Notes under the pieces: model-generated
Database searches by the model: none
Told to the model about the DNA's origin: nothing
What the model saw: the letters and a program-made list of their open reading frames with translations, nothing else
In this document: positions 1-64,000 of the stretch, one piece after another
How positions within the stretch are numbered: the stretch's first letter is position 1
Layout: each line of letters starts with the position of its first letter
Virus record (IMG/VR): IMGVR_UViG_3300027733_000034
Coordinates: 1 to 64,000 of that record
Reading direction: 5' to 3' (one strand)
Length of the DNA: 64,000 nt
DNA from: a virus
Position numbers and translations under genes: made by a program

Positions 1-171
1 ATACTTTACTTCTTGTCTAGAATTACAACTTTCGCGTTTTTTAAGCTCGTCTTCAATATATTCAAGACCTATACGAATGGCTAGTTGTGCTGCATAGATG
101 TCATCTTTTAGCATTACCCATTGTTCTGGGATATATAAGCATTGGCTATAATTAGGGGTTTCTTCATTCAT
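1..171 (-). CDS. Hypothetical protein, cut by window edge
   Basis: The 57 N-terminal codons are visible (start MNEETPNYSQ); the rest lies outside the window. The visible part is acidic with an amphipathic, probably helical stretch and no motif I recognise. The ATG sits 9 bases after the TAG stop of the next gene upstream, in the TATTATG context seen at many starts here, which supports it as the downstream member of the same operon. No function can be given. Confidence 0.55.
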   Translation of the reverse strand, partial: MNEETPNYSQCLYIPEQWVMLKDDIYAAQLAIRIGLEYIEDELKKRESCNSRQEVKY

Positions 172-180
172 AATATGAAT

Positions 181-417
181 CTACACGCTTTCCTGTGGAA
201 CGTCAAGCTTTAACTCTGTTCTTTTGATTTCTTCTTTTATAATTCTCCACTTTTTATCGTGTTGACTATACCATATACCTATTTCTTGAGCATGTTTTAA
301 TTCATTGTCAAAAATACGATTTTTATATTCTTCTGCTTTGAACCAGCTATCTGACCAATCAGACCATACTTCAACATAGTATCGAGTATATTCTTTGGTG
401 TTTATTTCTTTATTCAT
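181..417 (-). CDS. Small hypothetical protein, possible beta-alpha-beta family
   Basis: A 78-residue protein rich in Trp, Tyr and charged residues, with no signal peptide or membrane segment. The pattern (Y-x-V-x-W near the N-terminus, an aromatic/acidic middle and a late KKWRII strand) loosely matches the small proteins at 930-1154, 2140-2346 and 2646-2837, suggesting a diverged paralogous group; this is inference from pattern only. It overlaps the end of the upstream gene by 8 bases. Function unknown. Confidence 0.6.
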   Translation of the reverse strand: MNKEINTKEYTRYYVEVWSDWSDSWFKAEEYKNRIFDNELKHAQEIGIWYSQHDKKWRIIKEEIKRTELKLDVPQESV

Positions 418-949
418 GCATTCTCGCTAATTCATCTGCTAAAGAAGAGTAATAATCAACAGATTCTTTTAATTGTTCTATCTCTTTTCGTTGTTCGTCT
501 ATAATACGAGCATAATCTTTTAGTAGTTGATCTCTAGTCATATTTCTCTCTTCTGTCAAAGTATCAATTTCCTTTCTTTGCCCATCAATAAGTCGTGCAA
601 AGTCTTTCACTAAATCATTTATATTAATGTATTGCTCTTCGCCCATGTGTGGAGCAAAAGTTTCTTCTTGATCTACTCGATCACGTTTACCCAATCTTTC
701 GTCTAGTTTATCTCGTTCCATGTTTCTTCTTTCTTTCAAAGCTTCAATGCCTTCTGTTAGTTCTTCCATAAGATTCGGTTTAATTTCTTTATTCTCTTCT
801 TCAAGAACTAATACAGAGCGTTCACCTACTTTGAACCTATGTTCAATACCATTGTCATCCCAATGTATTATGCCAGTATAAGTACCAATCTCTGTATAAT
901 TACCAACATTATATGTTAATAAATATTTTTCACCTTTTTTGAGAAACAT
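410..949 (-). CDS. Coiled-coil protein with N-terminal beta domain
   Basis: 179 residues. The first ~55 form a strand-rich SH3-like stretch (YTGIIHWDDNG, FKVGERSVLVL). Residues ~65-170 are charged and predicted coiled coil, with an internal duplication: two copies of a segment like D-[FY]-A-R-[LI]-I-D-x-Q-R-K-E-I, linked by ERNMTRDQ-type segments. This suggests a dimer or adaptor, but no family is recognised. It overlaps the upstream gene by 20 bases and has no Shine-Dalgarno sequence. Confidence 0.6.
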   Translation of the reverse strand: MFLKKGEKYLLTYNVGNYTEIGTYTGIIHWDDNGIEHRFKVGERSVLVLEEENKEIKPNLMEELTEGIEALKERRNMERDKLDERLGKRDRVDQEETFAPHMGEEQYININDLVKDFARLIDGQRKEIDTLTEERNMTRDQLLKDYARIIDEQRKEIEQLKESVDYYSSLADELARMHE

Positions 950-1154
950 AACAGTATTTTTCTACATGCGTTATCACAGACTCGTTGACTAGTATAACGT
1001 CGGCTGCGACGATAGAGTTGTCCTGCTTCAAGATCTGCTCAACCTTTTTCTCAGCTTCGTCTTGTTCGTTAAATTTAACTACTCTATGATGGTCGTCAGT
1101 ATAGTTCCATTTATCGTGACTATCATAGAAACTAATAATGTAATAATAATTCAT
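930..1154 (-). CDS. Small hypothetical protein
   Basis: 74 residues from the ATG at 1154. I prefer this start over an upstream in-frame one because it is preceded by GAATAATATG, the context shared by many genes here, and it leaves no long overlap with the gene upstream. The pattern YYIISFYD...W...F-x-E-x-D-E-A-E-K resembles the other small Y-x-I-x-x-Y proteins of this operon. It ends inside the start of the next gene (TGA at 930). Function unknown. Confidence 0.55.
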   Translation of the reverse strand: MNYYYIISFYDSHDKWNYTDDHHRVVKFNEQDEAEKKVEQILKQDNSIVAADVILVNESVITHVEKYCYVSQKR

Positions 1155-1155
1155 A

Positions 1156-1539
1156 TTATTCTTCTGTGTAATGAGTCTCTGGAAGACCTTCGATATGACT
1201 AGGTAGATCAAGCATCCATGTCAAACGAAACTCTACACTAAAGCGATCTGAAATGTAATCAAGATTGCCTTTAACATGTTTAATGGATTTGTATCCGTAA
1301 GACTCTGCTCCAGACCTAGTATCTGGTTTATGTTCCCAACCGTATGCTTTATTGATCCTTTGCATCTGTAGATCAATATAATCTCGATACTTCTTAATCA
1401 CACCAGAATGAAGTTCAATACGTTTAATTGTTTCTTCAAGAGATCGCTCACTAACGCAATCTACAAAGATATGATTAGCTATGATACGATCCCATAGCTT
1501 AGATTTTCTCGCAAGCCGCTGCTTAGTTTTGTTCTTCAT
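1156..1539 (-). CDS. Hypothetical protein, 127 aa
   Basis: Basic N-terminus (MKNKTKQRLARKSKLWDR), a helical middle and an acidic C-terminus ending in HYTEE. No domain is recognised. Its TAA stop supplies the TAA of the TAATATG start context of the downstream gene, so the two are tightly coupled. The N-terminal KxRLxRKxKLWDR segment could bind nucleic acid, but this is speculation. Confidence 0.6.
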   Translation of the reverse strand: MKNKTKQRLARKSKLWDRIIANHIFVDCVSERSLEETIKRIELHSGVIKKYRDYIDLQMQRINKAYGWEHKPDTRSGAESYGYKSIKHVKGNLDYISDRFSVEFRLTWMLDLPSHIEGLPETHYTEE

Positions 1540-1542
1540 GAT

Positions 1543-1770
1543 TTAATATCTCAATTGTATCAATTTTTCAAAAGTTGTGTTTGTAATTATTACGATAAAA
1601 AATATAAGAACAACTGATACCCCTACCATAATTTGTAAAAAGAATCTATTAAAATCATCTTCTTTTCGAACATGTTCTAGAGATAATTGATACGCAAACC
1701 ATCCACCAAACATTCCAATCAATGCAGCAAGTGGGAATGTTATAAATGTGATTTGTTGTACTAGTGTCAT
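1543..1770 (-). CDS. Small two-span membrane protein
   Basis: 75 residues from the ATG at 1770; an upstream TTG at 1779 is in frame but the TAATATG context marks the ATG. Two hydrophobic segments are visible, residues ~7-28 (ending GGWFAYQ) and ~46-64 (VVLIFFIVII), joined by a charged loop (HVRKEDDFNR), so a hairpin membrane protein is likely. The size fits inner-membrane phage proteins such as holins or superinfection-exclusion factors, but nothing distinguishes these. Confidence 0.6.
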   Translation of the reverse strand: MTLVQQITFITFPLAALIGMFGGWFAYQLSLEHVRKEDDFNRFFLQIMVGVSVVLIFFIVIITNTTFEKLIQLRY

Positions 1771-1771
1771 A

Positions 1772-1972
1772 TTAGTCAATGTAAGCGTATTTCTCTACAA
1801 CCTCGTTGCTATGGAGGCAAATCATCTTATATGGATAAGAATCCTCTACATAACGACCCCAAGTATCTCTAATAACTCCATAAGGAGTCTCTACTACAAT
1901 CTTTCTGTTCCGATTCTCCTCTAAGAATAGACTATGGTCTTCGCTAATGAATCTCCAGTTAATATCGCTCAT
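1772..1972 (-). CDS. Small hypothetical protein, 66 aa
   Basis: A soluble, Tyr- and charge-rich protein with a central GVIRDTWGRYVED segment typical of a small beta-sheet fold. No family recognised. The stop codon TAA forms TAATATG with the next gene's ATG; the start follows ATAAAATG. Confidence 0.55.
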   Translation of the reverse strand: MSDINWRFISEDHSLFLEENRNRKIVVETPYGVIRDTWGRYVEDSYPYKMICLHSNEVVEKYAYID

Positions 1973-1973
1973 T

Positions 1974-2138
1974 TTATTTTTCTGTGATATATTTGAACAC
2001 GCTATAACCTAATTTGTCTGATGCGTAGTAGGCTACCCCAGCTTTGATAGCCTTTCTCTGCTCTATTGCGTGTTGGGTCCATGCACCTAAAAATACAAGC
2101 ATAACAGTTATTATAACCACTATAATTAATTCTTTCAT
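1974..2138 (-). CDS. Small single-span membrane protein
   Basis: A 54-residue frame, MKELIIVVIITVMLVFLGAW followed by a polar tail ending KYITEK. One N-terminal membrane segment (residues ~4-20), then a short cytoplasmic or periplasmic domain. It fills the gap between two genes exactly, with its ATG one base after the upstream TAA and its TAA one base before the next ATG, which argues that it is real. Confidence 0.6.
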   Translation of the reverse strand: MKELIIVVIITVMLVFLGAWTQHAIEQRKAIKAGVAYYASDKLGYSVFKYITEK

Positions 2139-2139
2139 T

Positions 2140-2346
2140 TTAATCAAACCTCTCTGTAATTTCTTTTGATTGTACGTATTTTGTTAAGATTACGAAATTA
2201 TCCAAATCATATTCTTTAGCAAATTCAAGAGCTTCTGCTTCTGATTTGAATGTTCTCCAAAAGGCTACTGGTTCTCCAGTTTGATACTTAGGAGTTTTTA
2301 GTTTGCCCTTCTCAGTTACTGTGCGAATGAAGTATTCTTTGTTCAT
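2140..2346 (-). CDS. Small hypothetical protein, possible beta-alpha-beta family
   Basis: 68 residues from the second ATG (2346), preceded by AATAATATG; the ATG nine bases earlier would overlap the upstream gene. The pattern YFIRTV..., FWRTFKSEAEALEFAKEYD, FVILTKY fits a strand-helix-strand fold (aromatic strand, EA-rich helix, second strand) similar to neighbours at 2646-2837 and 930-1154. Function unknown. Confidence 0.6.
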   Translation of the reverse strand: MNKEYFIRTVTEKGKLKTPKYQTGEPVAFWRTFKSEAEALEFAKEYDLDNFVILTKYVQSKEITERFD

Positions 2347-2347
2347 A

Positions 2348-2587
2348 TTATTCATTTTCTAAAACTAGATGTAATGCTTTAAAAATTTCAGCAAAACCAC
2401 CCTCAACATTATCTCGCGCATCATTAATTTGTTTACAAGCATTATCATCAAGGTATGTATTACCACAGAGATTACAAGTTAAAATTTCAATATTAGTTGC
2501 AATCATTTTATTACCGCGCTTGGTTGTTGTTTCATAATCTCGAACAACATTTTTGTATACACCTTCGTCACACTCAAAACATTTCAT
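2348..2587 (-). CDS. YgiT-type zinc-finger protein
   Basis: 79 residues from the ATG at 2587, chosen because TTAATATG precedes it and the protein then begins directly with a zinc motif. Cys pairs are C-F-E-C-D-E-G near the N-terminus and C-N-L-C-G in the middle, with the Y-L-D-D spacing typical of YgiT/MqsA-type zinc ribbons. In bacteria these domains occur in antitoxins and small regulators; here no DNA-binding HTH follows, so it is only the zinc-ribbon part plus a short helical tail. Family assignment is by motif; the function is open. Confidence 0.65.
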   Translation of the reverse strand: MKCFECDEGVYKNVVRDYETTTKRGNKMIATNIEILTCNLCGNTYLDDNACKQINDARDNVEGGFAEIFKALHLVLENE

Positions 2588-2645
2588 ATTAATGTAGATT
2601 TGCGTTCTCTGCTGCTTCTCTTGTAAAGGTGTTCTCTGTTGAATT

Positions 2646-2837
2646 TCATACATCAAGTACTTTTGTTAATATGGTTAATTCCATCAAACGATATGTAGTG
2701 TTAAAATAATATTGACGTTTTTCTTTTAATGTTGCAATAGCCTCATCTTTTGAAAAAAATCCAGAAATATGTTCTCGCCACTCTCCACTGTTTTCATTAT
2801 AAAATTCAATTCTATATTCAGTATCAAATAATTTCAT
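2646..2837 (-). CDS. Small hypothetical protein, possible beta-alpha-beta family
   Basis: 63 residues: YRIEFYNENSGEW, then FFSKDEAIATLKEK, then YRLMELTIL. This strand-helix-strand layout with an aromatic first strand and an EA-containing helix is the clearest example of the small family scattered in this operon. Function unknown. The start lies 12 bases after the upstream stop. Confidence 0.55.
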   Translation of the reverse strand: MKLFDTEYRIEFYNENSGEWREHISGFFSKDEAIATLKEKRQYYFNTTYRLMELTILTKVLDV

Positions 2838-2849
2838 TGTGCTACAATA

Positions 2850-3095
2850 TTATTCGGTTTCCTCTGGAACGTCAACAAAATTATCAATCCCGCAAACTTC
2901 TTCTCCAGTGTCAATGTCTAGATTAACAATCTCTACTTGAATTCCTAATGCTGTTAACACTGCCAACCATCCGTTGTCATCACAAGGACTACGATGAACA
3001 AACTCTCCGTTCACGTAGTATTCATTACCAAATTCACTACAACACCCATCTCCACATTCGTAGGAGTATGGTTTAATGGATATCTTGTGTTTCAT
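2850..3095 (-). CDS. CGDGCC-motif protein, paralogue 1
   Basis: 81 residues from the ATG at 3095 (TTAATATG context). It starts MKHKI and has YECGDGCCSEFG, a middle GIQVEIVNLD strand and an acidic C-terminus. The protein at 7007-7249 shares this layout (MKHKI, YECGDGCCVEWG, GIQVELVLLD), so the two are clear paralogues about 4 kb apart. The clustered cysteines suggest metal binding or a disulfide. No outside family is recognised. The ATG overlaps the TGA stop of the upstream gene. Confidence 0.65.
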   Translation of the reverse strand: MKHKISIKPYSYECGDGCCSEFGNEYYVNGEFVHRSPCDDNGWLAVLTALGIQVEIVNLDIDTGEEVCGIDNFVDVPEETE

Positions 3096-3445
3096 ATTAA
3101 ATTCCAAGTCTTATTCTTATACCCAATGTCGTACTGACCCCAGAAACCAGATTCCTTAACATCTTTGTTAGTCTCTGTGTTCTTATATTCAAATAGATCT
3201 TCCTCTATCTTGCTGAACGGAGCATGTTTTCCAATAGTGATTACAGCCAAGTCATCTTCCTTATCAGTAGACTCCCACACCTGTACACCCCATGCATGTT
3301 TCATAGATGTTAGTGCAACCTTCTCTGCAAAGTGAGGAGCTGCTTTCTTGCTAATAAAGATAAAGTAATCATCTTTAAAAGCAACGGAAGGGGTATCATA
3401 ATCTTGAGATGTTATGAAAGCATATGATGGAATATCTTCAAACAT
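3092..3445 (-). CDS. Hypothetical protein, 117 aa
   Basis: Start placed at the second ATG (3445; TATAATATG context). Soluble mixed alpha/beta protein with YFIFISKKAAPHFAEKVAL and WGVQVWESTDKEDD segments. No motif recognised. It lies directly downstream of the large repeat protein at 3459-5246, 13 bases apart, in the same operon. Confidence 0.6.
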   Translation of the reverse strand: MFEDIPSYAFITSQDYDTPSVAFKDDYFIFISKKAAPHFAEKVALTSMKHAWGVQVWESTDKEDDLAVITIGKHAPFSKIEEDLFEYKNTETNKDVKESGFWGQYDIGYKNKTWNLI

Positions 3446-3458
3446 ATTATACATGAAG

Positions 3459-5246
3459 CTAAATTTTATTAAAAAAATGTTTAAAAGAACCTAAAACAAC
3501 TTTATTTTTGTAAAAAATTGAATCGTTTAATTCTTGAATTGGTTCTATTATTTCACATTCTTCTGATACATCCCACAGTTTTGATTTAAATTTAAACGGT
3601 ATTATTATTTTTTTAGCAGATTCTGCAGAGATACTACCACCGGTACTTTGTAACTTTGGTAAATTAAAATAAACTGTTGATCTAGAATAAATGCCGCCGC
3701 GAACGTTTTGTAATTTTGGTAAATCCAGACTAAGGTTTATGAACCCACAGTTGATATTACCGTTACATGTTTGCAACTGTGGCAAATATAAATTAGCAAC
3801 ACTTAAAACAAACAGTCCTTTGCATGTTCGTAACTGAGGCAATTCTATAATAGAAGCAAATGTAGAGTGAAAGGTTCCAACAATTTGTAACTGCGGAAAA
3901 CTTAATTTTTTAGCATCAACCGAACTAATGTTCTTACAAATTTGTAATTGGGGTGCACTTAGACTTGAAATTTGATCTGCGGTAATATTGCGACATTTTT
4001 GTAGTTGTGGTAAACTCAATTCTCCAATTGACTTGATTTTAATATTTCCGTTAATTTCTTTTAAATTATTTAAATTAGGAAAGAAATATTTACTAGTTGA
4101 AACAATGTCCCCATTACAAACCCCATCAATTATCTTGCTTAGTATTTCTTTCTCTTCCTTTTCAAACAACTCTTTATCTCGCTTTAAATATTTCTGATAC
4201 AATATAGGATCATTGTTACATATTTCAATATCAAATTTATCTTGCGGTTTTCTTAGTGTTAATTGTTGTTTTCTAACAATGAAAAATCTTTGTTTTTCTT
4301 TATCTGCCAATAATTCATAAATGTCTTCAGACATTTTAGGACCAACACTAATCCATTCATTTCTTAGATCATCATTCAAACTTTGAAACAAATCTAAAGG
4401 TATTAACATACCAAACTTCAATACATCAGCCCTTTCTTTGTACGAAAATTGTTTAAATTTTTTCAAAGATGGAGATTTTGCAAATTTTTTTAATTTGTCT
4501 TGATATATTCTTTCCGGGTCTGTTAGAGGTTTATTAACAAATAATGTTTCATATTTCGCCAACACCGGAAATTTTTTAATTATTTCATTCCATCCACCGT
4601 GTATCGTTTGAGTTCCATTATCTGCAAAAGTCCATTCCCAACCATCTGCAGTTTTATCTAGAACCATAATATGATGTTTATCTGATTGAGGCACTTTCTT
4701 GAAGAAAATAAAATAAAACGTGGAAGCCTTAGTAAGTCTATAAGTGCCATACATATTTCCTCCTCCGGACCTAGAGATACAAAATTTATAAGCTCCTCCG
4801 TAACGAACACATTTATGTTCGTCATCTCCTTTAAGAATTAAAACATTTTCATCGTCTGCCAAAACATTTTCTTTATCTTCTCCACTAATATCTAGGGGTT
4901 TTAAATTTTTGTTTCTGGATTGATATTGTGTTTTATCTCTTTTTTCATGCACCTCTTCGGTCCAATTTAAATAAGAGTTAAAATTTGTTAAAGGTTTATT
5001 TTGAAAGAATTTTTGATATGCTTTATAATCTTCTACTAAAGATCCTTGATCTGCATGTTGATCTTTAATCCAAGAATAAAGAATCGGAATATGTTCCGGC
5101 TTAAAAATTAACTTACCAGCTTCTTTTTGGAGAAAGAATTGGATGATATCTTGAGGAGCTTGAAGCTTGGTTAGTCCGGAAGAAATCATATCTTCCGCCG
5201 CACCTTCTAGGTAAAGTTGATACATTTTTAAATCGTCTGATAACAT
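3459..5246 (-). CDS. Large protein with C-terminal leucine-rich-like repeats
   Basis: 595 residues. Residues ~125-235 contain a compact domain with V-R-Y-G-G-A-Y-K-F-C-I-S and G-N-M-Y-G-T-Y-R, then TFYFIFFKK, HHIMVLDKTADG and FADNG; related layouts occur in large-phage proteins of unknown role. Residues ~385-540 carry about seven repeats of ~22 residues built on L-P-Q-L-Q-x-C, a solenoid (LRR-like) pattern. A GTAAATATATACATG stretch precedes the start. The repeat half suggests protein-protein contact; the central domain could be catalytic, but no active site can be named. By far the largest gene of the left operon. Confidence 0.7.
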   Translation of the reverse strand: MLSDDLKMYQLYLEGAAEDMISSGLTKLQAPQDIIQFFLQKEAGKLIFKPEHIPILYSWIKDQHADQGSLVEDYKAYQKFFQNKPLTNFNSYLNWTEEVHEKRDKTQYQSRNKNLKPLDISGEDKENVLADDENVLILKGDDEHKCVRYGGAYKFCISRSGGGNMYGTYRLTKASTFYFIFFKKVPQSDKHHIMVLDKTADGWEWTFADNGTQTIHGGWNEIIKKFPVLAKYETLFVNKPLTDPERIYQDKLKKFAKSPSLKKFKQFSYKERADVLKFGMLIPLDLFQSLNDDLRNEWISVGPKMSEDIYELLADKEKQRFFIVRKQQLTLRKPQDKFDIEICNNDPILYQKYLKRDKELFEKEEKEILSKIIDGVCNGDIVSTSKYFFPNLNNLKEINGNIKIKSIGELSLPQLQKCRNITADQISSLSAPQLQICKNISSVDAKKLSFPQLQIVGTFHSTFASIIELPQLRTCKGLFVLSVANLYLPQLQTCNGNINCGFINLSLDLPKLQNVRGGIYSRSTVYFNLPKLQSTGGSISAESAKKIIIPFKFKSKLWDVSEECEIIEPIQELNDSIFYKNKVVLGSFKHFFNKI

Positions 5247-5333
5247 GTATATATTTACATCATTTTATTCTAGAACAGTTCCGGGTTTTATATCCTATTA
5301 TCTAGATCTCTGAATTCTTCTAAGGGTGGCATA

Positions 5334-5567
5334 TTATACGTTGTAGTCTTTAAGTTCTTTCTTCTTTGTATCACTAGCAAATTCTGACAATAATTTTATC
5401 AATTCATTGAGTACTGTTTCAACAACTTCTTGATATTCTGTGCAGTCTGGATTATTCAAAAATTGTTCTTTTAAAACAATTTTAAGCTGTTTCTCTACAT
5501 CTTCTATACCATGAGCATATCCATATTGATAGGCTTCTTTTAGCATATCTTTGTGTTGTTCTTCCAT
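5334..5567 (-). CDS. Hypothetical helical protein, 77 aa
   Basis: Start at the ATG of 5567 (GAATAATATG). Mostly helical and acidic (EEQHKDMLKEAYQYGYAHG, EVVETVLNELIKLLSEFA). No family recognised. Its TAA stop is followed by T-ATG of a 14-codon frame (5288-5332) that I do not call. Confidence 0.6.
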   Translation of the reverse strand: MEEQHKDMLKEAYQYGYAHGIEDVEKQLKIVLKEQFLNNPDCTEYQEVVETVLNELIKLLSEFASDTKKKELKDYNV

Positions 5568-5568
5568 A

Positions 5569-5760
5569 TTATTCTGGTCTATCTCCAGTGTATTCTGCAT
5601 TTAATTTAATCTCATTTCTTGCTAAGGTATCCAGCAAGCCTAATGCTAGGTCTTTGATAACTTTTTCACCAAAACCTCCTGCTCGTTCAATTGCTTGTTC
5701 TAAAGCGATATAATTTTGATGATATATTAGATCTTTTTTTGATTCAAAGACGTAACTCAT
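5569..5760 (-). CDS. Hypothetical protein, 63 aa
   Basis: Start at the ATG of 5760 (AATAATATG) and not the upstream in-frame codon. Contains SKKDLIYHQNYIALEQAIE, then an AGGFGEKVIKDLALGLLDTLA helix. Soluble, helical, unknown function. Its TAA stop forms the TAATATG start of the next gene. Confidence 0.6.
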   Translation of the reverse strand: MSYVFESKKDLIYHQNYIALEQAIERAGGFGEKVIKDLALGLLDTLARNEIKLNAEYTGDRPE

Positions 5761-5761
5761 A

Positions 5762-6058
5762 TTATTTGTTTTTAAGATCTTCCATTGTTCTGATTGGAAT
5801 TCTTCCTTCAATAGCATGTTGCTCTTGAGTTGTCAGATCTTTATCATAGGTGAAGAAAGATAAAGCAAACTTCTTATCTGGAAATTCTTCTAGTCTAACA
5901 CCACACCAACTAGAAGCAAGCTCTACTTTGGAAACTGTGTATTCTTTGCCAACCTCCAAAAGCTCTTCTGCATCTTTAATAATGTTCTTAAACCAGAACA
6001 TATGAGTTCCTTTGTATGTTACTTTACTACCGACTTTGGGCCATTGTTTGTTGTTCAT
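5762..6058 (-). CDS. Hypothetical SH3-like protein, 98 aa
   Basis: N-terminal strand-rich part (PKVGSKVTYKG, LLEVGKEYTVSKVELASS, WCGVRLEEFP), reminiscent of a small SH3-like barrel, then a charged C-terminal tail. No catalytic motif. The start follows TAATTTTATG. Function unknown. Confidence 0.6.
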   Translation of the reverse strand: MNNKQWPKVGSKVTYKGTHMFWFKNIIKDAEELLEVGKEYTVSKVELASSWCGVRLEEFPDKKFALSFFTYDKDLTTQEQHAIEGRIPIRTMEDLKNK

Positions 6059-6062
6059 AAAA

Positions 6063-6155
6063 TTATAGAAATAAAACTGCTAAAAATATCCACCATCCCG
6101 AGTAACCAAAATATAATATAAATGCAGCAAAAGCAAGAAAAGAACCGTATCTCAT
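6063..6155 (-). CDS. Mini membrane protein, 30 aa
   Basis: MRYGSFLAFAAFILYFGYSG and a second hydrophobic run WWIFLAVLFL; almost wholly hydrophobic. It fills the gap between two genes: its ATG overlaps the upstream TAA (TAATG), and its TAA precedes the next ATG by four bases. Plausible phage membrane peptide, function unknown. Confidence 0.45.
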   Translation of the reverse strand: MRYGSFLAFAAFILYFGYSGWWIFLAVLFL

Positions 6156-7003
6156 TACATTTTATATACAAAGTTGCCTCTAAAGAAATGCTTTCCGGCT
6201 TGTTCGTAGATCATATACAATACCATATCTTTGGTTTTGCTTTGAACTTCAAGAAAGAGCTGCATTTCTGGCAAATTGTCAAATGATTGAACAATTGCTT
6301 CTATCAAATTGTTTCGGAATAATCCAACCGGGCCTATCATATATCCTTTAGCCATATTAATGATTTTTTCATCCAAAATAATATGGGTCTCTACTGGTTC
6401 TACGCACCAATATTTGTCTTCATTATTATCAAAAAATTCTTTTGCCTCATTATAAATTTTTGAGTAATAAGTCTTGGCTCGTTCTACGGATTGTAACCAT
6501 TCTTCTTTGGTGGAGTCTGGTTCCTGAATAGGTTTATATTTGTTGCCCTCTTTTATTTGTTCTTCTAATTTATTAAATTCTACTTTTATAAACTCAGAAA
6601 ATTCTGAAAGGTCTCCTTCTAGTTCTTCTGGTGCATACTGTTTTCTAGGAACTCCTGACAATTTTTTATAATAACCAGTAGTTTGTAGAGCTTGCCTAGC
6701 ACACATTTGTAAATAATGACAAGTGTCTACAAATTTTTTCTCGTCTTCTAAGCTAGGGGGTGTGTACGGAGAATCATATATTTTATTCAAAAGACTATAC
6801 AATATTTGAGAGTTTGATTCTATGTCTCCAATAGTTTTTAGTAATTCTTGTTTTTTATTTTGAGCTGATATATTCATAAGGTGTATTAAGCTGTGTTGAA
6901 GAAGTAATTCAGAATTATAATTTCCAGTTTTGTAAATGTCAAAGATTTCTTTTATTGTATGATGATTTTTAATATGGTCAAATTTTAAATTACAAATATT
7001 CAT
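6155..7003 (-). CDS. Hypothetical protein, 282 aa
   Basis: Soluble, largely helical protein with no recognised domain. Features: a hydrophilic N-terminal ~60 residues, a CHYLQMCARQAL segment in the first half, an acidic helical middle (FIKVEFNKLEEQIKEG) and an aromatic C-terminus (HFFRGNFVYKM). The start follows TAAATTATG, where TAA is the upstream gene's stop. Function unknown. Confidence 0.65.
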   Translation of the reverse strand: MNICNLKFDHIKNHHTIKEIFDIYKTGNYNSELLLQHSLIHLMNISAQNKKQELLKTIGDIESNSQILYSLLNKIYDSPYTPPSLEDEKKFVDTCHYLQMCARQALQTTGYYKKLSGVPRKQYAPEELEGDLSEFSEFIKVEFNKLEEQIKEGNKYKPIQEPDSTKEEWLQSVERAKTYYSKIYNEAKEFFDNNEDKYWCVEPVETHIILDEKIINMAKGYMIGPVGLFRNNLIEAIVQSFDNLPEMQLFLEVQSKTKDMVLYMIYEQAGKHFFRGNFVYKM

Positions 7004-7006
7004 AAT

Positions 7007-7249
7007 TTATTCTGTTTCTTGATTTAGATCTTCATAACTTTGAATAGAAGCTACAGATTCTCCTTCCAGATCTAGTAACACCAATTCTACTTGAATTCCA
7101 AAATGTTTCAATATGTCTACAATAGCAGAGTCATTGTCCAGTCCTCTATAGACTTCTTGGTCTCCCACTTTCCATACAGTACCCCATTCAACACAACAAC
7201 CATCTCCACATTCATAACAATAATCTTGTTTAGTGATTTTGTGTTTCAT
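7007..7249 (-). CDS. CGDGCC-motif protein, paralogue 2
   Basis: 80 residues starting MKHKI with YECGDGCCVEWG and GIQVELVLLD, matching the protein at 2850-3095 in layout and length. Both end in an acidic tail that stops in E-T-E. The duplication inside one operon suggests a diversified pair. Clustered Cys residues may bind a metal. Starts in TTAATTATG. Confidence 0.65.
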   Translation of the reverse strand: MKHKITKQDYCYECGDGCCVEWGTVWKVGDQEVYRGLDNDSAIVDILKHFGIQVELVLLDLEGESVASIQSYEDLNQETE

Positions 7250-7427
7250 AATTAAATTGAGGAACTTTTTCTAAGTGTTCCATAAGATCTTCCCATTTTT
7301 CTTTAATTAGATCTCTTTGTTTTGTTAGGAAAATTATTTGTTTTTCCAATTCTGCTATATGTTCATTCTTAGCAGCCAGTTCAGCTTCTAGGGCAGAACC
7401 AACCTGGGATAGGTATAATGTAGCCAT
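7230..7427 (-). CDS. Small coiled-coil protein
   Basis: 65 residues. Residues ~8-50 give heptad-like EAELAAKNEHIAELEKQI and FLTKQRDLIKEKWEDLMEHL, a predicted coiled coil. The gene overlaps the next by 20 bases. Possible structural or scaffold small protein; no family. Confidence 0.55.
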   Translation of the reverse strand: MATLYLSQVGSALEAELAAKNEHIAELEKQIIFLTKQRDLIKEKWEDLMEHLEKVPQFNYETQNH

Positions 7428-7429
7428 GC

Positions 7430-7612
7430 TTAGGGTAGATCGTCTCCGTGGATGTCTACTGCTTCTTCTGGGTTTACTAGATCTTTAATCTCTGCCTGAA
7501 GACGTTTAATTTCATCATTGAAAGCTCCTACCACATGCTTCTTGCGTTTCTTGGTTTCTTCTAGTTCTGTACAGAGTTGAAATACTTTTGCTTGGTTATT
7601 AGTTGTTGTCAT
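7430..7612 (-). CDS. Small helical protein, 60 aa
   Basis: Helical with basic centre (ELEETKKRKKHVVGAFNDEI, KRLQAEIKDL) and acidic tail (HGDDLP). Likely coiled coil, unknown function. The ATG follows an A-rich run with the upstream TAA ten bases earlier. Confidence 0.55.
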   Translation of the reverse strand: MTTTNNQAKVFQLCTELEETKKRKKHVVGAFNDEIKRLQAEIKDLVNPEEAVDIHGDDLP

Positions 7613-7618
7613 ATTTTT

Positions 7619-8020
7619 TTATTGTAAATTTGTTTTTCTAAAAATCAATTCGTTTTCAAAAACATTTTTAATATGTTCTTCTATATGAAATTGGGTTTCT
7701 AGTATAGCTTCGATATGAGCTGTTTCTAAAGAAGACAATATCATTCTTTCCAGAGGTTGTTTACCATCCTTACCTCTTGTACCCCATCTAAATGTCTCTC
7801 GTATTCTCATATGGGAATCCTCTGTATAAACACAATCATCTATAGCCGGAGTAGCATTTACACTCCTGCGAATATAATCTGAGCCACCATCTACCATATA
7901 AACTTCTCCATTAGCATCTTTATAGCATACATAATCATGTCGATGCTTGGATTCTATTCTAGTACCGTCTGGAGTAATAATAGCATTGACCAAAAGACGT
8001 CTTTGATTTGAATTTTCCAT
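7619..8020 (-). CDS. Conserved-type phage protein of unknown function
   Basis: 133 residues with D-G-T-R-I-E-S-K-H-R-H-D-Y, Y-M-V-D-G-G-x-x-Y-I-R-R-S and a C-terminal segment with H-I-E-A-I-L. I recall this combination (RHDY followed by VDGG.YxRRS) from uncharacterised proteins of marine and T4-like phages. The His-rich RHD region could bind metal. No function known. First gene downstream of the sulfotransferase. Confidence 0.65.
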   Translation of the reverse strand: MENSNQRRLLVNAIITPDGTRIESKHRHDYVCYKDANGEVYMVDGGSDYIRRSVNATPAIDDCVYTEDSHMRIRETFRWGTRGKDGKQPLERMILSSLETAHIEAILETQFHIEEHIKNVFENELIFRKTNLQ

Positions 8021-8068
8021 AAAATTATAATATCTCTATTGTAGGGAAAGAGCAACTTGATTTTGTCT

Positions 8069-8884
8069 TTAAATATAACCAAATTGTTGTTGATATTTTT
8101 GAAAATTGTTATCTATCCAGAGACAAACATCTTTGCCTAAAATTTCTTCATAGTCTATTTTAACTGGAGAAATTTTACGTCTGATGGTGTGTAGATCAGG
8201 AGTCAATCCATAAACCGCATCATCTTCTTTAATAGATTGTTCCACATTATCAAAATCATGGCTAAAAGGAGGTAGACCTAAATAATTGTAAATTCTATTT
8301 AATTCTGTAAAAGGGTTGGTGGTTAGATCTTCTGCTCTAATATATAGAACACTTTGATCTATACTTTCTAAAAAACATTGTTCCATTCTTTCTAGGGCCA
8401 TACCAACTGGTACTGATTTAGACCATTCTACTACTCTCTTGGCTGTAGAGGTTCCAGTCATTTTACTATGGTTTTGAATAGATTGATGACTTTCTTGTCT
8501 CTTGCGATAAATCTTTTCCATAGAAGCCATGATACTTTTAAGATCTCTTACCATACATATCATTTTAGGTTTGTATGGCATAAAGGCTTCAAACCAACGA
8601 TAGTGGATGGTTCCTCCACGGGTCTTAATACATAAATGGGGTCTATTACTATAAGATTCTGAATATCCTTTTAAACCGCCCCAACAAAAACCTCTCCAAG
8701 CCCTAACAGCTAACTCTGTGTCAATGGCTTTAACTTCTGGAGTGTTGGTATAATTCATACGGGCTCCATACAAATATTCTAAAACCGGATCTGTAGGAGT
8801 TGCTGCTATGCTTGAGTTTTGGTTAAGAATACATTGCAATAATGTAGACATACTCCGAGGCATAGAAGAATTAAAAAAGATCAT
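8069..8884 (-). CDS. Sulfotransferase family protein
   Basis: 271 residues. The N-terminal NSSMPRSMSTLL (residues ~5-16) matches the 5'-phosphosulfate-binding loop that grips PAPS, and KMICMVRDLKSIMAS (~105-120) matches the 3'-phosphate-binding strand-loop-helix with conserved R-D. Family activity: transfer of sulfate from PAPS to hydroxyl groups of sugars, lipids or proteins. Related genes occur in cyanophages. It may modify host-surface glycans or the phage's own fibres; substrate unknown. It leads the leftward operon (TTATAATATG start) and is divergent from the plus-strand gene at 8964, with a 79-base shared promoter region between them. A second, unrelated-looking sulfotransferase is at 58497-59108. 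Confidence 0.8.
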   Translation of the reverse strand: MIFFNSSMPRSMSTLLQCILNQNSSIAATPTDPVLEYLYGARMNYTNTPEVKAIDTELAVRAWRGFCWGGLKGYSESYSNRPHLCIKTRGGTIHYRWFEAFMPYKPKMICMVRDLKSIMASMEKIYRKRQESHQSIQNHSKMTGTSTAKRVVEWSKSVPVGMALERMEQCFLESIDQSVLYIRAEDLTTNPFTELNRIYNYLGLPPFSHDFDNVEQSIKEDDAVYGLTPDLHTIRRKISPVKIDYEEILGKDVCLWIDNNFQKYQQQFGYI

Positions 8885-8963
8885 ATTATAATAATAACTC
8901 TTTGTTTAAAAAAATCTCTATCAAAACAATCATGTGGATAATCTTTTAGAATAAGTAAATAAT

Positions 8964-9464
8964 ATGGCTTCAAATTTAATACCGAAAGTAGAAGATGGTG
9001 TTAACCCTAATGTAGGGTATTGTAATTCTTGGTTAAGAGTGGTTAACAATGCTGGTAGACCCTTGTTTGCTCAGTCTACCTATTCTGTTAATGCAGAAGA
9101 TACAAATGACTTACTAACCGAGTTAATCAACGTAATTCGCCAGAAAGAAGACGATAATGGTTTTGATTTTGTAGATGACAATGCAGTTCATGAAGGAAAT
9201 TATCAAACCTTAAAAGTACTTTCTGCTTGTAAAATTTCTTCTGCTACTATTGATAATACCACGGTTGGTAATTTGACTGCTTATGAATTACCGGTCGGTT
9301 TTGAAATTAACGGTCAAATTTATAGTTTTTCTTTACAATATGGTGCAGTTTTGGCTTATAAAACCATCGAACCAGATCGTTATGAAAATAGTATGGTAGG
9401 AACAAATGGCAAATCTATCATAACTATTACTAAAGGTGAAGGAATAGTAACTAACCAAGGATAA
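8964..9464 (+). CDS. Hypothetical virion-type protein, 166 aa
   Basis: First gene of a short plus-strand cassette. Strand-rich protein starting MASNLIPKVEDGVNPNVGYCN, with DDNGFDFVDDNAVHEGNYQT and a GFEINGQIYSF segment. No known domain. Placement before a fibre-like gene, and the small residue-rich beta character, suggest a head or tail accessory protein. The start is in AAATAATATG, and its stop TAA is embedded in the GGATAAATATAAC box before the next gene. Confidence 0.6.
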   Translation: MASNLIPKVEDGVNPNVGYCNSWLRVVNNAGRPLFAQSTYSVNAEDTNDLLTELINVIRQKEDDNGFDFVDDNAVHEGNYQTLKVLSACKISSATIDNTTVGNLTAYELPVGFEINGQIYSFSLQYGAVLAYKTIEPDRYENSMVGTNGKSIITITKGEGIVTNQG

Positions 9465-9467
9465 ATA
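9460..9467 (+). promoter_or_regulatory. Late-promoter-like GATAAATA box
   Basis: GATAAATA in GGATAAATATAACATATATG; ends nine bases before the ATG at 9476. The same 20 bases occur before the gene at 31369. Confidence 0.55.
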
Positions 9468-9475
9468 TAACATAT

Positions 9476-10798
9476 ATGGCACTCAAGACCCAAACTTTTA
9501 ATGATTTTTGTGAAAATACTAATCCCCAAACCTGTGATTATTTGATAGGGATTTGTAATGATGGTTCAAATGAATTCAGAGTTCTTATCTCTGATGTAGG
9601 AGCTTACTCTTTAGACAATCAAAATTCTATAGCACCTATATGTGGTAATAATGATATTAACGGATCTAGCTGTTCTGTAATTGGTGGTGGGTGTGGTAAT
9701 ACTATTAATTCTGAAGAAGGTTCTACCATCTCTGGTGGTAGAAACAACACTTTACAATGTGGATGGGCTCCTGTAATTGGTGGTGGTCAGGGCAATTATG
9801 TGTGCGGCGGAAGTTCTACAATTGCCGGAGGAAAGTACAATTGTATAGGCTCTGGAGATTGTACTCATGGGGGTTCTATAGGAGGTGGTTCTTGTAATGA
9901 AATTTATTGCGGAGATGAAGCTACTATAGGTGGTGGACGTAATAATACTATTGATTATGCGGACTGTGCTACTATTGGTGGCGGTTATAGCAATTATATA
10001 GAAGGCGATTCTGGTACAATTTCAGGTGGATATAATAACAGTGTTAGTGGATATGCTTCTACAATTAGCGGCGGATATGATAATTGTTCTTGGAACGGAG
10101 CTTACAACACAGTTAGCGGTGGCTATAGCAATGAAATAACTTGGAACACAGATGGTGGAGTCATTGGTGGGGGGTCCAATAATAGCATTCATGCTTGTGG
10201 AGATTCTGGTACTATTGGTGGTGGTTATAGTAATGATATTTGTCGACATGCCATCGGTTCAACCATAGCCGGTGGATATAACAATGTAATTAATGCTTGT
10301 GCTTGCAATTCTTCCATCGGTGGCGGTTTAAATAATACAGTCGGAGCCAATTCTCACAGTTCTGTAATTGCTGGTGGATGTAGTAACGCTGTCAATGGTA
10401 ACTGTTCTAGTATCTTGGGTGGTGGAGAAAATACTGTAAATGGACACTATAATGTTCATATTATTGGATCTTGTATTACATCATGTAAAAATGATACTAC
10501 ATTTGTTAATAATTTGGTATCTTTCGGGAATGTAATAGCTAGTTCTGGATTTCCAGCCGGTGGACCTGGTAATGTTGGTTATGGATTTGATACTGGAGAT
10601 GGAGATACTGGTTTATTCAGTTTTAATCCAAATCTTTCTGGAAGCAATGATGGATGGGTATCTCTTGTTTCAAATGACCAAGAAGTTCTTCAAGCTGGAA
10701 ATGCTGGTGTGAATTACATTCGTATGAAATCACCAAACGGAACTGCTTATAACATAACTGTTACAAATTCTGGTTCTTTAACAGCCGTTAGAGCCTAA
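9476..10798 (+). CDS. Fibre protein with YadA-head-like beta-roll repeats
   Basis: 440 residues. The N-terminal ~45 (TFNDFCENTNPQTCDYLIG, then FRVLISDVGAYS) match the N-terminus of the fibre at 35901-37493, so this is probably an attachment domain. Residues ~55-335 are about 18 repeats of 14-18 residues on the pattern [ST]-x-I-x-G-G-x-x-N-x-[IVY], the left-handed beta-roll seen in YadA/Hia head domains. The C-terminal ~100 residues are an ordinary beta domain. Probable trimeric receptor-binding or decoration fibre. The promoter-like GGATAAATATAAC lies just before the ATG. Confidence 0.75.
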   Translation: MALKTQTFNDFCENTNPQTCDYLIGICNDGSNEFRVLISDVGAYSLDNQNSIAPICGNNDINGSSCSVIGGGCGNTINSEEGSTISGGRNNTLQCGWAPVIGGGQGNYVCGGSSTIAGGKYNCIGSGDCTHGGSIGGGSCNEIYCGDEATIGGGRNNTIDYADCATIGGGYSNYIEGDSGTISGGYNNSVSGYASTISGGYDNCSWNGAYNTVSGGYSNEITWNTDGGVIGGGSNNSIHACGDSGTIGGGYSNDICRHAIGSTIAGGYNNVINACACNSSIGGGLNNTVGANSHSSVIAGGCSNAVNGNCSSILGGGENTVNGHYNVHIIGSCITSCKNDTTFVNNLVSFGNVIASSGFPAGGPGNVGYGFDTGDGDTGLFSFNPNLSGSNDGWVSLVSNDQEVLQAGNAGVNYIRMKSPNGTAYNITVTNSGSLTAVRA

Positions 10799-10821
10799 AT
10801 ATCTATAAGGAATCGCCTCTT

Positions 10822-10869
10822 ATGGGTGTAAGAGGATTACAACGAATCCGTAAATCCCCAACAAAATAA
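10822..10869 (+). CDS. Possible 15-residue basic peptide
   Basis: ATG-initiated frame encoding MGVRGLQRIRKSPTK in the 83-base gap between two plus-strand genes. Strongly basic. The same DNA forms a hairpin (CCTCTTA/TAAGAGG around 10815-10834), so it may be only a structured leader. Weak call. Confidence 0.25.
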   Translation: MGVRGLQRIRKSPTK

Positions 10870-10881
10870 AAAAAAATACAT

Positions 10882-11115
10882 ATGGAAATAGTAACTCAAG
10901 TCAAACAAACCGTAACTCTTGATACAATAGAAGTAATTGCAGTAAGAGATCTTTTTGAAGAAAAGACAGTCATTGCTCGTATCAAAGGTCTTCCTCGTCC
11001 AGTAGTTCTCTGGAAGGGTGATGCTGAATATACAGCAGCTGGTGTTTGGACTAATGAAACAGTTGTTGCCCGTGCGACAACAGTTCTTAGTGCATCTGCT
11101 ATTAACTGGGCTTAA
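10882..11115 (+). CDS. Small hypothetical virion-type protein
   Basis: 77 residues, strand-rich (QTVTLDTIEVIAVRDLFEEK, VIARIKGLPRPVVLW), ending SASAINWA. The pattern resembles small beta-sandwich decoration proteins but no family is recognised. Last gene of the plus-strand cassette, followed 20 bases later by a strong hairpin terminator. Confidence 0.6.
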   Translation: MEIVTQVKQTVTLDTIEVIAVRDLFEEKTVIARIKGLPRPVVLWKGDAEYTAAGVWTNETVVARATTVLSASAINWA

Positions 11116-11135
11116 GCGTAGTTAATTAAAAATTT

Positions 11136-11170
11136 AATGGGATAGGGTTTAATTCCCTATCCCATTTTTT
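11136..11170 (+). terminator. Strong hairpin terminator of the plus cassette
   Basis: AATGGGATAGGG and CCCTATCCCATT pair over 12 bp around a 7-base loop, followed by a T run. The minus-strand side also has a T-rich tract, so it may serve the convergent gene at 11193 as well. Confidence 0.85.
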
Positions 11171-11192
11171 ATGCTTTGATGTAATTTGTTAA

Positions 11193-14156
11193 TTAATTTA
11201 CGTAAGCAGCTTCATTTGAGAATATCAAAGCTTGAATCAGTGTTTCCCAAGGAGAGAATGCTACGCGTTCTACCAATTCTCCTTGGTTAACAATAGCTCT
11301 TTTAGGATCTTTGTTATTCATTTGTTGCTTAAATTTAGCTTCTGCTAATTTTTTACCTTGAGCTGTAATAGTTTCAGCTCCGGTTTTAACACTAGCTTGT
11401 TCTTTATTTTCTTTGATTAAGAAATCCAAAGCCATCTTTCTTTCTTTAGGAGTTGGATAACGCTGTAAAACAATTTTGAACACTGCTGTAATACCTTTAT
11501 CTGTATTTTTTTCTTTGACCACAGCGTCTACTAATTCCGGGCGTTGAGATATCTTTTGAACTACTTCTGCTACTAACGGACTATTCATTAGGAATAGAGC
11601 TTGTTGAGGCACTACTGTAGAGGCTCTGCGGGTATTGGGTTGATCTGGATTAGACATATCAAACTGCATCAATACATCTGGCATATCTAACCTGTCTATG
11701 TAAGCATAAGCAGTTCTTCTAAAAATGATTGGCTCTTCTGAAACATTGAAAGAAGGTCCCCCATACGGCTCTCTTTGCAATACTCTGCCCATGCTCAATA
11801 AAGAATCTCTATAAGCTTCAAAATCCAATCTTCTTACATTAGCTCTCCACAAAAGATTGTTGCCTGGATCTATTTTGCTATATTCTTTTAATGTATCTAC
11901 ACTAAAGGTATTGCTAGATTGTTGATATACTTTGGAAAGCATGATTGCTTTGTGCAAAGCCTTGACACTCCATGCTGGTTTCTGTGGACCGTAGTCTGTC
12001 ATAAACCAAGTTGCTAAGAAATCTAATAATTCTGGATGGGTTGGATTGCCAGCCGAATTACCTAAATCATCCGGTGTTTTAACCAAACCTTCACCAAAAT
12101 GATACATCCAAACCCTATTAACCAAAACTCGAGCTGTCAAAGGATTATCTTTGTTTGCAATGGCTTCTGCTAATTCTAGTCGACCACTTTCTTTTGAACT
12201 AAAAGGAGTTTTTTCTGGATTCAATATTTCTAAAAATCTTCTAGGTACCACAGTGACTTGTCCAGGTATAGGTGGATTGCCTCTTGGAAACAAAGGAGAG
12301 TCTGTGGGTTTGGCTGCATCTTCAACAGCCATGGCTCTAACTAGACCATTATTGGAGGTGAGTTTAAATTCATTAATTTGTTGAATAAAATTGGAAGCTC
12401 TTAATTTGTCTTGCATTTCAATAGACCATTTCTTGGCTTCTACTCTCATAGTTTCAAAATTAATGTTCTTAGCCAAATTCAAAGATGTTGGAAAAACAGC
12501 CATGTTGTAAGGATCCTTATCATCCGGATCAAAAGCGTTGTTGGTTATTTGAACAAACAAATTTGCTCGTTGAGATTCAAATTCTTGGAACAACTTGCCC
12601 ACTAATTCTGCGACAGCATGTATATCATCTGGCAAAGGTTGTGGTTGTTGTTTAAGAAAATTGATTACGATTGGGGAATATGTTTTTGTGTCTTGCAACA
12701 TCTTAGACAAGACGTCTTCTCTATTTTCTTTGGTGTGAACTAATTTGAAGAACGGTCCTAGAATTTTGCCGTTGGGATTAAATTGACGACCCACTGCACT
12801 CTCAATGTGCCTTGCTATTCTAGCATCCCATTTATTTTTAGTTTGAATCTCTGCAGCTAGCTTTTTACGATCTGCATTTGAATCTTTGCCCATTAAAATA
12901 ATATACTCAGCTATAGAAGAAGCGTTTTTGCCAAAGAAGTCTGCTTCTTCTCTTTGAATCTTGTAAAATGCTTCAACTGCTTTTTGTTCTAGTTCATTTA
13001 GTTTGGTTTGAAATTCTTGGAAACCTTCTTTTTTGCTAATTATTGGTCCTTCGGTTGGTTCTGTACAGCTAAGAAATACTCCCTTCAAAGCATAGTAGTC
13101 TGTAATGGTCAACGGATCAAATTTGTGATCATGGCAACGAATACAGGCTAGAGTCAAACCCAACATGCCTCTGCCTACAGCATCAATACGATCGTTTATT
13201 GTATCACTGACATTGTTGAATCGTTGACCAATGGTCATGAATCCCAGAGCTGCTAAATTAGAAACGTTGTTATCTGGAATTCTATCTGCAGCCAATTGAT
13301 TTTTTAAAAATGTATCATAAGGCATGTCTGTGTTGATAGCATCAAAAACCCAATTTCTATAGGTCCAAGCATATGGCAAACGGTAATCATCTAACCTTTG
13401 AAAAGTTGTGATGCCAGTGGTATCTGAATATCTTGCAGTATCCAACCAATGTCTTCCCCATCTTTCTCCATATCCTTTGTCTGCTAAAAGTCTATCAATT
13501 ACTTTTTCATAAGCTTTTGGAGATTCATCTTGAATAAATTGTTCAATTTCCTTTGGAGTCGGAGGCAAACCAATAAGATCAAAATAAGCTCTTCTTAGTA
13601 AAATTTCTTTACTTGCAAGAGGAGCAGGTATGATGCCTTTTTCTTCTAATTTAGAAAGAATAAAATAATCAAGCTTATTATAGCACCAAGATTCATTTTT
13701 AACTGTTGGCACCTTGGGAACCTGAGGTACTTTGAATGCCCAATGATCTCTTTTGTCTTTGAGTTCTCCAGAAGCTCTCGTATCATAAGCTCCTTGTTCA
13801 ATCCATTTAGTCAGCAAAGCTATTTGTTCATCAGAAAGCTTTTTCTTTTCAGGCATCCTAAGATCTCCATCCCAGTTGATAGCTTTGATAAATGTGCTTT
13901 CTTTAATATTATGAAAGTCGATTACCTTGCCATTTTCTCCTCCTTTGAGGAGGCTTTCATGAGAATCTAAGCTAAGGCCTGCTTTAGTTTTGCCTTTGGT
14001 AACAGAATGACAATCCATACATTGCTCTGTAAGCAGAGGCAATATCTCTTTGTCAAAAGTCTGTTGCTGTTCAGGAGTAGGATCTACTCTTCCAAAACTA
14101 GTTACGATGAGCAGTGAGCTCATCACCACACTCAACCCAACGTATGTTTTTCTCAT
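11193..14156 (-). CDS. PSCyt1-DUF1549-DUF1553 secreted cytochrome-like protein
   Basis: 987 residues; start at the ATG of 14156 in TAATATG, whose TAA is the stop of the DUF1501 gene. Sec-type signal in residues 1-21. Residues ~25-125 form the planctomycete cytochrome c domain: haem motif C46-M-D-C49-H50 and L-R-M101-P as candidate sixth ligand. Then DUF1549 (~155-360; LLRRAYFDLIGLPPTP and a second C338-I-R-C341-H-D-H) and DUF1553 (~690-960; LTARVLVNRVWMYHFGEGLV, PNTRRASTVVPQQALFLMNS). This architecture is typical of Planctomycetota and Verrucomicrobiota, next to DUF1501 as here. Biochemical role in hosts is unresolved, presumably periplasmic electron transfer or glycan metabolism. Full length, no frameshift. 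Very unusual in a phage. Confidence 0.9.
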   Translation of the reverse strand: MRKTYVGLSVVMSSLLIVTSFGRVDPTPEQQQTFDKEILPLLTEQCMDCHSVTKGKTKAGLSLDSHESLLKGGENGKVIDFHNIKESTFIKAINWDGDLRMPEKKKLSDEQIALLTKWIEQGAYDTRASGELKDKRDHWAFKVPQVPKVPTVKNESWCYNKLDYFILSKLEEKGIIPAPLASKEILLRRAYFDLIGLPPTPKEIEQFIQDESPKAYEKVIDRLLADKGYGERWGRHWLDTARYSDTTGITTFQRLDDYRLPYAWTYRNWVFDAINTDMPYDTFLKNQLAADRIPDNNVSNLAALGFMTIGQRFNNVSDTINDRIDAVGRGMLGLTLACIRCHDHKFDPLTITDYYALKGVFLSCTEPTEGPIISKKEGFQEFQTKLNELEQKAVEAFYKIQREEADFFGKNASSIAEYIILMGKDSNADRKKLAAEIQTKNKWDARIARHIESAVGRQFNPNGKILGPFFKLVHTKENREDVLSKMLQDTKTYSPIVINFLKQQPQPLPDDIHAVAELVGKLFQEFESQRANLFVQITNNAFDPDDKDPYNMAVFPTSLNLAKNINFETMRVEAKKWSIEMQDKLRASNFIQQINEFKLTSNNGLVRAMAVEDAAKPTDSPLFPRGNPPIPGQVTVVPRRFLEILNPEKTPFSSKESGRLELAEAIANKDNPLTARVLVNRVWMYHFGEGLVKTPDDLGNSAGNPTHPELLDFLATWFMTDYGPQKPAWSVKALHKAIMLSKVYQQSSNTFSVDTLKEYSKIDPGNNLLWRANVRRLDFEAYRDSLLSMGRVLQREPYGGPSFNVSEEPIIFRRTAYAYIDRLDMPDVLMQFDMSNPDQPNTRRASTVVPQQALFLMNSPLVAEVVQKISQRPELVDAVVKEKNTDKGITAVFKIVLQRYPTPKERKMALDFLIKENKEQASVKTGAETITAQGKKLAEAKFKQQMNNKDPKRAIVNQGELVERVAFSPWETLIQALIFSNEAAYVN

Positions 14157-14157
14157 A

Positions 14158-15525
14158 TTAAACAATTATATCTTTAATTACTTCACCAAAATTATCTGTC
14201 AATCTAAAATTACGACCATTGTAATTGTATGTCAATTTCTTATGATCAAATCCCATCAAGTGCAAAATAGTTGCATGCAAATCATGAATGGTAACAATAT
14301 CTTCAACTGCTTTAGCCCCTGTCTCATCTGTCTTACCGTATCTCATTCCACCTTTGACATTCCCTCCAGCCATCCAGATTGAGAATGCTTTGCCATTGTG
14401 ATCTCTACCAGGAGTACCTGCTCCGCCGCCAGCAGTTGCTGTGCGACCAAATTCTCCGCCCCATATTACCAAAGTAGAATCAAGTAGTCCGCGTTGTTTT
14501 AAGTCTGTAAGCAATCCAGCAATAGCTGTATCGTATTTTGCCGCGGTATTAGTCATATTGAGCTTAATGTTTTCATGATGGTCAAACCCTCCAACATTGA
14601 CCTGAACAAACCGCACTCCTCTTTCTACTAATCTACGAGCCACCATTAACTTGGCTCCGTCTTCTGTACGTCCATAAAGGTCTTTAATATTTTCTGGTTC
14701 TTTAGATACATCAAAAGCATCCGTAGCTTCTGTTTGCATTTTGAATGCAGTTTCAAATGCTTCAATACGAGATTCTAGTTGAATGTCTTTTTGAAGCTTT
14801 TCCATGTGCATGAAATTCATGCTACGAGAAAATTCAATTTGTCTGCGCTGTCTTTCTTGTGTAGAGAATTGACTGGTAAGGTTTGCTAATATCTCATCTG
14901 AACGCATTCCTTGACGATATTGAACATTGCAGCCTTGGAACATTCCGGGTAAGAAAGCACATTGTCTCCAATTTGGATTGCCATTCAAAGAAATGAATCC
15001 GGGCATGTTTTGATTTGCTGTACCAAGACCATATACCATCCAGCTACCAACACTAGGCTTGGGTAATTGAGAATCTCCGGTGTTCATCATCTTAGCAGCG
15101 AGATCGTGATCTGGAATAGGGGTTTGCATAGAGTTAATAATAGCTAACTCATCTGCATGGGATCCTACTTTACTCCATACTTCTGAAATGTTCAATCCAG
15201 ATTTGCCAAACTGAGGGAATTCAAACGGAGAAGCAAATAAGAATCCGCCGCTCTCGGCTTTCATTCCATCTTTGGCTTTTAATTCTGGTTTATAGTCAAA
15301 AGTATCAATATGGGAAGGTGCTCCACTAGCAAACAATTGAATGATTGCCTTAGCTTTTACAGGGAAGTGAGGATTCCTAGCAGCCAGAGGGGATGCAGCT
15401 TCTGCTGTATTTGCATTAATACCATAAAGAGCAGCTAGTGATAGACCACCCAGACCTGCTCCAAAGTCTGTGAGGAATTCTCTACGGTTGAGAGAGGAAT
15501 TGGGATGATTGCCGCAGTCGCTCAT
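14158..15525 (-). CDS. DUF1501 Tat-exported protein
   Basis: 455 residues from the ATG at 15525; the protein then starts with a short polar leader and a twin-arginine signal (N-R-R-E-F-L, followed by a GAGLGGLSLAALYG hydrophobic stretch). DUF1501 features: A-I-I-Q-L-F-A-S-G-A-P-S-H-I-D-T-F-D-Y-K, G-G-F-D-H-H-E-N, T-L-V-I-W-G-G-E-F-G-R-T and G-R-D-H-N. The Asp/His-rich set fits the alkaline-phosphatase/sulfatase-like fold, so a metal-dependent hydrolase is plausible but unproven. It precedes the cytochrome partner by one base (TAA-T-ATG). TATAAATA lies at 15531-15538, six bases before the ATG, and a hairpin lies just upstream, implying a phage promoter. Confidence 0.9.
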   Translation of the reverse strand: MSDCGNHPNSSLNRREFLTDFGAGLGGLSLAALYGINANTAEAASPLAARNPHFPVKAKAIIQLFASGAPSHIDTFDYKPELKAKDGMKAESGGFLFASPFEFPQFGKSGLNISEVWSKVGSHADELAIINSMQTPIPDHDLAAKMMNTGDSQLPKPSVGSWMVYGLGTANQNMPGFISLNGNPNWRQCAFLPGMFQGCNVQYRQGMRSDEILANLTSQFSTQERQRRQIEFSRSMNFMHMEKLQKDIQLESRIEAFETAFKMQTEATDAFDVSKEPENIKDLYGRTEDGAKLMVARRLVERGVRFVQVNVGGFDHHENIKLNMTNTAAKYDTAIAGLLTDLKQRGLLDSTLVIWGGEFGRTATAGGGAGTPGRDHNGKAFSIWMAGGNVKGGMRYGKTDETGAKAVEDIVTIHDLHATILHLMGFDHKKLTYNYNGRNFRLTDNFGEVIKDIIV

Positions 15526-15530
15526 ATAAC

Positions 15531-15538
15531 TATTTATA
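15531..15538 (-). promoter_or_regulatory. TATAAATA box before DUF1501 gene
   Basis: Exact T4-late-type TATAAATA, six bases before the ATG at 15525, downstream of a hairpin. Confidence 0.55.
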
Positions 15539-15549
15539 CCTTTATAGTT

Positions 15550-15583
15550 CAAACGCCTTCAGAACCGAATCTGAAGGCGTTTG
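15550..15583. terminator. Intergenic hairpin upstream of DUF1501 gene
   Basis: CAAACGCCTTCAGA/TCTGAAGGCGTTTG, perfect 14-bp stem and 6-base loop. No good T-run on the minus strand; it may separate the gene at 15605 from the DUF1501 promoter. Confidence 0.5.
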
Positions 15584-15604
15584 AGATTTGTTTTTATCTA
15601 ACTT

Positions 15605-15835
15605 TTAATACGAGGCTGTACAAGTAACCTTCAATAGATTACGATTACAAACCTTTGTAGAGAAAGACTTGGTCATAGATCGCTTGAAGCTATGTACGTC
15701 TCGTTGCTCTGAAGGACTGACATACATAAATTCTCCTGGCTGTAGAGCTCGCATAAGGAAAGCTACGGTGGGGTTAGAATTAGGACGTCCTGCTTTGTTG
15801 GAGTAGATGGCGTATTTTACGTTTTTGATGTTCAT
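15605..15835 (-). CDS. Small basic hypothetical protein, 76 aa
   Basis: Contains SNKAGRPNSNPTVAFLMRAL and GEFMYVSPSEQRDVHSFKRS, ending CTASY. Basic, probably soluble. No family recognised. It lies just upstream of the hairpin at 15550-15583 that separates it from the DUF1501 gene. Confidence 0.55.
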   Translation of the reverse strand: MNIKNVKYAIYSNKAGRPNSNPTVAFLMRALQPGEFMYVSPSEQRDVHSFKRSMTKSFSTKVCNRNLLKVTCTASY

Positions 15836-15900
15836 ATATTGTTTGTTGTTTTACTGAATGATTTAAATATATTAGAAAATTGCTGGGAATTCAAGATTTT

Positions 15901-16701
15901 TTACAAAGATTCTTTTAAGGCTTGGACCAAAGAAAACATTTTTAGTTTAAATTGTCTCCAGCACCGATCGATGGTTTGATTGGCTTTAAGCTTGTCGGAC
16001 ATACTTGTAGGAGGTTTGCTAATACTTTTTAAGAAAAAAGTATTGTTTTTAAAAATATCATAAGCATAACGGGGTTGAGACATATCATGAACCCAGTTTA
16101 TGTCTACAAATTTTTCCCTAGGCATCGTTAATACTTCATCTAACAAATTAAGAATTTCTTGTTTGTCTCTTTTCTTTTTAAAATAAGAAACTATATTATG
16201 CCCCAATTCTCCTAATTGAGCTTCTAATTCTTTGGGTTCTGTATAATAATAAAACCAATCTTCTTCAGTTTCTCCAGATAATTTAGAGGCAGCTTCATCA
16301 TATTCCGGAGATTGTTTTTTATATTCTTGATTAGCATGTAAAATTTCATGTACCAAAGAAGATAATGCTAAATCTGGATTATCTATTATAAGATTTAAAC
16401 CAATTATAATGTAGGAAGATCTCTTATACATTTGATGCCAGGAAGCTCTGTCTGGAATGTCTTGAATCCAAACATCAATTCTTTTGCGTCCTAAATAAAA
16501 TTGTCCTAAAAGAAATTTCTTTTCTTTGTGTAGTCGGTCTTTAAGATCTTTTAAAGCCTCAGCTCGAGTAGCATTGGTCAATCTACCTCTTCCTTGAAGG
16601 TTTTGATCTCGAAAAGAAGTAATCCACTGTTTAATTTGTTTAGTAAACTTCTGTTTCGTAATATCATCTTCTACAGTAGAAAATTTAGACTCTGTAAGCA
16701 T
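15901..16701 (-). CDS. Putative zinc metallopeptidase-like protein
   Basis: 266 residues. S-S-L-V-H118-E119-I-L-H122 is a clear HExxH zinc-protease motif in a hydrophobic helix, and E-P-K-E-L-E-A (~155-161) offers a third-ligand glutamate in the position used by gluzincins. The N-terminal 70 residues are basic and helical. No signal peptide. The family is not identifiable; candidate roles are maturation of virion proteins or cell-wall/host protein cleavage. It lies upstream of the RlpA-like gene in the same leftward run, 11 bases apart. Confidence 0.6.
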   Translation of the reverse strand: MLTESKFSTVEDDITKQKFTKQIKQWITSFRDQNLQGRGRLTNATRAEALKDLKDRLHKEKKFLLGQFYLGRKRIDVWIQDIPDRASWHQMYKRSSYIIIGLNLIIDNPDLALSSLVHEILHANQEYKKQSPEYDEAASKLSGETEEDWFYYYTEPKELEAQLGELGHNIVSYFKKKRDKQEILNLLDEVLTMPREKFVDINWVHDMSQPRYAYDIFKNNTFFLKSISKPPTSMSDKLKANQTIDRCWRQFKLKMFSLVQALKESL

Positions 16702-16712
16702 AAGAAATATAC

Positions 16713-17069
16713 TTAGGTCTTGTAAGGAAATTGAACTGGTGTCACTGTTACTTTAACTAAACCCCGATCCACAAACCCTAATTGTTTAGCTGCGAATTTA
16801 TTGACATCTATAATTCGCTTTTTAATATAAGGTCCTCGATCTTCTATAACCGCCACAATAGACTTATTGGTGTCTTTGACTGTAATTATTACTTTGGTTC
16901 CAATGGGTAAAGTTCGATGAGCAGCTGCTGGAATTTTACGGTTTAATCTTTTGCCGGTAGAAGAAATTTTATTTTCAAATCCGTACCAAGAGGCTAAACC
17001 AGTTTGAGAGTTGGCCTGGGCTGATTGTAATGAGAAAAGAGATACTAAGAATGTTAGAAAAATTTTCAT
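16713..17069 (-). CDS. RlpA-like lytic transglycosylase domain protein
   Basis: 118 residues: signal peptide (~1-19, ending AQA), then a double-psi beta-barrel of RlpA type with T-G-L-A-S-W-Y-G, A-A-H-R-T-L-P-I-G-T-K-V, V-I-E-D-R-G-P-Y and D-V-N-K-F-A-A-K-Q-L-G-F. The catalytic-type His (AAHRTLP) and Asp (EDRGP) of active RlpA enzymes are present. RlpA cleaves denuded peptidoglycan glycan strands; the expected place is the periplasm. It lacks the SPOR domain of bacterial RlpA, as expected for a minimal phage lysis or cell-wall enzyme. The next gene upstream is a small lipoprotein, which suggests a lysis module. Confidence 0.8.
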   Translation of the reverse strand: MKIFLTFLVSLFSLQSAQANSQTGLASWYGFENKISSTGKRLNRKIPAAAHRTLPIGTKVIITVKDTNKSIVAVIEDRGPYIKKRIIDVNKFAAKQLGFVDRGLVKVTVTPVQFPYKT

Positions 17070-17075
17070 TTTAGG

Positions 17076-17420
17076 TTATTTAGGAGGAAATCTGAGAGGT
17101 AGTTTGCCGTCATACATAAGAGGAGACAAGCAACCAGATGGTGTGTCAAATCTTTTAGGGTCCGATTGTAGATATTGTACATCTTCATTATAGCTAGAAT
17201 TATATTGAGTCCAAGCTGGTGGAGCAGGAGGAGGTGGTTGAGGAGATGTATTTTTAACTGAATTGGTATTGTTATTTACATTGTGAATATTAATTGGAGG
17301 CAGAGAGGTTATACCTTCTCGGTTTAATACGGAGATCTTTCCAGATCCAATAATACAACCTCCATTTAGGAAAGATCCGAGAAGGAGTAAAGAGACTGCT
17401 AGGTTTTTATTAATTTTCAT
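17076..17420 (-). CDS. Proline-rich lipoprotein, spanin-like candidate
   Basis: 114 residues. Signal peptide with lipobox L-N-G-G-C (Cys22), then a linker containing a proline tract (QPPPPAPPAW) and a C-terminal ~40-residue domain. A short, Pro-rich outer-membrane lipoprotein next to a cell-wall lytic enzyme resembles o-spanins, but no partnered i-spanin is visible and sequence alone cannot prove it. Ends six bases before the RlpA-like gene. Confidence 0.6.
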   Translation of the reverse strand: MKINKNLAVSLLLLGSFLNGGCIIGSGKISVLNREGITSLPPINIHNVNNNTNSVKNTSPQPPPPAPPAWTQYNSSYNEDVQYLQSDPKRFDTPSGCLSPLMYDGKLPLRFPPK

Positions 17421-17462
17421 TATGAATAATGTTAGAGTGGATTGTAGGGAATTACAACTTTA

Positions 17463-17576
17463 TTAACTTCCTTGCGGAGAACTTAGATTCCATTCTTCGC
17501 TAGACATGAAAGCTTCGCGAGCTAGGAACTCTTCTTCTTCGGCGAGGACATCATCAAACGTTACAGGTTGCTTCAT
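17463..17576 (-). CDS. Possible 37-residue acidic peptide
   Basis: Frame MKQPVTFDDVLAEEEEFLAR followed by EAFMSSEEWNLSSPQGS. Very acidic, helical. ATG start without a clear context motif; it lies between a terminator (17625-17656) and the lipoprotein gene. Plausible but weak. Confidence 0.35.
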   Translation of the reverse strand: MKQPVTFDDVLAEEEEFLAREAFMSSEEWNLSSPQGS

Positions 17577-17624
17577 GTTTAAAGAATAACAGTTTGATAA
17601 GAGGAACACACGACTTTAAGGCAA

Positions 17625-17656
17625 AAAAAGACCCAGACGTTAATCTGGGTCTTTTT
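17625..17656 (-). terminator. Hairpin terminator after gene at 17693
   Basis: AAAAAGACCCAGA/TCTGGGTCTTTTT, 13-bp stem with T-runs on both sides, so bidirectional; lies 37 bases after the tagged gene's stop. Confidence 0.85.
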
Positions 17657-17692
17657 AAGATTCTGGGAAGAAATTATTAGTCTAATTTGGTG

Positions 17693-18097
17693 CTAATGCA
17701 TATCATCCTCTGTAGGACCATCCAGAAGAGGACCTACTAGTGATTCATCATAAAGATTGTTAATCATCTCTGTGGCTTCTTCGTATGAAATTTCTTGATG
17801 CCAAACTTTTTTAAGAATATCTGATACTTTTCGCTTTATAGGATCTCGTTCTTCTTGTTCTCCGAACTCTTCCTTCATCATCTTTTTGTTCTTGTGTTTG
17901 CATTTACAACCAGCTTTGGGTTTATCTGGATTGCATCCACATTTCGGACATTTAGTGTTTCCGTTACCTTTTTTACCTTTTTTACCTTCAGCTTTTAATT
18001 GAGCTGCAAGGAGCCAATCTGGCTTATGACCTTTAGAGGTCTCATTGACTACTAAAGTATAGGCTTCTTCTAATAAAATAGTGTCTTTAGTTCTCAT
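17693..18097 (-). CDS. Cys-rich protein with LLEEAY N-terminal tag
   Basis: 134 residues from the ATG at 18097. It starts MRTKDTILLEEAYTLVVNE, the tag shared with proteins at 20259-20720, 20917-21303 and 31007-31369. Residues ~50-75 are Lys-rich with Cys pairs C-P-K-C-G-C and C-K-C-K-H, a probable small zinc site, followed by a helical acidic tail. By analogy with T4 internal head proteins, the tag could be a capsid-targeting leader cleaved at L-x-E or I-x-E; this is a hypothesis. Followed by a strong terminator (17625-17656). Confidence 0.65.
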   Translation of the reverse strand: MRTKDTILLEEAYTLVVNETSKGHKPDWLLAAQLKAEGKKGKKGNGNTKCPKCGCNPDKPKAGCKCKHKNKKMMKEEFGEQEERDPIKRKVSDILKKVWHQEISYEEATEMINNLYDESLVGPLLDGPTEDDMH

Positions 18098-18101
18098 AAA
18101 A

Positions 18102-18281
18102 TTACATTTGTTCTCTGCGCCACCATTTTTGGAACTCTTCTCTAGCAATTCGTTGTTCTTCTGTTTCTGAAGGAGCAACTGGAGCTGGTTCTGGTGTTTT
18201 GATTAGAGTTTCTGCTTTAGTTACTTTTACAGGAACTTCAACTGGAACTTCAACTGGTGTGGAATCAATTTCTTCCGGCAT
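18102..18281 (-). CDS. Small proline/valine-rich protein, 59 aa
   Basis: MPEEIDST, then repeated P-V-E-V units, a P-E-P-A-P-V-A-P linker and a charged C-terminus E-E-F-Q-K-W-W-R-R. Just below a 60-codon cutoff but bounded neatly: GATAAATA box at 18288-18295 before the ATG, and a TAA followed by four bases and the next ATG. The extended Pro/Val part suggests a tether. Confidence 0.55.
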   Translation of the reverse strand: MPEEIDSTPVEVPVEVPVKVTKAETLIKTPEPAPVAPSETEEQRIAREEFQKWWRREQM

Positions 18282-18287
18282 ATGATA

Positions 18288-18295
18288 TATTTATC
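18288..18295 (-). promoter_or_regulatory. GATAAATA box before gene at 18281
   Basis: GGATAAATATATCATATG context; box ends seven bases before the ATG (T4-late-like). Confidence 0.5.
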
Positions 18296-18310
18296 CAGAA
18301 AAGGTATATT

Positions 18311-18547
18311 TTATGTTTTTTCTAAAACCTCTTCTATAATATCTTCTTCTCCAAAGAAACCTTCTGCAGTGAATCCAAATGCGGTTTCCAATCCGGTGAA
18401 TCTATATATGATGCCCTTTGTTAAATCTGGTTCATCACTGTCTTCTTCTATATAACCAGTAAAACGACCCACTCCTTTATAGTCTGCTTCTCTGCAGGTT
18501 GGATCTGTGTAGTTAATTTTATACAATTTATCTTTAATTGGAATCAT
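18311..18547 (-). CDS. Hypothetical protein, 78 aa
   Basis: Acidic, strand-rich small protein (DKLYKINYTDPTCREADYKG, VGRFTGYIEED, IIYRFTGLETAFGF). Overlaps the upstream gene by 14 bases. The G-x-F-T-G-Y pattern suggests a small SH3-like barrel as in the protein at 410-949. Function unknown. Confidence 0.55.
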   Translation of the reverse strand: MIPIKDKLYKINYTDPTCREADYKGVGRFTGYIEEDSDEPDLTKGIIYRFTGLETAFGFTAEGFFGEEDIIEEVLEKT

Positions 18548-18785
18548 AGTTTTGTAATTTTGTAGATTTTGATATGGTTTCTAAAAAACTAGAGACAGCT
18601 TTGTTTGCTGCCTTGTATTCATTTGAGTGGGGATTGACTAATACGGTGCCGTGGAGCCAATATATTTCGGTATCTTTGTTGTTATAATTTAACACGGTAA
18701 AAATGCCTTCTTTAATTTTAACTTTGAAGACTGTGGTACCTAATTTGGAATTGTCATAAAGACATTCAGTATAATATAAGCTCAT
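18534..18785 (-). CDS. Hypothetical protein, 83 aa
   Basis: Begins MSLYYTECLYDNSKLGTTVF, strand-rich first half with LNYNN, helical C-terminal half (SNEYKAANKAVSSFLETI). No family recognised. Immediately downstream of the homing endonuclease gene. Confidence 0.55.
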   Translation of the reverse strand: MSLYYTECLYDNSKLGTTVFKVKIKEGIFTVLNYNNKDTEIYWLHGTVLVNPHSNEYKAANKAVSSFLETISKSTKLQNYDSN

Positions 18786-18814
18786 AAAAAATGGTATTGT
18801 GGATTAGAAATTTT

Positions 18815-19552
18815 TTATTTTTTAATAATATCAAATTCCTTACATTCTTTTAATGTATATAAAAAAATAATGTTATTGTATAGAGATTTTAAAATTTCTA
18901 TTTTGTTTTGTTGAGTTTTTACAGCGTATGGGTTTTTTGGATCCAAATATAAATCATATGTAGGAAGATAAAAATCTGGAAAATATTTATGAGTTTGATT
19001 TTCTGAATCCACCCACTGAATAGGTAATGGTCTGATCCAAGAAATTTGAAGATAGTCTAATCTTTTTGCCAGTTCTAATTCCCAAGAAGAATCTAACATT
19101 ATTCCATTATACTCTATCATTCCTTTTTTTAATCTTCTGTGAGAAGAAGATAAAGCTTTTTCTCTTATAAGCTGTTTTGCTTTGTCTGTATGTTTTCTGC
19201 CGAGGAATGCGTTATGTAATACATGAGAATATTTTCCGTTTTTATGGGCTTCTTTAATTTTTTCTTTATGTTCTATAGTTAGAGGCTTTCCTTTGTTTTG
19301 TTTTGTAACTTCTAATATTCGTTTTGATAATTGATTTTTGTCTTCAATAGATCTTGGATTGTAGGAGCACCATCTGCTATGGTTTGCTCGTTGAGATGCA
19401 GATAGAGTTTCAAAGTTTAAATCGCAATATTTACAAGATGAGAGTTTTTGAAATGGCTTGTATGATCCGTTACAAGATGCAAAATGTCTATTAAAATTAG
19501 ACCTTTGATTTCTAAATTCATGATTACATTTAGAACAAATTATTTTTTTCAT
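18815..19552 (-). CDS. Homing endonuclease-like, zinc finger plus PD-(D/E)XK-type
   Basis: 245 residues from the ATG at 19552; the longer frame runs back through a tRNA gene and is discarded. N-terminal zinc-finger-like C-S-K-C...H-F-A-S-C and C-K-Y-C. Middle: basic NUMOD-like helices (TIEHKEKIKEAHKNGKYSH, LGRKHTDKAKQLIREKA). C-terminus: W-E-L-E-L-A-K-R-L...P-D-F-Y-L-P-x-Y-D-L-Y-L-D-P-K, a PD-(D/E)XK arrangement with D-x-K as the last pair. This layout is typical of free-standing phage homing nucleases that insert beside tRNA genes. It starts 12 bases after tRNA-Arg on the same strand. Function as selfish nuclease is inferred from family. Confidence 0.7.
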   Translation of the reverse strand: MKKIICSKCNHEFRNQRSNFNRHFASCNGSYKPFQKLSSCKYCDLNFETLSASQRANHSRWCSYNPRSIEDKNQLSKRILEVTKQNKGKPLTIEHKEKIKEAHKNGKYSHVLHNAFLGRKHTDKAKQLIREKALSSSHRRLKKGMIEYNGIMLDSSWELELAKRLDYLQISWIRPLPIQWVDSENQTHKYFPDFYLPTYDLYLDPKNPYAVKTQQNKIEILKSLYNNIIFLYTLKECKEFDIIKK

Positions 19553-19563
19553 ATTTTTTGAAA

Positions 19564-19638
19564 TGGTGTCGCTGACTGGATTCGAACCAGCAACCAATTT
19601 CTTAGAAGGAAATTGCTCTTCCATTGAGCTACAACGAC
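19564..19638 (-). tRNA. tRNA-Arg (UCU)
   Basis: 75 bases with encoded CCA. Acceptor GTCGTTG/CAGCGAC, anticodon loop CTTCTAA, D-loop with GG, T-loop TTCGAAT: canonical elbow. Reads AGA, fitting AT-rich phage codon use. A homing nuclease gene follows directly. Confidence 0.93.
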
Positions 19639-19670
19639 ATAAACTACTTATCCTAAAATATTATAAAACA

Positions 19671-19700
19671 CTCTTGTCCTATCCATTAAACGATCGAGAC
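19671..19700 (-). pseudogene. tRNA 5'-half remnant
   Basis: On the minus strand, GTCTCGATCGTTTAATGGAT continuing to GGACAAGAG looks like the acceptor, D-arm and start of the anticodon stem of an Asp-like tRNA, after which the similarity stops. A related fragment is at 19761-19790. Confidence 0.4.
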
Positions 19701-19760
19701 ATGTAAAGATTATAGATTTCCAGAGAAGGGAAATCAATGAAAAAGATGTGTTTTCCTCGC

Positions 19761-19790
19761 GAGACTTGTCACATCATTCAACGATCGACT
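19761..19790 (-). pseudogene. Second related tRNA 5'-half remnant
   Basis: Minus strand shares TCGATCGTT, AATG and GACAAG in order with the fragment at 19671-19700, about 80 bases away. The 205 bases between tRNA-Ser and that fragment hold no other recognisable gene. Asp is one of two amino acids lacking an intact tRNA here, so these may be decayed Asp copies. Confidence 0.3.
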
Positions 19791-19905
19791 ACCATACGGC
19801 AATCCAATAACGTCTAAGGCCAGTGTTTAAGAAAGAGCTGGAGATACAAACATAAACTGACCAAAACTTACTCCAGGTTGTCCGGCTATCTAGACCGGCA
19901 CTAAG

Positions 19906-19998
19906 TGGCGGATAGAGTGGGAATTGAACCCACGGTGCCTTTAAGGAGCACGACAGTTTAGCAAACTGCTGTAGAAAACCGACATCTACGTCCCATCC
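19906..19998 (-). tRNA. tRNA-Ser (GCU)
   Basis: 93 bases, class II with long variable arm, CCA encoded. Anticodon loop TTGCTAA, acceptor GGATGGG/CTATCCG-type pairing, T-loop TTCAATT. Canonical. Confidence 0.92.
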
Positions 19999-20003
19999 AA
20001 AAG

Positions 20004-20077
20004 TGGAGCGGGTAGAGGGAATCGAACCCTCCTCATTAGTTTGGAAGACTAAGGCATTACCACTATGCTATACCCGC
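20004..20077 (-). tRNA. tRNA-Gly (UCC)
   Basis: 74 bases with CCA. Anticodon stem TTAGT/ACTAA around loop CTTCCAA; acceptor GCGGGTA/TACCCGC; T-loop TTCGATT. Canonical. Confidence 0.94.
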
Positions 20078-20128
20078 GTGGTGTCCTTTATATGCACAGA
20101 TAAATCTGTACACTAGGGACATTTAAAA

Positions 20129-20204
20129 TGGCACGCCGAGTAGGTACCGCCCCTACATAAGACGGTTTTGGAGACCGTTGCCTTGCTTGTCGAGCCATCG
20201 GCGC
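20129..20204 (-). tRNA. tRNA-Trp (CCA), copy 1, altered elbow
   Basis: 76 bases with CCA. Acceptor GCGCCGA/TCGGCGT, anticodon stem ACGGT/ACCGT with loop CTCCAAA, T-stem GTAGG/CCTAC. The T-loop is GGCGGTA in place of TTCnAnn, and the D-loop (about GACAAGCA) lacks the G18-G19 pair. Identical to the copy at 20751-20826 over the whole gene. Confidence 0.85.
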
Positions 20205-20229
20205 GTCTATACCCGCAATTTGTTGTTCA

Positions 20230-20252
20230 ATCCTTTGGTCTTTGGATTTCAT
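20230..20252 (-). pseudogene. Truncated start of a tagged gene
   Basis: Minus strand reads ATG AAA TCC AAA GAC CAA, nearly the same as the start of the gene at 20259-20720 (ATG AAA ACC AAA GAC CAA), then diverges and runs into tRNA-Trp copy 1. It looks like the leftover of a duplication that carried tRNA-Trp together with the 5' end of the tagged gene. Confidence 0.4.
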
Positions 20253-20258
20253 GTCTTT

Positions 20259-20720
20259 TTATTTATTTAAAGCATAAGTCTGACTAAAGATATCTTTTTT
20301 AATGACTCCGTAATCACCTGGACCATGCTTAACAATATAATCTTCTCCAGTCTTATATTCTAACTCTGCTCCCCAAGAAGTCTTTACTTTGCCGTCTGAA
20401 TCTGCTAGCTTAGCAAGCTTTACAATCTTCTTAGGAGAGGCAGAACCGTCTCCGTTGTCATCCTTCAACTCTTGAAACTTTTCTGGAGGCATAGAATACT
20501 TCTCTCCTTTTGGACCTGTCATAATATAGAACCCAGCTTTGTATTGCTGACGGCCTTCGAGTGTTTGAAGGGTTCCGTCTTGACTAGCTACCTCATAAGG
20601 TTCTATGGCTGGCTTTTTATAGGTCTGAAAAGAACCTTGTTGAAACCATTCATCTGTGATTTGTTCAATAATGATTCTTGTATAAGCTTCTTCTAGAAGT
20701 TGTTGGTCTTTGGTTTTCAT
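20259..20720 (-). CDS. LLEEAY-tagged protein flanked by tRNA-Trp copies
   Basis: 153 residues. N-terminus MKTKDQQLLEEAYTRIIIEQ is the shared tag. The body is a strand-rich ~120-residue part with GFYIMTGPKGEKYSMPPEKF and EDYIVKHGPGDYGVIKKDIF, resembling two small barrel-like units. The gene lies between two identical tRNA-Trp genes, so homologous recombination could delete or amplify it. Possible virion-internal protein if the tag is a capsid-targeting leader (hypothesis). Confidence 0.65.
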   Translation of the reverse strand: MKTKDQQLLEEAYTRIIIEQITDEWFQQGSFQTYKKPAIEPYEVASQDGTLQTLEGRQQYKAGFYIMTGPKGEKYSMPPEKFQELKDDNGDGSASPKKIVKLAKLADSDGKVKTSWGAELEYKTGEDYIVKHGPGDYGVIKKDIFSQTYALNK

Positions 20721-20750
20721 GTTATATGCTTGTTATATGCTTGTTAAGAT

Positions 20751-20826
20751 TGGCACGCCGAGTAGGTACCGCCCCTACATAAGACGGTTTTGGAGACCGT
20801 TGCCTTGCTTGTCGAGCCATCGGCGC
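20751..20826 (-). tRNA. tRNA-Trp (CCA), copy 2, altered elbow
   Basis: Identical to 20129-20204 including the T-loop GGCGGTA. The identity covers little beyond the gene, as expected of a duplication later trimmed by drift, or of selection on the tRNA. Confidence 0.85.
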
Positions 20827-20835
20827 GTTTGAAAG

Positions 20836-20909
20836 TGGCTCCTGGAGTAGGGCTCGAACCTACAACATCCTCGTTAACAGCGAGGCGCTCTACCATTGAG
20901 CTATCCAGG
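20836..20909 (-). tRNA. tRNA-Asn (GUU)
   Basis: 74 bases with CCA. Acceptor TCCTGGA/TCCAGGA, loop CTGTTAA, T-loop TTCGAGC, D-loop with GG. Canonical. Confidence 0.94.
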
Positions 20910-20916
20910 AATGTTG

Positions 20917-21303
20917 TTATCTATTAAGATCGTATTCGTTCATTCTATCTTCTGGAGATTGTGGTAATTCACTTACATCCCGGAAGCCAGGGCCGTATAT
21001 TTGAAACCAACTTCTGTCTGAAGTACCACCATTGTCTAATTCTTTTCCGGTAATCACTTCTACAGCCGTAGCTGGATCATTATGAAATTCTCCTTCTACA
21101 TCAAATCCTAAAGCAAACTTGTCTGATTTTATTTGATTTGCTACGGCATTTTCAAAAGAGCTTCCTTTAAGAGTATACAAATCACCACCGTATTCATCTA
21201 TCTGAGCTACGTACCAAGTGTTGCTTGATTGTGGTTCTGGGTTTTCTTTTAATAGGACCTTTAAATAGGCTTCTTGTAATAACGCTTTGTCTTTAGAATT
21301 CAT
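20917..21303 (-). CDS. LLQEAY-tagged protein
   Basis: 128 residues; MNSKDKALLQEAYLKVLLKE is the tag, followed by a body (WYVAQIDEYGGDLYTLKG, VEGEFHNDPATAVEVITG, SWFQIYGPGFRDVSELP) with no recognised fold. Only the first ~20 residues resemble the other tagged proteins, the signature of a transferable leader. It sits inside the tRNA cluster between tRNA-Pro and tRNA-Asn. Confidence 0.65.
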   Translation of the reverse strand: MNSKDKALLQEAYLKVLLKENPEPQSSNTWYVAQIDEYGGDLYTLKGSSFENAVANQIKSDKFALGFDVEGEFHNDPATAVEVITGKELDNGGTSDRSWFQIYGPGFRDVSELPQSPEDRMNEYDLNR

Positions 21304-21370
21304 GTTTATATTCTTAATTATATTAATATTATATTAAAAGGAAGCATTTGCACGAAAAAATGCAAATTAA

Positions 21371-21445
21371 TGGTCGTGACGGTGAGGATCGAACTCACGT
21401 GGACTAGTTCCCAAAACTAGTGCCTGTCCTCTAGGCTACGTCACG
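21371..21445 (-). tRNA. tRNA-Pro (UGG)
   Basis: 75 bases with CCA. Acceptor CGTGACG/CGTCACG, anticodon stem CTAGT/ACTAG with loop TTTGGGA, T-loop TTCGATC. Canonical. Confidence 0.93.
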
Positions 21446-21451
21446 TTAAAA

Positions 21452-21526
21452 TGGAGCTCAGTATCGGAATCGAACCGATCAACAAGGGTTTTGCAGACCC
21501 TCCCTTAGCCAACTAGGTCACTGAGC
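21452..21526 (-). tRNA. tRNA-Cys (GCA)
   Basis: 75 bases with CCA. Acceptor GCTCAGT/ACTGAGC, anticodon stem AGGGT/ACCCT with loop CTGCAAA, T-loop TTCGATT. Canonical. Confidence 0.93.
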
Positions 21527-21529
21527 AAA

Positions 21530-21603
21530 TGGTTGTCTGGGAAGGTAACGCTCCTTCGTCTTTCGATTATCAGTCGAGAGCTCTACTTTTGAGCTACCAG
21601 ACA
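21530..21603 (-). tRNA. tRNA-Ile (GAU), altered elbow
   Basis: 74 bases with CCA. Acceptor TGTCTGG/CCAGACA, anticodon loop CTGATAA, T-stem GAAGG/CCTTC. The T-loop is AGCGTTA (G at 55) and the D-loop AAAAGTA (A at 18), departing from canonical in the same paired way as tRNA-Trp and tRNA-Glu. Confidence 0.87.
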
Positions 21604-21606
21604 TTT

Positions 21607-21682
21607 TGGTCCCCTAGCTAGGATTTGAACCTAGATCGTCCGAATCACAATCGGAAACACTAAACCTTTGTGCTACTAAGGG
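21607..21682 (-). tRNA. tRNA-His (GUG)
   Basis: About 76 bases with CCA. Anticodon stem CCGA/TCGG with loop TTGTGAT; T-loop TTCAAAT; D-loop with GG. Acceptor CCCTTAG/CTAGGGG has one wobble. The base before the 5' end is C, so the usual G(-1) is not encoded; the exact 5' end is uncertain by one base. Confidence 0.88.
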
Positions 21683-21692
21683 GATATGAAAT

Positions 21693-21769
21693 TGGCAACC
21701 CCAGTCGGATTCGCACCGAACATCTGTTGATTGAAAGTCAACTATCCTAACTAATTAGACGATGAGGTC
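21693..21769 (-). tRNA. tRNA-Glu (UUC), altered elbow
   Basis: 77 bases with CCA. Anticodon stem GTTGA/TCAAC with loop CTTTCAA. The D-loop has TTAGTT where bacterial tRNA-Glu usually has GG (A at 18), and the T-loop is TGCGAAT (G at 55). T54 and A58 remain, so this is the mildest of the altered-elbow tRNAs. Confidence 0.9.
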
Positions 21770-21780
21770 ATTTATAAAAA

Positions 21781-21859
21781 TGGTGGAGCTTATCGGAATC
21801 GAACCGATCTGATATTCTCATTGCAAATGAGATGACCACACCAAGCAGTCCCAAACCCC
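21781..21859 (-). tRNA. tRNA-Ala (UGC)
   Basis: 79 bases with CCA. Acceptor GGGGTTT/AAGCTCC (two wobbles), anticodon stem TCTCA/TGAGA with loop TTTGCAA, T-loop TTCGATT. Oddities: G instead of T at position 8, and a D-stem GACT/GGTC with a nine-base loop. Confidence 0.85.
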
Positions 21860-21866
21860 AATAAAA

Positions 21867-21970
21867 TGGAGCCAACAGTCGGGATTGAACCGACGACCGG
21901 CGGTTTATAAGAACTGTCTCGGTTGGTGACAACTCTCAAAACCGCTGCTCTACCACTGAGCTATGTTGGC
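21867..21970 (-). tRNA. tRNA-Thr (UGU) with 29-base anticodon insertion
   Basis: 104 bases with CCA. Acceptor GCCAACA/TGTTGGC, D-arm GCTC-AGTGGTA-GAGC, T-loop TTCAATC and anticodon stem GCGGT/ACCGC are all intact, and outside the insertion it matches bacterial tRNA-Thr. The anticodon loop is 36 bases instead of 7. Removing 21908-21936 restores TTTGTAA, i.e. anticodon UGU, cut between its second and third base. Functional only if the insert is removed and the halves joined. Confidence 0.88.
21908..21936 (-). other. Intron-like hairpin insert in tRNA-Thr
   Basis: 29 bases on the minus strand: AGAGTTGTC, nine-base loop ACCAACCGA, GACAGTTCT, then TA. The arms pair over 9 bp (two G-T). Too short for a group I intron. 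Pairing leaves a 4+5 base internal loop between the insert and the anticodon stem, where cleavage would have to occur. No second copy of this sequence was noticed in the window. Confidence 0.75.
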
Positions 21971-21982
21971 GAATAATAAAAA

Positions 21983-22058
21983 TGGTGAGCCTGGTTGGAC
22001 TCGAACCAACGACCAACTGGTTAAAAGCCAATTGCTCTGCCAACTGAGCTACAGGCTC
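21983..22058 (-). tRNA. tRNA-Lys (UUU)
   Basis: 76 bases with CCA. Acceptor GAGCCTG/CAGGCTC, loop CTTTTAA, T-loop TTCGAGT, D-loop with GG. Canonical. Lys tRNA is the classic target of the PrrC anticodon nuclease. Confidence 0.94.
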
Positions 22059-22064
22059 TTAAAA

Positions 22065-22152
22065 TGGTGGGTAGTGTGGGTAACGATCCCACAGAGCATT
22101 TACATGCGCCGGTTCTACAAACCGGACCGTCTCCTTAACGGTATAACTACCC
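22065..22152 (-). tRNA. tRNA-Tyr (GUA)
   Basis: 88 bases with CCA and a long variable arm (GCAT/ATGC hairpin). Acceptor GGGTAGT/ACTACCC, anticodon stem CCGGT/ACCGG with loop TTGTAGA. The T-loop is ATCGTTA: T55 and C56 are kept, but the 54-58 pair is A-T, swapped from the usual T-A. Confidence 0.9.
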
Positions 22153-22303
22153 TTTATACAAACTTATATTAAACTATCAAAGAACAAAATTGGTGTGAGA
22201 CTTGTATCTCCGCTGTTAATAATTATAACCGGAAATGTGAGGGAAGCCAACTTTTTTTGTTTTTAACAGTTCACAAACCAGATCCGCAACGGTAAATATT
22301 GTT

Positions 22304-23122
22304 ATGAAATCACGATCTGAGAGATGGAGTATCGGGGCTGGAAAATATAATGAAGAACAATTGAAACAAAGACAAGAAGATTATAACAAAAATCCTGATG
22401 AGTGTTTGTTCTGCAAAAACTCAATGCCATACATTGCTTTATATGAAAGAAACAAACGTAAATTCTGTAATAGATCTTGTGCAGCTAAACACAATAATCA
22501 AAATCGTCTACAATCTAATCTTACGCGCAAAACAAACTTTGTATATCAAAAAGGACTAACAAAAGAAGCATGTTGCATTATTTGTCAAGCAAACATTAAG
22601 ATAGGAAAAAACTATAGTGCAAAGAAGGCTAAATGTGTTGATTGTAAAATAACTAAAACAAAAATTATGATGTGTAAGTGTTGTTCTAAAGAATTTAATA
22701 CGTCTGCTATTCGTAAGTGTTGTTCTGTAGAATGTTCTAAACGTTTAAAACAAAGGGGAGGTAGTCTGGGTGGAAAAATATCAGCTTCAAAGATTGTTAA
22801 AAGATCTAGAGATGAAATAAAATTATATAGTTTCTGTAAAAATTATTTTAATTCTGTAAGACACAATGAAATTATCTCAGATGGTTGGGATGCAGATATC
22901 ATTATAGATGATTACAAATTGGCTATACTCTGGAATGGACCTTGGCATTACAAACAATTGTCACTAAAGAATCATTCTTTAGCTCAAGTACAAAACCGAG
23001 ATAAAATCAAAACAGATGTTCTAACATCAGCTGGATGGAAAGTTTTATTCTTTAATGATAATAAATATACTCCAGAAAAGGCATTTCAATTTATAAAAGA
23101 AAGTTGCAGGGGCGGGATTTGA
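22304..23122 (+). CDS. Vsr-like (EDxHD-type) homing endonuclease
   Basis: 272 residues on the strand opposite to the tRNAs. The N-terminal two thirds carry several zinc-finger Cys clusters (CLFCKNS, FCNRSCAAKH, CCIICQ, KCVDC, CKCCSKEF, KCCSVEC). The C-terminal domain has W-D-A-D-I-I-I-D-D, L-A-I-L-W-N-G-P-W-H-Y, Q-N-R-D-K-I-K and GWKVLFFND, the layout of Vsr-related homing nucleases such as I-Bth0305I. Its last codons overlap the 3' end of the tRNA-Met at 23105, suggesting insertion into or beside that tRNA. Start preceded by GGTAAATATTGTT. Confidence 0.75.
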   Translation: MKSRSERWSIGAGKYNEEQLKQRQEDYNKNPDECLFCKNSMPYIALYERNKRKFCNRSCAAKHNNQNRLQSNLTRKTNFVYQKGLTKEACCIICQANIKIGKNYSAKKAKCVDCKITKTKIMMCKCCSKEFNTSAIRKCCSVECSKRLKQRGGSLGGKISASKIVKRSRDEIKLYSFCKNYFNSVRHNEIISDGWDADIIIDDYKLAILWNGPWHYKQLSLKNHSLAQVQNRDKIKTDVLTSAGWKVLFFNDNKYTPEKAFQFIKESCRGGI

Positions 23123-23193
23123 ACCACTTATGCGCGTTTTAGTAGCTTCTTGGTTATGAGCCAAGCTAGATCGACCAGACTTCTATACCCTGC
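23105..23193 (-). tRNA. tRNA-Met-like (CAU), irregular 3' half
   Basis: Anticodon stem CTTGG/CCAAG with loop CTCATAA, D-arm with CTGG, acceptor GCAGGG pairing with CCCTGC. About 89 bases. The variable/T-arm part is irregular (about 20 bases between anticodon stem and T-arm, T-stem poorly paired) and CCA is not encoded. The 3' end overlaps the homing nuclease gene. It could be Met, initiator Met or Ile2, or partly decayed. Confidence 0.6.
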
Positions 23194-23288
23194 TATTAAG
23201 ATGTGAAAGAACTAACCGCCTTCCCACTTGACGACCCCGCGGTTGATGTAATAATTATACTACAGGGGTTAATGGGAAACCACCTTTT

Positions 23289-23882
23289 TTAAGAAAATTT
23301 TGGAGGAAGTGGTGTAGCTGGGGCTGAGGATGATGTTTTTAGATCTCCTGGAACACTCAAGGTTCTGCCTTTATAGGTGTTAGACAAATATCTAATCAAT
23401 TCTTTAGTCATACTCCAACCGGGTGGAATAACCTGATTATCCGGAAAGTTATTCAAAGTTTTTATCATGTAGAAAACAAAACTATCTTCTACATTATCTG
23501 CAACTATATCTGCTGCTTCATCATCTATATCTATTTTACTTAAGGCATTATTACCTCTAAGGTTGTCAGCTACTTTCATGAATTTTTTAAAAGTAGCCAA
23601 TATCGGTCCAGTAGGATCTAAATACCTTGCAGCTACAGCTTGAGCCATATCACCAGCAGTTTCTATAGCATCCAATGGATCAATTGAGTTCTGCCCTTGA
23701 CCAAAGACTGTTGATCCGACTCCAGCATTAAATGTAGTTTTGATTGCTCCCTTAACAGCAGAACCAACTAACTTTCCAGCCATTTTTTGATTTGCGGCTT
23801 TTTTAATAGCTTGTTTCAAATCTCCAAAGGTAATTGGAGCACTGGTTGCTTCTTTAAGATGAAGATACTGCTGGAAGGTCAT
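23289..23882 (-). CDS. Hypothetical protein with short phage-like leader
   Basis: 197 residues. The start MTFQQYLHLKEA is of the F-x-x-Y/F-L-x-E-A type seen on T4-like internal and scaffold proteins. Then a Gly/Ala-rich helical part (AGKLVGSAVKGAIKTTFNAG), a helical middle and a Pro-rich tail (SAPATPLPPKF). No signal peptide. Possible head-internal protein; not the same leader as the LLEEAY group. Confidence 0.55.
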   Translation of the reverse strand: MTFQQYLHLKEATSAPITFGDLKQAIKKAANQKMAGKLVGSAVKGAIKTTFNAGVGSTVFGQGQNSIDPLDAIETAGDMAQAVAARYLDPTGPILATFKKFMKVADNLRGNNALSKIDIDDEAADIVADNVEDSFVFYMIKTLNNFPDNQVIPPGWSMTKELIRYLSNTYKGRTLSVPGDLKTSSSAPATPLPPKFS

Positions 23883-23914
23883 TTACTTACTTATAAGACA
23901 TAAGTAATAATACC

Positions 23915-24274
23915 ATGATAAGACATCTTAAAGCTCTCAAAGAATCTTTAGAAGGAAAGCCTCTTGCTGTGAGATCTTCTCATTGGTCTACTGTTAGAAA
24001 ACATCATCTTCAAAAACAACCTACCTGTGCGGCTTGTGGGGGTACACAAAAATTACAGGTTCATCACAAACAACCTTATCATTTGCATCCGGACTTAGAA
24101 CTAGAACCTACCAATCTTATTACTCTGTGTGAATATGGAGACATTGATTGTCATTTTAACATAGGTCATTATAGAGATTGGAAATCTTTTAATCCTAATG
24201 TGGAATTAGATGCTGCAGAAGAATTGTCTAGTCTCTCCCAGTGTCACACCACTTCTCAACCAGGTAAACCCTAA
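23915..24274 (+). CDS. HNH endonuclease
   Basis: 119 residues. C-A-A-C-G, then L-Q-V-H-H-K-Q-P-Y, N-L-I-T-L-C and a second zinc part D-C-H-F-N-I-G-H, all in the order of small free-standing HNH nucleases (beta-beta-alpha metal). W-K-S-F-N-P-N-V at the end of the domain is typical of the family. The final ~15 residues (SSLSQCHTTSQPGKP) are read from a repeated GC-rich element (24225-24254), so the original C-terminus may have been replaced. Plus strand inside the tRNA cluster, 32 bases from the divergent gene at 23882. Confidence 0.75.
   Translation: MIRHLKALKESLEGKPLAVRSSHWSTVRKHHLQKQPTCAACGGTQKLQVHHKQPYHLHPDLELEPTNLITLCEYGDIDCHFNIGHYRDWKSFNPNVELDAAEELSSLSQCHTTSQPGKP
24225..24254 (+). repeat. 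30-base direct repeat, copy 1
   Basis: Starts TGTCTAGTCTCTCC and ends TCACACCACTT; 28 of 30 bases identical to the copy at 24342-24371. It overlaps the 3' end of the HNH gene and lies in a segment visibly richer in G+C than its surroundings. Confidence 0.7.
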
Positions 24275-24516
24275 GGAATCCTTAATCAAGCTCAGAGAGG
24301 CCTTCAGCCTTCGGCAGGTGTCACTCCCCAATTGGGGGAAGTGTCTAGTCTCTCCTAGAGTCACACCACTTGTATCGCCCGGATATGTCCAGGCCGTTCT
24401 CCTCCGTGATAACCACAGAAGAGGCAGGTGTCGCAATCTCAGCAGGGTTTACGGTCTGCTACGTTCCAATTACAGACTTACCTAAATACCAGAGGGGTCG
24501 TGGTTACTGAGAAAAG
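24275..24516. other. GC-rich structured intergenic segment
   Basis: No convincing gene. Contains palindrome CTCCCCAATTGGGGGA (24323-24338), two GGCAGGTGTC motifs (24313, 24423) and the second 30-base repeat, so two ~110-base units of A-then-B order. On the minus strand each 30-base repeat can fold as a TCTAG/CTAGA-type hairpin. It may be a structured RNA or remnant of a mobile element brought with the HNH gene. Confidence 0.45.
24342..24371 (+). repeat. 30-base direct repeat, copy 2
   Basis: 28/30 match to 24225-24254, 117 bases downstream, differing at two positions. Confidence 0.7.
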
Positions 24517-24592
24517 TGGTGCTTGGGGTGGGACTCGAACCCACGATAATCTGCGTGTAAAGCAGGTACTTTAGCCACTAAGTTACCCAAGC
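24517..24592 (-). tRNA. tRNA-Val (UAC)
   Basis: 76 bases with CCA. Acceptor GCTTGGG/CCCAAGC, anticodon stem CTGC/GCAG with loop TTTACAC, T-loop TTCGAGT. Canonical elbow. Confidence 0.93.
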
Positions 24593-24606
24593 ATAAAAAG
24601 TAAAAA

Positions 24607-24677
24607 TAGGCCTGGGTGGAGTCGAACCACCACTACCTCTTTCAAAGAGAGGTGCACTGCCATTATGCAACAGGCCT
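24607..24677 (-). tRNA. tRNA-Gln (UUG), no encoded CCA
   Basis: 71 bases. Acceptor AGGCCTG/CAGGCCT, anticodon stem CCTCT/AGAGG with loop CTTTGAA, T-loop TTCGACT. CCA is absent (T-run follows discriminator A), unlike most of the cluster. Confidence 0.92.
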
Positions 24678-24678
24678 G

Positions 24679-24702
24679 TGTTGCCATTATACCAATGGAC
24701 TA
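24679..24702 (-). pseudogene. tRNA 5'-half remnant
   Basis: Minus strand TATAGTCCATTGGTATAATG then GCAACA looks like an acceptor and D-arm of a Gln- or Gly-like tRNA that ends where an anticodon stem should be, directly before the intact tRNA-Gln. Confidence 0.35.
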
Positions 24703-24711
24703 TAAAAAAAG

Positions 24712-24783
24712 TGGACCCGGTTGGATTCGAACCAACAACCCGGGTGTTATGAGCACCACGCTCTGCCCTTGAGCTACAGGTCC
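24712..24783 (-). tRNA. tRNA with CAU anticodon (Met or Ile2)
   Basis: 72 bases. Acceptor GGACCTG/CGGGTCC, anticodon stem GGTG/CACC with loop CTCATAA, T-loop TTCGAAT. CCA not encoded. Met, initiator or lysidine-modified Ile2 cannot be separated by eye. Confidence 0.9.
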
Positions 24784-24817
24784 ATTACTTACAAATTAAA
24801 ATATCAAAGATCAAAGA

Positions 24818-24894
24818 TGGTACTCCTAGCTGGATTCGAACCAGCACTACACAAATTTTAAGTTTGTTGACTCTGCCCGTTGGTCTATAGGAGC
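24818..24894 (-). tRNA. tRNA with UAA anticodon (Leu), class I shape
   Basis: 77 bases with CCA. Anticodon stem ACAAA/TTTGT with loop CTTAAAA reads UUA. Acceptor GCTCCTA/TAGGAGT, T-loop TTCGAAT. The variable region is only about five bases (GTAGT), whereas bacterial tRNA-Leu has a long variable arm, so charging identity is unclear. Confidence 0.85.
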
Positions 24895-24909
24895 GCTTTA
24901 AAAATTTAC

Positions 24910-25176
24910 TTACAATTCAAATACAGAATTACTATCTTCTGATTCATTGCAAAATTCTACAAACCGTTTAAAGTCTTCTACGGCATCCAGGACACATTCA
25001 AACTGGTCCCAATAACCAACACCGTCCTGGTGTTCGGCTTCGCAGATATATTCCGCCAAAAGGTCCTCTAGAGGTTCTCTCCAAGAAACTACGGATTGAG
25101 CTGCATCGATGAAGGAGTGCTTCAAAGGATGGCTGAGGGTGTGCATGTCGTGATGGTTTGGATTGATGTTCTTCAT
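24910..25176 (-). CDS. Hypothetical protein, 88 aa
   Basis: From the ATG at 25176 (MKNINPNHHDMHTLSHPLKH); the longer frame upstream lacks a good start context. His-rich N-terminus, then acidic helical part (DLLAEYICEAEHQDGVGYWD, VLDAVEDFKRFVEFCNE). Unknown function. Lies between the tRNAs. Confidence 0.5.
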   Translation of the reverse strand: MKNINPNHHDMHTLSHPLKHSFIDAAQSVVSWREPLEDLLAEYICEAEHQDGVGYWDQFECVLDAVEDFKRFVEFCNESEDSNSVFEL

Positions 25177-25220
25177 TGTGTTAATAATACAGTTTTTTAC
25201 TAGGAAGTTCAAGAGATTTC

Positions 25221-25457
25221 TTAGAGATTTTCAATTTCAGCCAACAATTCTTCGTCGGACTTTTTGCGATAGACTACATTGCCTTCTTCATTCAATTCCT
25301 TAGCAATGAAGCCTTCTGCTACCATATGTTCTAGATTGACCTGGACTCGCCATTGGATATAAGACTGATACTCTGCTTCAGAGAGGTTTTCAATTTCCTC
25401 ATCTGTAATACTGGCGTGACTACGATCTTTCCATTTGCTTAACGTGTTCTTAATCAT
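25221..25457 (-). CDS. Hypothetical helical protein, 78 aa
   Basis: From the ATG at 25457; the longer frame reads back through the tRNA-like gene at 25502 and is rejected. Helical, charged: DEEIENLSEAEYQSYIQWRV, then EEGNVVYRKKSDEELLAEIE. Unknown; possibly a small regulator or structural chaperone. Confidence 0.55.
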   Translation of the reverse strand: MIKNTLSKWKDRSHASITDEEIENLSEAEYQSYIQWRVQVNLEHMVAEGFIAKELNEEGNVVYRKKSDEELLAEIENL

Positions 25458-25501
25458 GTTAATATAATCTTTGTTTTTAGTAGGAACTTCAAGAAAAAAT
25501 T

Positions 25502-25603
25502 TGTCTTCAGGTTGGATTCGAACCAACGGCGAGCGCTTTATCCCGGCATTTTGGCCCTTAACCATGAGGGAGCACTAGATCTACCAGCTGAGTTACTGAA
25601 GAC
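25502..25603 (-). tRNA. tRNA-like gene with enlarged anticodon region
   Basis: 102 bases without CCA. Acceptor GTCTTCA/TGAAGAC pairs over 7 bp, T-arm GTTGG-TTCGAAT-CCAAC is canonical and AGCTGGTAGA is a standard D-loop. The middle is too long: stem GTGCT/AGCGC closes a 33-base loop with internal complementary runs (CCCT/AGGG, GGC/GCC). I cannot assign an anticodon. It may be a second insertion-bearing tRNA or a decayed gene. Confidence 0.55.
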
Positions 25604-25615
25604 AAAAGTATAAAA

Positions 25616-25738
25616 TTATTTTTTAGGGGTTACTTCCTTAGGAGATTGGGATTCTTTTTTAGACCAATCAATATCATTCCAATTTTCATTGTACTTGGTT
25701 TTATTAACTGGTCGAGGTTTACTTCCTTTGCCAGCCAT
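25616..25738 (-). CDS. Small conserved-type phage protein, 40 aa
   Basis: MAGKGSKPRPVNKTKYNENW then NDIDWSKK and a Lys-rich tail. The GKGSKPRP start followed by a short W-x-x-I/N-W segment is a pattern I recall from many small phage proteins of unknown role. It follows the upstream stop by two bases (TAA-TT-ATG). Confidence 0.7.
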   Translation of the reverse strand: MAGKGSKPRPVNKTKYNENWNDIDWSKKESQSPKEVTPKK

Positions 25739-25740
25739 AA

Positions 25741-25953
25741 TTAGACAATTTCAGAATTTAACCGAGAGACTTCTGTAAGGATAGCTCCTTCTAGCTCTGT
25801 AACTTCACCAATAACTTGTTGGCTACTCTCTGGATGATAATTAAAGACCCCGTAGGTATCTCTTACAATTTCACCAAGCACAGATCCGTTACGATTATCA
25901 TAGACATCAAAACGATTGGCATTTTTTACTTGGACGTGGATTAGTTTATTCAT
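25741..25953 (-). CDS. Small hypothetical protein, 70 aa
   Basis: Strand-rich: IHVQVKNANRFDVYDNRNGS, VLGEIVRDTYGVFNYHPESS, then a helix EGAILTEVSRLNSEIV. Start in TAATATG, where TAA ends the gene at 25955. Unknown. Confidence 0.55.
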   Translation of the reverse strand: MNKLIHVQVKNANRFDVYDNRNGSVLGEIVRDTYGVFNYHPESSQQVIGEVTELEGAILTEVSRLNSEIV

Positions 25954-25954
25954 A

Positions 25955-26089
25955 TTAACAATTAATTAGACGAATGATTAGGTTATGTATATATTTTAGG
26001 ATACTGACTTTTTTTGGTTCTGGGAGAATTGAAGAATAGATCGGTCGACCGTTGTCAAAACTGATGATGTATTTAGAGGTGGTTTCCAT
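25955..26089 (-). CDS. Small hypothetical protein, 44 aa
   Basis: METTSKYIISFDNGRPIYSS, then a basic/hydrophobic C-terminus ending IRLINC. Its stop gives the TAATATG start of the next gene. It overlaps the upstream gene end by 17 bases. Plausible real short gene. Confidence 0.45.
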   Translation of the reverse strand: METTSKYIISFDNGRPIYSSILPEPKKVSILKYIHNLIIRLINC

Positions 26090-26396
26090 GCTTAATAATA
26101 TCTAGATATCCGGATTTACGCAAGGCTTTATAGAAAGCTTTTTTATTATTTTGCTTCTTAATAAAACGAGCGGTGTCCGGACATTGATGGATTCCAATAG
26201 CCAAACAGGGACCTTCCTCAATAAGACCTCCCGGAACGTGTAATACACAAGTAGTAAAACCTCCGAAGGGAGACATTTTCTTAGATTGATCCATGCGCAT
26301 TTGGCCAAATGGAGGTTTAACATACCGCCGAACATGGCGAAAGGAAATTTGCCAGCCTTGTTTCTTTAATTTATTGTAGTCTAATGTACTGCTCAT
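26073..26396 (-). CDS. Hypothetical basic protein, 107 aa
   Basis: Basic protein with GWQISFRHVRRYVKPPFGQM, a central GGFTTCVLHVPGGLIEEGP and ARFIKKQNNKKAFYKALRKS. The central strand-turn-strand resembles a small alpha/beta fold. No family recognised. Confidence 0.55.
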   Translation of the reverse strand: MSSTLDYNKLKKQGWQISFRHVRRYVKPPFGQMRMDQSKKMSPFGGFTTCVLHVPGGLIEEGPCLAIGIHQCPDTARFIKKQNNKKAFYKALRKSGYLDIIKHGNHL

Positions 26397-26435
26397 GTTT
26401 TAATAATGGATTAAATTAATGGGAACATCCAGAAA

Positions 26436-27056
26436 TTATGGATGGTGTAGGTTGTTAACATCTTTAGTGTCCATGATGGCTTCTACTTCCGCAAAACTTA
26501 GAGGCTTGCCATGGACATCCCAACCGCAATCTAGGATCTTATGAGTCTTGTTTTCTGGTCGAGAGATAGGCAGAGTGCCGTGAGAATGTCCGCAGAGGTG
26601 CATACCACCATCAGACATACCATCCCAGCTGTGAATGGGAAAATGAAAACAAACAAAAGTCTTTCTACCTTTTCTAAAGGTAAAATAATGATGCAAATAA
26701 CGCACCATAGTTCCTCGAATAGAACCAGCTATTTGATGAACAGAACCTCCATAGGATTTCTGAATAGGGTTGTTATGATTACCCCACAACATCCAAACAG
26801 CTTTAACCTTCAGCTGGAACATAATACTTTGATACTGTTCTAAAGAAGTATTAAGACAAAAGTCTCCTAGATGTAGAAGAATACCATTTTCTCCAACAGT
26901 TTCATTAATGATACGAATCATATCTTGATTCATCTCTTCTGGATTTTGATAACCTCTCTTTCCATAGAGAAATTCTTTATTATGCCCGAAGTGGGTATCT
27001 GAAGTAACATACAAATTATTGTATTCTTCTTCTGGCATTTTGTAAATTACTTGCAT
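26436..27056 (-). CDS. Calcineurin-like metallophosphoesterase
   Basis: 206 residues with all five motifs in order: S-D-T-H-F-G-H (~19-25), H-L-G-D-F, W-G-N-H-N, H-F-P-I-H and C-G-H-S-H-G. These supply the two-metal site of the superfamily. Substrate cannot be told: related phage enzymes act on 2',3'-cyclic phosphates, cyclic dinucleotides or DNA/RNA ends. Its nearness to the kinase and ligases (27295-30913) makes an RNA 3'-end-healing role attractive but unproven. Divergent from the plus-strand gene at 27069, whose CATAAATA box overlaps this gene's start. Confidence 0.85.
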   Translation of the reverse strand: MQVIYKMPEEEYNNLYVTSDTHFGHNKEFLYGKRGYQNPEEMNQDMIRIINETVGENGILLHLGDFCLNTSLEQYQSIMFQLKVKAVWMLWGNHNNPIQKSYGGSVHQIAGSIRGTMVRYLHHYFTFRKGRKTFVCFHFPIHSWDGMSDGGMHLCGHSHGTLPISRPENKTHKILDCGWDVHGKPLSFAEVEAIMDTKDVNNLHHP

Positions 27057-27061
27057 AAATA
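27054..27061 (+). promoter_or_regulatory. CATAAATA box before gene at 27069
   Basis: Box seven bases before the plus-strand ATG, overlapping the start codon of the divergent phosphoesterase gene. Confidence 0.45.
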
Positions 27062-27068
27062 GTATTGT

Positions 27069-27338
27069 ATGAAATTTGATGCTCTAGTCAACACTCTTTT
27101 AGAAAAACATAACCAACCTTGTACAAAGGTGACTGGTCAACAACAGTCCTCGCGTAAAGACAAGAAATATATGAGATGTGCTAGAGTCAATGGTAAACTT
27201 AAACGGGTTCATTATGGGGATCCTAATATGAGAATTAAAAAGTCAAATCCAAAGAGAAGAAAGAGTTTCCGGGCAAGACATGGTTGTGCAGATGCTAAAC
27301 CCGGAACTCCAAAATATTTTTCTTGCAAGAATTGGTGA
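27069..27338 (+). CDS. Conserved-type basic phage protein
   Basis: 89 residues; MKFDALVNTLLEKHNQ leader, then very basic R-V-H-Y-G-D-P-N-M-R-I-K-K, P-K-R-R-K-S-F-R-A-R-H and Y-F-S-C-K-N-W. The HYGDP...RRKSFRARHGC...SCKxW combination recurs in marine and T4-like phages (from memory); function unknown, a capsid or core-associated protein is likely. Convergent overlap with the RNA ligase gene by 44 bases. Confidence 0.7.
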   Translation: MKFDALVNTLLEKHNQPCTKVTGQQQSSRKDKKYMRCARVNGKLKRVHYGDPNMRIKKSNPKRRKSFRARHGCADAKPGTPKYFSCKNW

Positions 27339-28422
27339 TATAAGTCTTCCACAGCTTGTGCGGATCTAATTCTTTTCCATCCAGGATGGAAAAACCAATC
27401 CAACTATAATCAGGAAACAACTCCAATATTTTTTGAGCTTTTCCTTTACGGTCTAAAGATATAAAATCTGGATTAATTAAATATACATTTATCTGCATTA
27501 TCTTATATGTAATCAATCTAATCTTATCATATAGCTCATCCATTAGAGGTTTCAAAGCAGTTACTAACTCCCAATCAAAATTGTCAGCTAGTTTCTTTTC
27601 AAAATCTTCTCTAACTGGTTGGCCATATTCCACAAACAGATCAAACAAATGATCGACAGTCTTGACTCCTGTAAATACTCGATGCAAGTACAAATATCGA
27701 GGAGTCTTGACTTTCTTTAAAATTTGTCCGTTGTTGGCATAGATAACAACTCCTTCTATAGAGGTTTCATCCTTAAGATACTCGGCTACATTTTGTAAAT
27801 TTAAAGTGTATCTTTCTGGACGTAACACGCCAAAAAATCTTGCTTGCTGATCTAAAGCATCTTGAGGAAGATAATAATACGGATCATGCTTACCCATAAA
27901 TGAATAAGAGTCGTGTCCTACAATACCAATAAGCCACAAAGTAGGTTCTTCAGATTCCCGAAGAACAATGCGATTAGTAGGAGTAGTCCATTCAAATAAA
28001 AGTGAAAACTTTTCAGAGTCTAACCAAAAATTATTAAAGGCATCAGGATACTTGGTTTTCAGCAATTCTATTTCATGTCCGTTTTCTAACTGAGATGCAT
28101 CTATAGTCCCACGGGTACGAACAATAAGCTCACCATTATGTCGAGACACAATTAAGAGACTTCCATCAAGTTTGCGGATAAATTCTAGGTCCGTATGGTC
28201 GTCTATAGGTTCAAATTCTGGTTGTTCTCCTAGATTTACAAACTTTTTAAAACCAGCAGACACGAGCTTTCTATCAGACTTACGCCAGATAGAAGAACGA
28301 AAGATTTTGTTTTCGTCTGTCCAAGTTACCCCCATGTCTTTAGGGGTAACCAAGATGCATTCATCTCCAGCTACTATACAATCTTTGATGTTAAAATTGG
28401 TTACATCAATTGGCTGAAACAT
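27295..28422 (-). CDS. RNA ligase, T4 Rnl1-like
   Basis: 375 residues. Nucleotidyltransferase motifs: I K84-L-D-G-S, III L-L-F-E144-W, IV E223-G-V-V and V L-K-K-V-K (~235-239). Length and spacing fit the T4 RNA ligase 1 group: a ligase that seals 3'-OH/5'-PO4 RNA ends using ATP, in T4 repairing host tRNA-Lys cut by an anticodon nuclease. The C-terminal ~130 residues are helical. A second ligase of a different subfamily lies 1.5 kb away, and a P-loop kinase sits next to that one. Confidence 0.82.
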   Translation of the reverse strand: MFQPIDVTNFNIKDCIVAGDECILVTPKDMGVTWTDENKIFRSSIWRKSDRKLVSAGFKKFVNLGEQPEFEPIDDHTDLEFIRKLDGSLLIVSRHNGELIVRTRGTIDASQLENGHEIELLKTKYPDAFNNFWLDSEKFSLLFEWTTPTNRIVLRESEEPTLWLIGIVGHDSYSFMGKHDPYYYLPQDALDQQARFFGVLRPERYTLNLQNVAEYLKDETSIEGVVIYANNGQILKKVKTPRYLYLHRVFTGVKTVDHLFDLFVEYGQPVREDFEKKLADNFDWELVTALKPLMDELYDKIRLITYKIMQINVYLINPDFISLDRKGKAQKILELFPDYSWIGFSILDGKELDPHKLWKTYITNSCKKNILEFRV

Positions 28423-28714
28423 ATTCTAAATTATAAACTGAATTAAGAGTCTTGAAACCGGTATCAGTAACTTCTGTTACTACTGAAGAAGTAAAGATTC
28501 CTCCCATTTTTACTCCACAACGGACTTCTCTGTCTACCACAACTGGTTTACCTACCTCTGGTTCAGATATAAGATACCCTTCTAACCAGTAGTCTACTGG
28601 AATAGATACATTTCCATTACATTTACCCGCTTCGTAATTTTCAAAGTTGGGGGTAGGAAATTCTGGATTATCACAAACTGCTAGTTTGGTAATTTTTACA
28701 TACTTTCTTTTCAT
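28406..28714 (-). CDS. Hypothetical protein, 102 aa
   Basis: Strand-rich: KITKLAVCDNPEFPTPNFEN, SIPVDYWLEGYLISEPEVGK, CGVKMGGIFTSSVVTEV. Overlaps the ligase start by 17 bases. No family recognised; the beta content suggests an OB- or SH3-like fold. Confidence 0.55.
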   Translation of the reverse strand: MKRKYVKITKLAVCDNPEFPTPNFENYEAGKCNGNVSIPVDYWLEGYLISEPEVGKPVVVDREVRCGVKMGGIFTSSVVTEVTDTGFKTLNSVYNLEYVSAN

Positions 28715-28745
28715 GCTATCATAATAGCATTTGAAGAGGAGGAAA

Positions 28746-29105
28746 TCAACCTTCTATAATAGATAGTTTAGGTTTTTTGTGGACTCTTTTTTTACGGACT
28801 GGTTTCCTTTGAGCTGCTTTTTTAATAGCTTGAAATTGTTCCCATTGCCACCAAGACAACCAGAAAAATGTAAGAGACATACCTACATTCAATACTATCT
28901 CAGTTCTATTAGGAGTTGAAAGTGTTAGAACATTTAACAAGGCTCCACAAATAGTTACTGTTAATCCAAATTTAGCCAACCAAGCCTTTATCTTATTATC
29001 CCATATAGAGTTATCTGGATCTCCAAAAATATGTATTAATAAACCCAAGGCAGAAATTGCTATGGTACAATTAGATAAAATATTAATAAATGTATATGGG
29101 TTCAT
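28746..29105 (-). CDS. Three-span membrane protein, holin-like candidate
   Basis: 119 residues. Hydrophobic segments at ~5-27, ~45-62 and ~70-88, then a strongly basic tail (KKAAQRKPVRKKRVHKKPK). Size, span number and charged C-terminus are like class I holins, but the family is not recognised. The next gene in the operon is also a small membrane protein. Confidence 0.55.
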   Translation of the reverse strand: MNPYTFINILSNCTIAISALGLLIHIFGDPDNSIWDNKIKAWLAKFGLTVTICGALLNVLTLSTPNRTEIVLNVGMSLTFFWLSWWQWEQFQAIKKAAQRKPVRKKRVHKKPKLSIIEG

Positions 29106-29109
29106 GGAA

Positions 29110-29451
29110 TTATTTATGTTTCCTAATTCTTCTAATAGGAGTTGTTGGAGGTACTGGAACTACTTCATCTGGTAATATTTTATGACTAAAATATTCAATT
29201 CCTTTCAATCCTAAAAACCCTAATAAAAAAGCAATACCATAATGATAATGACTATCATCTAACTTAGTAATATTAATGATTATCGGAGTAATATAATTGG
29301 CACTAGCAGCTCCTCCTACTAAACTAGAGATGGTTCTAGTTAAATTCATAGCAGATCCCTTAGAAGTCAACAAAATAGCTCCAAAAAGGCCACTAACCAG
29401 TAAACCTATGTCTATCCCATATTTTTTAAAATCTATTTCAGAGGGTTCCAT
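29110..29451 (-). CDS. Small membrane protein, basic tail
   Basis: 113 residues from the ATG at 29451. Hydrophobic segments around ~13-28 (IGLLVSGLFGAILLT), ~38-58 and ~70-90 (GIAFLLGFLGLKG), then a Pro-rich, basic C-terminus (VPVPPTTPIRRIRKHK). Paired with the membrane protein at 28746-29105 with four bases between; holin/antiholin is one possibility. Confidence 0.55.
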   Translation of the reverse strand: MEPSEIDFKKYGIDIGLLVSGLFGAILLTSKGSAMNLTRTISSLVGGAASANYITPIIINITKLDDSHYHYGIAFLLGFLGLKGIEYFSHKILPDEVVPVPPTTPIRRIRKHK

Positions 29452-29475
29452 CAATATACTTAGGAGAAAATTTGG

Positions 29476-29880
29476 CTATGAAAGATAAGTTGCCCATCTA
29501 TTTTTCATCACTTCAATAGTTTTTTCCGGAACATTATGAATGCTTCCGTAATTTCCATTCATCTGTCTAATATCTATTGGAACATTCAGCTTACTAGCCA
29601 AATCTGCATATGGTCTGAATTCTCTCTTGGTAGAAAATGTATTTGATACAATAACATTAAACTCTTGCTTCAAAGCTACTTCTGTCATAAACAGACACCA
29701 CTCATGAGCGTGTTTGAGAAGAGATGCATTGAATTTATATTCTCCGGTTATAGAATGCACAAAGAACATATCTGCTTCAAACCAACGAAAATTTTCTGGG
29801 TCTGTATTGAGGAGTCTTTGAGCTTCTGTAGATTTTCCAGAACCAGGTAATCCACGGATGATATAAAGAGTATTTTTCAT
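29476..29880 (-). CDS. P-loop kinase, polynucleotide kinase-like
   Basis: 134 residues. Walker A G-L-P-G-S-G-K-S-T at 10-18; acidic F-E-A-D-M-F-F following the first helix; a C-terminal R-W. This is the AAA_33/T4 Pnk-type kinase fold, without the phosphatase half of T4 Pnkp. Likely transfers phosphate to a 5'-OH of RNA or another small substrate. It lies two bases upstream of... in reading order directly after the RNA ligase at 29882, the arrangement expected for RNA-end repair. Confidence 0.78.
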   Translation of the reverse strand: MKNTLYIIRGLPGSGKSTEAQRLLNTDPENFRWFEADMFFVHSITGEYKFNASLLKHAHEWCLFMTEVALKQEFNVIVSNTFSTKREFRPYADLASKLNVPIDIRQMNGNYGSIHNVPEKTIEVMKNRWATYLS

Positions 29881-29881
29881 T

Positions 29882-30913
29882 TTAATCTTTGAAATTTTGA
29901 TTAATAATTTTTACACTAAGCATTTTCTGTAATTTCTTACTATACATCAATTCATTATTTTGATTATAACCACGGAAGACAATGCCTTCTGCTGGTTTAT
30001 CATTAGGATACTTGATAGTATTGACCCAATTTTGCAATTCATCTATAGTTGAGAGGTTGAAATGTTTAAATAATTTAACAACTGGAACTCCTGGAATATT
30101 TGAATCAACTCCTAGACCATCGACCCAATTCAAAGGAAGAACTGGCTTCCGAGAAGGTACTTCAAACATGTTAAAGAGATATAAACTAACCTCTGGATAA
30201 CCAGCTGGATTACCTTGAATACCAGGTCCAGCAATTTCTCCTTGAATACAAAATCCAGGTTTAAGATTTTCTTGGATATTATATTTTCGAGCCATTTTCC
30301 AGTATACATTTTCGGTAGTATCTTTAAGCTCTAGATTACGAGAACAAACTCGAAAAGTACCATCCAATTCTTTAATATAAGTTGCAGAGGTTCCATCTAT
30401 TTTAAGAGTAGCTTCTACCCATTCAGCTTCTCCCAATTCATCTAATGCTTCTATGTTAGATTTAAGATTGTCTTCATCCGTTTTAGAAACCAAATGAGTG
30501 GGAAAGTCTCCTTTAACTTGTCCGGCTAGTTGAACTGGAATTGGTTTTTCATATTTGGTAATACCAAGCATACTAGCCAGAGAAACATCTTCAGAAGAAT
30601 CATCCATATGATCCCAGACTTCTTGAGCACTAACCAAAGTCTTAGGAAAGATGAGACCTTGAGAAATAGCTCCGCGAAGCTTGGCGGTCTTAACTCGGAT
30701 AGGTTTAGAAGGATCATTCTTATCCCAAAGAAATTTATTCCATTCTCTAGGAGTGAGGACGGTATCAATAGGAACAAAAATAATTTGATCACCTATTTTA
30801 TATTCATCTTTCTTGATAACACTTTGCCAACCCAGAACTCTAGCCAGTTCAATTTTATCGGCTCCTTCTATAGGAAGAATTTCTGAGATAATTTCTAGAG
30901 ATGCTAATTTCAT
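29882..30913 (-). CDS. RNA ligase, DRB0094/Rnl5-like
   Basis: 343 residues. N-terminal domain (~1-110; LASLEIISEILPIEGADKIE, DQIIFVPIDTVL) of the OB-like type found in the DRB0094 ligase family. Ligase domain: motif I L-K171-I-D-G-T, Ia S-R-N-L-E-L-K-D, III I-Q-G-E-I-A-G, IV A-E-G-I-V-F-R-G, V L-S-V-K. ATP-dependent sealing of nicked RNA, often 3'-OH RNA in duplex. Different subfamily from the ligase at 27295. First gene of a leftward set with kinase, membrane proteins and ligase 1. Confidence 0.85.
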   Translation of the reverse strand: MKLASLEIISEILPIEGADKIELARVLGWQSVIKKDEYKIGDQIIFVPIDTVLTPREWNKFLWDKNDPSKPIRVKTAKLRGAISQGLIFPKTLVSAQEVWDHMDDSSEDVSLASMLGITKYEKPIPVQLAGQVKGDFPTHLVSKTDEDNLKSNIEALDELGEAEWVEATLKIDGTSATYIKELDGTFRVCSRNLELKDTTENVYWKMARKYNIQENLKPGFCIQGEIAGPGIQGNPAGYPEVSLYLFNMFEVPSRKPVLPLNWVDGLGVDSNIPGVPVVKLFKHFNLSTIDELQNWVNTIKYPNDKPAEGIVFRGYNQNNELMYSKKLQKMLSVKIINQNFKD

Positions 30914-30950
30914 GTAATCATATTATCTCGAGATTATCCGGAATACAACA

Positions 30951-30982
30951 AAAAACCCTCTGGATTTTGCCAGAGGGTTTTT
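30951..30982 (-). terminator. Hairpin terminator after gene at 31007
   Basis: AAAAACCCTCTGG/CCAGAGGGTTTTT, 13-bp stem, T-run on the minus strand. Separates the tagged gene from the RNA ligase operon. Confidence 0.85.
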
Positions 30983-31006
30983 ATTCACTGCTTCTATAGG
31001 TTGAAA

Positions 31007-31369
31007 TTAAAATCCAGGAGCTTCTTCAGGAAACTCCTCTGGAGGCATGTCTTCTGTAGTTTCTTCTGAACCAGAAGACATGCGAGATTGGAGATTTCCA
31101 ACAGCGGTTTGCACAGCTTGCATTGCATTCATTAAACCTTGGAAATCTTCTCCTTCATGTCCTTGTTCAAAAGTTCCTAACAAAGGTTGAATGGTTTCTA
31201 AATGAGCTGCGGTAGCATTGAGGTCTTCTGTAATAGCTTTGATTAAAGTTTTTTCAATAGCTAAAGACTTTGCATTTTCTCCGGCTTGCTGGCTTTCTGT
31301 TCCGGCTGCTCTGGATTCAAATACTAATCCATAAGCTTTTTCTAAATTGATTGTATCAAGCGTGCGCAT
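31007..31369 (-). CDS. Tagged helical protein, possible head-internal
   Basis: 120 residues. N-terminus MRTLDTINLEKAYGLVFESR is the fourth member of the tagged set. The rest is helical and low-complexity, with an acidic Pro-rich tail (TTEDMPPEEFPEEAPGF). The 20 bases up to and including its ATG, GGATAAATATAACATATATG, are identical to those before the fibre gene at 9476. Ends before a strong terminator (30951-30982). Confidence 0.65.
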   Translation of the reverse strand: MRTLDTINLEKAYGLVFESRAAGTESQQAGENAKSLAIEKTLIKAITEDLNATAAHLETIQPLLGTFEQGHEGEDFQGLMNAMQAVQTAVGNLQSRMSSGSEETTEDMPPEEFPEEAPGF

Positions 31370-31377
31370 ATATGTTA

Positions 31378-31385
31378 TATTTATC
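31378..31385 (-). promoter_or_regulatory. GATAAATA box before gene at 31369
   Basis: Identical 20-base context to 9460-9475; the repeat on opposite strands of distant genes supports a promoter element. Confidence 0.55.
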
Positions 31386-31509
31386 CATGTCTACTACTAA
31401 ACTGTATTAAACCTATAAGAACACTCAATTGTAATATTTCTAAAAAAAAGAACCAAAATAAAATAAGTTGAGGAATACCACAGTCTTCTGAATTAGGTTT
31501 TTCTGACAT
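31381..31509 (-). CDS. Mini membrane protein, 42 aa
   Basis: MSEKPNSEDCGIPQ then a hydrophobic run LILFWFFFLEILQLSVLIGL. Start in AAATAAATATG two bases after the stop of the upstream gene. Single-span peptide of unknown role. Confidence 0.45.
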   Translation of the reverse strand: MSEKPNSEDCGIPQLILFWFFFLEILQLSVLIGLIQFSSRHG

Positions 31510-31511
31510 AT

Positions 31512-31823
31512 TTATTTTTTTTCTAAAGTTTCATTGTATTTTTTTAGGATTTCTTCATGATATTCTTCCGGAAAATTACTTAAAGCAATTTGAATAATTT
31601 TGCCACAAAATTCATTATAGGCCTTTTCTTTGTCTCTTTCTTTCTCTACATAATCTGGACATTGGTCTTGAGGAATCATTCCTTTTATTAAATCCAAAAC
31701 TGTATTTTGTTTTTGAGTAGAGGTATGTTGAGTTTGATCCACCTTTTGACGTGGGGTCTCTGCTTTGGAAAGTTGTTCTTTTAACAAATCTTCCATATTT
31801 GCTTTAAGGGCTTCGAAATCCAT
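31512..31823 (-). CDS. Hypothetical helical protein, 103 aa
   Basis: Helical, charged protein (MDFEALKANMEDLLKEQLSK, a Gln-rich linker, CPDYVEKERDKEKAYNEFCG, FPEEYHEEILKKYNETL). No signal or domain. Unknown. Confidence 0.55.
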   Translation of the reverse strand: MDFEALKANMEDLLKEQLSKAETPRQKVDQTQHTSTQKQNTVLDLIKGMIPQDQCPDYVEKERDKEKAYNEFCGKIIQIALSNFPEEYHEEILKKYNETLEKK

Positions 31824-31905
31824 AAAAAAATTATAAAGGGTTAAATTAATTATTCAAGGAATTTTTTAATAGTGATTTTTTTTAATTTTCCAGGAGAATT
31901 TAAAT

Positions 31906-32088
31906 ATGATTGGAATTTTATATATCATTGCTTGTAATTTGTTATCTATAAGTGCGGTGTTTTGTGCAACCTATTTAGAAGACAACGGAAAAAATGGATT
32001 TTGGCCATTAATTATTTTAGCATTTCTCTCTTCTAGGTTACCTTACATGCCTATACATATAATTAAAGAAACAAAATCTGATGAATAA
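31906..32088 (+). CDS. Small two-span membrane protein
   Basis: 60 residues: hydrophobic ~3-21 (IGILYIIACNLLSISAVFCA) and ~31-50 (FWPLIILAFLSSRLPYMPIH), charged tail. One of the few genes with a Shine-Dalgarno-like AGGAG, nine bases before the ATG. Starts a two-gene plus-strand island in a minus-strand region; lysis or exclusion roles are possible. Confidence 0.6.
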   Translation: MIGILYIIACNLLSISAVFCATYLEDNGKNGFWPLIILAFLSSRLPYMPIHIIKETKSDE

Positions 32089-32257
32089 ATTTAACTTAAT
32101 TATTAATACTATATCCACTATTTTGCAAACAGTTTTAATTGTGTTGAAACTAACTGGATATATTAATTGGTCTTGGGGTTGGGTATTGTTTCCTTTTTGG
32201 ATGCCAATTATTTTTATAATGATTTTTGGTATTTTTTTAAAATTATTTCTTAAATAA
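32081..32257 (+). CDS. Small membrane protein, Tmemb_185A-like
   Basis: 58 residues. After ~20 polar/hydrophobic residues comes L-K-L-T-G-Y-I-N-W-S-W-G-W-V-L-F-P-F-W and a second hydrophobic span. The WSWxWVLxPxW signature recurs in small phage membrane proteins annotated as Fragile-X-F-associated-like (Tmemb_185A). Its ATG overlaps the upstream stop (ATGAATAA). Convergent overlap of 8 bases with the next gene. Confidence 0.6.
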   Translation: MNKFNLIINTISTILQTVLIVLKLTGYINWSWGWVLFPFWMPIIFIMIFGIFLKLFLK

Positions 32258-32684
32258 CTTTATCATTTTTAAAAGATCTGACTAGTATAAATTTTTTAAG
32301 ATTTTCAGAAAACTCTAAGACATAAGTCTTAGAGTTTTTTCTTTCTACTATTGCGCCGGCTAATATACCCCCCTTAGCCAAAATAAATCCGAAACCAGCA
32401 TCCTCTACATTATTTATTTGACCGTAAATTTTAAAAATTCCTTCTCCTTCTTCCAGTTCTGTGATTTTTCCAGTATAATAAAATCCGTCTGGTCTATAAA
32501 TTTTTATAAGATCGCCGATAGTACATTTAATAATTTGAGAAGGTAAAACGATTCCATTAGTATCTGATAGATAATGTTCTACATCTAAACGAGGACCATA
32601 ATTAGGAGAAGGAGAGTTTTGAGGAGTAGAATTGTCTGAAATAATACTACTCAACATAAGGATTGTTATTGCTATAATTTTCAT
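32250..32684 (-). CDS. Secreted beta protein, 144 aa
   Basis: N-terminal signal peptide (~1-16), a Pro/Ser linker, then a strand-rich domain with CTIGDLIKIYRPDGFYYTGK and GFGFILAKGGILAG. Tudor/SH3-like look, no family. A terminator-like hairpin that would act on the opposite-strand island lies inside this coding region at 32309-32338. Confidence 0.6.
   Translation of the reverse strand: MKIIAITILMLSSIISDNSTPQNSPSPNYGPRLDVEHYLSDTNGIVLPSQIIKCTIGDLIKIYRPDGFYYTGKITELEEGEGIFKIYGQINNVEDAGFGFILAKGGILAGAIVERKNSKTYVLEFSENLKKFILVRSFKNDKVI
32309..32340 (+). terminator. Hairpin terminator inside the convergent gene
   Basis: AAAACTCTAAGAC/GTCTTAGAGTTTT around ATAA, followed on the plus strand by TT. It would end transcription of the two-gene plus-strand island although it lies within the coding region 32250-32684. 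Confidence 0.65.
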
Positions 32685-32887
32685 TTGTTTTTCTTCTTAT
32701 TGACTATTGGTGCACAAACCCATTCTCGGTTTAAGAATGAGATGGAAAATCTTTCTGTTTTGGATTCAAATCCCTCATCTTTTAAATACTGTTTAAGAAT
32801 TTTAACATGGGAACTATATTCGGGAGAAGAGTAGTAGTCGTGATCAAAAACACCCTTTTCATCAACTGGATCTATCCTAAAGCTCAT
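32681..32887 (-). CDS. Small hypothetical protein, 68 aa
   Basis: From the ATG at 32887 (MSFRIDPVDEKGVFDHDYYS); the eight residues upstream in frame start with TTG and are not needed. Basic C-terminus, with FESKTERFSISFLNREWVCA. Overlaps the secreted protein start by four bases. Unknown. Confidence 0.5.
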   Translation of the reverse strand: MSFRIDPVDEKGVFDHDYYSSPEYSSHVKILKQYLKDEGFESKTERFSISFLNREWVCAPIVNKKKNK

Positions 32888-32910
32888 AAGAATAATTATA
32901 TGTAAAAACA

Positions 32911-32937
32911 AAAAAGCCCTCGTTGTGAGGGCTTTTT
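32911..32937 (-). terminator. Hairpin terminator after hsp20
   Basis: AAAAAGCCCTC/GAGGGCTTTTT, 11-bp stem, T-run on the minus strand, 27 bases after the Hsp20 stop. Confidence 0.85.
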
Positions 32938-32963
32938 AAAGTCTCTGGTGCTCAAGAAGTTGT

Positions 32964-33458
32964 TTAATCTACATCAATGATAATGTCTGAACTTGTGGGT
33001 TTGGTGATAGGAATGTATATCTTAAGTAAACCATCTTTAAATTTACTTCGGATGTGTTCCGTCTCTACTTCTTTAGCAATGCTAAACTCTAAAGTAGCGT
33101 TGCGATAACTGATTCCGGTGCGCAGATAGGTAACAAGATGATCTTCTGGTGGAATCTCATCTTGAGGATCTATTTTAATCACTAGTTTATTTTCTTTGAC
33201 CTGGATTTTAATATCTTCCTTAGTCAAACCTGCGAGGGCCACATGAACTTCATATTCGAAAGGAATATTGTCCTCTTTGGTTTTGTGAAGCAGGATGTCA
33301 TACGGATAGTGAACTCCCGGTGATTCAAAGGCCTTGTCCATGTCTTTGAAGAATGAATTAAACCAATTGTCGTTAAACAGTGCTGGTAATTGGTTGGGAC
33401 CATACACTGTGCCAATAAATGGCTTAGTATTATTTGTGGTAATAATTTTTGTTGTCAT
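32964..33458 (-). CDS. hsp20: Hsp20 small heat-shock protein
   Basis: 164 residues. Alpha-crystallin domain (~60-160): F-E-Y-E-V-H-V-A-L-A-G-L-T-K-E-D-I-K-I, Y-R-N-A-T-L-E-F, then F-K-D-G-L-L-K-I-Y-I-P-I. Phage Hsp20 genes are typical of T4-like and cyanophage genomes, where they probably act as holdase chaperones in virion assembly or host stress. Unusually for this genome it has a Shine-Dalgarno-like AGAGGAG before its ATG, as well as the TAATATG context; high expression is likely. Followed by a strong terminator (32911-32937). Confidence 0.9.
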   Translation of the reverse strand: MTTKIITTNNTKPFIGTVYGPNQLPALFNDNWFNSFFKDMDKAFESPGVHYPYDILLHKTKEDNIPFEYEVHVALAGLTKEDIKIQVKENKLVIKIDPQDEIPPEDHLVTYLRTGISYRNATLEFSIAKEVETEHIRSKFKDGLLKIYIPITKPTSSDIIIDVD

Positions 33459-33526
33459 ATTAGTACTCCTCTTTCGAGCAAGTGTTGTTTTAATTCTAGT
33501 CTCTTGAGCTCCAGAACTAATAATAA

Positions 33527-33730
33527 TTATCCTAGCAAGGTCAAAGAATTTAACAATTCTGCTAAAGCTACTTTAGATTCTTTTACAGTGATAGTATCAT
33601 CCGGATCTAAAGCTGGCCAAAAATCTTCAACTATTACATCCGGAAAATCTTCTAACGAAAGACTGGTTTGCTTTAAACATTCTTTTTCGGCTATACGTTT
33701 AAACTCCTGTAAGGAAATACAGACACTCAT
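33527..33730 (-). CDS. Small hypothetical protein, 67 aa
   Basis: MSVCISLQEFKRIAEKECLK, then an acidic part (DFPDVIVEDFWPALDPDDTI) and a helical tail. Unknown. The longer frame on the opposite strand is a shadow. Confidence 0.55.
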   Translation of the reverse strand: MSVCISLQEFKRIAEKECLKQTSLSLEDFPDVIVEDFWPALDPDDTITVKESKVALAELLNSLTLLG

Positions 33731-33740
33731 ACAATTTATT

Positions 33741-34562
33741 TTAATTGGTTTTTTGTTTTTTAGGGAAAAGAGCTTTGAGGGTGGTTTCTAAATCAGAATC
33801 TCGGTACAGAAGAGCCTTATCAACTCCGGTCCATAATTCCTGATTGAACTTCAAATCATCCTGAACCCTAGTAATACCGGATCCGATACGATTACCTCCC
33901 TGGGTTAGATTCTCTTGAATTACATTAAAGGTGGTCCATAAATCTGTACCCGCATCTGCTTCTCGGCGTGGTGCTAGGATAGTAGAGGCATCTACTTTCT
34001 TGGGCTGGGACATCCGATAACGAAAACGAATGTAATAAGCATACCGAGCTAGATAGGTTCGTTCTTCTTCTGTTAACTGTCTTTCCTTCAACAGCTGGGT
34101 TTGATTTACAATAGTGTCATATTGACCAAAAGCTTTTTCCAAGACGGTGTTGATATCTTCTGTGATACTCTTACCACTAGAAAGACGGTGAAGAGTGGGT
34201 TGAACTGAGGTCATCATTCCAGTAGGAGCAACTAATCCATTAGAACAAATTAATCGGAAGAATCCAAGAACCGTAGAAAATCTCTTGGTTAGATTGTGGC
34301 TATTGACGATGTTTACCTGTGGAAATCCCTCAACTACAGATTTTTCTATTTGGCTTTTATGAACCAAGGCGATATTATGCATACCGTGTCTTGATCCAGT
34401 TCCTTTTACAGAACGGATTAACCAATCATTATCTAGAGCTGAATTCAAGATATTGAGGGTCGATATGAAGTTGTACTGTTTTGATGCTTTGGCTGCTGGT
34501 TCAGTTGCGGCAATGGAAGGACAACGTTCAATGGCTTGATTTAGTGTTAGTGTTTCAATCAT
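33741..34562 (-). CDS. DUF932-like phage/plasmid protein
   Basis: 273 residues. The layout (A-A-T-E-P-A-A, N-I-V-N-S-H-N, F-F-R-L-I-C-S-N-G-L-V, then a long helical second half and T-F-N-V-I-Q-E-N) fits the DUF932 (phage/plasmid-related) family, uncharacterised but linked to replication regions and anti-restriction. The FRLxCxNG core is its hallmark. Full length. Confidence 0.75.
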   Translation of the reverse strand: MIETLTLNQAIERCPSIAATEPAAKASKQYNFISTLNILNSALDNDWLIRSVKGTGSRHGMHNIALVHKSQIEKSVVEGFPQVNIVNSHNLTKRFSTVLGFFRLICSNGLVAPTGMMTSVQPTLHRLSSGKSITEDINTVLEKAFGQYDTIVNQTQLLKERQLTEEERTYLARYAYYIRFRYRMSQPKKVDASTILAPRREADAGTDLWTTFNVIQENLTQGGNRIGSGITRVQDDLKFNQELWTGVDKALLYRDSDLETTLKALFPKKQKTN

Positions 34563-34604
34563 GTTTAAATCTTAACATGACATAAGGGGAAACTCAACTA
34601 GAAT

Positions 34605-34805
34605 CTAAGAGGGTGAGCCAAAAAAGACAGTCACTACCGCTTTAGAATCTGAACGGTGGTCTATACGATGGTCAATGTAACGCAATCCTCTGGCACCAAT
34701 GTCCTCTCTGATTCTGTGAAGTTGATTGGTTAATGATGTTTCTCTTTCAGCAAAGGTTGCATTGTCTGGAAGTTTGATGGATACCCGTACTTGTTCTGTT
34801 GTCAT
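34605..34805 (-). CDS. Small hypothetical protein, 66 aa
   Basis: MTTEQVRVSIKLPDNATFAE, then a basic helix and GLRYIDHRIDHRSDSKAVVT. His-Arg repeat in the centre (DHRIDHR). Soluble alpha/beta, unknown. Confidence 0.55.
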   Translation of the reverse strand: MTTEQVRVSIKLPDNATFAERETSLTNQLHRIREDIGARGLRYIDHRIDHRSDSKAVVTVFFGSPS

Positions 34806-34817
34806 TACATTAAATAA

Positions 34818-35582
34818 TTATCCCCCAAAGCCAAAAGGACACCCTTTGGATTCTTTTTTATTGACATTGCCATAGGATTTTGGTTGTCTGAAGTGTCTTT
34901 GATATCTTTCAAAAAATTCTGATTGAGCTTTATTCCATATTTTTTTTAATGTAAATTCTTTATCCCAAGAATAAGAGGCTTTGAAATTTTCTCTCTTAAT
35001 AGGAATAGCTTGTATCATTGGGGTTTGCTTTGGAATCAAACCATTAAATCCTTTTTTCAAGAAAAATGGAAAATGTACAAATGCTGGAAATTTATCGGTA
35101 TCCACCAATCCAGATAGGCATCGAAACGGTAACTCCTCGTGATGTTGAGGATGTATAAATAGAGTAGACCATCCTGGAGGGGTTTTAATAATCCAGGGAT
35201 TTAAAAATTTAAAAGCGGTGGGATAGTAACCAAAAGGTACGGGATAAGAAGAATGTTGTTCAGTTTTCTGGACAGTTACTACAGATCCATATTCCCAAGA
35301 CCATTTAAAAGACAAATTTAATTCTCCAGCATTTTCCATCCATAGATCACAATAAAGAGGTATGTGATAACCAGCTCCCAAAGCATCAATTACTGGAAGA
35401 CATTTTTTAATGGTACTATTAGGATCCCCATACTGATCTACATCTGGAACATCGTGAATATATCTAGAGGTTTTAGCAAACCATTCTGGAGTCCGGAGTT
35501 TGGCTGGATAGGGTTTTTCTAGAATATCTGTCATAAATTCATTAGCAGCTATAAATTCAATCTCTACTTTTTTGAAAAACAT
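34818..35582 (-). CDS. DUF6065-like phage protein
   Basis: 254 residues. I-K-T-P-P-G-W-S-T-L-F-I-H-P-Q, S-G-L-V-D-T-D-K-F-P and K-C-L-P-V-I-D-A-L-G-A-G-Y-H-I-P-L match the uncharacterised DUF6065 type found in phages and environmental bacteria. Possibly an oxygenase-like or structural fold; no catalytic residues assigned. C-terminus G-C-P-F-G-F-G-G. Last minus-strand gene before the plus-strand virion block. Confidence 0.65.
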   Translation of the reverse strand: MFFKKVEIEFIAANEFMTDILEKPYPAKLRTPEWFAKTSRYIHDVPDVDQYGDPNSTIKKCLPVIDALGAGYHIPLYCDLWMENAGELNLSFKWSWEYGSVVTVQKTEQHSSYPVPFGYYPTAFKFLNPWIIKTPPGWSTLFIHPQHHEELPFRCLSGLVDTDKFPAFVHFPFFLKKGFNGLIPKQTPMIQAIPIKRENFKASYSWDKEFTLKKIWNKAQSEFFERYQRHFRQPKSYGNVNKKESKGCPFGFGG

Positions 35583-35635
35583 ATAAGTATCTTATATAAT
35601 CCCTTGTTTAAGGCATTTTTCAACTAAATTTAAAT

Positions 35636-35884
35636 ATGGCAGATTACATTGTTTATGTCTCAAGTTACCAAATGGGTGATCGAATAATAAGGGGAAATTT
35701 TCCAGTAACTTTATTAGATCAATTAGCCTGTCCTCAACCAGTGGATTTAACTGAATTACAATTAAAAAGGCATATATTGTCTGAAGAGCCAGATGTTGCT
35801 GTAACAAAAATACAAACTTATATTACTTCTTTATCCGGTGAAACCCTAACCACTATTAAATCAGATAATATTTCTAATATTTAA
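35636..35884 (+). CDS. Small virion-type protein, 82 aa
   Basis: First gene of the plus-strand structural block. MADYIVYVSSYQMGDRIIRG, then QPVDLTELQLKRHILSEEP and TKIQTYITSLSGETLTTI. Unknown fold. Position before a tailspike gene suggests a tail accessory protein. Confidence 0.55.
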   Translation: MADYIVYVSSYQMGDRIIRGNFPVTLLDQLACPQPVDLTELQLKRHILSEEPDVAVTKIQTYITSLSGETLTTIKSDNISNI

Positions 35885-35886
35885 CC

Positions 35887-35893
35887 ATAAATA
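35887..35893 (+). promoter_or_regulatory. ATAAATA box before tailspike gene
   Basis: ATAAATA seven bases before the ATG at 35901, after the upstream stop codon. Confidence 0.45.
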
Positions 35894-35900
35894 ATAATAT

Positions 35901-37493
35901 ATGTCTAAAACCTTTCAACAGTTCAGTACGGCAAACGCTACAGATAATCCTCTGAAGTCTACCGATTATTTGGTGGGTTATAGATCTGTTCCAGATAGTG
36001 GAGACCCCTACGAAATACAAGTCACAACTGCGGATCTGATGTCTCAAGCTGATAGGTTAATGCCTCTTAAAAATATAAGTGTTGATAAGATTTCTTATAA
36101 AGCTGATGGTGATAGTACTATCAGCAATTCTTTGGATAATAAGCTTAATGATATCAGAACCACGGCAGATTTTACTTCACCAGCTGCGGCTTGTAGATCT
36201 TGTAAAACTCAACGGCTTTTCATAAAAGGTAATTCAGGAACAATTAATCTTTATATTCCCGAAGACTTTTCAACTATTCAAGATGCTTTAATAGGAATGG
36301 CGGATTGGTATATTGAAAATGGAGCTTCTATAAATTTAAATGTAACTCAAAATTTTACATTTAGTGGTCCTATAGTTCTTAATCATCCTTATGGCAAAAA
36401 TATAAATATCATAGGAGCACCAACCGGTGGAGGAAGAATTACAATAAGTCCTCCAAATATTTCTTCTATTGAATATGATTTATTTTCTTGTTATGATGGA
36501 TATCAATTTGGTTTGATAGAAAATTTTTATATTCAGGGGGGGATTTTAACTCAATCTTATCAACGAACAGCTTTGAGACTTTATGGAGGTAGTTCTATAA
36601 TTTTAGGGACTAATAATATAATAGAGCAATGGTATTATGGAATATATTCAAGTAATGGATCTATAGTTAGACGCAAAACCACCCCAAATAATGCTTCTAC
36701 AATAGTTAGAGGTTGTTACGGGGTTGGTATATATGCTAGCTACGGAGGAATTATAGATATGCCTTATGCCGTGGCAATAGGTGGTGAAAATTGTGTGAAG
36801 GCAGATTACGGTGGTCAAATAAATTGTTCTTACGGCACTTTATCTGCAGCAACCTATAATGGTGCTGCAGCTTTTACTAATGCTCAAATTAAAGCTTCTG
36901 CCAGTACTTCTAGATCTAATGGAGGGTCTGGTTTTTATAGCAAAGATGGTGGAATTATAGAATGTTATGATATAATCCCTACGCTAACTGTCTCTGATTT
37001 GAATAATAGATACGGGTATGAAATGTTAAATGGTGGGGTTGTTTATGGTGGTCCAAATGTTGGCGGCTCTTCTAATGTTTTGGGAAAAATTAATACCTTT
37101 GTATCTACATTCTTTGCAACAGATATCGGAGCTACTGTGAATGCTAATAAAGGTTCTTTAACGGTAAGCACTTCTGATAATAGCTCTATTTATTTTAAAA
37201 CCAATACAACCAAAACCCAATTACAAATTGTAGACAATGCCTCTAATTCTTATCTTACTATTACAGGAGGTATAAGTTCTGGAGGATCTGCTGGTCCAGT
37301 GGTTGTTTCTGTATTAGGAGCTGATTCTGATTTACAAATCATACCCAAAGGAACTTCTAAATATATTCAATTAGGTAACAATGTTCAATACGGAGTCTTT
37401 ACATCTAGCCCAGACATTTCAGCCAACGGATATATTACCATAAAAGACTCTAGTGGTAAATCTACCAAAGTATTGGCTTATCAAGCTCCTTAA
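35901..37493 (+). CDS. Tailspike-like beta-helix protein
   Basis: 530 residues. The N-terminal ~50 (TFQQFSTANATDNPLKSTDY then LVGYRSV) match the attachment domain of the protein at 9476. Residues ~105-420 contain the P-E-D-F-S-T-I-Q-D-A-L start of a pectate-lyase-like right-handed beta-helix, followed by coils with repeated G-G and S-x-Y patterns. The C-terminal ~100 residues are a separate beta cap. Likely trimeric fibre or spike with glycan-binding or depolymerising function; no catalytic pair is certain. ATAAATA precedes the ATG (35887-35893). Confidence 0.72.
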   Translation: MSKTFQQFSTANATDNPLKSTDYLVGYRSVPDSGDPYEIQVTTADLMSQADRLMPLKNISVDKISYKADGDSTISNSLDNKLNDIRTTADFTSPAAACRSCKTQRLFIKGNSGTINLYIPEDFSTIQDALIGMADWYIENGASINLNVTQNFTFSGPIVLNHPYGKNINIIGAPTGGGRITISPPNISSIEYDLFSCYDGYQFGLIENFYIQGGILTQSYQRTALRLYGGSSIILGTNNIIEQWYYGIYSSNGSIVRRKTTPNNASTIVRGCYGVGIYASYGGIIDMPYAVAIGGENCVKADYGGQINCSYGTLSAATYNGAAAFTNAQIKASASTSRSNGGSGFYSKDGGIIECYDIIPTLTVSDLNNRYGYEMLNGGVVYGGPNVGGSSNVLGKINTFVSTFFATDIGATVNANKGSLTVSTSDNSSIYFKTNTTKTQLQIVDNASNSYLTITGGISSGGSAGPVVVSVLGADSDLQIIPKGTSKYIQLGNNVQYGVFTSSPDISANGYITIKDSSGKSTKVLAYQAP

Positions 37494-37502
37494 TATTGTT
37501 GT

Positions 37503-40500
37503 ATGTCTTCTGTTCCACTAAATACTCAAACTCCATTGACTTATACTCAATGGATTAATTATCAAAATGCAACAATTCATGAAACAAATGAATTTTTGTA
37601 TGTTGAATATCTACAAACTTGGTACAAATCTCAAAAAAATACCAGAACAGAAAATCAAAAAACACTCAAAGAACAGTATGTACAATTACTCAAAGATTTA
37701 AATTTTTTGTTCAAGGAGACTACTTCAGATCCTTTTCTGAAAGATATAAATTATGATAATGAAGAAGAATTAATATTAGCAATTCCATTTTTTGCTAAAA
37801 AACTTAAAGAAATTGCTAATGTTTTAACCAACAAACGAGAAACGGTCAAAAGAGCTAAATCTAGATACAATTCTATTGGCTCCACAGAAGGCTTACAGTC
37901 TCTTTTATATGAATACATATTAAAAAGTTTTACTCAAAATCAAGGACACATTAGTCAAATTCCAGTATTGGCTGTACAAGCTAAATTTCCAGAATTAAGT
38001 GCTATTAAAAATGATTTTTTTGTAGAAATAGAAGAGTTGCATGAACCTCATTCTTATCATGATAAAAATAATTTACCTAGTTTAGATTCTTTATTGAAAG
38101 GAGAAGAATATCTAGATGATTATTTTCCGTTGATGAATGTTACGGATGAAATGGTCTATAATATTATTTCTAGCAAGATATTGCCTCGCGTGTCAGAAAC
38201 CACTTTATCTACTTTATTTAAAGATTATTTGACCAATGTTTTGCAATCTAATAATAGCAGTGATTTAACCTATCAAATTAATGCTGAAATAGCTGCAACA
38301 GAAAAATATTTGGGAGAAAAGGTTTATGGATTGACTGCTGTTAAAGTAGAAGATTATACTCAACCAGATTATATTTTAAATAATACTTTTACTGTCGGTA
38401 GTAATTGGTTTTTATGGCCCACTGGATATCAAACTTTGACTGAGAAGGTTTATAATAACTCTTATGTTCCGTTAAACATTCAACAATCCAATTTATTAGC
38501 TAGTGGAGCGACTGCTGGAACAGATTTGACTAATTCTGATATTATATTTACGGATAAAAATGGAGTGGTAGAAGGTGCTTGGTTACAAGGACCGTATACA
38601 GAACCAAGAAACGGTATAACAGATTTAACTATTAAATCTGGAGAAATAACTGAATTTTTATATCCTTATGTTGGATTTGAGTTGTCCCCTAAAAGTTTAA
38701 CATTTAAAACTCATTCTTTAACTGGAAGGGATGTTAAATTGTTTAAGACTTTAACCATATCTCAACAGTTAACTACTTTATCAGATTATTATACACAAAC
38801 CTTTCCATCAACTGCAAGTAGATCAATTTATCTAAATCAAACCAATCTTATTTCCCAAGGAGCCTATGCTAATGCATTTTCTGATGCAGCAGACAGCATA
38901 ACCCGCAATCCTCATTCTTACACTCTGCCCAATGTTTATAATGGAGAAATAGAAAAGGCATATCTTTATAAATTTGATCGCACCGATTTGCCTATAGTAA
39001 CTGGAAATCAAAATATTTTATGGCCAGTCACCACTTATAGTGCTGGCATAAATTTGCCGATTACATTAAATGAAGAAACTAGTTTGCCGGTAAGATTAAT
39101 AGACACCAATGCAACCTATGATTTTGATGGAGCTGTTGCTGGTTTGACTATAGATCAAGCTGATATTATTTATAAATTAGATTCTAATGGTGATTTTACT
39201 AAAGCCATAGAAGGCGCTTGGCTTCAATCTGCTTCTATAAATACTCTGATAAGAGAAAATATAAATATATACGGACCTTTATCTGCAGTGAATTGTGCCC
39301 ACTATATAGAAGGCCCTATTCAAGGGGCTTTATCTTTTAATTCTGCAGGTGGCACGCGAACCTCTTTTGTTTGGTGTGGTCCAGATACCCGAGCGGATTA
39401 TGTATTCAAATTTACAGAACATGCCTCGGGGTGTCCTTATGTCAAAACCTATCCACATGATTATTATGAAGACCAGGATTATATAAATCCAGATCCTCTT
39501 TATGATAAAAATCATTGGAATAAATGTACTTGTAAGGCAGTTTATTATTCTCCATTAGGTCATGCCGGACAAAATTTTGAAGACTATAATTCTTTAACAG
39601 ATTACGTGTATGCTGATCCGTTTAATTTAGGAGACAATTTTACATTAACCGGTTGGAGAGATACACATGGATTAGATTATAGAGAAAGTCCTCAATTTGC
39701 ATTCTTTCAATTATCTCCAAATAATAAAGGAGATAATGTGGTTGGGTTCGGAGAAGGAAATTGGAAAACTTCTGATAAAAAATTATCTAGTGTTGGAGAC
39801 CGTTTAATTCTTAAAACTGGAAGAAAATATGTTTACTGCAGATCCAACCTCAGAATAGGAGCTTCTCGAAATATACAAATTCCTTCTTTTGTATCAAAGT
39901 TTCCATATAGTACTTTAAAAAGTTCAGTGCCAGATGATAGCAATTATTATGATATAGTAATAGCTTGGGACATAAGTCGTTCCCAAACTTATAATTTTGA
40001 AAAAATAAAAAAAGCAGTTGCTGAATTAGTTAAAGAAGCCACTTTAACCAAATCTCGTAAAACTCAAATTTCTGTTGTTACTTTTGGAACAAAGGCTTCT
40101 TTTGTAAGTTATTTGACCACCGATTCTTATTCTCTTTCTTTAATGGTGGATGGAGTAAAACAATTTGATTTTCAAAAAGATTATACCACCAACATAAGTG
40201 GAGCTTTACAGTTATCTCGAATATTATTAACCGAACCGTTTCCTTCTTCTAATAATTCCTTAGGAACTATTGCTGGGGTGTGTAACAATCTAAATACTAC
40301 TATAGTTAATTATTTAGGATTGCTCAAAACAGTTAACAGTCCAAATCCAAAAGCTAATAAGAAAATAGTTTTAATTAGTGATGGTATTGAAACAGCTCCT
40401 ACAGTAAATACTTTGGCTTTGGCAGATTCTATCAAGAAAGCTGGTATAGAAATAATGACCGTTAGTCTTGGCGAATTATCTATTACGGGTTCAAAAATGG

Positions 40501-42296
40501 ATCAGATAGCTTCTAACAAATCAAATCATTTCAATCTCCATAAATATTTGGTTTCTGGAGATGGGGATTATGATTCTTTTGTTTCTTATGTATCTCATCG
40601 AGTAAATGGAGTAGTTCCATCAAGACCAACTTGGAAAAAAGCCATCAAAAATAGTACTGGGAATTGGATCGGTACAGAAATACCGTCAGATATGGTTTTG
40701 CGTCCCAATGATATTATAATATATCAACATCGCAGCACTATTGCGTATAATGATTTATATGATTTATCTACATTTGTTCAAGTTACTTCGCCATTTACCA
40801 TAAATGTAAAATTAGATGGTTGGAACTATACTACCAATTCTTTTTCTGTAACTAGTGTAGGTCCGGAAATGGGTGGCAAGCCTTTTTGGGCCATTGTTCC
40901 TACTGACACGGTTTCCATGGGTGGTGTGGTGCGTTTTATAAATGAATATGTACCTATACATCAGCCGGACATTTCTGGTATGGTTATTCATCATGCAGAC
41001 TATTTAACCTATACTAGGTCGCCGGTGCCAGTTAATGATTTAAGATGGATACAGCCTTTAAAAATGGATGAAAGTTTTGAAGGTAATACTTGGAATGAAA
41101 TAGTATTTGATAAAACTTTTTCTAATTTAAGAGATTTTCTTAAAACCAATATATATGATGTAATGGTAGATAATACTAAAATTCTTAGTAATTTATTGTT
41201 AGAAAGTTTTTCTCAATATAAACCAGCAAGATATCATTATATTGCTAGAAATGCTTTAACCTATTCTGAAAAATTGTATTTAAGAAACAAATGTAGCAAC
41301 AGTTACACCTCTCTTGTTTCTGGATTGGTTATGGAACCATTAAATCCTCATCAAAATTTAACCAATCGATATTACCCAACTATAGCTAATGTTTCTTTTC
41401 CTTCTTTAGCAGTTACAGAAAAACAAACAGGTGGATATTTATTGCCGGAATTTTTAGGAGTTTCTAGTTATAGGGGTAGGGGATTTGAATATGAAATAGA
41501 TACAAATGTTTTAAGTAAAATAGATGCTTTGAGTGCTGAGCGATTATTTTTAGATACTCAAAAATATGGTTCTAGAAACAGAGGTTTAACAGAAGAAGAT
41601 CAACTATCTCCAATTACTCTCAAACATACAGATAACAGTTGGATAATGGAACCATACAGCTCTGGTGGTAAGGCTGGTGTATTAATTAATACAAAAGAAA
41701 ATCAAAAATTTACACCTTATCAAACCTCTTATGAAACCCTAGGATATAATAAACACGGACTGTCCCGTCAGGATGATGATTTTGAATTTTGGAATTATGA
41801 CCAACCAGAACCTAGATGGGATCAGCAAAATGTAGACACTAGTTATCGTAATGAAATTAATGACGGAGTTTATCAGAAGCGAGTGGGCGCTCTATTAACC
41901 AATAGAGGGGCCTTGGTACAATGGCGTACGGATATTTTTGGATATGATTACGGTCTTTATAAACACACCGAATCTCTTAATTATGAAGATATGGTGTATG
42001 TTCACAAAGACCCACCTGGAATCACTAGTTTTACTTCAAATATAAGCTCTAGTTTACTTGATCTGTTAACCGATACTTTACTAACATTTAGTGTAACTGT
42101 TAGTGGATATGCTCCATATTCTTATCAGTGGTATAAAGATGATGTGGTTATTCCAAAAGGAACATTGCCTACCTTTACCATATATAAAACCTCTATCCCA
42201 GATACTGGGTATTATTATTGTAAGATATCCAATATAGCTGGATATACCGTAACTCCTACTAAAACTATTATTGTAAGAAGCAAGAGAGGATTTTAA
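37503..42296 (+). CDS. Giant virion protein with vWA and C-terminal Ig domains
   Basis: 1597 residues. ~1-800: mixed helical then strand-rich regions, with two similar segments containing A-x-L-Q-x-A/G-x-x-x-D-x-T. ~815-1040: a von Willebrand A domain with MIDAS D-I-S-R-S, N-I-S-G-A-L in the second position and L-I-S-D-G. ~1510-1590: an Ig-like domain with Y-Q-W-Y-K-D and D-T-G-Y-Y-Y-C. MIDAS domains bind ligands through a metal; Ig-like domains decorate tail fibres and capsids. Probably a baseplate or fibre-tip adhesin. Longest gene in the window; ends directly at the convergent neighbour without a terminator. Confidence 0.78.
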   Translation: MSSVPLNTQTPLTYTQWINYQNATIHETNEFLYVEYLQTWYKSQKNTRTENQKTLKEQYVQLLKDLNFLFKETTSDPFLKDINYDNEEELILAIPFFAKKLKEIANVLTNKRETVKRAKSRYNSIGSTEGLQSLLYEYILKSFTQNQGHISQIPVLAVQAKFPELSAIKNDFFVEIEELHEPHSYHDKNNLPSLDSLLKGEEYLDDYFPLMNVTDEMVYNIISSKILPRVSETTLSTLFKDYLTNVLQSNNSSDLTYQINAEIAATEKYLGEKVYGLTAVKVEDYTQPDYILNNTFTVGSNWFLWPTGYQTLTEKVYNNSYVPLNIQQSNLLASGATAGTDLTNSDIIFTDKNGVVEGAWLQGPYTEPRNGITDLTIKSGEITEFLYPYVGFELSPKSLTFKTHSLTGRDVKLFKTLTISQQLTTLSDYYTQTFPSTASRSIYLNQTNLISQGAYANAFSDAADSITRNPHSYTLPNVYNGEIEKAYLYKFDRTDLPIVTGNQNILWPVTTYSAGINLPITLNEETSLPVRLIDTNATYDFDGAVAGLTIDQADIIYKLDSNGDFTKAIEGAWLQSASINTLIRENINIYGPLSAVNCAHYIEGPIQGALSFNSAGGTRTSFVWCGPDTRADYVFKFTEHASGCPYVKTYPHDYYEDQDYINPDPLYDKNHWNKCTCKAVYYSPLGHAGQNFEDYNSLTDYVYADPFNLGDNFTLTGWRDTHGLDYRESPQFAFFQLSPNNKGDNVVGFGEGNWKTSDKKLSSVGDRLILKTGRKYVYCRSNLRIGASRNIQIPSFVSKFPYSTLKSSVPDDSNYYDIVIAWDISRSQTYNFEKIKKAVAELVKEATLTKSRKTQISVVTFGTKASFVSYLTTDSYSLSLMVDGVKQFDFQKDYTTNISGALQLSRILLTEPFPSSNNSLGTIAGVCNNLNTTIVNYLGLLKTVNSPNPKANKKIVLISDGIETAPTVNTLALADSIKKAGIEIMTVSLGELSITGSKMDQIASNKSNHFNLHKYLVSGDGDYDSFVSYVSHRVNGVVPSRPTWKKAIKNSTGNWIGTEIPSDMVLRPNDIIIYQHRSTIAYNDLYDLSTFVQVTSPFTINVKLDGWNYTTNSFSVTSVGPEMGGKPFWAIVPTDTVSMGGVVRFINEYVPIHQPDISGMVIHHADYLTYTRSPVPVNDLRWIQPLKMDESFEGNTWNEIVFDKTFSNLRDFLKTNIYDVMVDNTKILSNLLLESFSQYKPARYHYIARNALTYSEKLYLRNKCSNSYTSLVSGLVMEPLNPHQNLTNRYYPTIANVSFPSLAVTEKQTGGYLLPEFLGVSSYRGRGFEYEIDTNVLSKIDALSAERLFLDTQKYGSRNRGLTEEDQLSPITLKHTDNSWIMEPYSSGGKAGVLINTKENQKFTPYQTSYETLGYNKHGLSRQDDDFEFWNYDQPEPRWDQQNVDTSYRNEINDGVYQKRVGALLTNRGALVQWRTDIFGYDYGLYKHTESLNYEDMVYVHKDPPGITSFTSNISSSLLDLLTDTLLTFSVTVSGYAPYSYQWYKDDVVIPKGTLPTFTIYKTSIPDTGYYYCKISNIAGYTVTPTKTIIVRSKRGF

Positions 42297-42764
42297 TTAT
42301 TTGCCAAAAGAAACCATATCTAACAAGTAATTAGATTTATTGATTCTAGACAAAATGTCTTCTTTGGTGTTATTTAAACCAGAAGAGACATTGATGATAT
42401 ATGTAGAAAATTCTTGAGAATTGAGAATAGAAACTAGAGTAGTAACTGTCTGGTAATAATTTTTCATTAAAGAATCCGTATTCTTGTAATTATCAATTTC
42501 TAAATTAATTTTTTCAGGGTCAAAACTTGGAAAAAGTTGCGTATCATTTTTACTAGTGCCTATAATTTCTTCTTGGAGTTTATCAAAAAGACCATCCAAG
42601 TCTTCGTATAAATCCCCCAAGATCTCATGTACGTTAAAGTTGGTGGAATACCAATGAACCATATGAATAGAAGTGAGTACTCTGGATAGTAGTAAACCAA
42701 AAAATCTAGAAGAATCTAGATTGTCTGTTTCTTGCATTTTAATAATTGTGATGTTTGCGTTCAT
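42297..42764 (-). CDS. Ferritin/Dps-like phage protein (DUF5856-type)
   Basis: 155 residues. S-R-V-L-T-S-I-H-M-V-H-W-Y-S, H-E-I-L-G-D-L-Y-E-D-L-D-G-L-F-D-K-L-Q-E resemble the Dps/ferritin helix with H-x-x-H-W and E/D ligands; T4-like phages carry such small proteins (DUF5856). Iron binding is not certain. It overlaps the upstream stop by four bases. Confidence 0.6.
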   Translation of the reverse strand: MNANITIIKMQETDNLDSSRFFGLLLSRVLTSIHMVHWYSTNFNVHEILGDLYEDLDGLFDKLQEEIIGTSKNDTQLFPSFDPEKINLEIDNYKNTDSLMKNYYQTVTTLVSILNSQEFSTYIINVSSGLNNTKEDILSRINKSNYLLDMVSFGK

Positions 42765-43213
42765 GAATTTCTAAGTTTAAAGACTTGATTTCTGATGATG
42801 ATGTTATCTATTTTATCATCATTAGAGGTTAGTAAAAAATAATTTTCTGGTACATCAATTGGGCTGGCGGCTGTAGTTCGAGCCATTGTATCTAATTGAG
42901 AGGTTGAATCTATATATCCATATATCAATTGATTGCCTTGTTTAACATTGGTTATATAACCACAAGCTTCTAATTCTGTTACCAAACTAGCAATCATAGA
43001 CTCTTCATTTTTAAAATAAAATTTCCATACTTTAAATGGAAATAGTATATTCAAAGCTTCTGCTCGTTTACTGCAAGTTGTACACGGAGCGTCTTTGCCT
43101 GTAATAAGTTTAGTTAACCAACCTAAGAAATTAGAATGTAAAATAGAAGCAATAACATCACCGAGACCATTACTATATTTTAACTGTAACCGAGGATCTT
43201 TAGTTGGATTCAT
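42761..43213 (-). CDS. Hypothetical protein with CxxC, 150 aa
   Basis: From the ATG at 43213 (MNPTKDPRLQLKYSNGLGDV); the N-terminal part of the longer frame is a shadow of the overlapping gene. A-P-C-T-T-C-S-K-R-A-E-A-L-N near residues 43-55 is a CxxC that recurs in small phage tail-associated proteins (memory). Unknown role. Confidence 0.55.
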   Translation of the reverse strand: MNPTKDPRLQLKYSNGLGDVIASILHSNFLGWLTKLITGKDAPCTTCSKRAEALNILFPFKVWKFYFKNEESMIASLVTELEACGYITNVKQGNQLIYGYIDSTSQLDTMARTTAASPIDVPENYFLLTSNDDKIDNIIIRNQVFKLRNS

Positions 43214-43595
43214 GTTGTTTTTTAAAAGAAGAATAATATTTAAGTCGCTGGGTTCTGTTATCAATAGCATCTATTATTTGTTCTGCCATATCTAAAAATT
43301 CAGAATCTGCTTCTGGATTGTCTTTAGTTGTCTTATAAAGTTGTCTCACTATGAGATGTAGTTGTTTGGATAACGGATATCTTTGATTAAGCTTTTCAAA
43401 AATTAAAATTTCATTAGCCTCGTTGGGATTATCTGATAAGTTAGGAACCATTTTGCCATTATTGAAATCTCCTTCCCAATACCATTCCGTCAACTTTAAG
43501 TGATCTGGTATTTCTATTTTTAATATATTAGCTTGGGGTGGGGCATCTGGACTATATCCTATAAAGGTACCTTCTCTGTTAAACAATACATACAT
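43200..43595 (-). CDS. Hypothetical tail-region protein, 131 aa
   Basis: Strand-rich start (MYVLFNREGTFIGYSPDAPP), W-Y-W-E-G-D-F-N-N-G, then helical C-terminal half. Short proteins of the form 'Y-V-L-F-D...G' often accompany T4-like fibre genes. Overlaps the next gene by 14 bases. Unknown. Confidence 0.55.
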   Translation of the reverse strand: MYVLFNREGTFIGYSPDAPPQANILKIEIPDHLKLTEWYWEGDFNNGKMVPNLSDNPNEANEILIFEKLNQRYPLSKQLHLIVRQLYKTTKDNPEADSEFLDMAEQIIDAIDNRTQRLKYYSSFKKQHESN

Positions 43596-43603
43596 ATGAA
43601 GTA

Positions 43604-44986
43604 TTATGACTCATTTCCTAACAAATGTCCACGAACTGCAAAGTAAACATTGGAGAGACCTATTAAGAAAAAACCAGCACTGCCACCAACTGCAGATTTA
43701 CTATTTTGACCTGGCTTACCAATTTCACCACCAGCTCCTCCAATAGCATCATTAAAATTATCTGAGTCTAATCCTACTCCACCCAGACCACCTTTATTTT
43801 CTGAGGCAATAGATCCGTCCCTGACTACTATTCCCTTACTTTTCAAAAGAGCATTAGTGCCTCTATAACCACCAGCTCCAGGAGCAAATCCGGCACCTCC
43901 ACCACCTCCACCACCAGTAGAGGTACTGCCGTTTAAACCACCGTTGCCGCCACCGCCGCCGCCTCCTCCTCCGAGTATGCTACCATGATTTTCTATAATG
44001 GTTGGTACGAAAGCAGCTATGGCAGTTCCCCCACGCCCTCCTGGCTTGCCGATTTTACCTTTACCAGAATCTCCATCAAAACTATCCCCACCTGCTCCTC
44101 CTTCTCCACCATGACCTCCTATGAGACCATAATTAAAAAGTACTACTGAATCTCCTTCTTCTAAATTAGACAAAGTCATCGCCGCAATTCTTGAATTTGA
44201 AGAAGTAATACGGACTCCAGGTGAAACTGTTACTATAATGTCGGTGTGTCCTGATATATAACCAGGCAGTTTATCTGTATAATCTACTATATTAAAATCA
44301 ATAACATCTTTAGTGATGTTTAGAGTTGCAGATGTTCTACCGGTGGTCGTATTAAGAGTAGGACCTATTAAATTAACAAAATCCCATTTACCAGCTCCGG
44401 CCATAAATGTTACAATCTTGCCAAATTTAAAATACACATCGGCTCTAGAAATAGATGCAGTCACATACCGGTTCATATAGGATATGTCCGCTGAGGATAA
44501 TTTCGTAGTTATTAAATCATTTGGTCTGCTTTGATTGGTTGCTGTACTGTATAAAAACATACAGACATTAATTTTTGTAAGTTCTGGATAATTAATTGCT
44601 GGAAAATTTGCATCTACATAGGTTTGTGCTAAAGATGTTATTTGTTCTATAGTAGACTTATAATTTGGATTGGAGATGGTTTTGCCATCTGTAGAATCTA
44701 TATTTACTTCATAAACTACGGAAAATTCTTTGGTTTGCCAAATAGAACTTAATAAAGAAACTGCGGTATAGGCATTGTTATATCTTTGCAGATCACCAAG
44801 AGAAGATAGTAAATGTAAACGAGAAGTGAAAGAATCTAAAAATTTTGTAGCACTATCACTAGAGAAAAATTTTGTATCCAGATTACATATTTCTGCTTCT
44901 AATTTTAAAGCATTGTAATTATGCTTACCTGCGTCGTTACCAACACAATCGTCTGGAAACATTTCAAATGTAAAATTTCGATTCAT
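43604..44986 (-). CDS. Polyglycine-rich adhesin, paralogue A
   Basis: 460 residues from the ATG at 44986 (AAATAAATTTATG). ~1-280: globular, with repeated helical 'wotk' segments. ~285-460: glycine-rich part (N-Y-G-L-I-G-G-H-G-G-E-G-G, E-N-H-G-S-I-L-G-G-G-G runs) with the N-x-G-x-I-x-G-G pattern of T-even gp38-type polyglycine sandwich adhesins, ending in a hydrophobic cap. Such domains give receptor specificity. Part of a three-paralogue row with 44995-46650 and 46652-47437. Confidence 0.7.
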   Translation of the reverse strand: MNRNFTFEMFPDDCVGNDAGKHNYNALKLEAEICNLDTKFFSSDSATKFLDSFTSRLHLLSSLGDLQRYNNAYTAVSLLSSIWQTKEFSVVYEVNIDSTDGKTISNPNYKSTIEQITSLAQTYVDANFPAINYPELTKINVCMFLYSTATNQSRPNDLITTKLSSADISYMNRYVTASISRADVYFKFGKIVTFMAGAGKWDFVNLIGPTLNTTTGRTSATLNITKDVIDFNIVDYTDKLPGYISGHTDIIVTVSPGVRITSSNSRIAAMTLSNLEEGDSVVLFNYGLIGGHGGEGGAGGDSFDGDSGKGKIGKPGGRGGTAIAAFVPTIIENHGSILGGGGGGGGGNGGLNGSTSTGGGGGGGAGFAPGAGGYRGTNALLKSKGIVVRDGSIASENKGGLGGVGLDSDNFNDAIGGAGGEIGKPGQNSKSAVGGSAGFFLIGLSNVYFAVRGHLLGNES

Positions 44987-44994
44987 AAATTTAT

Positions 44995-46650
44995 TTAAAT
45001 GGCTGGTCCTCGAACATCCCCTATATTTGACCAAGACACATACGAATTGCCTACAATATAATAACCAGCATTGCCAGGAGATTTTTTATCAAAATTTACA
45101 AGACTAGACGCAGAAGAACCATTCAATCCAAGATTGCCGCCAGCTCCTCCTAATGTATATAATGAACCAGAATCAGAAGATGAACCCCCAGATAAAAGTG
45201 TTCCGTTTTTGCCAGGTACTACATAAACTTTAGTTGTGCCAGAACTTCCTCCTGCTCCTGGGAGACTTCCAGCACCACCACTACCGGCAGCAGATGGATG
45301 AATCGCCTGAAAGCCGACAACCATAAAATCACCAATAGAACCACCACCACCACCACCACCGCTAATAACTCCAACATTTTTAATTGAAACATTAGAATTG
45401 ATTTGTAAAGCATCTCCTCCGTTTTCAGCCTCATTAGAAACTCCGGCTCCAACACCACCAGCTCCGACTATATAACCATAATTATTAATTGTAATTTTAC
45501 TGGAAAATGGTAAACTTTCCACAGTAAATGCTGGCTTGTTTGTAGAAGAAGAACCTACAATCACTCCTTCTTTGATATTAATAGTTACAATTGGTGTTAA
45601 TTTTTGATCCCAACCCTTATCTATTAATGCCTGTTTTGTGCTAAAATTATAAGTGTTAGATGTTATGTCTATAACAAAATTTGCAGTGGTGGGTGGTGGC
45701 GGAGTGTCCACTATTGGAGGTGTGTGTATTACTGGAGAGACTGTTTGTGGTGTAGTAATTTGATTGCCAACCACACTATCAAAAACCCAAGCACAATTAG
45801 ACACCTTAAATCTTAGAGAATTTAAAGCCGTATTTTCTCTACGATTGGTGTAGTCAATATACAGTTTCATTTGTATCCTACCCTCTCCCTGTAAAGCGCT
45901 CGCAGTTATGACAGAAGCTGGAGTTTGTTTGGCAATCATTTCTCCGGTCCAAGGTGGTCCTTCTTTTTCTTCATAATAAACGGCTCCATCTACAGAAAGT
46001 GTTTCGGGGTCACTTATGTTTTCATAAGGAAAATCAAATTGACAATATACCGTTTTGGTTTGAGGACATTTTAATATGAGACCATTGCAATTCAAATCTC
46101 CATTAGAACAATAACCGATGCCAGAACCATATGTAGCACACTGAGCATAAGCTATAGCCGTACCAGTCCTGCAAGTAGTGGGATCTGTTTTTGAAATCTG
46201 TTTGGATATTATTTCTTCTGTAAAAGAAAAGTTGGTAATAATGGCTTCTTGATTTTCTGCATATAGAGGTATGGTGGATGTTGGGTTGGTTACGGGAAAA
46301 TGGTTATTAAGCCAGTTTCCGATTTCTTCAACTACTGCAGCTGGCTTGCTCGTTTTAGAATTGTAAATACCGGGATAAAAAATGGTTAAAGGTTTTAACC
46401 ATTTAGCACTATTAGTTTCTACGGTAGAAGCAAAGGAAATCCATGTAGCAGAATTTTGTTTTGCTAAAGTCAAAGCATTATCCCAACCATCTTGATTGTA
46501 TAAAAATAAATCAAACAAAGGTTGCCACAAACTTTCTGCACTGAGTTTTATGTTATAAACCCATTTATCCAAATTAGCATAGTTCTGATTCATTAGTTGT
46601 AATGAATCTCCTATGAAATCTGTTTTTGATACTGGTAAAGTAGTTGGCAT
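44995..46650 (-). CDS. Polyglycine-rich adhesin, paralogue B
   Basis: 551 residues. N-terminal helical part with LAKQNSATWISFAST, like paralogue C. A Cys-rich stretch (~150-210; TTCRTGTA, ECATYG-like, YCSNGDLNCNG) is probably disulfide-bonded. The C-terminal ~190 residues: I-N-N-Y-G-Y-I-V-G-A-G-G, I-K-N-V-G-V-I-S-G-G-G-G and a final hydrophobic strand. Polyglycine sandwich adhesin like gp38. Starts TAATATG on the TAA of paralogue C. Confidence 0.7.
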   Translation of the reverse strand: MPTTLPVSKTDFIGDSLQLMNQNYANLDKWVYNIKLSAESLWQPLFDLFLYNQDGWDNALTLAKQNSATWISFASTVETNSAKWLKPLTIFYPGIYNSKTSKPAAVVEEIGNWLNNHFPVTNPTSTIPLYAENQEAIITNFSFTEEIISKQISKTDPTTCRTGTAIAYAQCATYGSGIGYCSNGDLNCNGLILKCPQTKTVYCQFDFPYENISDPETLSVDGAVYYEEKEGPPWTGEMIAKQTPASVITASALQGEGRIQMKLYIDYTNRRENTALNSLRFKVSNCAWVFDSVVGNQITTPQTVSPVIHTPPIVDTPPPPTTANFVIDITSNTYNFSTKQALIDKGWDQKLTPIVTINIKEGVIVGSSSTNKPAFTVESLPFSSKITINNYGYIVGAGGVGAGVSNEAENGGDALQINSNVSIKNVGVISGGGGGGGSIGDFMVVGFQAIHPSAAGSGGAGSLPGAGGSSGTTKVYVVPGKNGTLLSGGSSSDSGSLYTLGGAGGNLGLNGSSASSLVNFDKKSPGNAGYYIVGNSYVSWSNIGDVRGPAI

Positions 46651-46651
46651 A

Positions 46652-47437
46652 TTAAGTTATAAGGTTCCAAGAATTATTTATATTTTTATATCTTTGTCTT
46701 ACAATACGAGCTGTGGTGGAATCTGCTCCAGTCAAGGAATAAGAAATAGATAATGTTTTGGCACCAGAAGAAGGGCAAGGAGCTGACACGGCTAACGCTG
46801 GTGTAGTATAGGTACAATGGTCATATGCATTATCACAAGGACCCCAACCAGCATTACCGCCGTGATGATTACAACCCCGAGAATGGGGGTTACTGCAACT
46901 CGAACAATTAATGGTAGCACCTCCACCAGTTGGAGTACAGGGTTCTTCTAATTTTCTCGCAAAGGTATAAGAAAAATTATAATCTTTAAAAAGATTTACA
47001 TACACAGAAACTGTTTGACCTTCTGTATAATTAGAAGAAATAAAGTTAGCATTTAACCAATTAGGAATACTTAGGTTAATATAATTAGAATTAGTATACC
47101 AATCATCAAAACTAATAACAGTTGGAAATACTAGACTAAATTCCATACTCCAATTAGAACTTAATTGTTTAACTGTATTATGAGCGGTATTCCATCGTTC
47201 ACCGAAATTTTTTAAATTAGACGTAACACTTAACCAAGCCGCACTATTAGATGAAAATAAAGAATACAAGGCATTCCAGTTTGTCGCTTTTTCTTCTAAA
47301 GAAGATAAACTATAAGAAAGGGCTTCTACATTGTAATTAATGACGTCTACAGATTTATCTAAACACAAATCTTCATCTATCAAATGAATGATAGAACAAT
47401 CATAATTTAATTTTTCTGGTAAAGAAGCTAAAATCAT
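46652..47437 (-). CDS. Adhesin-type protein, paralogue C, without polyglycine
   Basis: 261 residues. Helical first half with repeated S-A-A-W-L-S-V and S-S-N-W-S-M-E-F-S-type units like paralogue B, then a Cys/His-rich block (~165-215; CTPTGGG, CSSCSNPHSRGCNHHGG, CDNAYDHC), perhaps a metal or disulfide knot, and a strand-rich end. It lacks the polyglycine domain. Start in ATAATATG on the TAA of the LamG protein. Confidence 0.65.
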   Translation of the reverse strand: MILASLPEKLNYDCSIIHLIDEDLCLDKSVDVINYNVEALSYSLSSLEEKATNWNALYSLFSSNSAAWLSVTSNLKNFGERWNTAHNTVKQLSSNWSMEFSLVFPTVISFDDWYTNSNYINLSIPNWLNANFISSNYTEGQTVSVYVNLFKDYNFSYTFARKLEEPCTPTGGGATINCSSCSNPHSRGCNHHGGNAGWGPCDNAYDHCTYTTPALAVSAPCPSSGAKTLSISYSLTGADSTTARIVRQRYKNINNSWNLIT

Positions 47438-47438
47438 A

Positions 47439-50400
47439 TTATATCCAATTTATTTTATATAAAGACATATGGGCCGGTGATATTTTATAAACACTTTGTT
47501 TTATTGCACTTTCTAGATATTTTTTTGTTTTTTCATCTCCATTAAAGTTGTGTATGTTTATATTATAATATTTACTTTTACTCCCTGGAAGTTGCATTTT
47601 AAACCAATGTTCTATTTCTTCCACATAATGTCTATTACCACTAGGCATGTTCCATACCAAATCATGATGAGAGTCAGAAAATTTAAAACAAAGATAAAGT
47701 TGTTCTATGTCTCCATATTCTAGGGATTTGTTATAAATTCTTAAATCCGCCACTTTACCTATAAATTTATAAGCATCTTGTACCAATACCACATCATTTA
47801 AAGTACTATTTTTAACAGAGTCGGCTCCTAATAATAAAGAAGATCTATAGGTAAAATATAAATGTTTATTATCTGGTATAATTTTAGAATCTATTAAAAC
47901 AGCATCTAAATAAAAATTTGCTTTATGATTTTCAGTATCAAAATTTAAAACAAAATGATGCCATCCTGGTTTTAATATTGTAGTGTCACAGGTAAGTGTC
48001 AAGTCTTCTAAAGACGTTCCAGACGGGTAACCTATTTTAAGTTTCCAAGACAATGATTTGTTAAATTTGTAAAATTTACGCAAAAATTGAAATCCGGAAA
48101 AGTCTCCACTGGCACAAAATACTGGAGAAAAATTATTTAAATTGTCTAATGTGGATAAATCTGTTCTGGCTATCAAATCCCCACTCATATCCATCATATA
48201 CAATTCTTTGTCTCGGGCGTCTATGATTACAGCTAGGTCTTGGAATGAAAATTTTGTACAGCCTTTAATAGGGGTTTTGACAAAATTAATATATCTAAAA
48301 GTCTCTGTGGTTCTGATACAAATATCTTCTTCTACATTAGCCCTTTTGCCTATGCGAGTGGTTCTAATTATACCAAAATCATCAATTCTAGATATACTAT
48401 CTTGATCATGAAGTACCCATACATTATTAGAAGAATCACAAGTTATTTGTTGAACTGGTCCAAATGTAGCAAACATGGTTGGGGTGCCATGAGTATCAGT
48501 TAAAGGGTTGTATGCAGTTTTATAAACATTGTTACCCAAAGACTGCCAAATATTACCTTTATTATCTATTGTAGAACAATTTCCGTAAATTTCTAAAACC
48601 TGCAATAGTTTTGTTCGGGTATTTGCTGTTTTATATTTAAAAATTTCTATGCGTCTTGTATTTTTGTTTTTCAAATAAACATTGTCTATAAAAACTCCAT
48701 CTGAAGAAATTTTAGTAATTTGTTGTTTTGAATTTTGATACAAATATAATACTCCAGTGTCATCCACTTCTATTTGGGTTATTCCATAAGTTCCTGTATA
48801 GGTTTTAATTAAAATGTTGTCTACATCATATTTGTAACCAATAGCGTTGTTTGTATCAAAAATCCAATAGCTAAAATCAAATAACCTAATTGTTATAAAA
48901 TTAGTAGAAGAAATCGGAGCAGTTCGTGTAGTTGGTAAATTGGATATATTGGTAATTTTGTTTTGATAATTTAAACTAAAGATCTGGCCACCGGCTCGAT
49001 CTACCATAGTAAACAATGGAGCTGTCATAGCACTGTTGTTTATTAATCCATATCCACTATTATAATAATTTCCAAAAATTTGACTTCCTTGAATGTCATT
49101 CCAATCTTCCACATTTACCCACAAAGAAGTAGTAAAGTGTCTGGTTTCTAAAAGATTAGTTCTGGCTGGAAAGACTGCATGAGTGGTTCCATCCAATTCC
49201 CAATAATCTGAATTTTGAAGATCTAATCTATTGGTATGCACTATGCCATTATGATTATAAACTGAAGAATCCATTAAAGGAGATTGGCTCCAATCTGTTA
49301 TTTCTAAAACCTTAGATCCTAAAGAAGAATTTTTAGCACCGTCTAGATATGGTATATAGGATAAATTAGTTTCTGGACCGACATGAAAATATTTATAAAA
49401 TGCTCCGGGTTCCATATACAAGGTTGATGGAACATCATATACATAATTTTGATTAGGGTCTAGACGATCATTATATAACATGACCTGAGCAGACAAAGCT
49501 TGATCAAATGTATAATAAGCTGAATTATAAAATCTATCTAACCAAACCTTATCTCCAGCATTAGAGCCAGATAACCAAGCTCCTAACCAAGTATTAGAAT
49601 TAATTGAAATACTGGGAGGTTGTGGTAGACCTACGATGGTATCTTTATAATCTATTTGTCTGGCATATATTCTATCAGAAACAAAGGGATGGTGTCCAGC
49701 AACTGCTCCATCTTCTATTAATCCAACATTTTGAATAGGAGTTCTTTCAGCAGTTGGTGTATAACTAAATGGAGTTTCTTTATCTTTTATAAAAACTCTT
49801 TCTACTCCAAAAGCCTGATATCCGAGATGAACCTTATCCAATCCACCGTCTTGATTAGTACCCGTAAAGATAGATTCATACACTCTTTGAATACCGGAGA
49901 AACCTCCTACATAGTCAGAATGCATGCTATAATTGTATTCTGGAGTTTGATAGTTTTTTAACCCGTGGATATTTAACTCATAAACTGCGCGTCCGTCTTT
50001 TAACTTTGGATATTCGAAGGCATACTGGCCTAGATAATTTTGCAAGAAAGGACTAACATTTGTTATTGGATCCGGAGTTATTTCTCCTCTGTAATCTAAT
50101 TTGCTAGTAGTATATTTAGTGATATGAGAATTTGAAACTTCTCGATCTTCTATTGGTCTGTGTTTATAAGAAATAAATTTTAAAAATCCAGAAGTCGGAA
50201 GAGGTCTACCTGGATAACCAGCGTCCACAAACCAAGGAAATATTTTAAATATTTTAGAAGTAGTTGTTGAATCTAAACCAACAAAATATCGAAAACTAGT
50301 ATTTGGTACAAATAAACAAATACCATCTTCACTTAAAATGTAAGCGAATTTTTGAGTAATACTTTCTGGAAATTTTCTAGGAGCAAATCGTAATACCGAA

Positions 50401-50984
50401 GAACCTGTACTAGAAATGGTAGAGGTGTCCCAGGTTAATAAAAACCTATGAGGAGATTTGCTATTGGCTTTATTAAAAGAAGGAGTTTCTACCATTACCA
50501 AATCTTTATCTGCGATTGGATCTATTGTTTCCTCATCTCTTACAAATATAAATTTTAACGTATCATTAGCAGAAATATTGACCGGGTAACCAACTGTGTT
50601 GGGTGCTGCTCTTGTGGTTTGCTGTAAATAACTAGCAGCAACTCCAGAAGAGGTATTAGTGGTTTGAATACCAACTACATTATCATACGGATAAGAGGTT
50701 GTGGCTACTGGAGTCTCTATAACTCTAAGAGGTTCCTCTATTGCCGGATGTTGATGTACTTCAAAGGCAGAAGTGGAATTAATTAAATTGCTTAAAATTA
50801 ATCCAGTTTTTCTATTAAAAGAGGTGTCTTTAAAATTCTTAAAAAGAGGAGACAATCCCAACTTCATTCCGCCTCTAAAACTTAAATCTGTTTGTTTTAC
50901 AGTAAACTGTCCACCGGCTACATCAAAATGTATAGGTTGCCAGGTTATTTGATTTAAATCTGGAAAATTAATAGAAGCAGCCAT
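47439..50984 (-). CDS. LamG-type fibre protein interrupted by a propeller
   Basis: 1181 residues. ~560-640 is the first half of a LamG/concanavalin-like domain (Y-W-E-L-D-G-T-T-H-A-V-F, F-T-T-S-L-W-V-N). ~640-970 is a strand-rich insert with NHL/propeller-like units (D-D-T-G-V-L-Y-L-Y, D-N-K-G-N-I-W, D-S-S-N-N-V-W-V). ~975-1110 completes LamG (W-H-H-F-V-L-N-F, F-I-G-K-V-A-D-L-R-I-Y-N-K-S-L). The N-terminal 550 residues are beta-rich. Probable carbohydrate-binding tail fibre. TATAAATA at 50990-50997. Confidence 0.72.
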   Translation of the reverse strand: MAASINFPDLNQITWQPIHFDVAGGQFTVKQTDLSFRGGMKLGLSPLFKNFKDTSFNRKTGLILSNLINSTSAFEVHQHPAIEEPLRVIETPVATTSYPYDNVVGIQTTNTSSGVAASYLQQTTRAAPNTVGYPVNISANDTLKFIFVRDEETIDPIADKDLVMVETPSFNKANSKSPHRFLLTWDTSTISSTGSSVLRFAPRKFPESITQKFAYILSEDGICLFVPNTSFRYFVGLDSTTTSKIFKIFPWFVDAGYPGRPLPTSGFLKFISYKHRPIEDREVSNSHITKYTTSKLDYRGEITPDPITNVSPFLQNYLGQYAFEYPKLKDGRAVYELNIHGLKNYQTPEYNYSMHSDYVGGFSGIQRVYESIFTGTNQDGGLDKVHLGYQAFGVERVFIKDKETPFSYTPTAERTPIQNVGLIEDGAVAGHHPFVSDRIYARQIDYKDTIVGLPQPPSISINSNTWLGAWLSGSNAGDKVWLDRFYNSAYYTFDQALSAQVMLYNDRLDPNQNYVYDVPSTLYMEPGAFYKYFHVGPETNLSYIPYLDGAKNSSLGSKVLEITDWSQSPLMDSSVYNHNGIVHTNRLDLQNSDYWELDGTTHAVFPARTNLLETRHFTTSLWVNVEDWNDIQGSQIFGNYYNSGYGLINNSAMTAPLFTMVDRAGGQIFSLNYQNKITNISNLPTTRTAPISSTNFITIRLFDFSYWIFDTNNAIGYKYDVDNILIKTYTGTYGITQIEVDDTGVLYLYQNSKQQITKISSDGVFIDNVYLKNKNTRRIEIFKYKTANTRTKLLQVLEIYGNCSTIDNKGNIWQSLGNNVYKTAYNPLTDTHGTPTMFATFGPVQQITCDSSNNVWVLHDQDSISRIDDFGIIRTTRIGKRANVEEDICIRTTETFRYINFVKTPIKGCTKFSFQDLAVIIDARDKELYMMDMSGDLIARTDLSTLDNLNNFSPVFCASGDFSGFQFLRKFYKFNKSLSWKLKIGYPSGTSLEDLTLTCDTTILKPGWHHFVLNFDTENHKANFYLDAVLIDSKIIPDNKHLYFTYRSSLLLGADSVKNSTLNDVVLVQDAYKFIGKVADLRIYNKSLEYGDIEQLYLCFKFSDSHHDLVWNMPSGNRHYVEEIEHWFKMQLPGSKSKYYNINIHNFNGDEKTKKYLESAIKQSVYKISPAHMSLYKINWI

Positions 50985-50989
50985 TAATA

Positions 50990-50997
50990 TATTTATA
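50990..50997 (-). promoter_or_regulatory. TATAAATA box before LamG fibre gene
   Basis: Exact TATAAATA, with five bases between it and the ATG at 50984. Confidence 0.5.
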
Positions 50998-51018
50998 ACA
51001 ATTATTAAAAAACCAATT

Positions 51019-51396
51019 CTAATTTTTATAGTTCTCTGATTTTAAATCAGAAACACTATAATTTTCAAATTCTAATCTAAAAAATAAGTCATTTAATATT
51101 TTTTCATCAGAACAAATTGCTAGAATTTCTTTATACTTGTTTAAACTTTTATAAGCCAAATCTACAATAAATTCATTTGTAGAGAAAACTGCTACAATGT
51201 CTTTTATATTAAATGTTAATTTTTTTTGAGTAATAAAATCTAATAGAGTTAAAGTTCCATCCGGGCCCTCTAATGGATCTGTATCATCTAAAAGCATAGT
51301 TACATATTTTAAATGATAGATTTCTTCAGAAATTTTTAAAGTTATTCTAACAATTTTAAGAGGATTTGATAAATTTTCTAATAATAATTCCAACAT
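51019..51396 (-). CDS. Small virion-region protein, 125 aa
   Basis: Beta then helical: SNPLKIVRITLKISEEIYHL, LLDFITQKKLTFNIKDIVAV, then SLNKYKEILAICSDEKI. No family recognised. GAATAAATAAATTT precedes its ATG. It lies between two fibre genes; possible fibre-assembly chaperone. Confidence 0.55.
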   Translation of the reverse strand: MLELLLENLSNPLKIVRITLKISEEIYHLKYVTMLLDDTDPLEGPDGTLTLLDFITQKKLTFNIKDIVAVFSTNEFIVDLAYKSLNKYKEILAICSDEKILNDLFFRLEFENYSVSDLKSENYKN

Positions 51397-51440
51397 AAAT
51401 TTATTTATTCTTATTGTAAAAATTAATAGATCGAATTAAA

Positions 51441-52385
51441 TTAATCGCAACATATATTTGCACTTGCACTATATTCTACGACCGAACAATCGGTAAATAC
51501 ATTGTCATAATAACATCCTCCAGAGCCGTTTGTTAATATTGAATCTGGGTGGTAGTCACAAACAACTCGGTCACAAACCGAACAATATTCATAAGCTCCA
51601 ATGCTGGGTGCTAGATATAATACAGTACCAGCTCCATAAAAATAACTTACACCATAAGTACCACCAAATCCATTTGTTGTTGTATCCGTAGATCCGGTAG
51701 CATATCCATAACAATTTCCGTATCCAACAGAAGATACTACCACACCATTAGTTTGAGGAATGCTGTTTAAATCTGCTGTTGAATTCATGGTGTAAGAGCT
51801 TCCTACAGTGGTTCCATTACGAGTAATTGTATTGGAAACATTTAAACCAACAGTTACAGAAAATTTAAAACATTTGTTATATGTTTTATCTATCACTAAA
51901 ATTTCATAAGAAGTGCCAGAATCTAAACCAGCCAATGTTATATTAGTATTTGCAGCCACATCTTGTTGCAAATAACCTGTATTACTAGTTGTATGTTTTC
52001 TAACCTGATAATTGTTACTAGTTCCAGAAAGTTTAAAAATAATGCTACCGTTATTACTTCCCCCAGAACCAGTTTCTGGTGTTGACTGGACTATGGTTAA
52101 AGTAATATTGTAATTTGAAGAACCGTAAAAATTACTCAACGTTATAGTACCAGAAGTAGGTATAGCACTATTATCTGAAGAATTGGGAACACGTTCTTTA
52201 ACTATTAAATCATTGTTTTGCCCAACTAGTCCTCTATAATATTGAGATAAACCAACAAACTCAACACCGTTATAGTATGGGTAGCCGGAGTCGGCATCTA
52301 CTCCGGCTAAAACATTAATAATGGGAATACCATATTCATTCCTAATATCACTCATTTTAATAGTTCCAGAACTAGGTAAAGCCAT
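51441..52385 (-). CDS. Tail-fibre-type protein with Cys-rich end
   Basis: 314 residues. M-A-L-P-S-S-G-T-I-K-M-S-D-I and I-P-T-S-G-T-I-T-L-S-N-F are the paired 'SGTI' motifs seen in many phage tail proteins. ~85-180: a fibronectin-like beta domain. The C-terminal ~50 residues have about ten Cys (CSVCDRVVCDYH, CYYDN, ICCD), probably a disulfide knot. Structural, exact position in the virion unknown. Confidence 0.65.
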   Translation of the reverse strand: MALPSSGTIKMSDIRNEYGIPIINVLAGVDADSGYPYYNGVEFVGLSQYYRGLVGQNNDLIVKERVPNSSDNSAIPTSGTITLSNFYGSSNYNITLTIVQSTPETGSGGSNNGSIIFKLSGTSNNYQVRKHTTSNTGYLQQDVAANTNITLAGLDSGTSYEILVIDKTYNKCFKFSVTVGLNVSNTITRNGTTVGSSYTMNSTADLNSIPQTNGVVVSSVGYGNCYGYATGSTDTTTNGFGGTYGVSYFYGAGTVLYLAPSIGAYEYCSVCDRVVCDYHPDSILTNGSGGCYYDNVFTDCSVVEYSASANICCD

Positions 52386-52390
52386 AAAAA

Positions 52391-53806
52391 TTATTTAGAT
52401 TTTAATATTTCTATTTCTGTCTTTAATTCTTTTATAGCTTGAATTAATAATGGGACTATTTTTTCATATTTAACAGCTTTGTAACCAGTCTCTCTGTTCA
52501 TTACAACACTAGGAAGTACCTTTTCAATTTCCTGAGCAACGACTCCTACATCATGGCCACTATACACCTCTTGAAGCTCTGTATCCCAATCATATTCTAT
52601 TCCTCTGATGGTTGAAATTTTTTCCAAAGCATCTGAAATTTCTATAATATTTTTCTTCAATCGTATATCAGAACTATAATATGCTACAACATCTCCAGTA
52701 GCATATAAAGTTCCTTGGACCGTAGTGTCTCCTCCTATATTTCCGTAGAACGTGCCGCTTAAAGCAGATGCATAAACTAGAGCGTTGTTGATGACTGTTG
52801 ATCCGATTAACTTATAAAGATATATTGTACCAGCATAAACTACAGCAGTCTGTTTAGTTCCATCTGAAGACATTGCTACGCCTCTCCAATCTCTGACTGG
52901 ATCGTTAGTGGGTGTCCAATTATTTCCGGAATCACTAGAAGTGTATATTTGCCCACTCGATACATCGTACATAGATACAGCAGTTTGTTTAATACCATCA
53001 GAAGACATTGCAACTGCTATCCATTTTTTGTTAGAAACTTTAGGTGTCCAAGTATTTCCAGAATCAGTAGAAACGTATATTTGTCCTCCATTTTCTACTG
53101 CGGTTTGTTTAGTACCATCTGAAGACATTGCAACTGCATTCCAATTTCTGTTAGAATCTTTAGCAACCCAATTATTTCCAAAATCAGTAGAAACGTATAT
53201 TCGACCTCCTGCACTTTCTACTGCGGTTTGTTTAGCACCATCTGAAGACATTGCAACTGCTATCCAATTTCTGTTAGAATCTTTAGCAACCCAATTATTT
53301 CCAGAATCTGTAGAAACGTATATTCGACCTCCCATTACTACAGCGGTTTGTTTTGTACCGTCTGAAGACATTGCTACACCTCTCCACCATCTAACAGAAT
53401 CTTTAGGAATCCAAGTATTTCCAGAATCTGTAGAAACGTATATTCGGCTTGTACTAGTTACTGCGGTTTGTTTTATACCGTCTGAAGACATTGCTACACT
53501 AGACCAAGCTCTCTGAGAATCTTTAGTAGTCCAAGTATTACCAGAATCTGTAGAAATGCATAGTAGACCATCACTAGGGACAGCTGTTTGTTTTGTACCG
53601 TCTGAAGACATTGCAACACTAAACCAAAGTGCGTTAAAAGGTTGGGTAGGAGCTTTGGTGCTAAAATCTGAATCCAATATATTTATAGAAGATGCATACA
53701 AAGTCGGAGCAGAAACACTAGAAGTAAAAGTAGCAATAGCCGGAAGACTGGCGCTGGAACGAACTCCGTTTGTTTCCACTAAAACTCCATTAAAATATTT
53801 GTTCAT
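52391..53806 (-). CDS. Tail fibre with seven Asp-box blades and S74 chaperone
   Basis: 471 residues. ~55-325: seven ~40-residue repeats, each with V-A-M-S-S-D-G-x-K-Q-T-A-V then I-Y-V-S-T-D-S-G-N-T-W (Asp box), the sialidase/BNR signature of a seven-bladed propeller; catalytic sialidase residues are not seen, so binding is more likely. C-terminal ~95 residues: peptidase S74 intramolecular chaperone (S-S-D-I-R-L-K-K-N-I, then G-V-V-A-Q-E-I-E), which trimerises the fibre and cleaves itself off before Ser-Asp. The propeller recurs in the protein at 54150. Confidence 0.82.
   Translation of the reverse strand: MNKYFNGVLVETNGVRSSASLPAIATFTSSVSAPTLYASSINILDSDFSTKAPTQPFNALWFSVAMSSDGTKQTAVPSDGLLCISTDSGNTWTTKDSQRAWSSVAMSSDGIKQTAVTSTSRIYVSTDSGNTWIPKDSVRWWRGVAMSSDGTKQTAVVMGGRIYVSTDSGNNWVAKDSNRNWIAVAMSSDGAKQTAVESAGGRIYVSTDFGNNWVAKDSNRNWNAVAMSSDGTKQTAVENGGQIYVSTDSGNTWTPKVSNKKWIAVAMSSDGIKQTAVSMYDVSSGQIYTSSDSGNNWTPTNDPVRDWRGVAMSSDGTKQTAVVYAGTIYLYKLIGSTVINNALVYASALSGTFYGNIGGDTTVQGTLYATGDVVAYYSSDIRLKKNIIEISDALEKISTIRGIEYDWDTELQEVYSGHDVGVVAQEIEKVLPSVVMNRETGYKAVKYEKIVPLLIQAIKELKTEIEILKSK
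52830..53640 (-). repeat. Tandem propeller repeats in fibre gene
   Basis: Seven ~120-base degenerate repeats; on the plus strand each shows a CATCTGAAGACATTGC-like block. They encode the Asp-box blades of the protein at 52391-53806. Confidence 0.8.
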
Positions 53807-53811
53807 AATTT

Positions 53812-54120
53812 TTAAAATCTAATTTGTTTATGTTCTGTACCAACTCGACAATTAATAATTCCTCTTCCAGAAGGAAGTTCTACATCTGCTGCAATTAATT
53901 CTGCTCCTTCTATTTTATGTTTATCATAAATTTCTTGAGCAGTTGCTACATCTTCAGAAGTTGCTTGAATTATTAATTGTTGAAAAAATTCTTCAATTTT
54001 TAATTTATCTTCTTCAGTTTGGGTGTCTGGTGATTTTTCTATAATTTTTAGCAAATTTACAGATGGTGATAGAGATCTACGTTCCGACCAAGTTGTTCCG
54101 GTTAAATTTAATTGTTTCAT
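53812..54120 (-). CDS. Small tail-region protein, 102 aa
   Basis: MKQLNLTGTTWSERRSLSPS, then an acidic helix (EEDKLKIEEFFQQLIIQATS) and a C-terminal strand part with LPSGRGIINCRVG. No family recognised. Located between two fibre genes; ATAAATATTGATAATATG context at its start. Confidence 0.55.
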   Translation of the reverse strand: MKQLNLTGTTWSERRSLSPSVNLLKIIEKSPDTQTEEDKLKIEEFFQQLIIQATSEDVATAQEIYDKHKIEGAELIAADVELPSGRGIINCRVGTEHKQIRF

Positions 54121-54149
54121 ATTATCAATATTTATTAAAATATAAAGTA

Positions 54150-57100
54150 TTAACCAGCTCCTTCTATAATGTTATAGAAACCATCGACACAATTGATTTG
54201 TATTCCACCAGATCCAAGAGTTGGAAAATTTCCGGGGTTTGTTCTGCAATTTATAAATTTACCCGCAATGCTGGAACCAAACCAACCGAAGGCAAAACTA
54301 CCATTAGCTGTACAATTTGAAAATATACCAGTAATAGTAGTAGAACCGGCGGAAGCATTACCACCAAATGCATAATTGCCGGTGGCGGTGCAGTTGGTAA
54401 ATGTACCGGATACATTACTAGCACCACCGCCAAATGAATAACCTCCTGTAGCGATACAGTTAGAGAATATACCACTAGCAATACCAGCAGTTCCACCACC
54501 AAATGCATTTGTTCCGGTGGCCGTACAATTAGTAAATATACCACTGGCAGAACCTCCTCCACCACCGAATGCATTATTACCGGTTACAATACAATTAGTA
54601 AAAGTACCACTAGCAACTCCATTACCACCAAATGAATATGATCCATTTGCTGTACAATTAGTATATGTTCCTGGATAGGTTCCAAACCATTGCATATCTT
54701 GAGCAAATATTATGCTATCCATTTTGGAGGAGAGTGTATTGGACGGGCCTGGTACATAAGAAGTAATACCACTTAAAGTAACCGCTTTTGTTAAACAATT
54801 ATTAAGAGTGTTAGAACAGCTTAATGTAACCGAGGCAGATGAATTAATTATAACATGAGAAGGATCTCCGGTTACTCCAATTACATCCACAAATTCAGTA
54901 GTTAAATTAAGGACATTTGCTCCTAAATTATAGGTTCCTGGATAAATTAAAAGAACTGCTCTGTTGGAGGTAGATTTATCTAAACCATTAGGAGTCAAGG
55001 CTGTTGCCGCTGCATATTTAGTTAGTAAATTATCTCCTGGAATCGCTGCTATGTAAGAAGATGCGGATAACGGTAATTTGGTACTTAAATCTATCCCAGT
55101 TAATTTGCTTCCGTCTCCGTAATGAGTACCACTTAACATAGGAGCACTTACGGAAGTAGTGATTGTAAGATTTCCTTGCAAAACAGAATCTGTATAAGAT
55201 GCATATAAGTATCCCACATTGACGTATGTATCTCCACTACCTGGTTCGTCTATGTTTGTAGCTAGTGTTATAACTTTGCTATCAGAAGATATAGCAGCTG
55301 CTACGTAATTTGAAGCAGAATCTGCTAGAACCCATGTAGTGCCCCAATCTGTTGATTTATATAACTGTCCTAAACCAGATAAAACTATTTGAATACGTCC
55401 ATCAGACGACATTTTTGCTTTTATAAATGCAGTTGTAGAAAAATAATTATTTAATGTCCAGTTAGATCCATAGTTATTTGATGTGTATATCCCAGCAGCT
55501 GTAACAGCCGTTTGATATTTACCGTCAGCAGACATTGCTATGTCATAATAATTTTGAGAAATCCCGTAAGGATTCCAATTTGTTCCATAATCTGTAGAAA
55601 TATATATTTGACTTCCGTATGCCACAGCCGTTTGATATTTGCCGTTTGAAGACATTGCTATACCCCGATAGTCTAATGTAGGTCCAGTTGTAGTAAATGT
55701 AGTTGCTCCAAAGTTTAATGATGTATATATACGTCCACCAGAATTTTCTACTACAGTCTGATATTTTCCATCAGAAGACATTGCAACTGCTTTATGTGTG
55801 CGAACTGGTCCTCTGTTCGCACTCCAGGTTATTCCATAATCATAAGATACAGATATTTTACCATCAGCAGAACATGCAATTTGATATTTACCGTCTGTAG
55901 ACATTGCCACATCTCTCCATACACTATATGCTCCATAATTCACGCTCCATGTCACACCATAATCTGTGGATCTGTATATATAATATGCCAAAATCCCGTT
56001 TCCACCAGCTACAGCTGTTTGATATTTTCCGTCAGAAGACATTGCGACTCCTTTATAGGGAGGTTTCCACGCAACTCCTCTTTGAACAAAATTAGTTCCA
56101 ATAGAACCATCCATCAAATATAATTGCTGCTCTTTAATACCTGTTCTGCCAAAATAAGCACCTCCTTCATTTTGCCCCAGGAGCATATTACTAGTTGAAA
56201 AAGTACCAGCTTGAGCACTTAAAGAGGTAGCAGAAACAAAAGTGTTGATAGTTAAACCCGTATTAAAAGTCAAGTTGCTTCCATCTCCATAATGTGTACC
56301 ACTTAAAGCCGGTGCAGAAACAGATGTATTAAATGTACCAATATTACCACTTAAAGCCGGAGCAGAAACTGCTGTAACAAAGGAAGCTATCAAAGTACTA
56401 GGTTTATAAAGACCGGTTAAATTACTTCCATCCCCATAGAGGGAAGAAGCTGTAATATTACCATTACTACTGATATCTCCGTTTACCGTTAACTTGGTCC
56501 CCGGAGTAACTGTCCCAATTCCTACATTTCCAGTAGAGTCTGCTATAAACATTCTAGAAGCATTAAAAGTAAAAAATTCTAAACCATTATCTACAACATT
56601 TTTGGCTATTCTAGTATTTCCGTTTATAAAAGAAACACTAGAATTTGATGTTAGGTTGTTGAAGAAAGAACCACCATTGACTTCTAATTTATAACTCGGA
56701 GCAGATGTACCAATTCCAACATTGCCACTGCTCAAAACTGTCATTAATTCAGATGAAGTTACACCATTAAAAATACGCAATCTACTGTTATCAGCATTAG
56801 CAACATCACTATAAACATCTAAAATAAAAGAAGTTGCATTATCTGAAGGTCTTGCAAAATTAAGTTGTCCACCTTCTTGAGCAGCGGTGCTCTTAAGAGT
56901 TAGGTCTATAGAAGTTATTGTACCAGAGGCACTAAGATTTCCTTTTATGGTTGAACTTCCCGAAGTTACATTTCCAAGAGCCGTTAAACTATTAAAGGTT
57001 GCAGAACCAGAAGCACTTATATTTCCAGTTACAGTGGTAGAACCTGTTATAGAAACAGAATTAGTTATAGAAGCGCTGGTAGATGTTAAAGTATTAAATA

Positions 57101-58442
57101 TGGCTGAATTGTTAGTACTAAGATTACCAAATAAGGTCAATCCAGAGTTTGCTGTCAAGGGTTTAGCTAAAGAAATACCATTAGCATTGAATCTAGCAGA
57201 TTCTACTCCAGCAGAAGAATTTATAATAACAACATTTGGTGTGGAAGGATGAGAACCACCATAAAGAGCAATATTACCACCATTAACATCTGTATCACTA
57301 ACACCAAGCCCGCCCCAAAGAGACCAGGCACCTGTGTCTGCATTACCTCTTATATTTCCTACACCAGCTATAACTTTGTTATTGAGATCTAATTTGCTTC
57401 TAACTAGAGAACCGCCAATAGCCACAGAACCAGGAGTAGTTATATTTCCACTGCCCAAAGTTAGGTCTCCAGCAGAAATTACTAAACTTCCAGTACCGAG
57501 ATGAAGATAATTAGAAACTACTCCACCAGTTAAGTTTAATTTAGTAGAATCTTTTATGTTACTCAAGAAAGTACCGTCTCCATAGTGAGTACCACTTAAA
57601 GCTGGAGAAGATACATAAGAACTAAAGGTAGCTGCAGATGATAAAAGAGAGTTGTTGACAGTACCGGTGGTTAATTGAGAAGCATTTAAAGAATTTAAAT
57701 TACTACCATTTCCGGCTATAGAAGGAGCAGATACAGAAGAATAAAAAGTGCCAGTAGTACCAAAGAAGCCATTAGTAGCACTAACTTCTCCAACAACTGT
57801 CAGAGTTTTGTTTGGAGAAGAAGTGTTAATGCCTATGTAAGGAACTTGAGTACTGGAATTATAACCTCCAATATGCAAAACTTCCTTACCTTGATCTATG
57901 TCATAAAAAGAAGCAATATCTGCATTATTATTACCTCCTATCCACAAAGCCACTCCGCCTCCAGTATTGACTACACTCAGAGCACTGGTTGTGGTAAATG
58001 TTGTATTAACAAAAGTAGAATTTCCAGTTGCAGATATATTACCAAAAACAGTTAGATTACCATTATTGATGGTTACATTTCCGTTAAGATTTCCTCCACC
58101 AGAAGATCTTAATACCCCAGTAAGATTACTACCGTCACCATAAAAAGTTCCAGACATTGCCGGAGCAGAAACCGAGGCAGAGAATGTTGCAGCACTGGGT
58201 GCGGTGTAAATATTAGAAAGTCTACTACCATCACCGTATAAATACCTGCCACTTAAAACTGGAGCAGATACAAATCCCAAAGAACTTAAATTGTTGACAT
58301 AACTAGTGTTGTCCAATGTGGTAGAGATACCCGTGCCTATAACATAGGAATTGACATTAGATACAACATTATTCAAACCCACGATAGAACCTCCACCGGA
58401 AGTAGGTTCAAACATGGTAATAGGCACTCTAGTAAGACTCAT
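54150..58442 (-). CDS. Large tail fibre with GDGSNLT repeats and propeller
   Basis: 1430 residues. ~1-750: many units of S-A-P-A-L-S-G-T-H-Y-G-D-G-S-N-L-T type separated by beta and 'NGxVGIGT' units, a triple-stranded fibre shaft pattern. ~790-1070: seven Asp-box blades (Y-K-G-V-A-M-S-S-D-G-K-Y-Q-T-A-V, S-T-D-Y-G) matching 52391-53806. ~1280-1420: repeats of T-N-C-T-A-T-G-x-x-A-F-G-G-G, a beta-helix tip. No S74 domain. Probable long-tail-fibre main protein. GATAAATA box at 58449-58456. Confidence 0.8.
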   Translation of the reverse strand: MSLTRVPITMFEPTSGGGSIVGLNNVVSNVNSYVIGTGISTTLDNTSYVNNLSSLGFVSAPVLSGRYLYGDGSRLSNIYTAPSAATFSASVSAPAMSGTFYGDGSNLTGVLRSSGGGNLNGNVTINNGNLTVFGNISATGNSTFVNTTFTTTSALSVVNTGGGVALWIGGNNNADIASFYDIDQGKEVLHIGGYNSSTQVPYIGINTSSPNKTLTVVGEVSATNGFFGTTGTFYSSVSAPSIAGNGSNLNSLNASQLTTGTVNNSLLSSAATFSSYVSSPALSGTHYGDGTFLSNIKDSTKLNLTGGVVSNYLHLGTGSLVISAGDLTLGSGNITTPGSVAIGGSLVRSKLDLNNKVIAGVGNIRGNADTGAWSLWGGLGVSDTDVNGGNIALYGGSHPSTPNVVIINSSAGVESARFNANGISLAKPLTANSGLTLFGNLSTNNSAIFNTLTSTSASITNSVSITGSTTVTGNISASGSATFNSLTALGNVTSGSSTIKGNLSASGTITSIDLTLKSTAAQEGGQLNFARPSDNATSFILDVYSDVANADNSRLRIFNGVTSSELMTVLSSGNVGIGTSAPSYKLEVNGGSFFNNLTSNSSVSFINGNTRIAKNVVDNGLEFFTFNASRMFIADSTGNVGIGTVTPGTKLTVNGDISSNGNITASSLYGDGSNLTGLYKPSTLIASFVTAVSAPALSGNIGTFNTSVSAPALSGTHYGDGSNLTFNTGLTINTFVSATSLSAQAGTFSTSNMLLGQNEGGAYFGRTGIKEQQLYLMDGSIGTNFVQRGVAWKPPYKGVAMSSDGKYQTAVAGGNGILAYYIYRSTDYGVTWSVNYGAYSVWRDVAMSTDGKYQIACSADGKISVSYDYGITWSANRGPVRTHKAVAMSSDGKYQTVVENSGGRIYTSLNFGATTFTTTGPTLDYRGIAMSSNGKYQTAVAYGSQIYISTDYGTNWNPYGISQNYYDIAMSADGKYQTAVTAAGIYTSNNYGSNWTLNNYFSTTAFIKAKMSSDGRIQIVLSGLGQLYKSTDWGTTWVLADSASNYVAAAISSDSKVITLATNIDEPGSGDTYVNVGYLYASYTDSVLQGNLTITTSVSAPMLSGTHYGDGSKLTGIDLSTKLPLSASSYIAAIPGDNLLTKYAAATALTPNGLDKSTSNRAVLLIYPGTYNLGANVLNLTTEFVDVIGVTGDPSHVIINSSASVTLSCSNTLNNCLTKAVTLSGITSYVPGPSNTLSSKMDSIIFAQDMQWFGTYPGTYTNCTANGSYSFGGNGVASGTFTNCIVTGNNAFGGGGGSASGIFTNCTATGTNAFGGGTAGIASGIFSNCIATGGYSFGGGASNVSGTFTNCTATGNYAFGGNASAGSTTITGIFSNCTANGSFAFGWFGSSIAGKFINCRTNPGNFPTLGSGGIQINCVDGFYNIIEGAG

Positions 58443-58448
58443 ATGTAA

Positions 58449-58456
58449 TATTTATC
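58449..58456 (-). promoter_or_regulatory. GATAAATA box before large fibre gene
   Basis: GATAAATATTACATATG context; six bases between box and ATG at 58442. Confidence 0.5.
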
Positions 58457-58496
58457 TTTAAAATTGAGTAATTAAATTTTTAAAGATATTTAACAC

Positions 58497-59108
58497 TTAT
58501 TTTTTATAGCCATACAATTCAAATATAGGTTTTTCTGTATTATATATGAGTTCTTTGGCTTCTTCTGATATTCCTCGTTTATAATCTTGTTTATTACTCC
58601 ATTGAGTTAAAGATTCATTAGTGTCAGATTGTTGTACTAATTCCCAATATCTGGAAGTTTCAAATACTTCACCAGCATTTGACAACGCTGTGTAAAGGTC
58701 TTCAAATAGGTTTTCTGTTTTACCCACAAAGTGCATTTTAACGTCACTAGCGTAGCTCTGATCTGTACCTGTATACCTTGATACAAGCTTTGAGTACAGC
58801 CCCAGCCAAAATGGGCCGTAATCTTTTAACCATGATTCAAAGTCAGGAGACTCTCGCTCCATAGAGCTAAATCTTGTGTTTTTGCTCCACTCATAGAATG
58901 AAGGCCACCAAGTATAAGGATGCCTAACAAAACAAAAATTATATGTATCTTTGCTGTCGATCATCTGATGTAAAAACAGATGTCCGTCTTGTGGACTATT
59001 ATACCGATGCTTTGGTAACGTTAGATGAAACAGAAATGCCTGCAGAAAAGTACCAGCACATTTAGGAATATGTATAAAGCTAGACTTAGGAAGTAGTAAG
59101 TTGCTCAT
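58497..59108 (-). CDS. Sulfotransferase family protein, second type
   Basis: 203 residues. F-I-H-I-P-K-C-A-G-T-F (~11-21) is the PAPS-binding loop of the sulfotransferase-2/heparan group, and F-V-R-H-P-Y-T-W-W-P-S-F (~60-71) the 3'-phosphate-binding strand. Shorter than the gene at 8069 and of a different subgroup. It lies among fibre genes next to a glycosyltransferase, so modification of tail fibres or host-surface glycans is likely (inference). Confidence 0.75.
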   Translation of the reverse strand: MSNLLLPKSSFIHIPKCAGTFLQAFLFHLTLPKHRYNSPQDGHLFLHQMIDSKDTYNFCFVRHPYTWWPSFYEWSKNTRFSSMERESPDFESWLKDYGPFWLGLYSKLVSRYTGTDQSYASDVKMHFVGKTENLFEDLYTALSNAGEVFETSRYWELVQQSDTNESLTQWSNKQDYKRGISEEAKELIYNTEKPIFELYGYKK

Positions 59109-59173
59109 TATTTTAACAAACCTTTAATTTTAGAAGCAAACATTTCTCTGTCATAGTTTTCAAATTTTTTCAT
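59108..59173 (-). CDS. Possible 21-residue peptide
   Basis: ATG in TATAATATG, frame MKKFENYDREMFASKIKGLL K, stop overlapping the next gene's ATG (TAATG). The strong context and exact fit between two genes argue for translation, but the size is tiny. Confidence 0.35.
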   Translation of the reverse strand: MKKFENYDREMFASKIKGLLK

Positions 59174-59184
59174 ATTATACCTAG

Positions 59185-60399
59185 TTATATAATCTCATAC
59201 TGATTATTGTTTTGATAATCTTGTAGGAAAAGTTCAATATGTTTAAGTTTAGTTTTGGCGTCTAATGGAGGTGCTATAAAGTGTATAAGACAAGTGTTTT
59301 CTGTAATATTATAGACCGTAACATTTGTAGTATTTATAATACTCATATGATTTTGTAATATAGTGTCATCTGTTATATATGATTTGCAGAAATAATAACA
59401 CATAAAAGATTGCTCAAAAAAGTATTCACCGGTCCATCTTTCCATAAACCAGCAAACATTATTAAAATGGGCTCTCATGCGATCTGAGTTTCTAAATAGG
59501 AATTGACCAGCATTAAAGGGCATTTGTTTTGCCATTTGCATTTCATTTACATGAGATTGGTCTAGAAATTCAAAACCATGATGAAAGGTTTTGTGATGCC
59601 AAAAAGCTAAATTTGAGTTTCTTGCAGTGTATAAAGTGTCGTGGTTGATATTTTGATTTAGAATTGTGTTTATATCTCCAAGACATATTACGTCACAGTC
59701 TAGAAACAACACCTTATCATATTCTTCAATATTCTCATACTCAAACACCCTAACTTTGTTTTGAGAGGCCACTACACCATCAAAAGGAGTTTCTGTTATG
59801 TAAAACTTAGGAGTTATCTTTTTTACAAACGACTGCTTGAGAATCAATTCTTTGGTGTTTTTATCAGTTATTAGCAACAAATCAAAGTTAGCTTTACTAT
59901 AATTGAGTATTGATTCTATAGATTTGTTCAATAACTCAACATAACCTGTATTGAAATAAATAGTGTAATATACTAGATTTTTTGTACCCTTGCTGTCTAT
60001 GGGCTGCATAGTGGCTTCTATAATTTTTAAATCAATTTCTGACAAACACTTTAATCTTCCTTCGTTTGTGTCTTCATAAAAATCAGATACTTTATATCTG
60101 ACACAAGACTGAACCGCTGCAGCCGTTTTTGACCTGTATATAGCGCCAGTTTTGTTGGTGAACTTGAAAATTTCTGTGGTTTTATTTTTATAAATTATTC
60201 GGTATTGAATCTTTGCACAATTTTCAAAAACATTATTATGCAGGTCTACAAAATCAACTGCAGCTATATGTTGTAGAGTTATATCAGAGCCAACAAATGC
60301 CGAAGTGTTGCCTTCTGCATCTACTGTTGCAGTTTCTAGAAACACGGTTTCTAATATATCAACATTTAATTTTAATTTTTCAGGTATTGATATTTTCAT
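59185..60399 (-). CDS. Glycosyltransferase-like protein (GT-A, DxD)
   Basis: 404 residues. ~150-320: nucleotide-sugar transferase part with Y-D-K-V-L-F-L-D-C-D-V-I-C-L-G-D-I, the DxD metal motif of GT8-like enzymes, and A-G-Q-F-L-F-R-N. The N-terminal ~120 residues form a separate beta domain. Probably transfers a sugar to a protein or surface glycan. Next to the sulfotransferase, suggesting joint glycan modification. ATAAATAA precedes the start. Confidence 0.72.
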   Translation of the reverse strand: MKISIPEKLKLNVDILETVFLETATVDAEGNTSAFVGSDITLQHIAAVDFVDLHNNVFENCAKIQYRIIYKNKTTEIFKFTNKTGAIYRSKTAAAVQSCVRYKVSDFYEDTNEGRLKCLSEIDLKIIEATMQPIDSKGTKNLVYYTIYFNTGYVELLNKSIESILNYSKANFDLLLITDKNTKELILKQSFVKKITPKFYITETPFDGVVASQNKVRVFEYENIEEYDKVLFLDCDVICLGDINTILNQNINHDTLYTARNSNLAFWHHKTFHHGFEFLDQSHVNEMQMAKQMPFNAGQFLFRNSDRMRAHFNNVCWFMERWTGEYFFEQSFMCYYFCKSYITDDTILQNHMSIINTTNVTVYNITENTCLIHFIAPPLDAKTKLKHIELFLQDYQNNNQYEII

Positions 60400-60411
60400 T
60401 AATTTTATTTA

Positions 60412-62553
60412 TTAATCTGTGTAGCCGTCACAAACAGCTGACCCATTAATTACGCCACTACCGTTTACTAACCATTTTGTGTTACTATTAGTCGGTAAAA
60501 ATGACCCTTCAGTATAAGCATTATTCAGGTTGGTATTGGTATACAATTCTACTCCAATTGCTAACATAGAGGAAGGGGTATATACGGCTTTGGTTGTAGA
60601 ATCATTACAACGTAAACTTCCATCCCACTGATACACTATAGTAACAACACCGGAGCCATTAGTGGTGATATGACGTATTTGGGGAGCATTTCCTTGTGTA
60701 AAATATGTATTGTTAACTGTTTCGTTAGCATTTTGATATGCGTAGAGAATGCTACCATCTACTAGTGTTGCATCATCAGACCAATATGCATCATGTTGAT
60801 ATGGGTGGTTGATGGCTGTTATAGTAACAGAGCCGGATCCGTTTGTACTTGTTGCAAATCCACTAATTTCTTCAAAACCCACATTATTAGCGGTCTCGTT
60901 GGTGTGTTGTCCGGTGTAAAGAATACTACCATTTACTAATGTTGGATCATCAGACCAATATGCATCATGTTGATATGGGTGATTGCTTGGTACTGTAGGT
61001 GCTGCCGTGGCGCCAAAGTTTAACAACAATTGAGTGCCCGTTACAAGTGTGGGTAATGATGTCGGAACTGAGAAGTTGCTTGTATAGACCGCTGTACCAA
61101 GCACCAAACGAACACCAACTAAACGACCAGATAATACTTCTGCAGTATGATGCTTTGCGGTACCAATATAGATATCAGAAAAATCCAATTCGTCTGTGGA
61201 TGCAACACTAGCTATAGAGATGCTATTGACATACACACTAAACGTGCCTGAAGATCTAACCAACGCTATATGATTCCAAACATTTTGATTCAAATAACTG
61301 TTGTCGCCGCTTAGAACAATATTATTGTGTATATACAGATTATCCCACGTGCCATTACTACTAACTCTTAATAGTATACCGTTTATATAATCTCCTAGTG
61401 AAGTAATGGCTCTATATGTTTCATTTGCTCCTGGTTTAACAAATGTTTCAAATGTAAAGTCACCAGATACAGTGCTTAAGGTTGCGTCAGTTAAGTTTAA
61501 ATATCCGCCAGAGAAATCTGCAGCTTTAACTCCATTGCCTTCATCATGCTGAGTTACAGAACCATGAGGAGATACAATGTGTCTATAAATTGAGGAATCT
61601 AATAACCAATCAGTATTGATGCCGTTAACAAAATGCAGTTCTCCAAAGGATGTAGAATATCCATTAGGTGAACTGTAACCATCATATTGTAATGTAAATA
61701 TGGTATAACTAAGAGAACCAGTATATGGAGTACCTTCTGTATAAAATTTACCGTCTCCGTGTATTGTATAACTATATGGCGTAATATTGTAACTTCCGTC
61801 TATTGTAGAGTCTAAAAAGACATCATTCAACACTGGAGCAGTTGTAGCACCAAAATTTGATAATAATACAGTTCCGTTAATGGCAGTTGGTAGAGTTGTC
61901 GGGACTGAAAAGTCACTAGTATATAAAGCAGACCCGATAACTTTACGAAAACCTGTAATATACCCAGAACGACAATCATAATATGGAGCGTTTGCACCCA
62001 AGACATAAGCTTGTAAGGTACTTGTAAAACTCACACCAGTGGTTCCAATCTTAGACCCGTCTATGAATAAAGACAACTGTCCAGAGGCATAAACAACTGC
62101 TATGTGATGCCAATTAGTGTCTCCCATGGGTATAACAGAAGTCAATAATGGAGAGTGAAAGAAAAATCCAACACCCACTTTTATGGTAGAATCATAGTTT
62201 CTAATCACATGCAATCCTTGATATTCTAAAGAAAATCCCGGATTCAATGGTGTAGCATATTTTTGATGAAAAAATGTATATCCATAATTAAAGGTGTCAA
62301 AGGCTGCGCCACATTTTACAAAAAATTCTATAGTAAAATTATCTGAACCGAGTACTTCTTGTGTTACATAATCTAATCTACCAGTCTGTATATTGGCGGC
62401 TTTGACACCATTTCCTTCTATATATTGAGTCACAGATCCGTTGAGTGTTACTTTGTGGTGTAAAGTTGATGTGTCTCTATACCAAAGTAAATTTTTATTA
62501 CCAAATCCACCAGCTTTACTGGATCCAGCTGCAGATGTACACATTAATGGCAT
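60412..62553 (-). CDS. Tail protein with two LamG domains and a duplicated tip
   Basis: 713 residues. Two LamG/concanavalin-like domains (~15-240 and ~305-515), each beginning around V-T-Q-[YH]-x-E-G-N-G-V-K-A-A and including W-H/N-H-I-A-V/L-V. ~515-640: two copies of N-H-P-Y-Q-H-D-A-Y-W-S-D-D, each about 60 residues. Likely glycan-binding tail fibre or decoration protein. Frame intact. Confidence 0.72.
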   Translation of the reverse strand: MPLMCTSAAGSSKAGGFGNKNLLWYRDTSTLHHKVTLNGSVTQYIEGNGVKAANIQTGRLDYVTQEVLGSDNFTIEFFVKCGAAFDTFNYGYTFFHQKYATPLNPGFSLEYQGLHVIRNYDSTIKVGVGFFFHSPLLTSVIPMGDTNWHHIAVVYASGQLSLFIDGSKIGTTGVSFTSTLQAYVLGANAPYYDCRSGYITGFRKVIGSALYTSDFSVPTTLPTAINGTVLLSNFGATTAPVLNDVFLDSTIDGSYNITPYSYTIHGDGKFYTEGTPYTGSLSYTIFTLQYDGYSSPNGYSTSFGELHFVNGINTDWLLDSSIYRHIVSPHGSVTQHDEGNGVKAADFSGGYLNLTDATLSTVSGDFTFETFVKPGANETYRAITSLGDYINGILLRVSSNGTWDNLYIHNNIVLSGDNSYLNQNVWNHIALVRSSGTFSVYVNSISIASVASTDELDFSDIYIGTAKHHTAEVLSGRLVGVRLVLGTAVYTSNFSVPTSLPTLVTGTQLLLNFGATAAPTVPSNHPYQHDAYWSDDPTLVNGSILYTGQHTNETANNVGFEEISGFATSTNGSGSVTITAINHPYQHDAYWSDDATLVDGSILYAYQNANETVNNTYFTQGNAPQIRHITTNGSGVVTIVYQWDGSLRCNDSTTKAVYTPSSMLAIGVELYTNTNLNNAYTEGSFLPTNSNTKWLVNGSGVINGSAVCDGYTD

Positions 62554-62556
62554 ATA

Positions 62557-63102
62557 TTAAAAAGATATATTATAATTAGGAGAAGAAAATTGGGTCTGAG
62601 AAGCAAATATTTTAAAAACATTATTAGCAGTTTTAATTATTTGATACAAATATACATCAGAAGAATCTATATTACCAAAAGATGGAGGAGATTGTTGCCA
62701 AAATATTTGATTAGTGTTTATACTGTCTATAGATACGGCAGAACAATATCGAGCTATAGTTCCTTGTGGTGCCATGTGCTCTATGGTAAATGAATCTCCA
62801 GTTGATAGTAGAGAATTTAAAGAAGTGCTAACATTACCCCTAATATTTAATTTCCAATTTCCACTAGCGGAAACACTATGCATCAATATGCCTTGATTAA
62901 TAGCATCAAAATTAATAGTTCCACTAGGAACTGTGTTGCTAATAGTAATTTGTTCTCTTAAAGACTTAATTGTTGCTAAGGTTGGTACTGTAATATTTGT
63001 TATACTACTTCCATCTCCGTAATAACTTTGAGCAGAAAGGTTACTTGTTACCGTAACCGTATTATTGAAAATTTGAGGCTGAGAATGAATTTGTATGCTC
63101 AT
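62557..63102 (-). CDS. Tail-fibre-type protein, 181 aa
   Basis: Begins MSIQIHSQPQIFNNTVTVTS, contains one Y-Y-G-D-G-S-S-I-T-N unit like the shaft repeats of the fibre at 54150, then a compact beta domain (ISNTVPSGTINFDAINQGIL, WKLNIRGNVS, FTIEHMAPQGT) of the short-tail-fibre type. Structural. Confidence 0.65.
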   Translation of the reverse strand: MSIQIHSQPQIFNNTVTVTSNLSAQSYYGDGSSITNITVPTLATIKSLREQITISNTVPSGTINFDAINQGILMHSVSASGNWKLNIRGNVSTSLNSLLSTGDSFTIEHMAPQGTIARYCSAVSIDSINTNQIFWQQSPPSFGNIDSSDVYLYQIIKTANNVFKIFASQTQFSSPNYNISF

Positions 63103-63113
63103 ATATAATATTA

Positions 63114-64000
63114 TTAACCTTCCCAGAGACGGATATATTTTTGGGCTCCATTAATTACTAAAGATATAAAGTCTCCTGTAGCAGTCATGGGTGTAGTTTT
63201 GGAAACTATATTTACAATATTTAAATTGCTGTTATAATTAGCAAATTTAAAATAATATACTCCAATACTAGCATTAAGAGGAGGAGTTGATGTAAAATTT
63301 AAAGAGCCACTATTTGCAACAGTTATAGTATAGTCTATTCCAGGTCTTTGAACCACACCCCCCAAAGATACCAGGTAATTGGTTGCAGAGGTACCACTAT
63401 AAGAAGAGCTAACACTAAATTGGTAAGCGGATCCATTGCCAACAAAACTTAAAAAGTCCGGAGAAGGTATTCCAAACGAACCATACAAATATTCATACAC
63501 CACAACACTTCCATCTAAACCTCCTATTTGAGGAGGAGGTGTGGTGAATTGAATAGTTCTGCCATTTGTATTGTTGATTGTAAAGTCTGTACCAGGTTTT
63601 TGTATAATACCATTTACAAACACAAAATAACGAGTGTTTTCTAGATTATAGGTACTGGCCAACATACTAAGATTGAAGGAAGAAACCACTCCATTACTAG
63701 AAAATATTTGGATATTGGGTCTTAAAGAATAATTTTCACTATAGTTATAAGCAAATATATCAACCTTTGAACTCAATGGAACTGTAGAGGTTGTTACCAA
63801 ACCATATACTTGATCTATTGTATAATTAACTGTTGGTTTTTGATGAATACCATCTATAAAAACGATATAATCATTGGCATATGTTCCTACAAAGGCATTT
63901 CCTGGAAGAGCAAAAGTTGTGGTGGAATTGTTAGAAACTGTATATGTAATAAAACTAGGTGCTTTATATGGATATAGAGTTGTAGAAAATCCTTGATCTA
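63114..64000 (-). CDS. Phage structural repeat protein, cut by window edge
   Basis: The frame runs open to the right edge, so the annotated part is C-terminal. At least three repeats of ~75 residues share Y-[IF]-V-F-[IV]-[DN]-G-I-x-Q-K-P and N/D-Y-T-I, then x-T-P-P. This 'VNGxxQxPGxDYT' repeat is common in cyanophage-type virion proteins and baseplate/fibre proteins. Function: structural. Confidence 0.7.
   Translation of the reverse strand, partial: DQGFSTTLYPYKAPSFITYTVSNNSTTTFALPGNAFVGTYANDYIVFIDGIHQKPTVNYTIDQVYGLVTTSTVPLSSKVDIFAYNYSENYSLRPNIQIFSSNGVVSSFNLSMLASTYNLENTRYFVFVNGIIQKPGTDFTINNTNGRTIQFTTPPPQIGGLDGSVVVYEYLYGSFGIPSPDFLSFVGNGSAYQFSVSSSYSGTSATNYLVSLGGVVQRPGIDYTITVANSGSLNFTSTPPLNASIGVYYFKFANYNSNLNIVNIVSKTTPMTATGDFISLVINGAQKYIRLWEG

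Follow-up and report, generated by a model that had tools for sequence, protein, structure and literature searches.

Why should a phage tRNA gene with every arm intact carry 29 extra nucleotides inside its anticodon, and could these be removed from the transcript to give a working tRNA? Textbooks credit bacteria with self-splicing tRNA introns only. The gene in question is a tRNA-Thr(UGU) gene on the minus strand, at 21970-21867, of a window of 64,000 nucleotides (the whole stretch of DNA that was analysed, positions 1 to 64,000 of IMG/VR record IMGVR_UViG_3300027733_000034). The record as a whole, a fragment of 131,532 bases, comes from a T4-like lake phage; families of the major head protein, the portal, DNA polymerase and UvsX are recognised in the record. 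Within its tRNA cluster the gene encodes a full tRNA, CCA included, laid out as GCCAACA-TA-GCTCAGTGGTAGAGC-A-GCGGT-[loop]-ACCGC-CGGTC-GTCGGTTCAATCCCGAC-TGTTGGC-T-CCA, with all four stems fully paired and an anticodon loop of 36 bases. The Rfam tRNA model scores 58.6 bits over 21870-21970 and assigns the extra bases to the anticodon loop. ARAGORN makes no call for the interrupted gene, so routine tRNA annotation misses genes of this kind. The cluster and the parts of the gene are arranged as follows.

19564-24894, minus strand: tRNA cluster, comprising 17 ARAGORN calls and the interrupted tRNA-Thr.
21937-21970, minus strand: 5' exon of tRNA-Thr(UGU), with the acceptor strand, D arm, 5' anticodon stem and loop bases TTTG (to anticodon position 35).
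21908-21936, minus strand: insert of 29 nt, AGAGTTGTCACCAACCGAGACAGTTCTTA, a predicted 9-bp hairpin with a 9-nt loop that prolongs the anticodon stem in the precursor.
21867-21907, minus strand: 3' exon of tRNA-Thr(UGU), with TAA (anticodon position 36 on), the 3' anticodon stem, T arm, acceptor strand, T73 and CCA.

The precursor therefore measures 104 nt, and the joined exons measure 75 nt with the loop TTTGTAA, the junction lying between GCGGTTTTG and TAAACCGC. Sequence alone leaves the placement ambiguous, as several 29-base removals yield a 7-base loop (TTTATAA, TTTGTAA or TTTGAAA). The insert-free orthologue of a related phage (L244), however, reads TTTGTAA and aligns to the window gene with one clean 29-nt gap between TTTG and TAA; the insert thus spans 21908-21936 and separates anticodon position 35 from position 36. 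Ser(UGA), Ile(UAU) and the other anticodons obtained by other placements are ruled out by the same orthologous loop. The original prediction, which had described intact arms with CCA, a 36-base loop, an insert self-pairing over 9 bp and the restoration of TTTGTAA on removal of 21908-21936, is borne out by the Rfam score and pairing, by the fold prediction and, exactly as regards the boundaries, by the orthologue. Its reading of a short insert, not of group I, that splits the anticodon of a tRNA-Thr(UGU) intact in all other respects likewise holds, the insert being 29 nt long and without an Rfam intron match.

A second assembly, L122 (IMGVR_UViG_3300009158_000053), contains the same gene without a difference and matches the window record at 99.986% over 21 kb. 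This excludes a one-off assembly error; however, the L122 copy represents the same lineage and is not independent. Duplicated insert-bearing contigs are near-identical along their whole length, and their comparison carries no information on conservation. With up to 3 mismatches allowed, the window contains a single copy of the insert, and within 2.65 Mb of fetched loci its only other copy lies in the near-identical contig. A mobile repeat was rejected on these grounds.

The comparison with related phages that had been suggested at the outset did reveal insert-free alleles. Relatives were retrieved by a search with the major head protein of the window record; a search via the RNA ligase returned just the near-identical contig and one fragment without the Thr gene. 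The related phage whose orthologue fixes the boundaries, G013 (IMGVR_UViG_3300027770_000027, 227,352 bases), has a tRNA cluster with an insert-free tRNA-Thr(UGU), which reads GCCAGCA...GTGGT TTTGTAA ACCAC CGGTC...TGTTGGC TCCA. The joined exons are identical to this allele at 72 of 75 bases, and all three differences preserve pairing: the acceptor stem has A-U versus G.U, and one compensatory pair of the anticodon stem differs in both of its bases. A second relative (L250) reads GCGGT TTTGTAA ACCGC, i.e., the window's own stem without the insert. On this comparison of sequences, the interrupted gene most simply derives from a clean insertion into a working tRNA-Thr(UGU) gene.

Whether the gene still works is the next point. 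Among the 11 isoacceptors shared with G013, the joined-exon tRNA-Thr (96.0%) ties with tRNA-Asn (96.0%) as the most similar, the rest ranging from 57 to 95%. This identity, together with the perfect stems, gives no sign of decay and speaks against an old pseudogene, and the decaying copies in relatives by which the original prediction would have recognised a pseudogene have so far not appeared; the evidence is to the contrary. ARAGORN and Rfam identified no other tRNA-Thr in the 131.5-kb record, in whose counted ORFs ACA accounts for 792 of 2354 Thr codons. Still, a recent insertion would leave the exons looking intact even in a dead gene. It is accordingly conceivable, if unlikely, that a chance insertion such as a recombination or endonuclease scar disrupted the gene recently, leaving an unspliced, non-functional tRNA whose task the host Thr tRNAs suffice to perform. 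The cluster is full of homing-type endonucleases (endonuclease-like ORFs at 18815-19624, 22304-23122 and 23915-24274), two more of its tRNAs look aberrant (23103-23195 and 25503-25602), and the exact insert is known from one lineage only. Against such a disruption stand the perfectly paired stems and the close match to the insert-free allele, the exact boundaries with no exon bases lost, and the interruption of the same position elsewhere (UG^U in the Thr genes of L124 and L130, and possibly just past UGU in that of L107).

The aberrant-looking genes merit description in their own right. At 23103-23195 (minus strand) lies a 93-nt tRNA-Met gene whose variable region measures 20 nt; at its 3' end the gene overlaps the convergent HNH-like ORF at 22304-23122, and it was possibly remodelled by insertion of the endonuclease gene. 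The atypical tRNA-like gene of about 100 nt at 25503-25602 (minus strand) has CTCATGGTTAAGGGCC mid-gene, is nearly identical in G013 (95433-95532) and shares its outline with L023, L028 and L052. Additionally, a pair of tRNA-Trp-like copies at 20132-20204 and 20754-20826 (minus strand), 97.6% identical to each other, displays a CTCCAAA loop and a non-canonical T loop, and ARAGORN makes no call for either. Farther along, at 11193-15552 (minus strand), the window contains a planctomycete-type gene (PSCyt1/PSCyt2/PSD1, 990 aa) with an adjacent 464-aa gene, a pair whose DNA is 85% identical in the relative L141; this is unusual phage cargo, which may hint at the host.

The precursor is predicted to fold as a cloverleaf at -41.1 kcal/mol (z = -5.35 versus shuffles), in which the insert, by itself a predicted 9-bp hairpin, turns the anticodon arm into a helix of 18 bp that has a single bulged U and ends in a 9-base loop. 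Shuffled inserts are equally stable in 7.1% of cases alone and in 1.2% inside the precursor; in these models the pairing of the hairpin is only moderately beyond chance and not extraordinary by itself. The predicted fold would bury the anticodon in the 18-bp helix, a feature that would also suit a nuclease decoy or tRNA mimic. Phage tRNAs have been proposed to evade anticodon nucleases (PMC10264068), the tRNA-like domain of YrlA was left uncut by one such nuclease and has been proposed to inhibit it competitively (PMC7790460), and Flavobacterium has, beside RtcB, tRNA-like genes in which a hairpin separates position 28 from position 29. However, the insert of the window gene lies at 35/36 rather than 28/29, the loop formed by its exons has precisely the Thr anticodon found in a normal orthologue, the record contains no Ro/TROVE gene, and no Y-RNA match reaches the gathering score. 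A decoy is for these reasons regarded as improbable.

The 28/29 genes form classes of their own among the matches of the scans. The commoner viral class (L027, L042, L045, L051, L061, L071, L089, L109, L116 and others) has an insert of 42-54 nt at 28/29, typically a hairpin followed by CAGCAA, which interrupts the anticodon stem; the insert of L042 has no match in Rfam. Flavobacterium loci (18 found, among them L272 and L302) and L278 (Saprospiraceae) contain tRNA-Lys/Arg-like genes with a conserved hairpin insert at 28/29, which ARAGORN misses in 5 of 5 loci checked. These bacterial genes adjoin an RtcB gene (seen for L272 and L278) and a gene for a conserved protein of about 746 aa, and are probably tRNA mimics that resemble Y RNAs and belong to an RNA repair operon. 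The CAGCAA inserts at 28/29 were set apart from the candidate introns, the Flavobacterium copies beside RtcB suggesting tRNA mimics. Long matches resembling tRNA-Ile(UAU) (L125, L126, L131-L133, L136, L137, L139 and alphaproteobacterial loci), which have different acceptor stems and the common core GCGGATTTATACCCCGTCAGCGCCAGATAAGCGGC, were likewise rejected as inserts, their loop being normal and their variable arm long.

Removal of the insert would require a nuclease and a ligase. The record encodes the RNA ligases, kinase and phosphoesterase that had been anticipated, as identified by Pfam, PHROG and PDB matches.

27295-28422, minus strand: T4 Rnl1-type RNA ligase, 375 aa, candidate sealer (PF09511, 1.4e-14; phrog_562; PDB T4 RNA ligase 1 chains, about 4e-10).
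29882-30913, minus strand: second RNA ligase, 343 aa, Naegleria RNA-ligase-like (OB fold and RNA_ligase), candidate sealer (PF21189/PF09414; phrog_968; PDB 5cot, 1.7e-40).
29476-29880, minus strand: AAA_33 / polynucleotide-kinase-like protein, 134 aa (PF13671, 3.4e-11; phrog_2071, 1e-29; phrog_505 polynucleotide kinase, 1.7e-10).
26436-27056, minus strand: calcineurin-like phosphoesterase, 206 aa (PF00149, 2.7e-05; phrog_547, 1.3e-34).

The kinase-like gene lies directly downstream of the second ligase gene, and the phosphoesterase is a possible end-healing enzyme that may be tied to tRNA repair. An RNA ligase was found in 9 of 11 insert-bearing records, the two without being the smallest (fragments of 29 and 45 kb), and in 2 of 4 insert-free relatives; all of these counts are lower bounds, given that the genome search missed one window-record ligase seen by hmmscan. 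Large phages commonly have RNA ligases for tRNA repair, and thus the presence of ligases is not specific evidence for splicing. A tRNA-splicing endonuclease (PF01974) was detected in none of 16 phage records, including the window record (G000), and RNase III (PF14622) was not detected in the window record, which is perhaps incomplete. The hidden anticodon, the ligases and the kinase within one phage could also be read as a regulated pro-tRNA, in which a host nuclease attacking the arm frees the anticodon and a phage ligase produces a needed spare tRNA-Thr. The chemistry of T4-type tRNA repair is established; nevertheless, we infer each step of such regulation and know of no trigger nuclease, and this explanation appears very improbable.

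Further intact phage tRNAs with short anticodon-loop inserts were sought by pattern scans of 2.9 million viral contigs, which give at-least counts, and by a structural scan of the fetched loci. Since exact consensus D and T arms were required, the counts are lower bounds and not rates. Among the matches listed, the inserts are either plain hairpins or nested (mini-)tRNAs. The L107/L150 phage has two plain hairpins, one of 28 nt in a tRNA that gives TTTGT^AA if read as Thr and the other in tRNA-Asn (L150, CTG^TTAA); additional plain hairpins are found in L129 (Asn, 30 nt) and L134 (Gly, 42 nt). In L006, L082, L046, L148 and L124, the insert starts at the first base of a nested 7-bp acceptor stem (7 of 7 pairs) and ends at the discriminator base or CCA, or in L124 two bases beyond the stem, and its removal yields a 7-base loop with a sensible anticodon. 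The boundaries are alike in L130 and L029, with 6 of 7 acceptor pairs, and in L097, which was read by eye (CCCGGAA pairs with TTCCGGG, followed by ACCA). L130/L155 displays a nested tRNA gene inside the anticodon loop of another tRNA gene, and the nested RNA of L148, L124 and L130 consists of no more than an acceptor stem with a T arm. The outer gene of L124 and L130 is also Thr, interrupted at UG^U like the window gene.

The agreement between the ends of nested inserts and those of mature tRNAs is hard to explain unless the inserts are removed, and this pattern of sequence suggests that RNase P and 3' processing excise the inserts before ligation. RNase P would cut the 5' end, and RNase Z or 3' trimming the 3' end; the outer halves would be left with a 3'-OH and a 5'-phosphate, which phage RNA ligases could seal directly. 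ATP-dependent RNA ligases join 3'-OH to 5'-phosphate ends. In contrast to this class, whose ends are mature tRNA ends with a 7-bp acceptor and T arm, the window insert has neither a T arm nor an acceptor, and the route through RNase P and 3' processing is therefore not directly applicable to it. Rfam contains no ribozyme or intron match at the window locus or at six other tRNA-insert loci. A D-loop control pattern of equal stringency produced no real D-loop insert among 17 viral matches, all of which arise from a partial tRNA that precedes a normal tRNA, with 2-5 of 7 outer acceptor pairs. The inserts thus favour the anticodon loop, where the halves can be re-ligated. When applied to cellular genomes, the anticodon-loop pattern returned mostly archaeal introns, most at 37/38 (NNNA^), and in bacteria chiefly the Flavobacterium tRNA-like gene with its 28/29 insert. 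No literature reports on nested tRNAs or on split tRNAs in phages were found.

For the window gene we propose, at about even chances and by comparison of sequences, a short protein-dependent tRNA intron that is cut by a host or unrecognised endonuclease and sealed by one or both of the phage's RNA ligases. The precursor would form a full cloverleaf, in which the insert hairpin prolongs the anticodon arm and conceals the anticodon. A host endonuclease, or an unrecognised one of the phage, would then cut out the 29 nt that separate the anticodon's U-G from its U while the remaining arms hold the tRNA halves together, and a phage RNA ligase, of the Rnl1 or Naegleria type, would seal them. The kinase and phosphoesterase could mend the ends if needed, which would result in a normal 75-nt tRNA-Thr(UGU). 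Splicing is favoured by the insert-free orthologue, the undecayed exons, the status as sole tRNA-Thr, the ligases and kinase, and the recurrence of such inserts in other phages; it is weakened by the lack of a PF01974 or RNase III gene in the record, the moderate hairpin and the unspecific ligases. Host RNase III is one candidate cutter, albeit a doubtful one, because the arm is modelled as a helix of 18 bp and excision of the insert would liberate a hairpin with a 2-nt 3' overhang. The L107 tRNA, if read as Thr, has the same cut geometry (a 2-base 3' overhang) in its predicted fold, and such RNase III-like geometry at two modelled loci could coincide by chance. More tentatively, phages may in general possess a splicing of short anticodon-loop tRNA inserts that is neither ribozyme-based nor archaeal, with a helix-specific nuclease acting on hairpins and tRNA end-processing enzymes on nested inserts.

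If the insert is spliced, bacterial cells hold another tRNA-splicing route, via phage repair ligases, and these ligases would gain a second, constructive role, with a testable prediction for host enzymes. Short phage tRNA inserts, seen since the Lak megaphages, are now found in several phage lineages, all in the anticodon loop.

The known systems resemble the window gene in different respects. Group I introns also interrupt tRNA anticodon loops or stems, but they are ribozymes of hundreds of bases; a group I intron was rejected here, as the insert is 29 nt against more than about 200 nt and only tRNA scores above the Rfam gathering cutoff at the locus. The archaeal and eukaryal tRNA introns are closer in that a short anticodon-loop insert requires an endonuclease and a ligase. 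However, their canonical site is 37/38 rather than 35/36, the archaeal bulge-helix-bulge contrasts with a continuous predicted 18-bp helix bearing a single 1-nt bulge, and their splicing endonuclease family is the one detected in none of the 16 phage records. In T4 tRNA repair (anticodon nuclease, Pnkp, Rnl1), phage enzymes likewise join halves cut in the anticodon loop, yet T4 mends host damage, whereas in the window tRNA the cut would eliminate an insert that the gene encodes. Bacterial Y RNAs (YrlA) share the tRNA-like body, the extra hairpins and the link to RNA repair, but the window gene sits among ordinary tRNA genes without a Ro partner or family match. With no Ro/TROVE gene in the window record and the best Rfam Y-RNA score overlapping the gene (YrlA, 25.2 bits) far under the gathering cutoff of 69, identity as a Y RNA was rejected.

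The nearest precedent is that of the Lak megaphages. Devoto et al. 2019 (PMC6784885) describe conserved introns in Lak tRNAs, called enigmatic; the intron that interrupts tRNA-Thr(TGT) is possibly a tRNA gene in its own right, and other phages have alleles free of it. The premise of the original prediction that phage tRNA introns are of group I only is incomplete in the light of that report. A 2021 follow-up mentions merely that introns occur in Lak tRNAs (PMC8346664), and the literature searched, with the 2019 report represented by excerpts, offered no splicing mechanism for them. The window gene resembles the described Lak genes in having a short insert in an intact phage tRNA-Thr and insert-free alleles in related phages; it differs in that its insert is a plain 29-nt hairpin rather than a possible tRNA, and in that its T4-like lake phage lies outside the Lak group. 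The window gene thus belongs to an already noticed kind, of which the hairpin form in another phage group is new.
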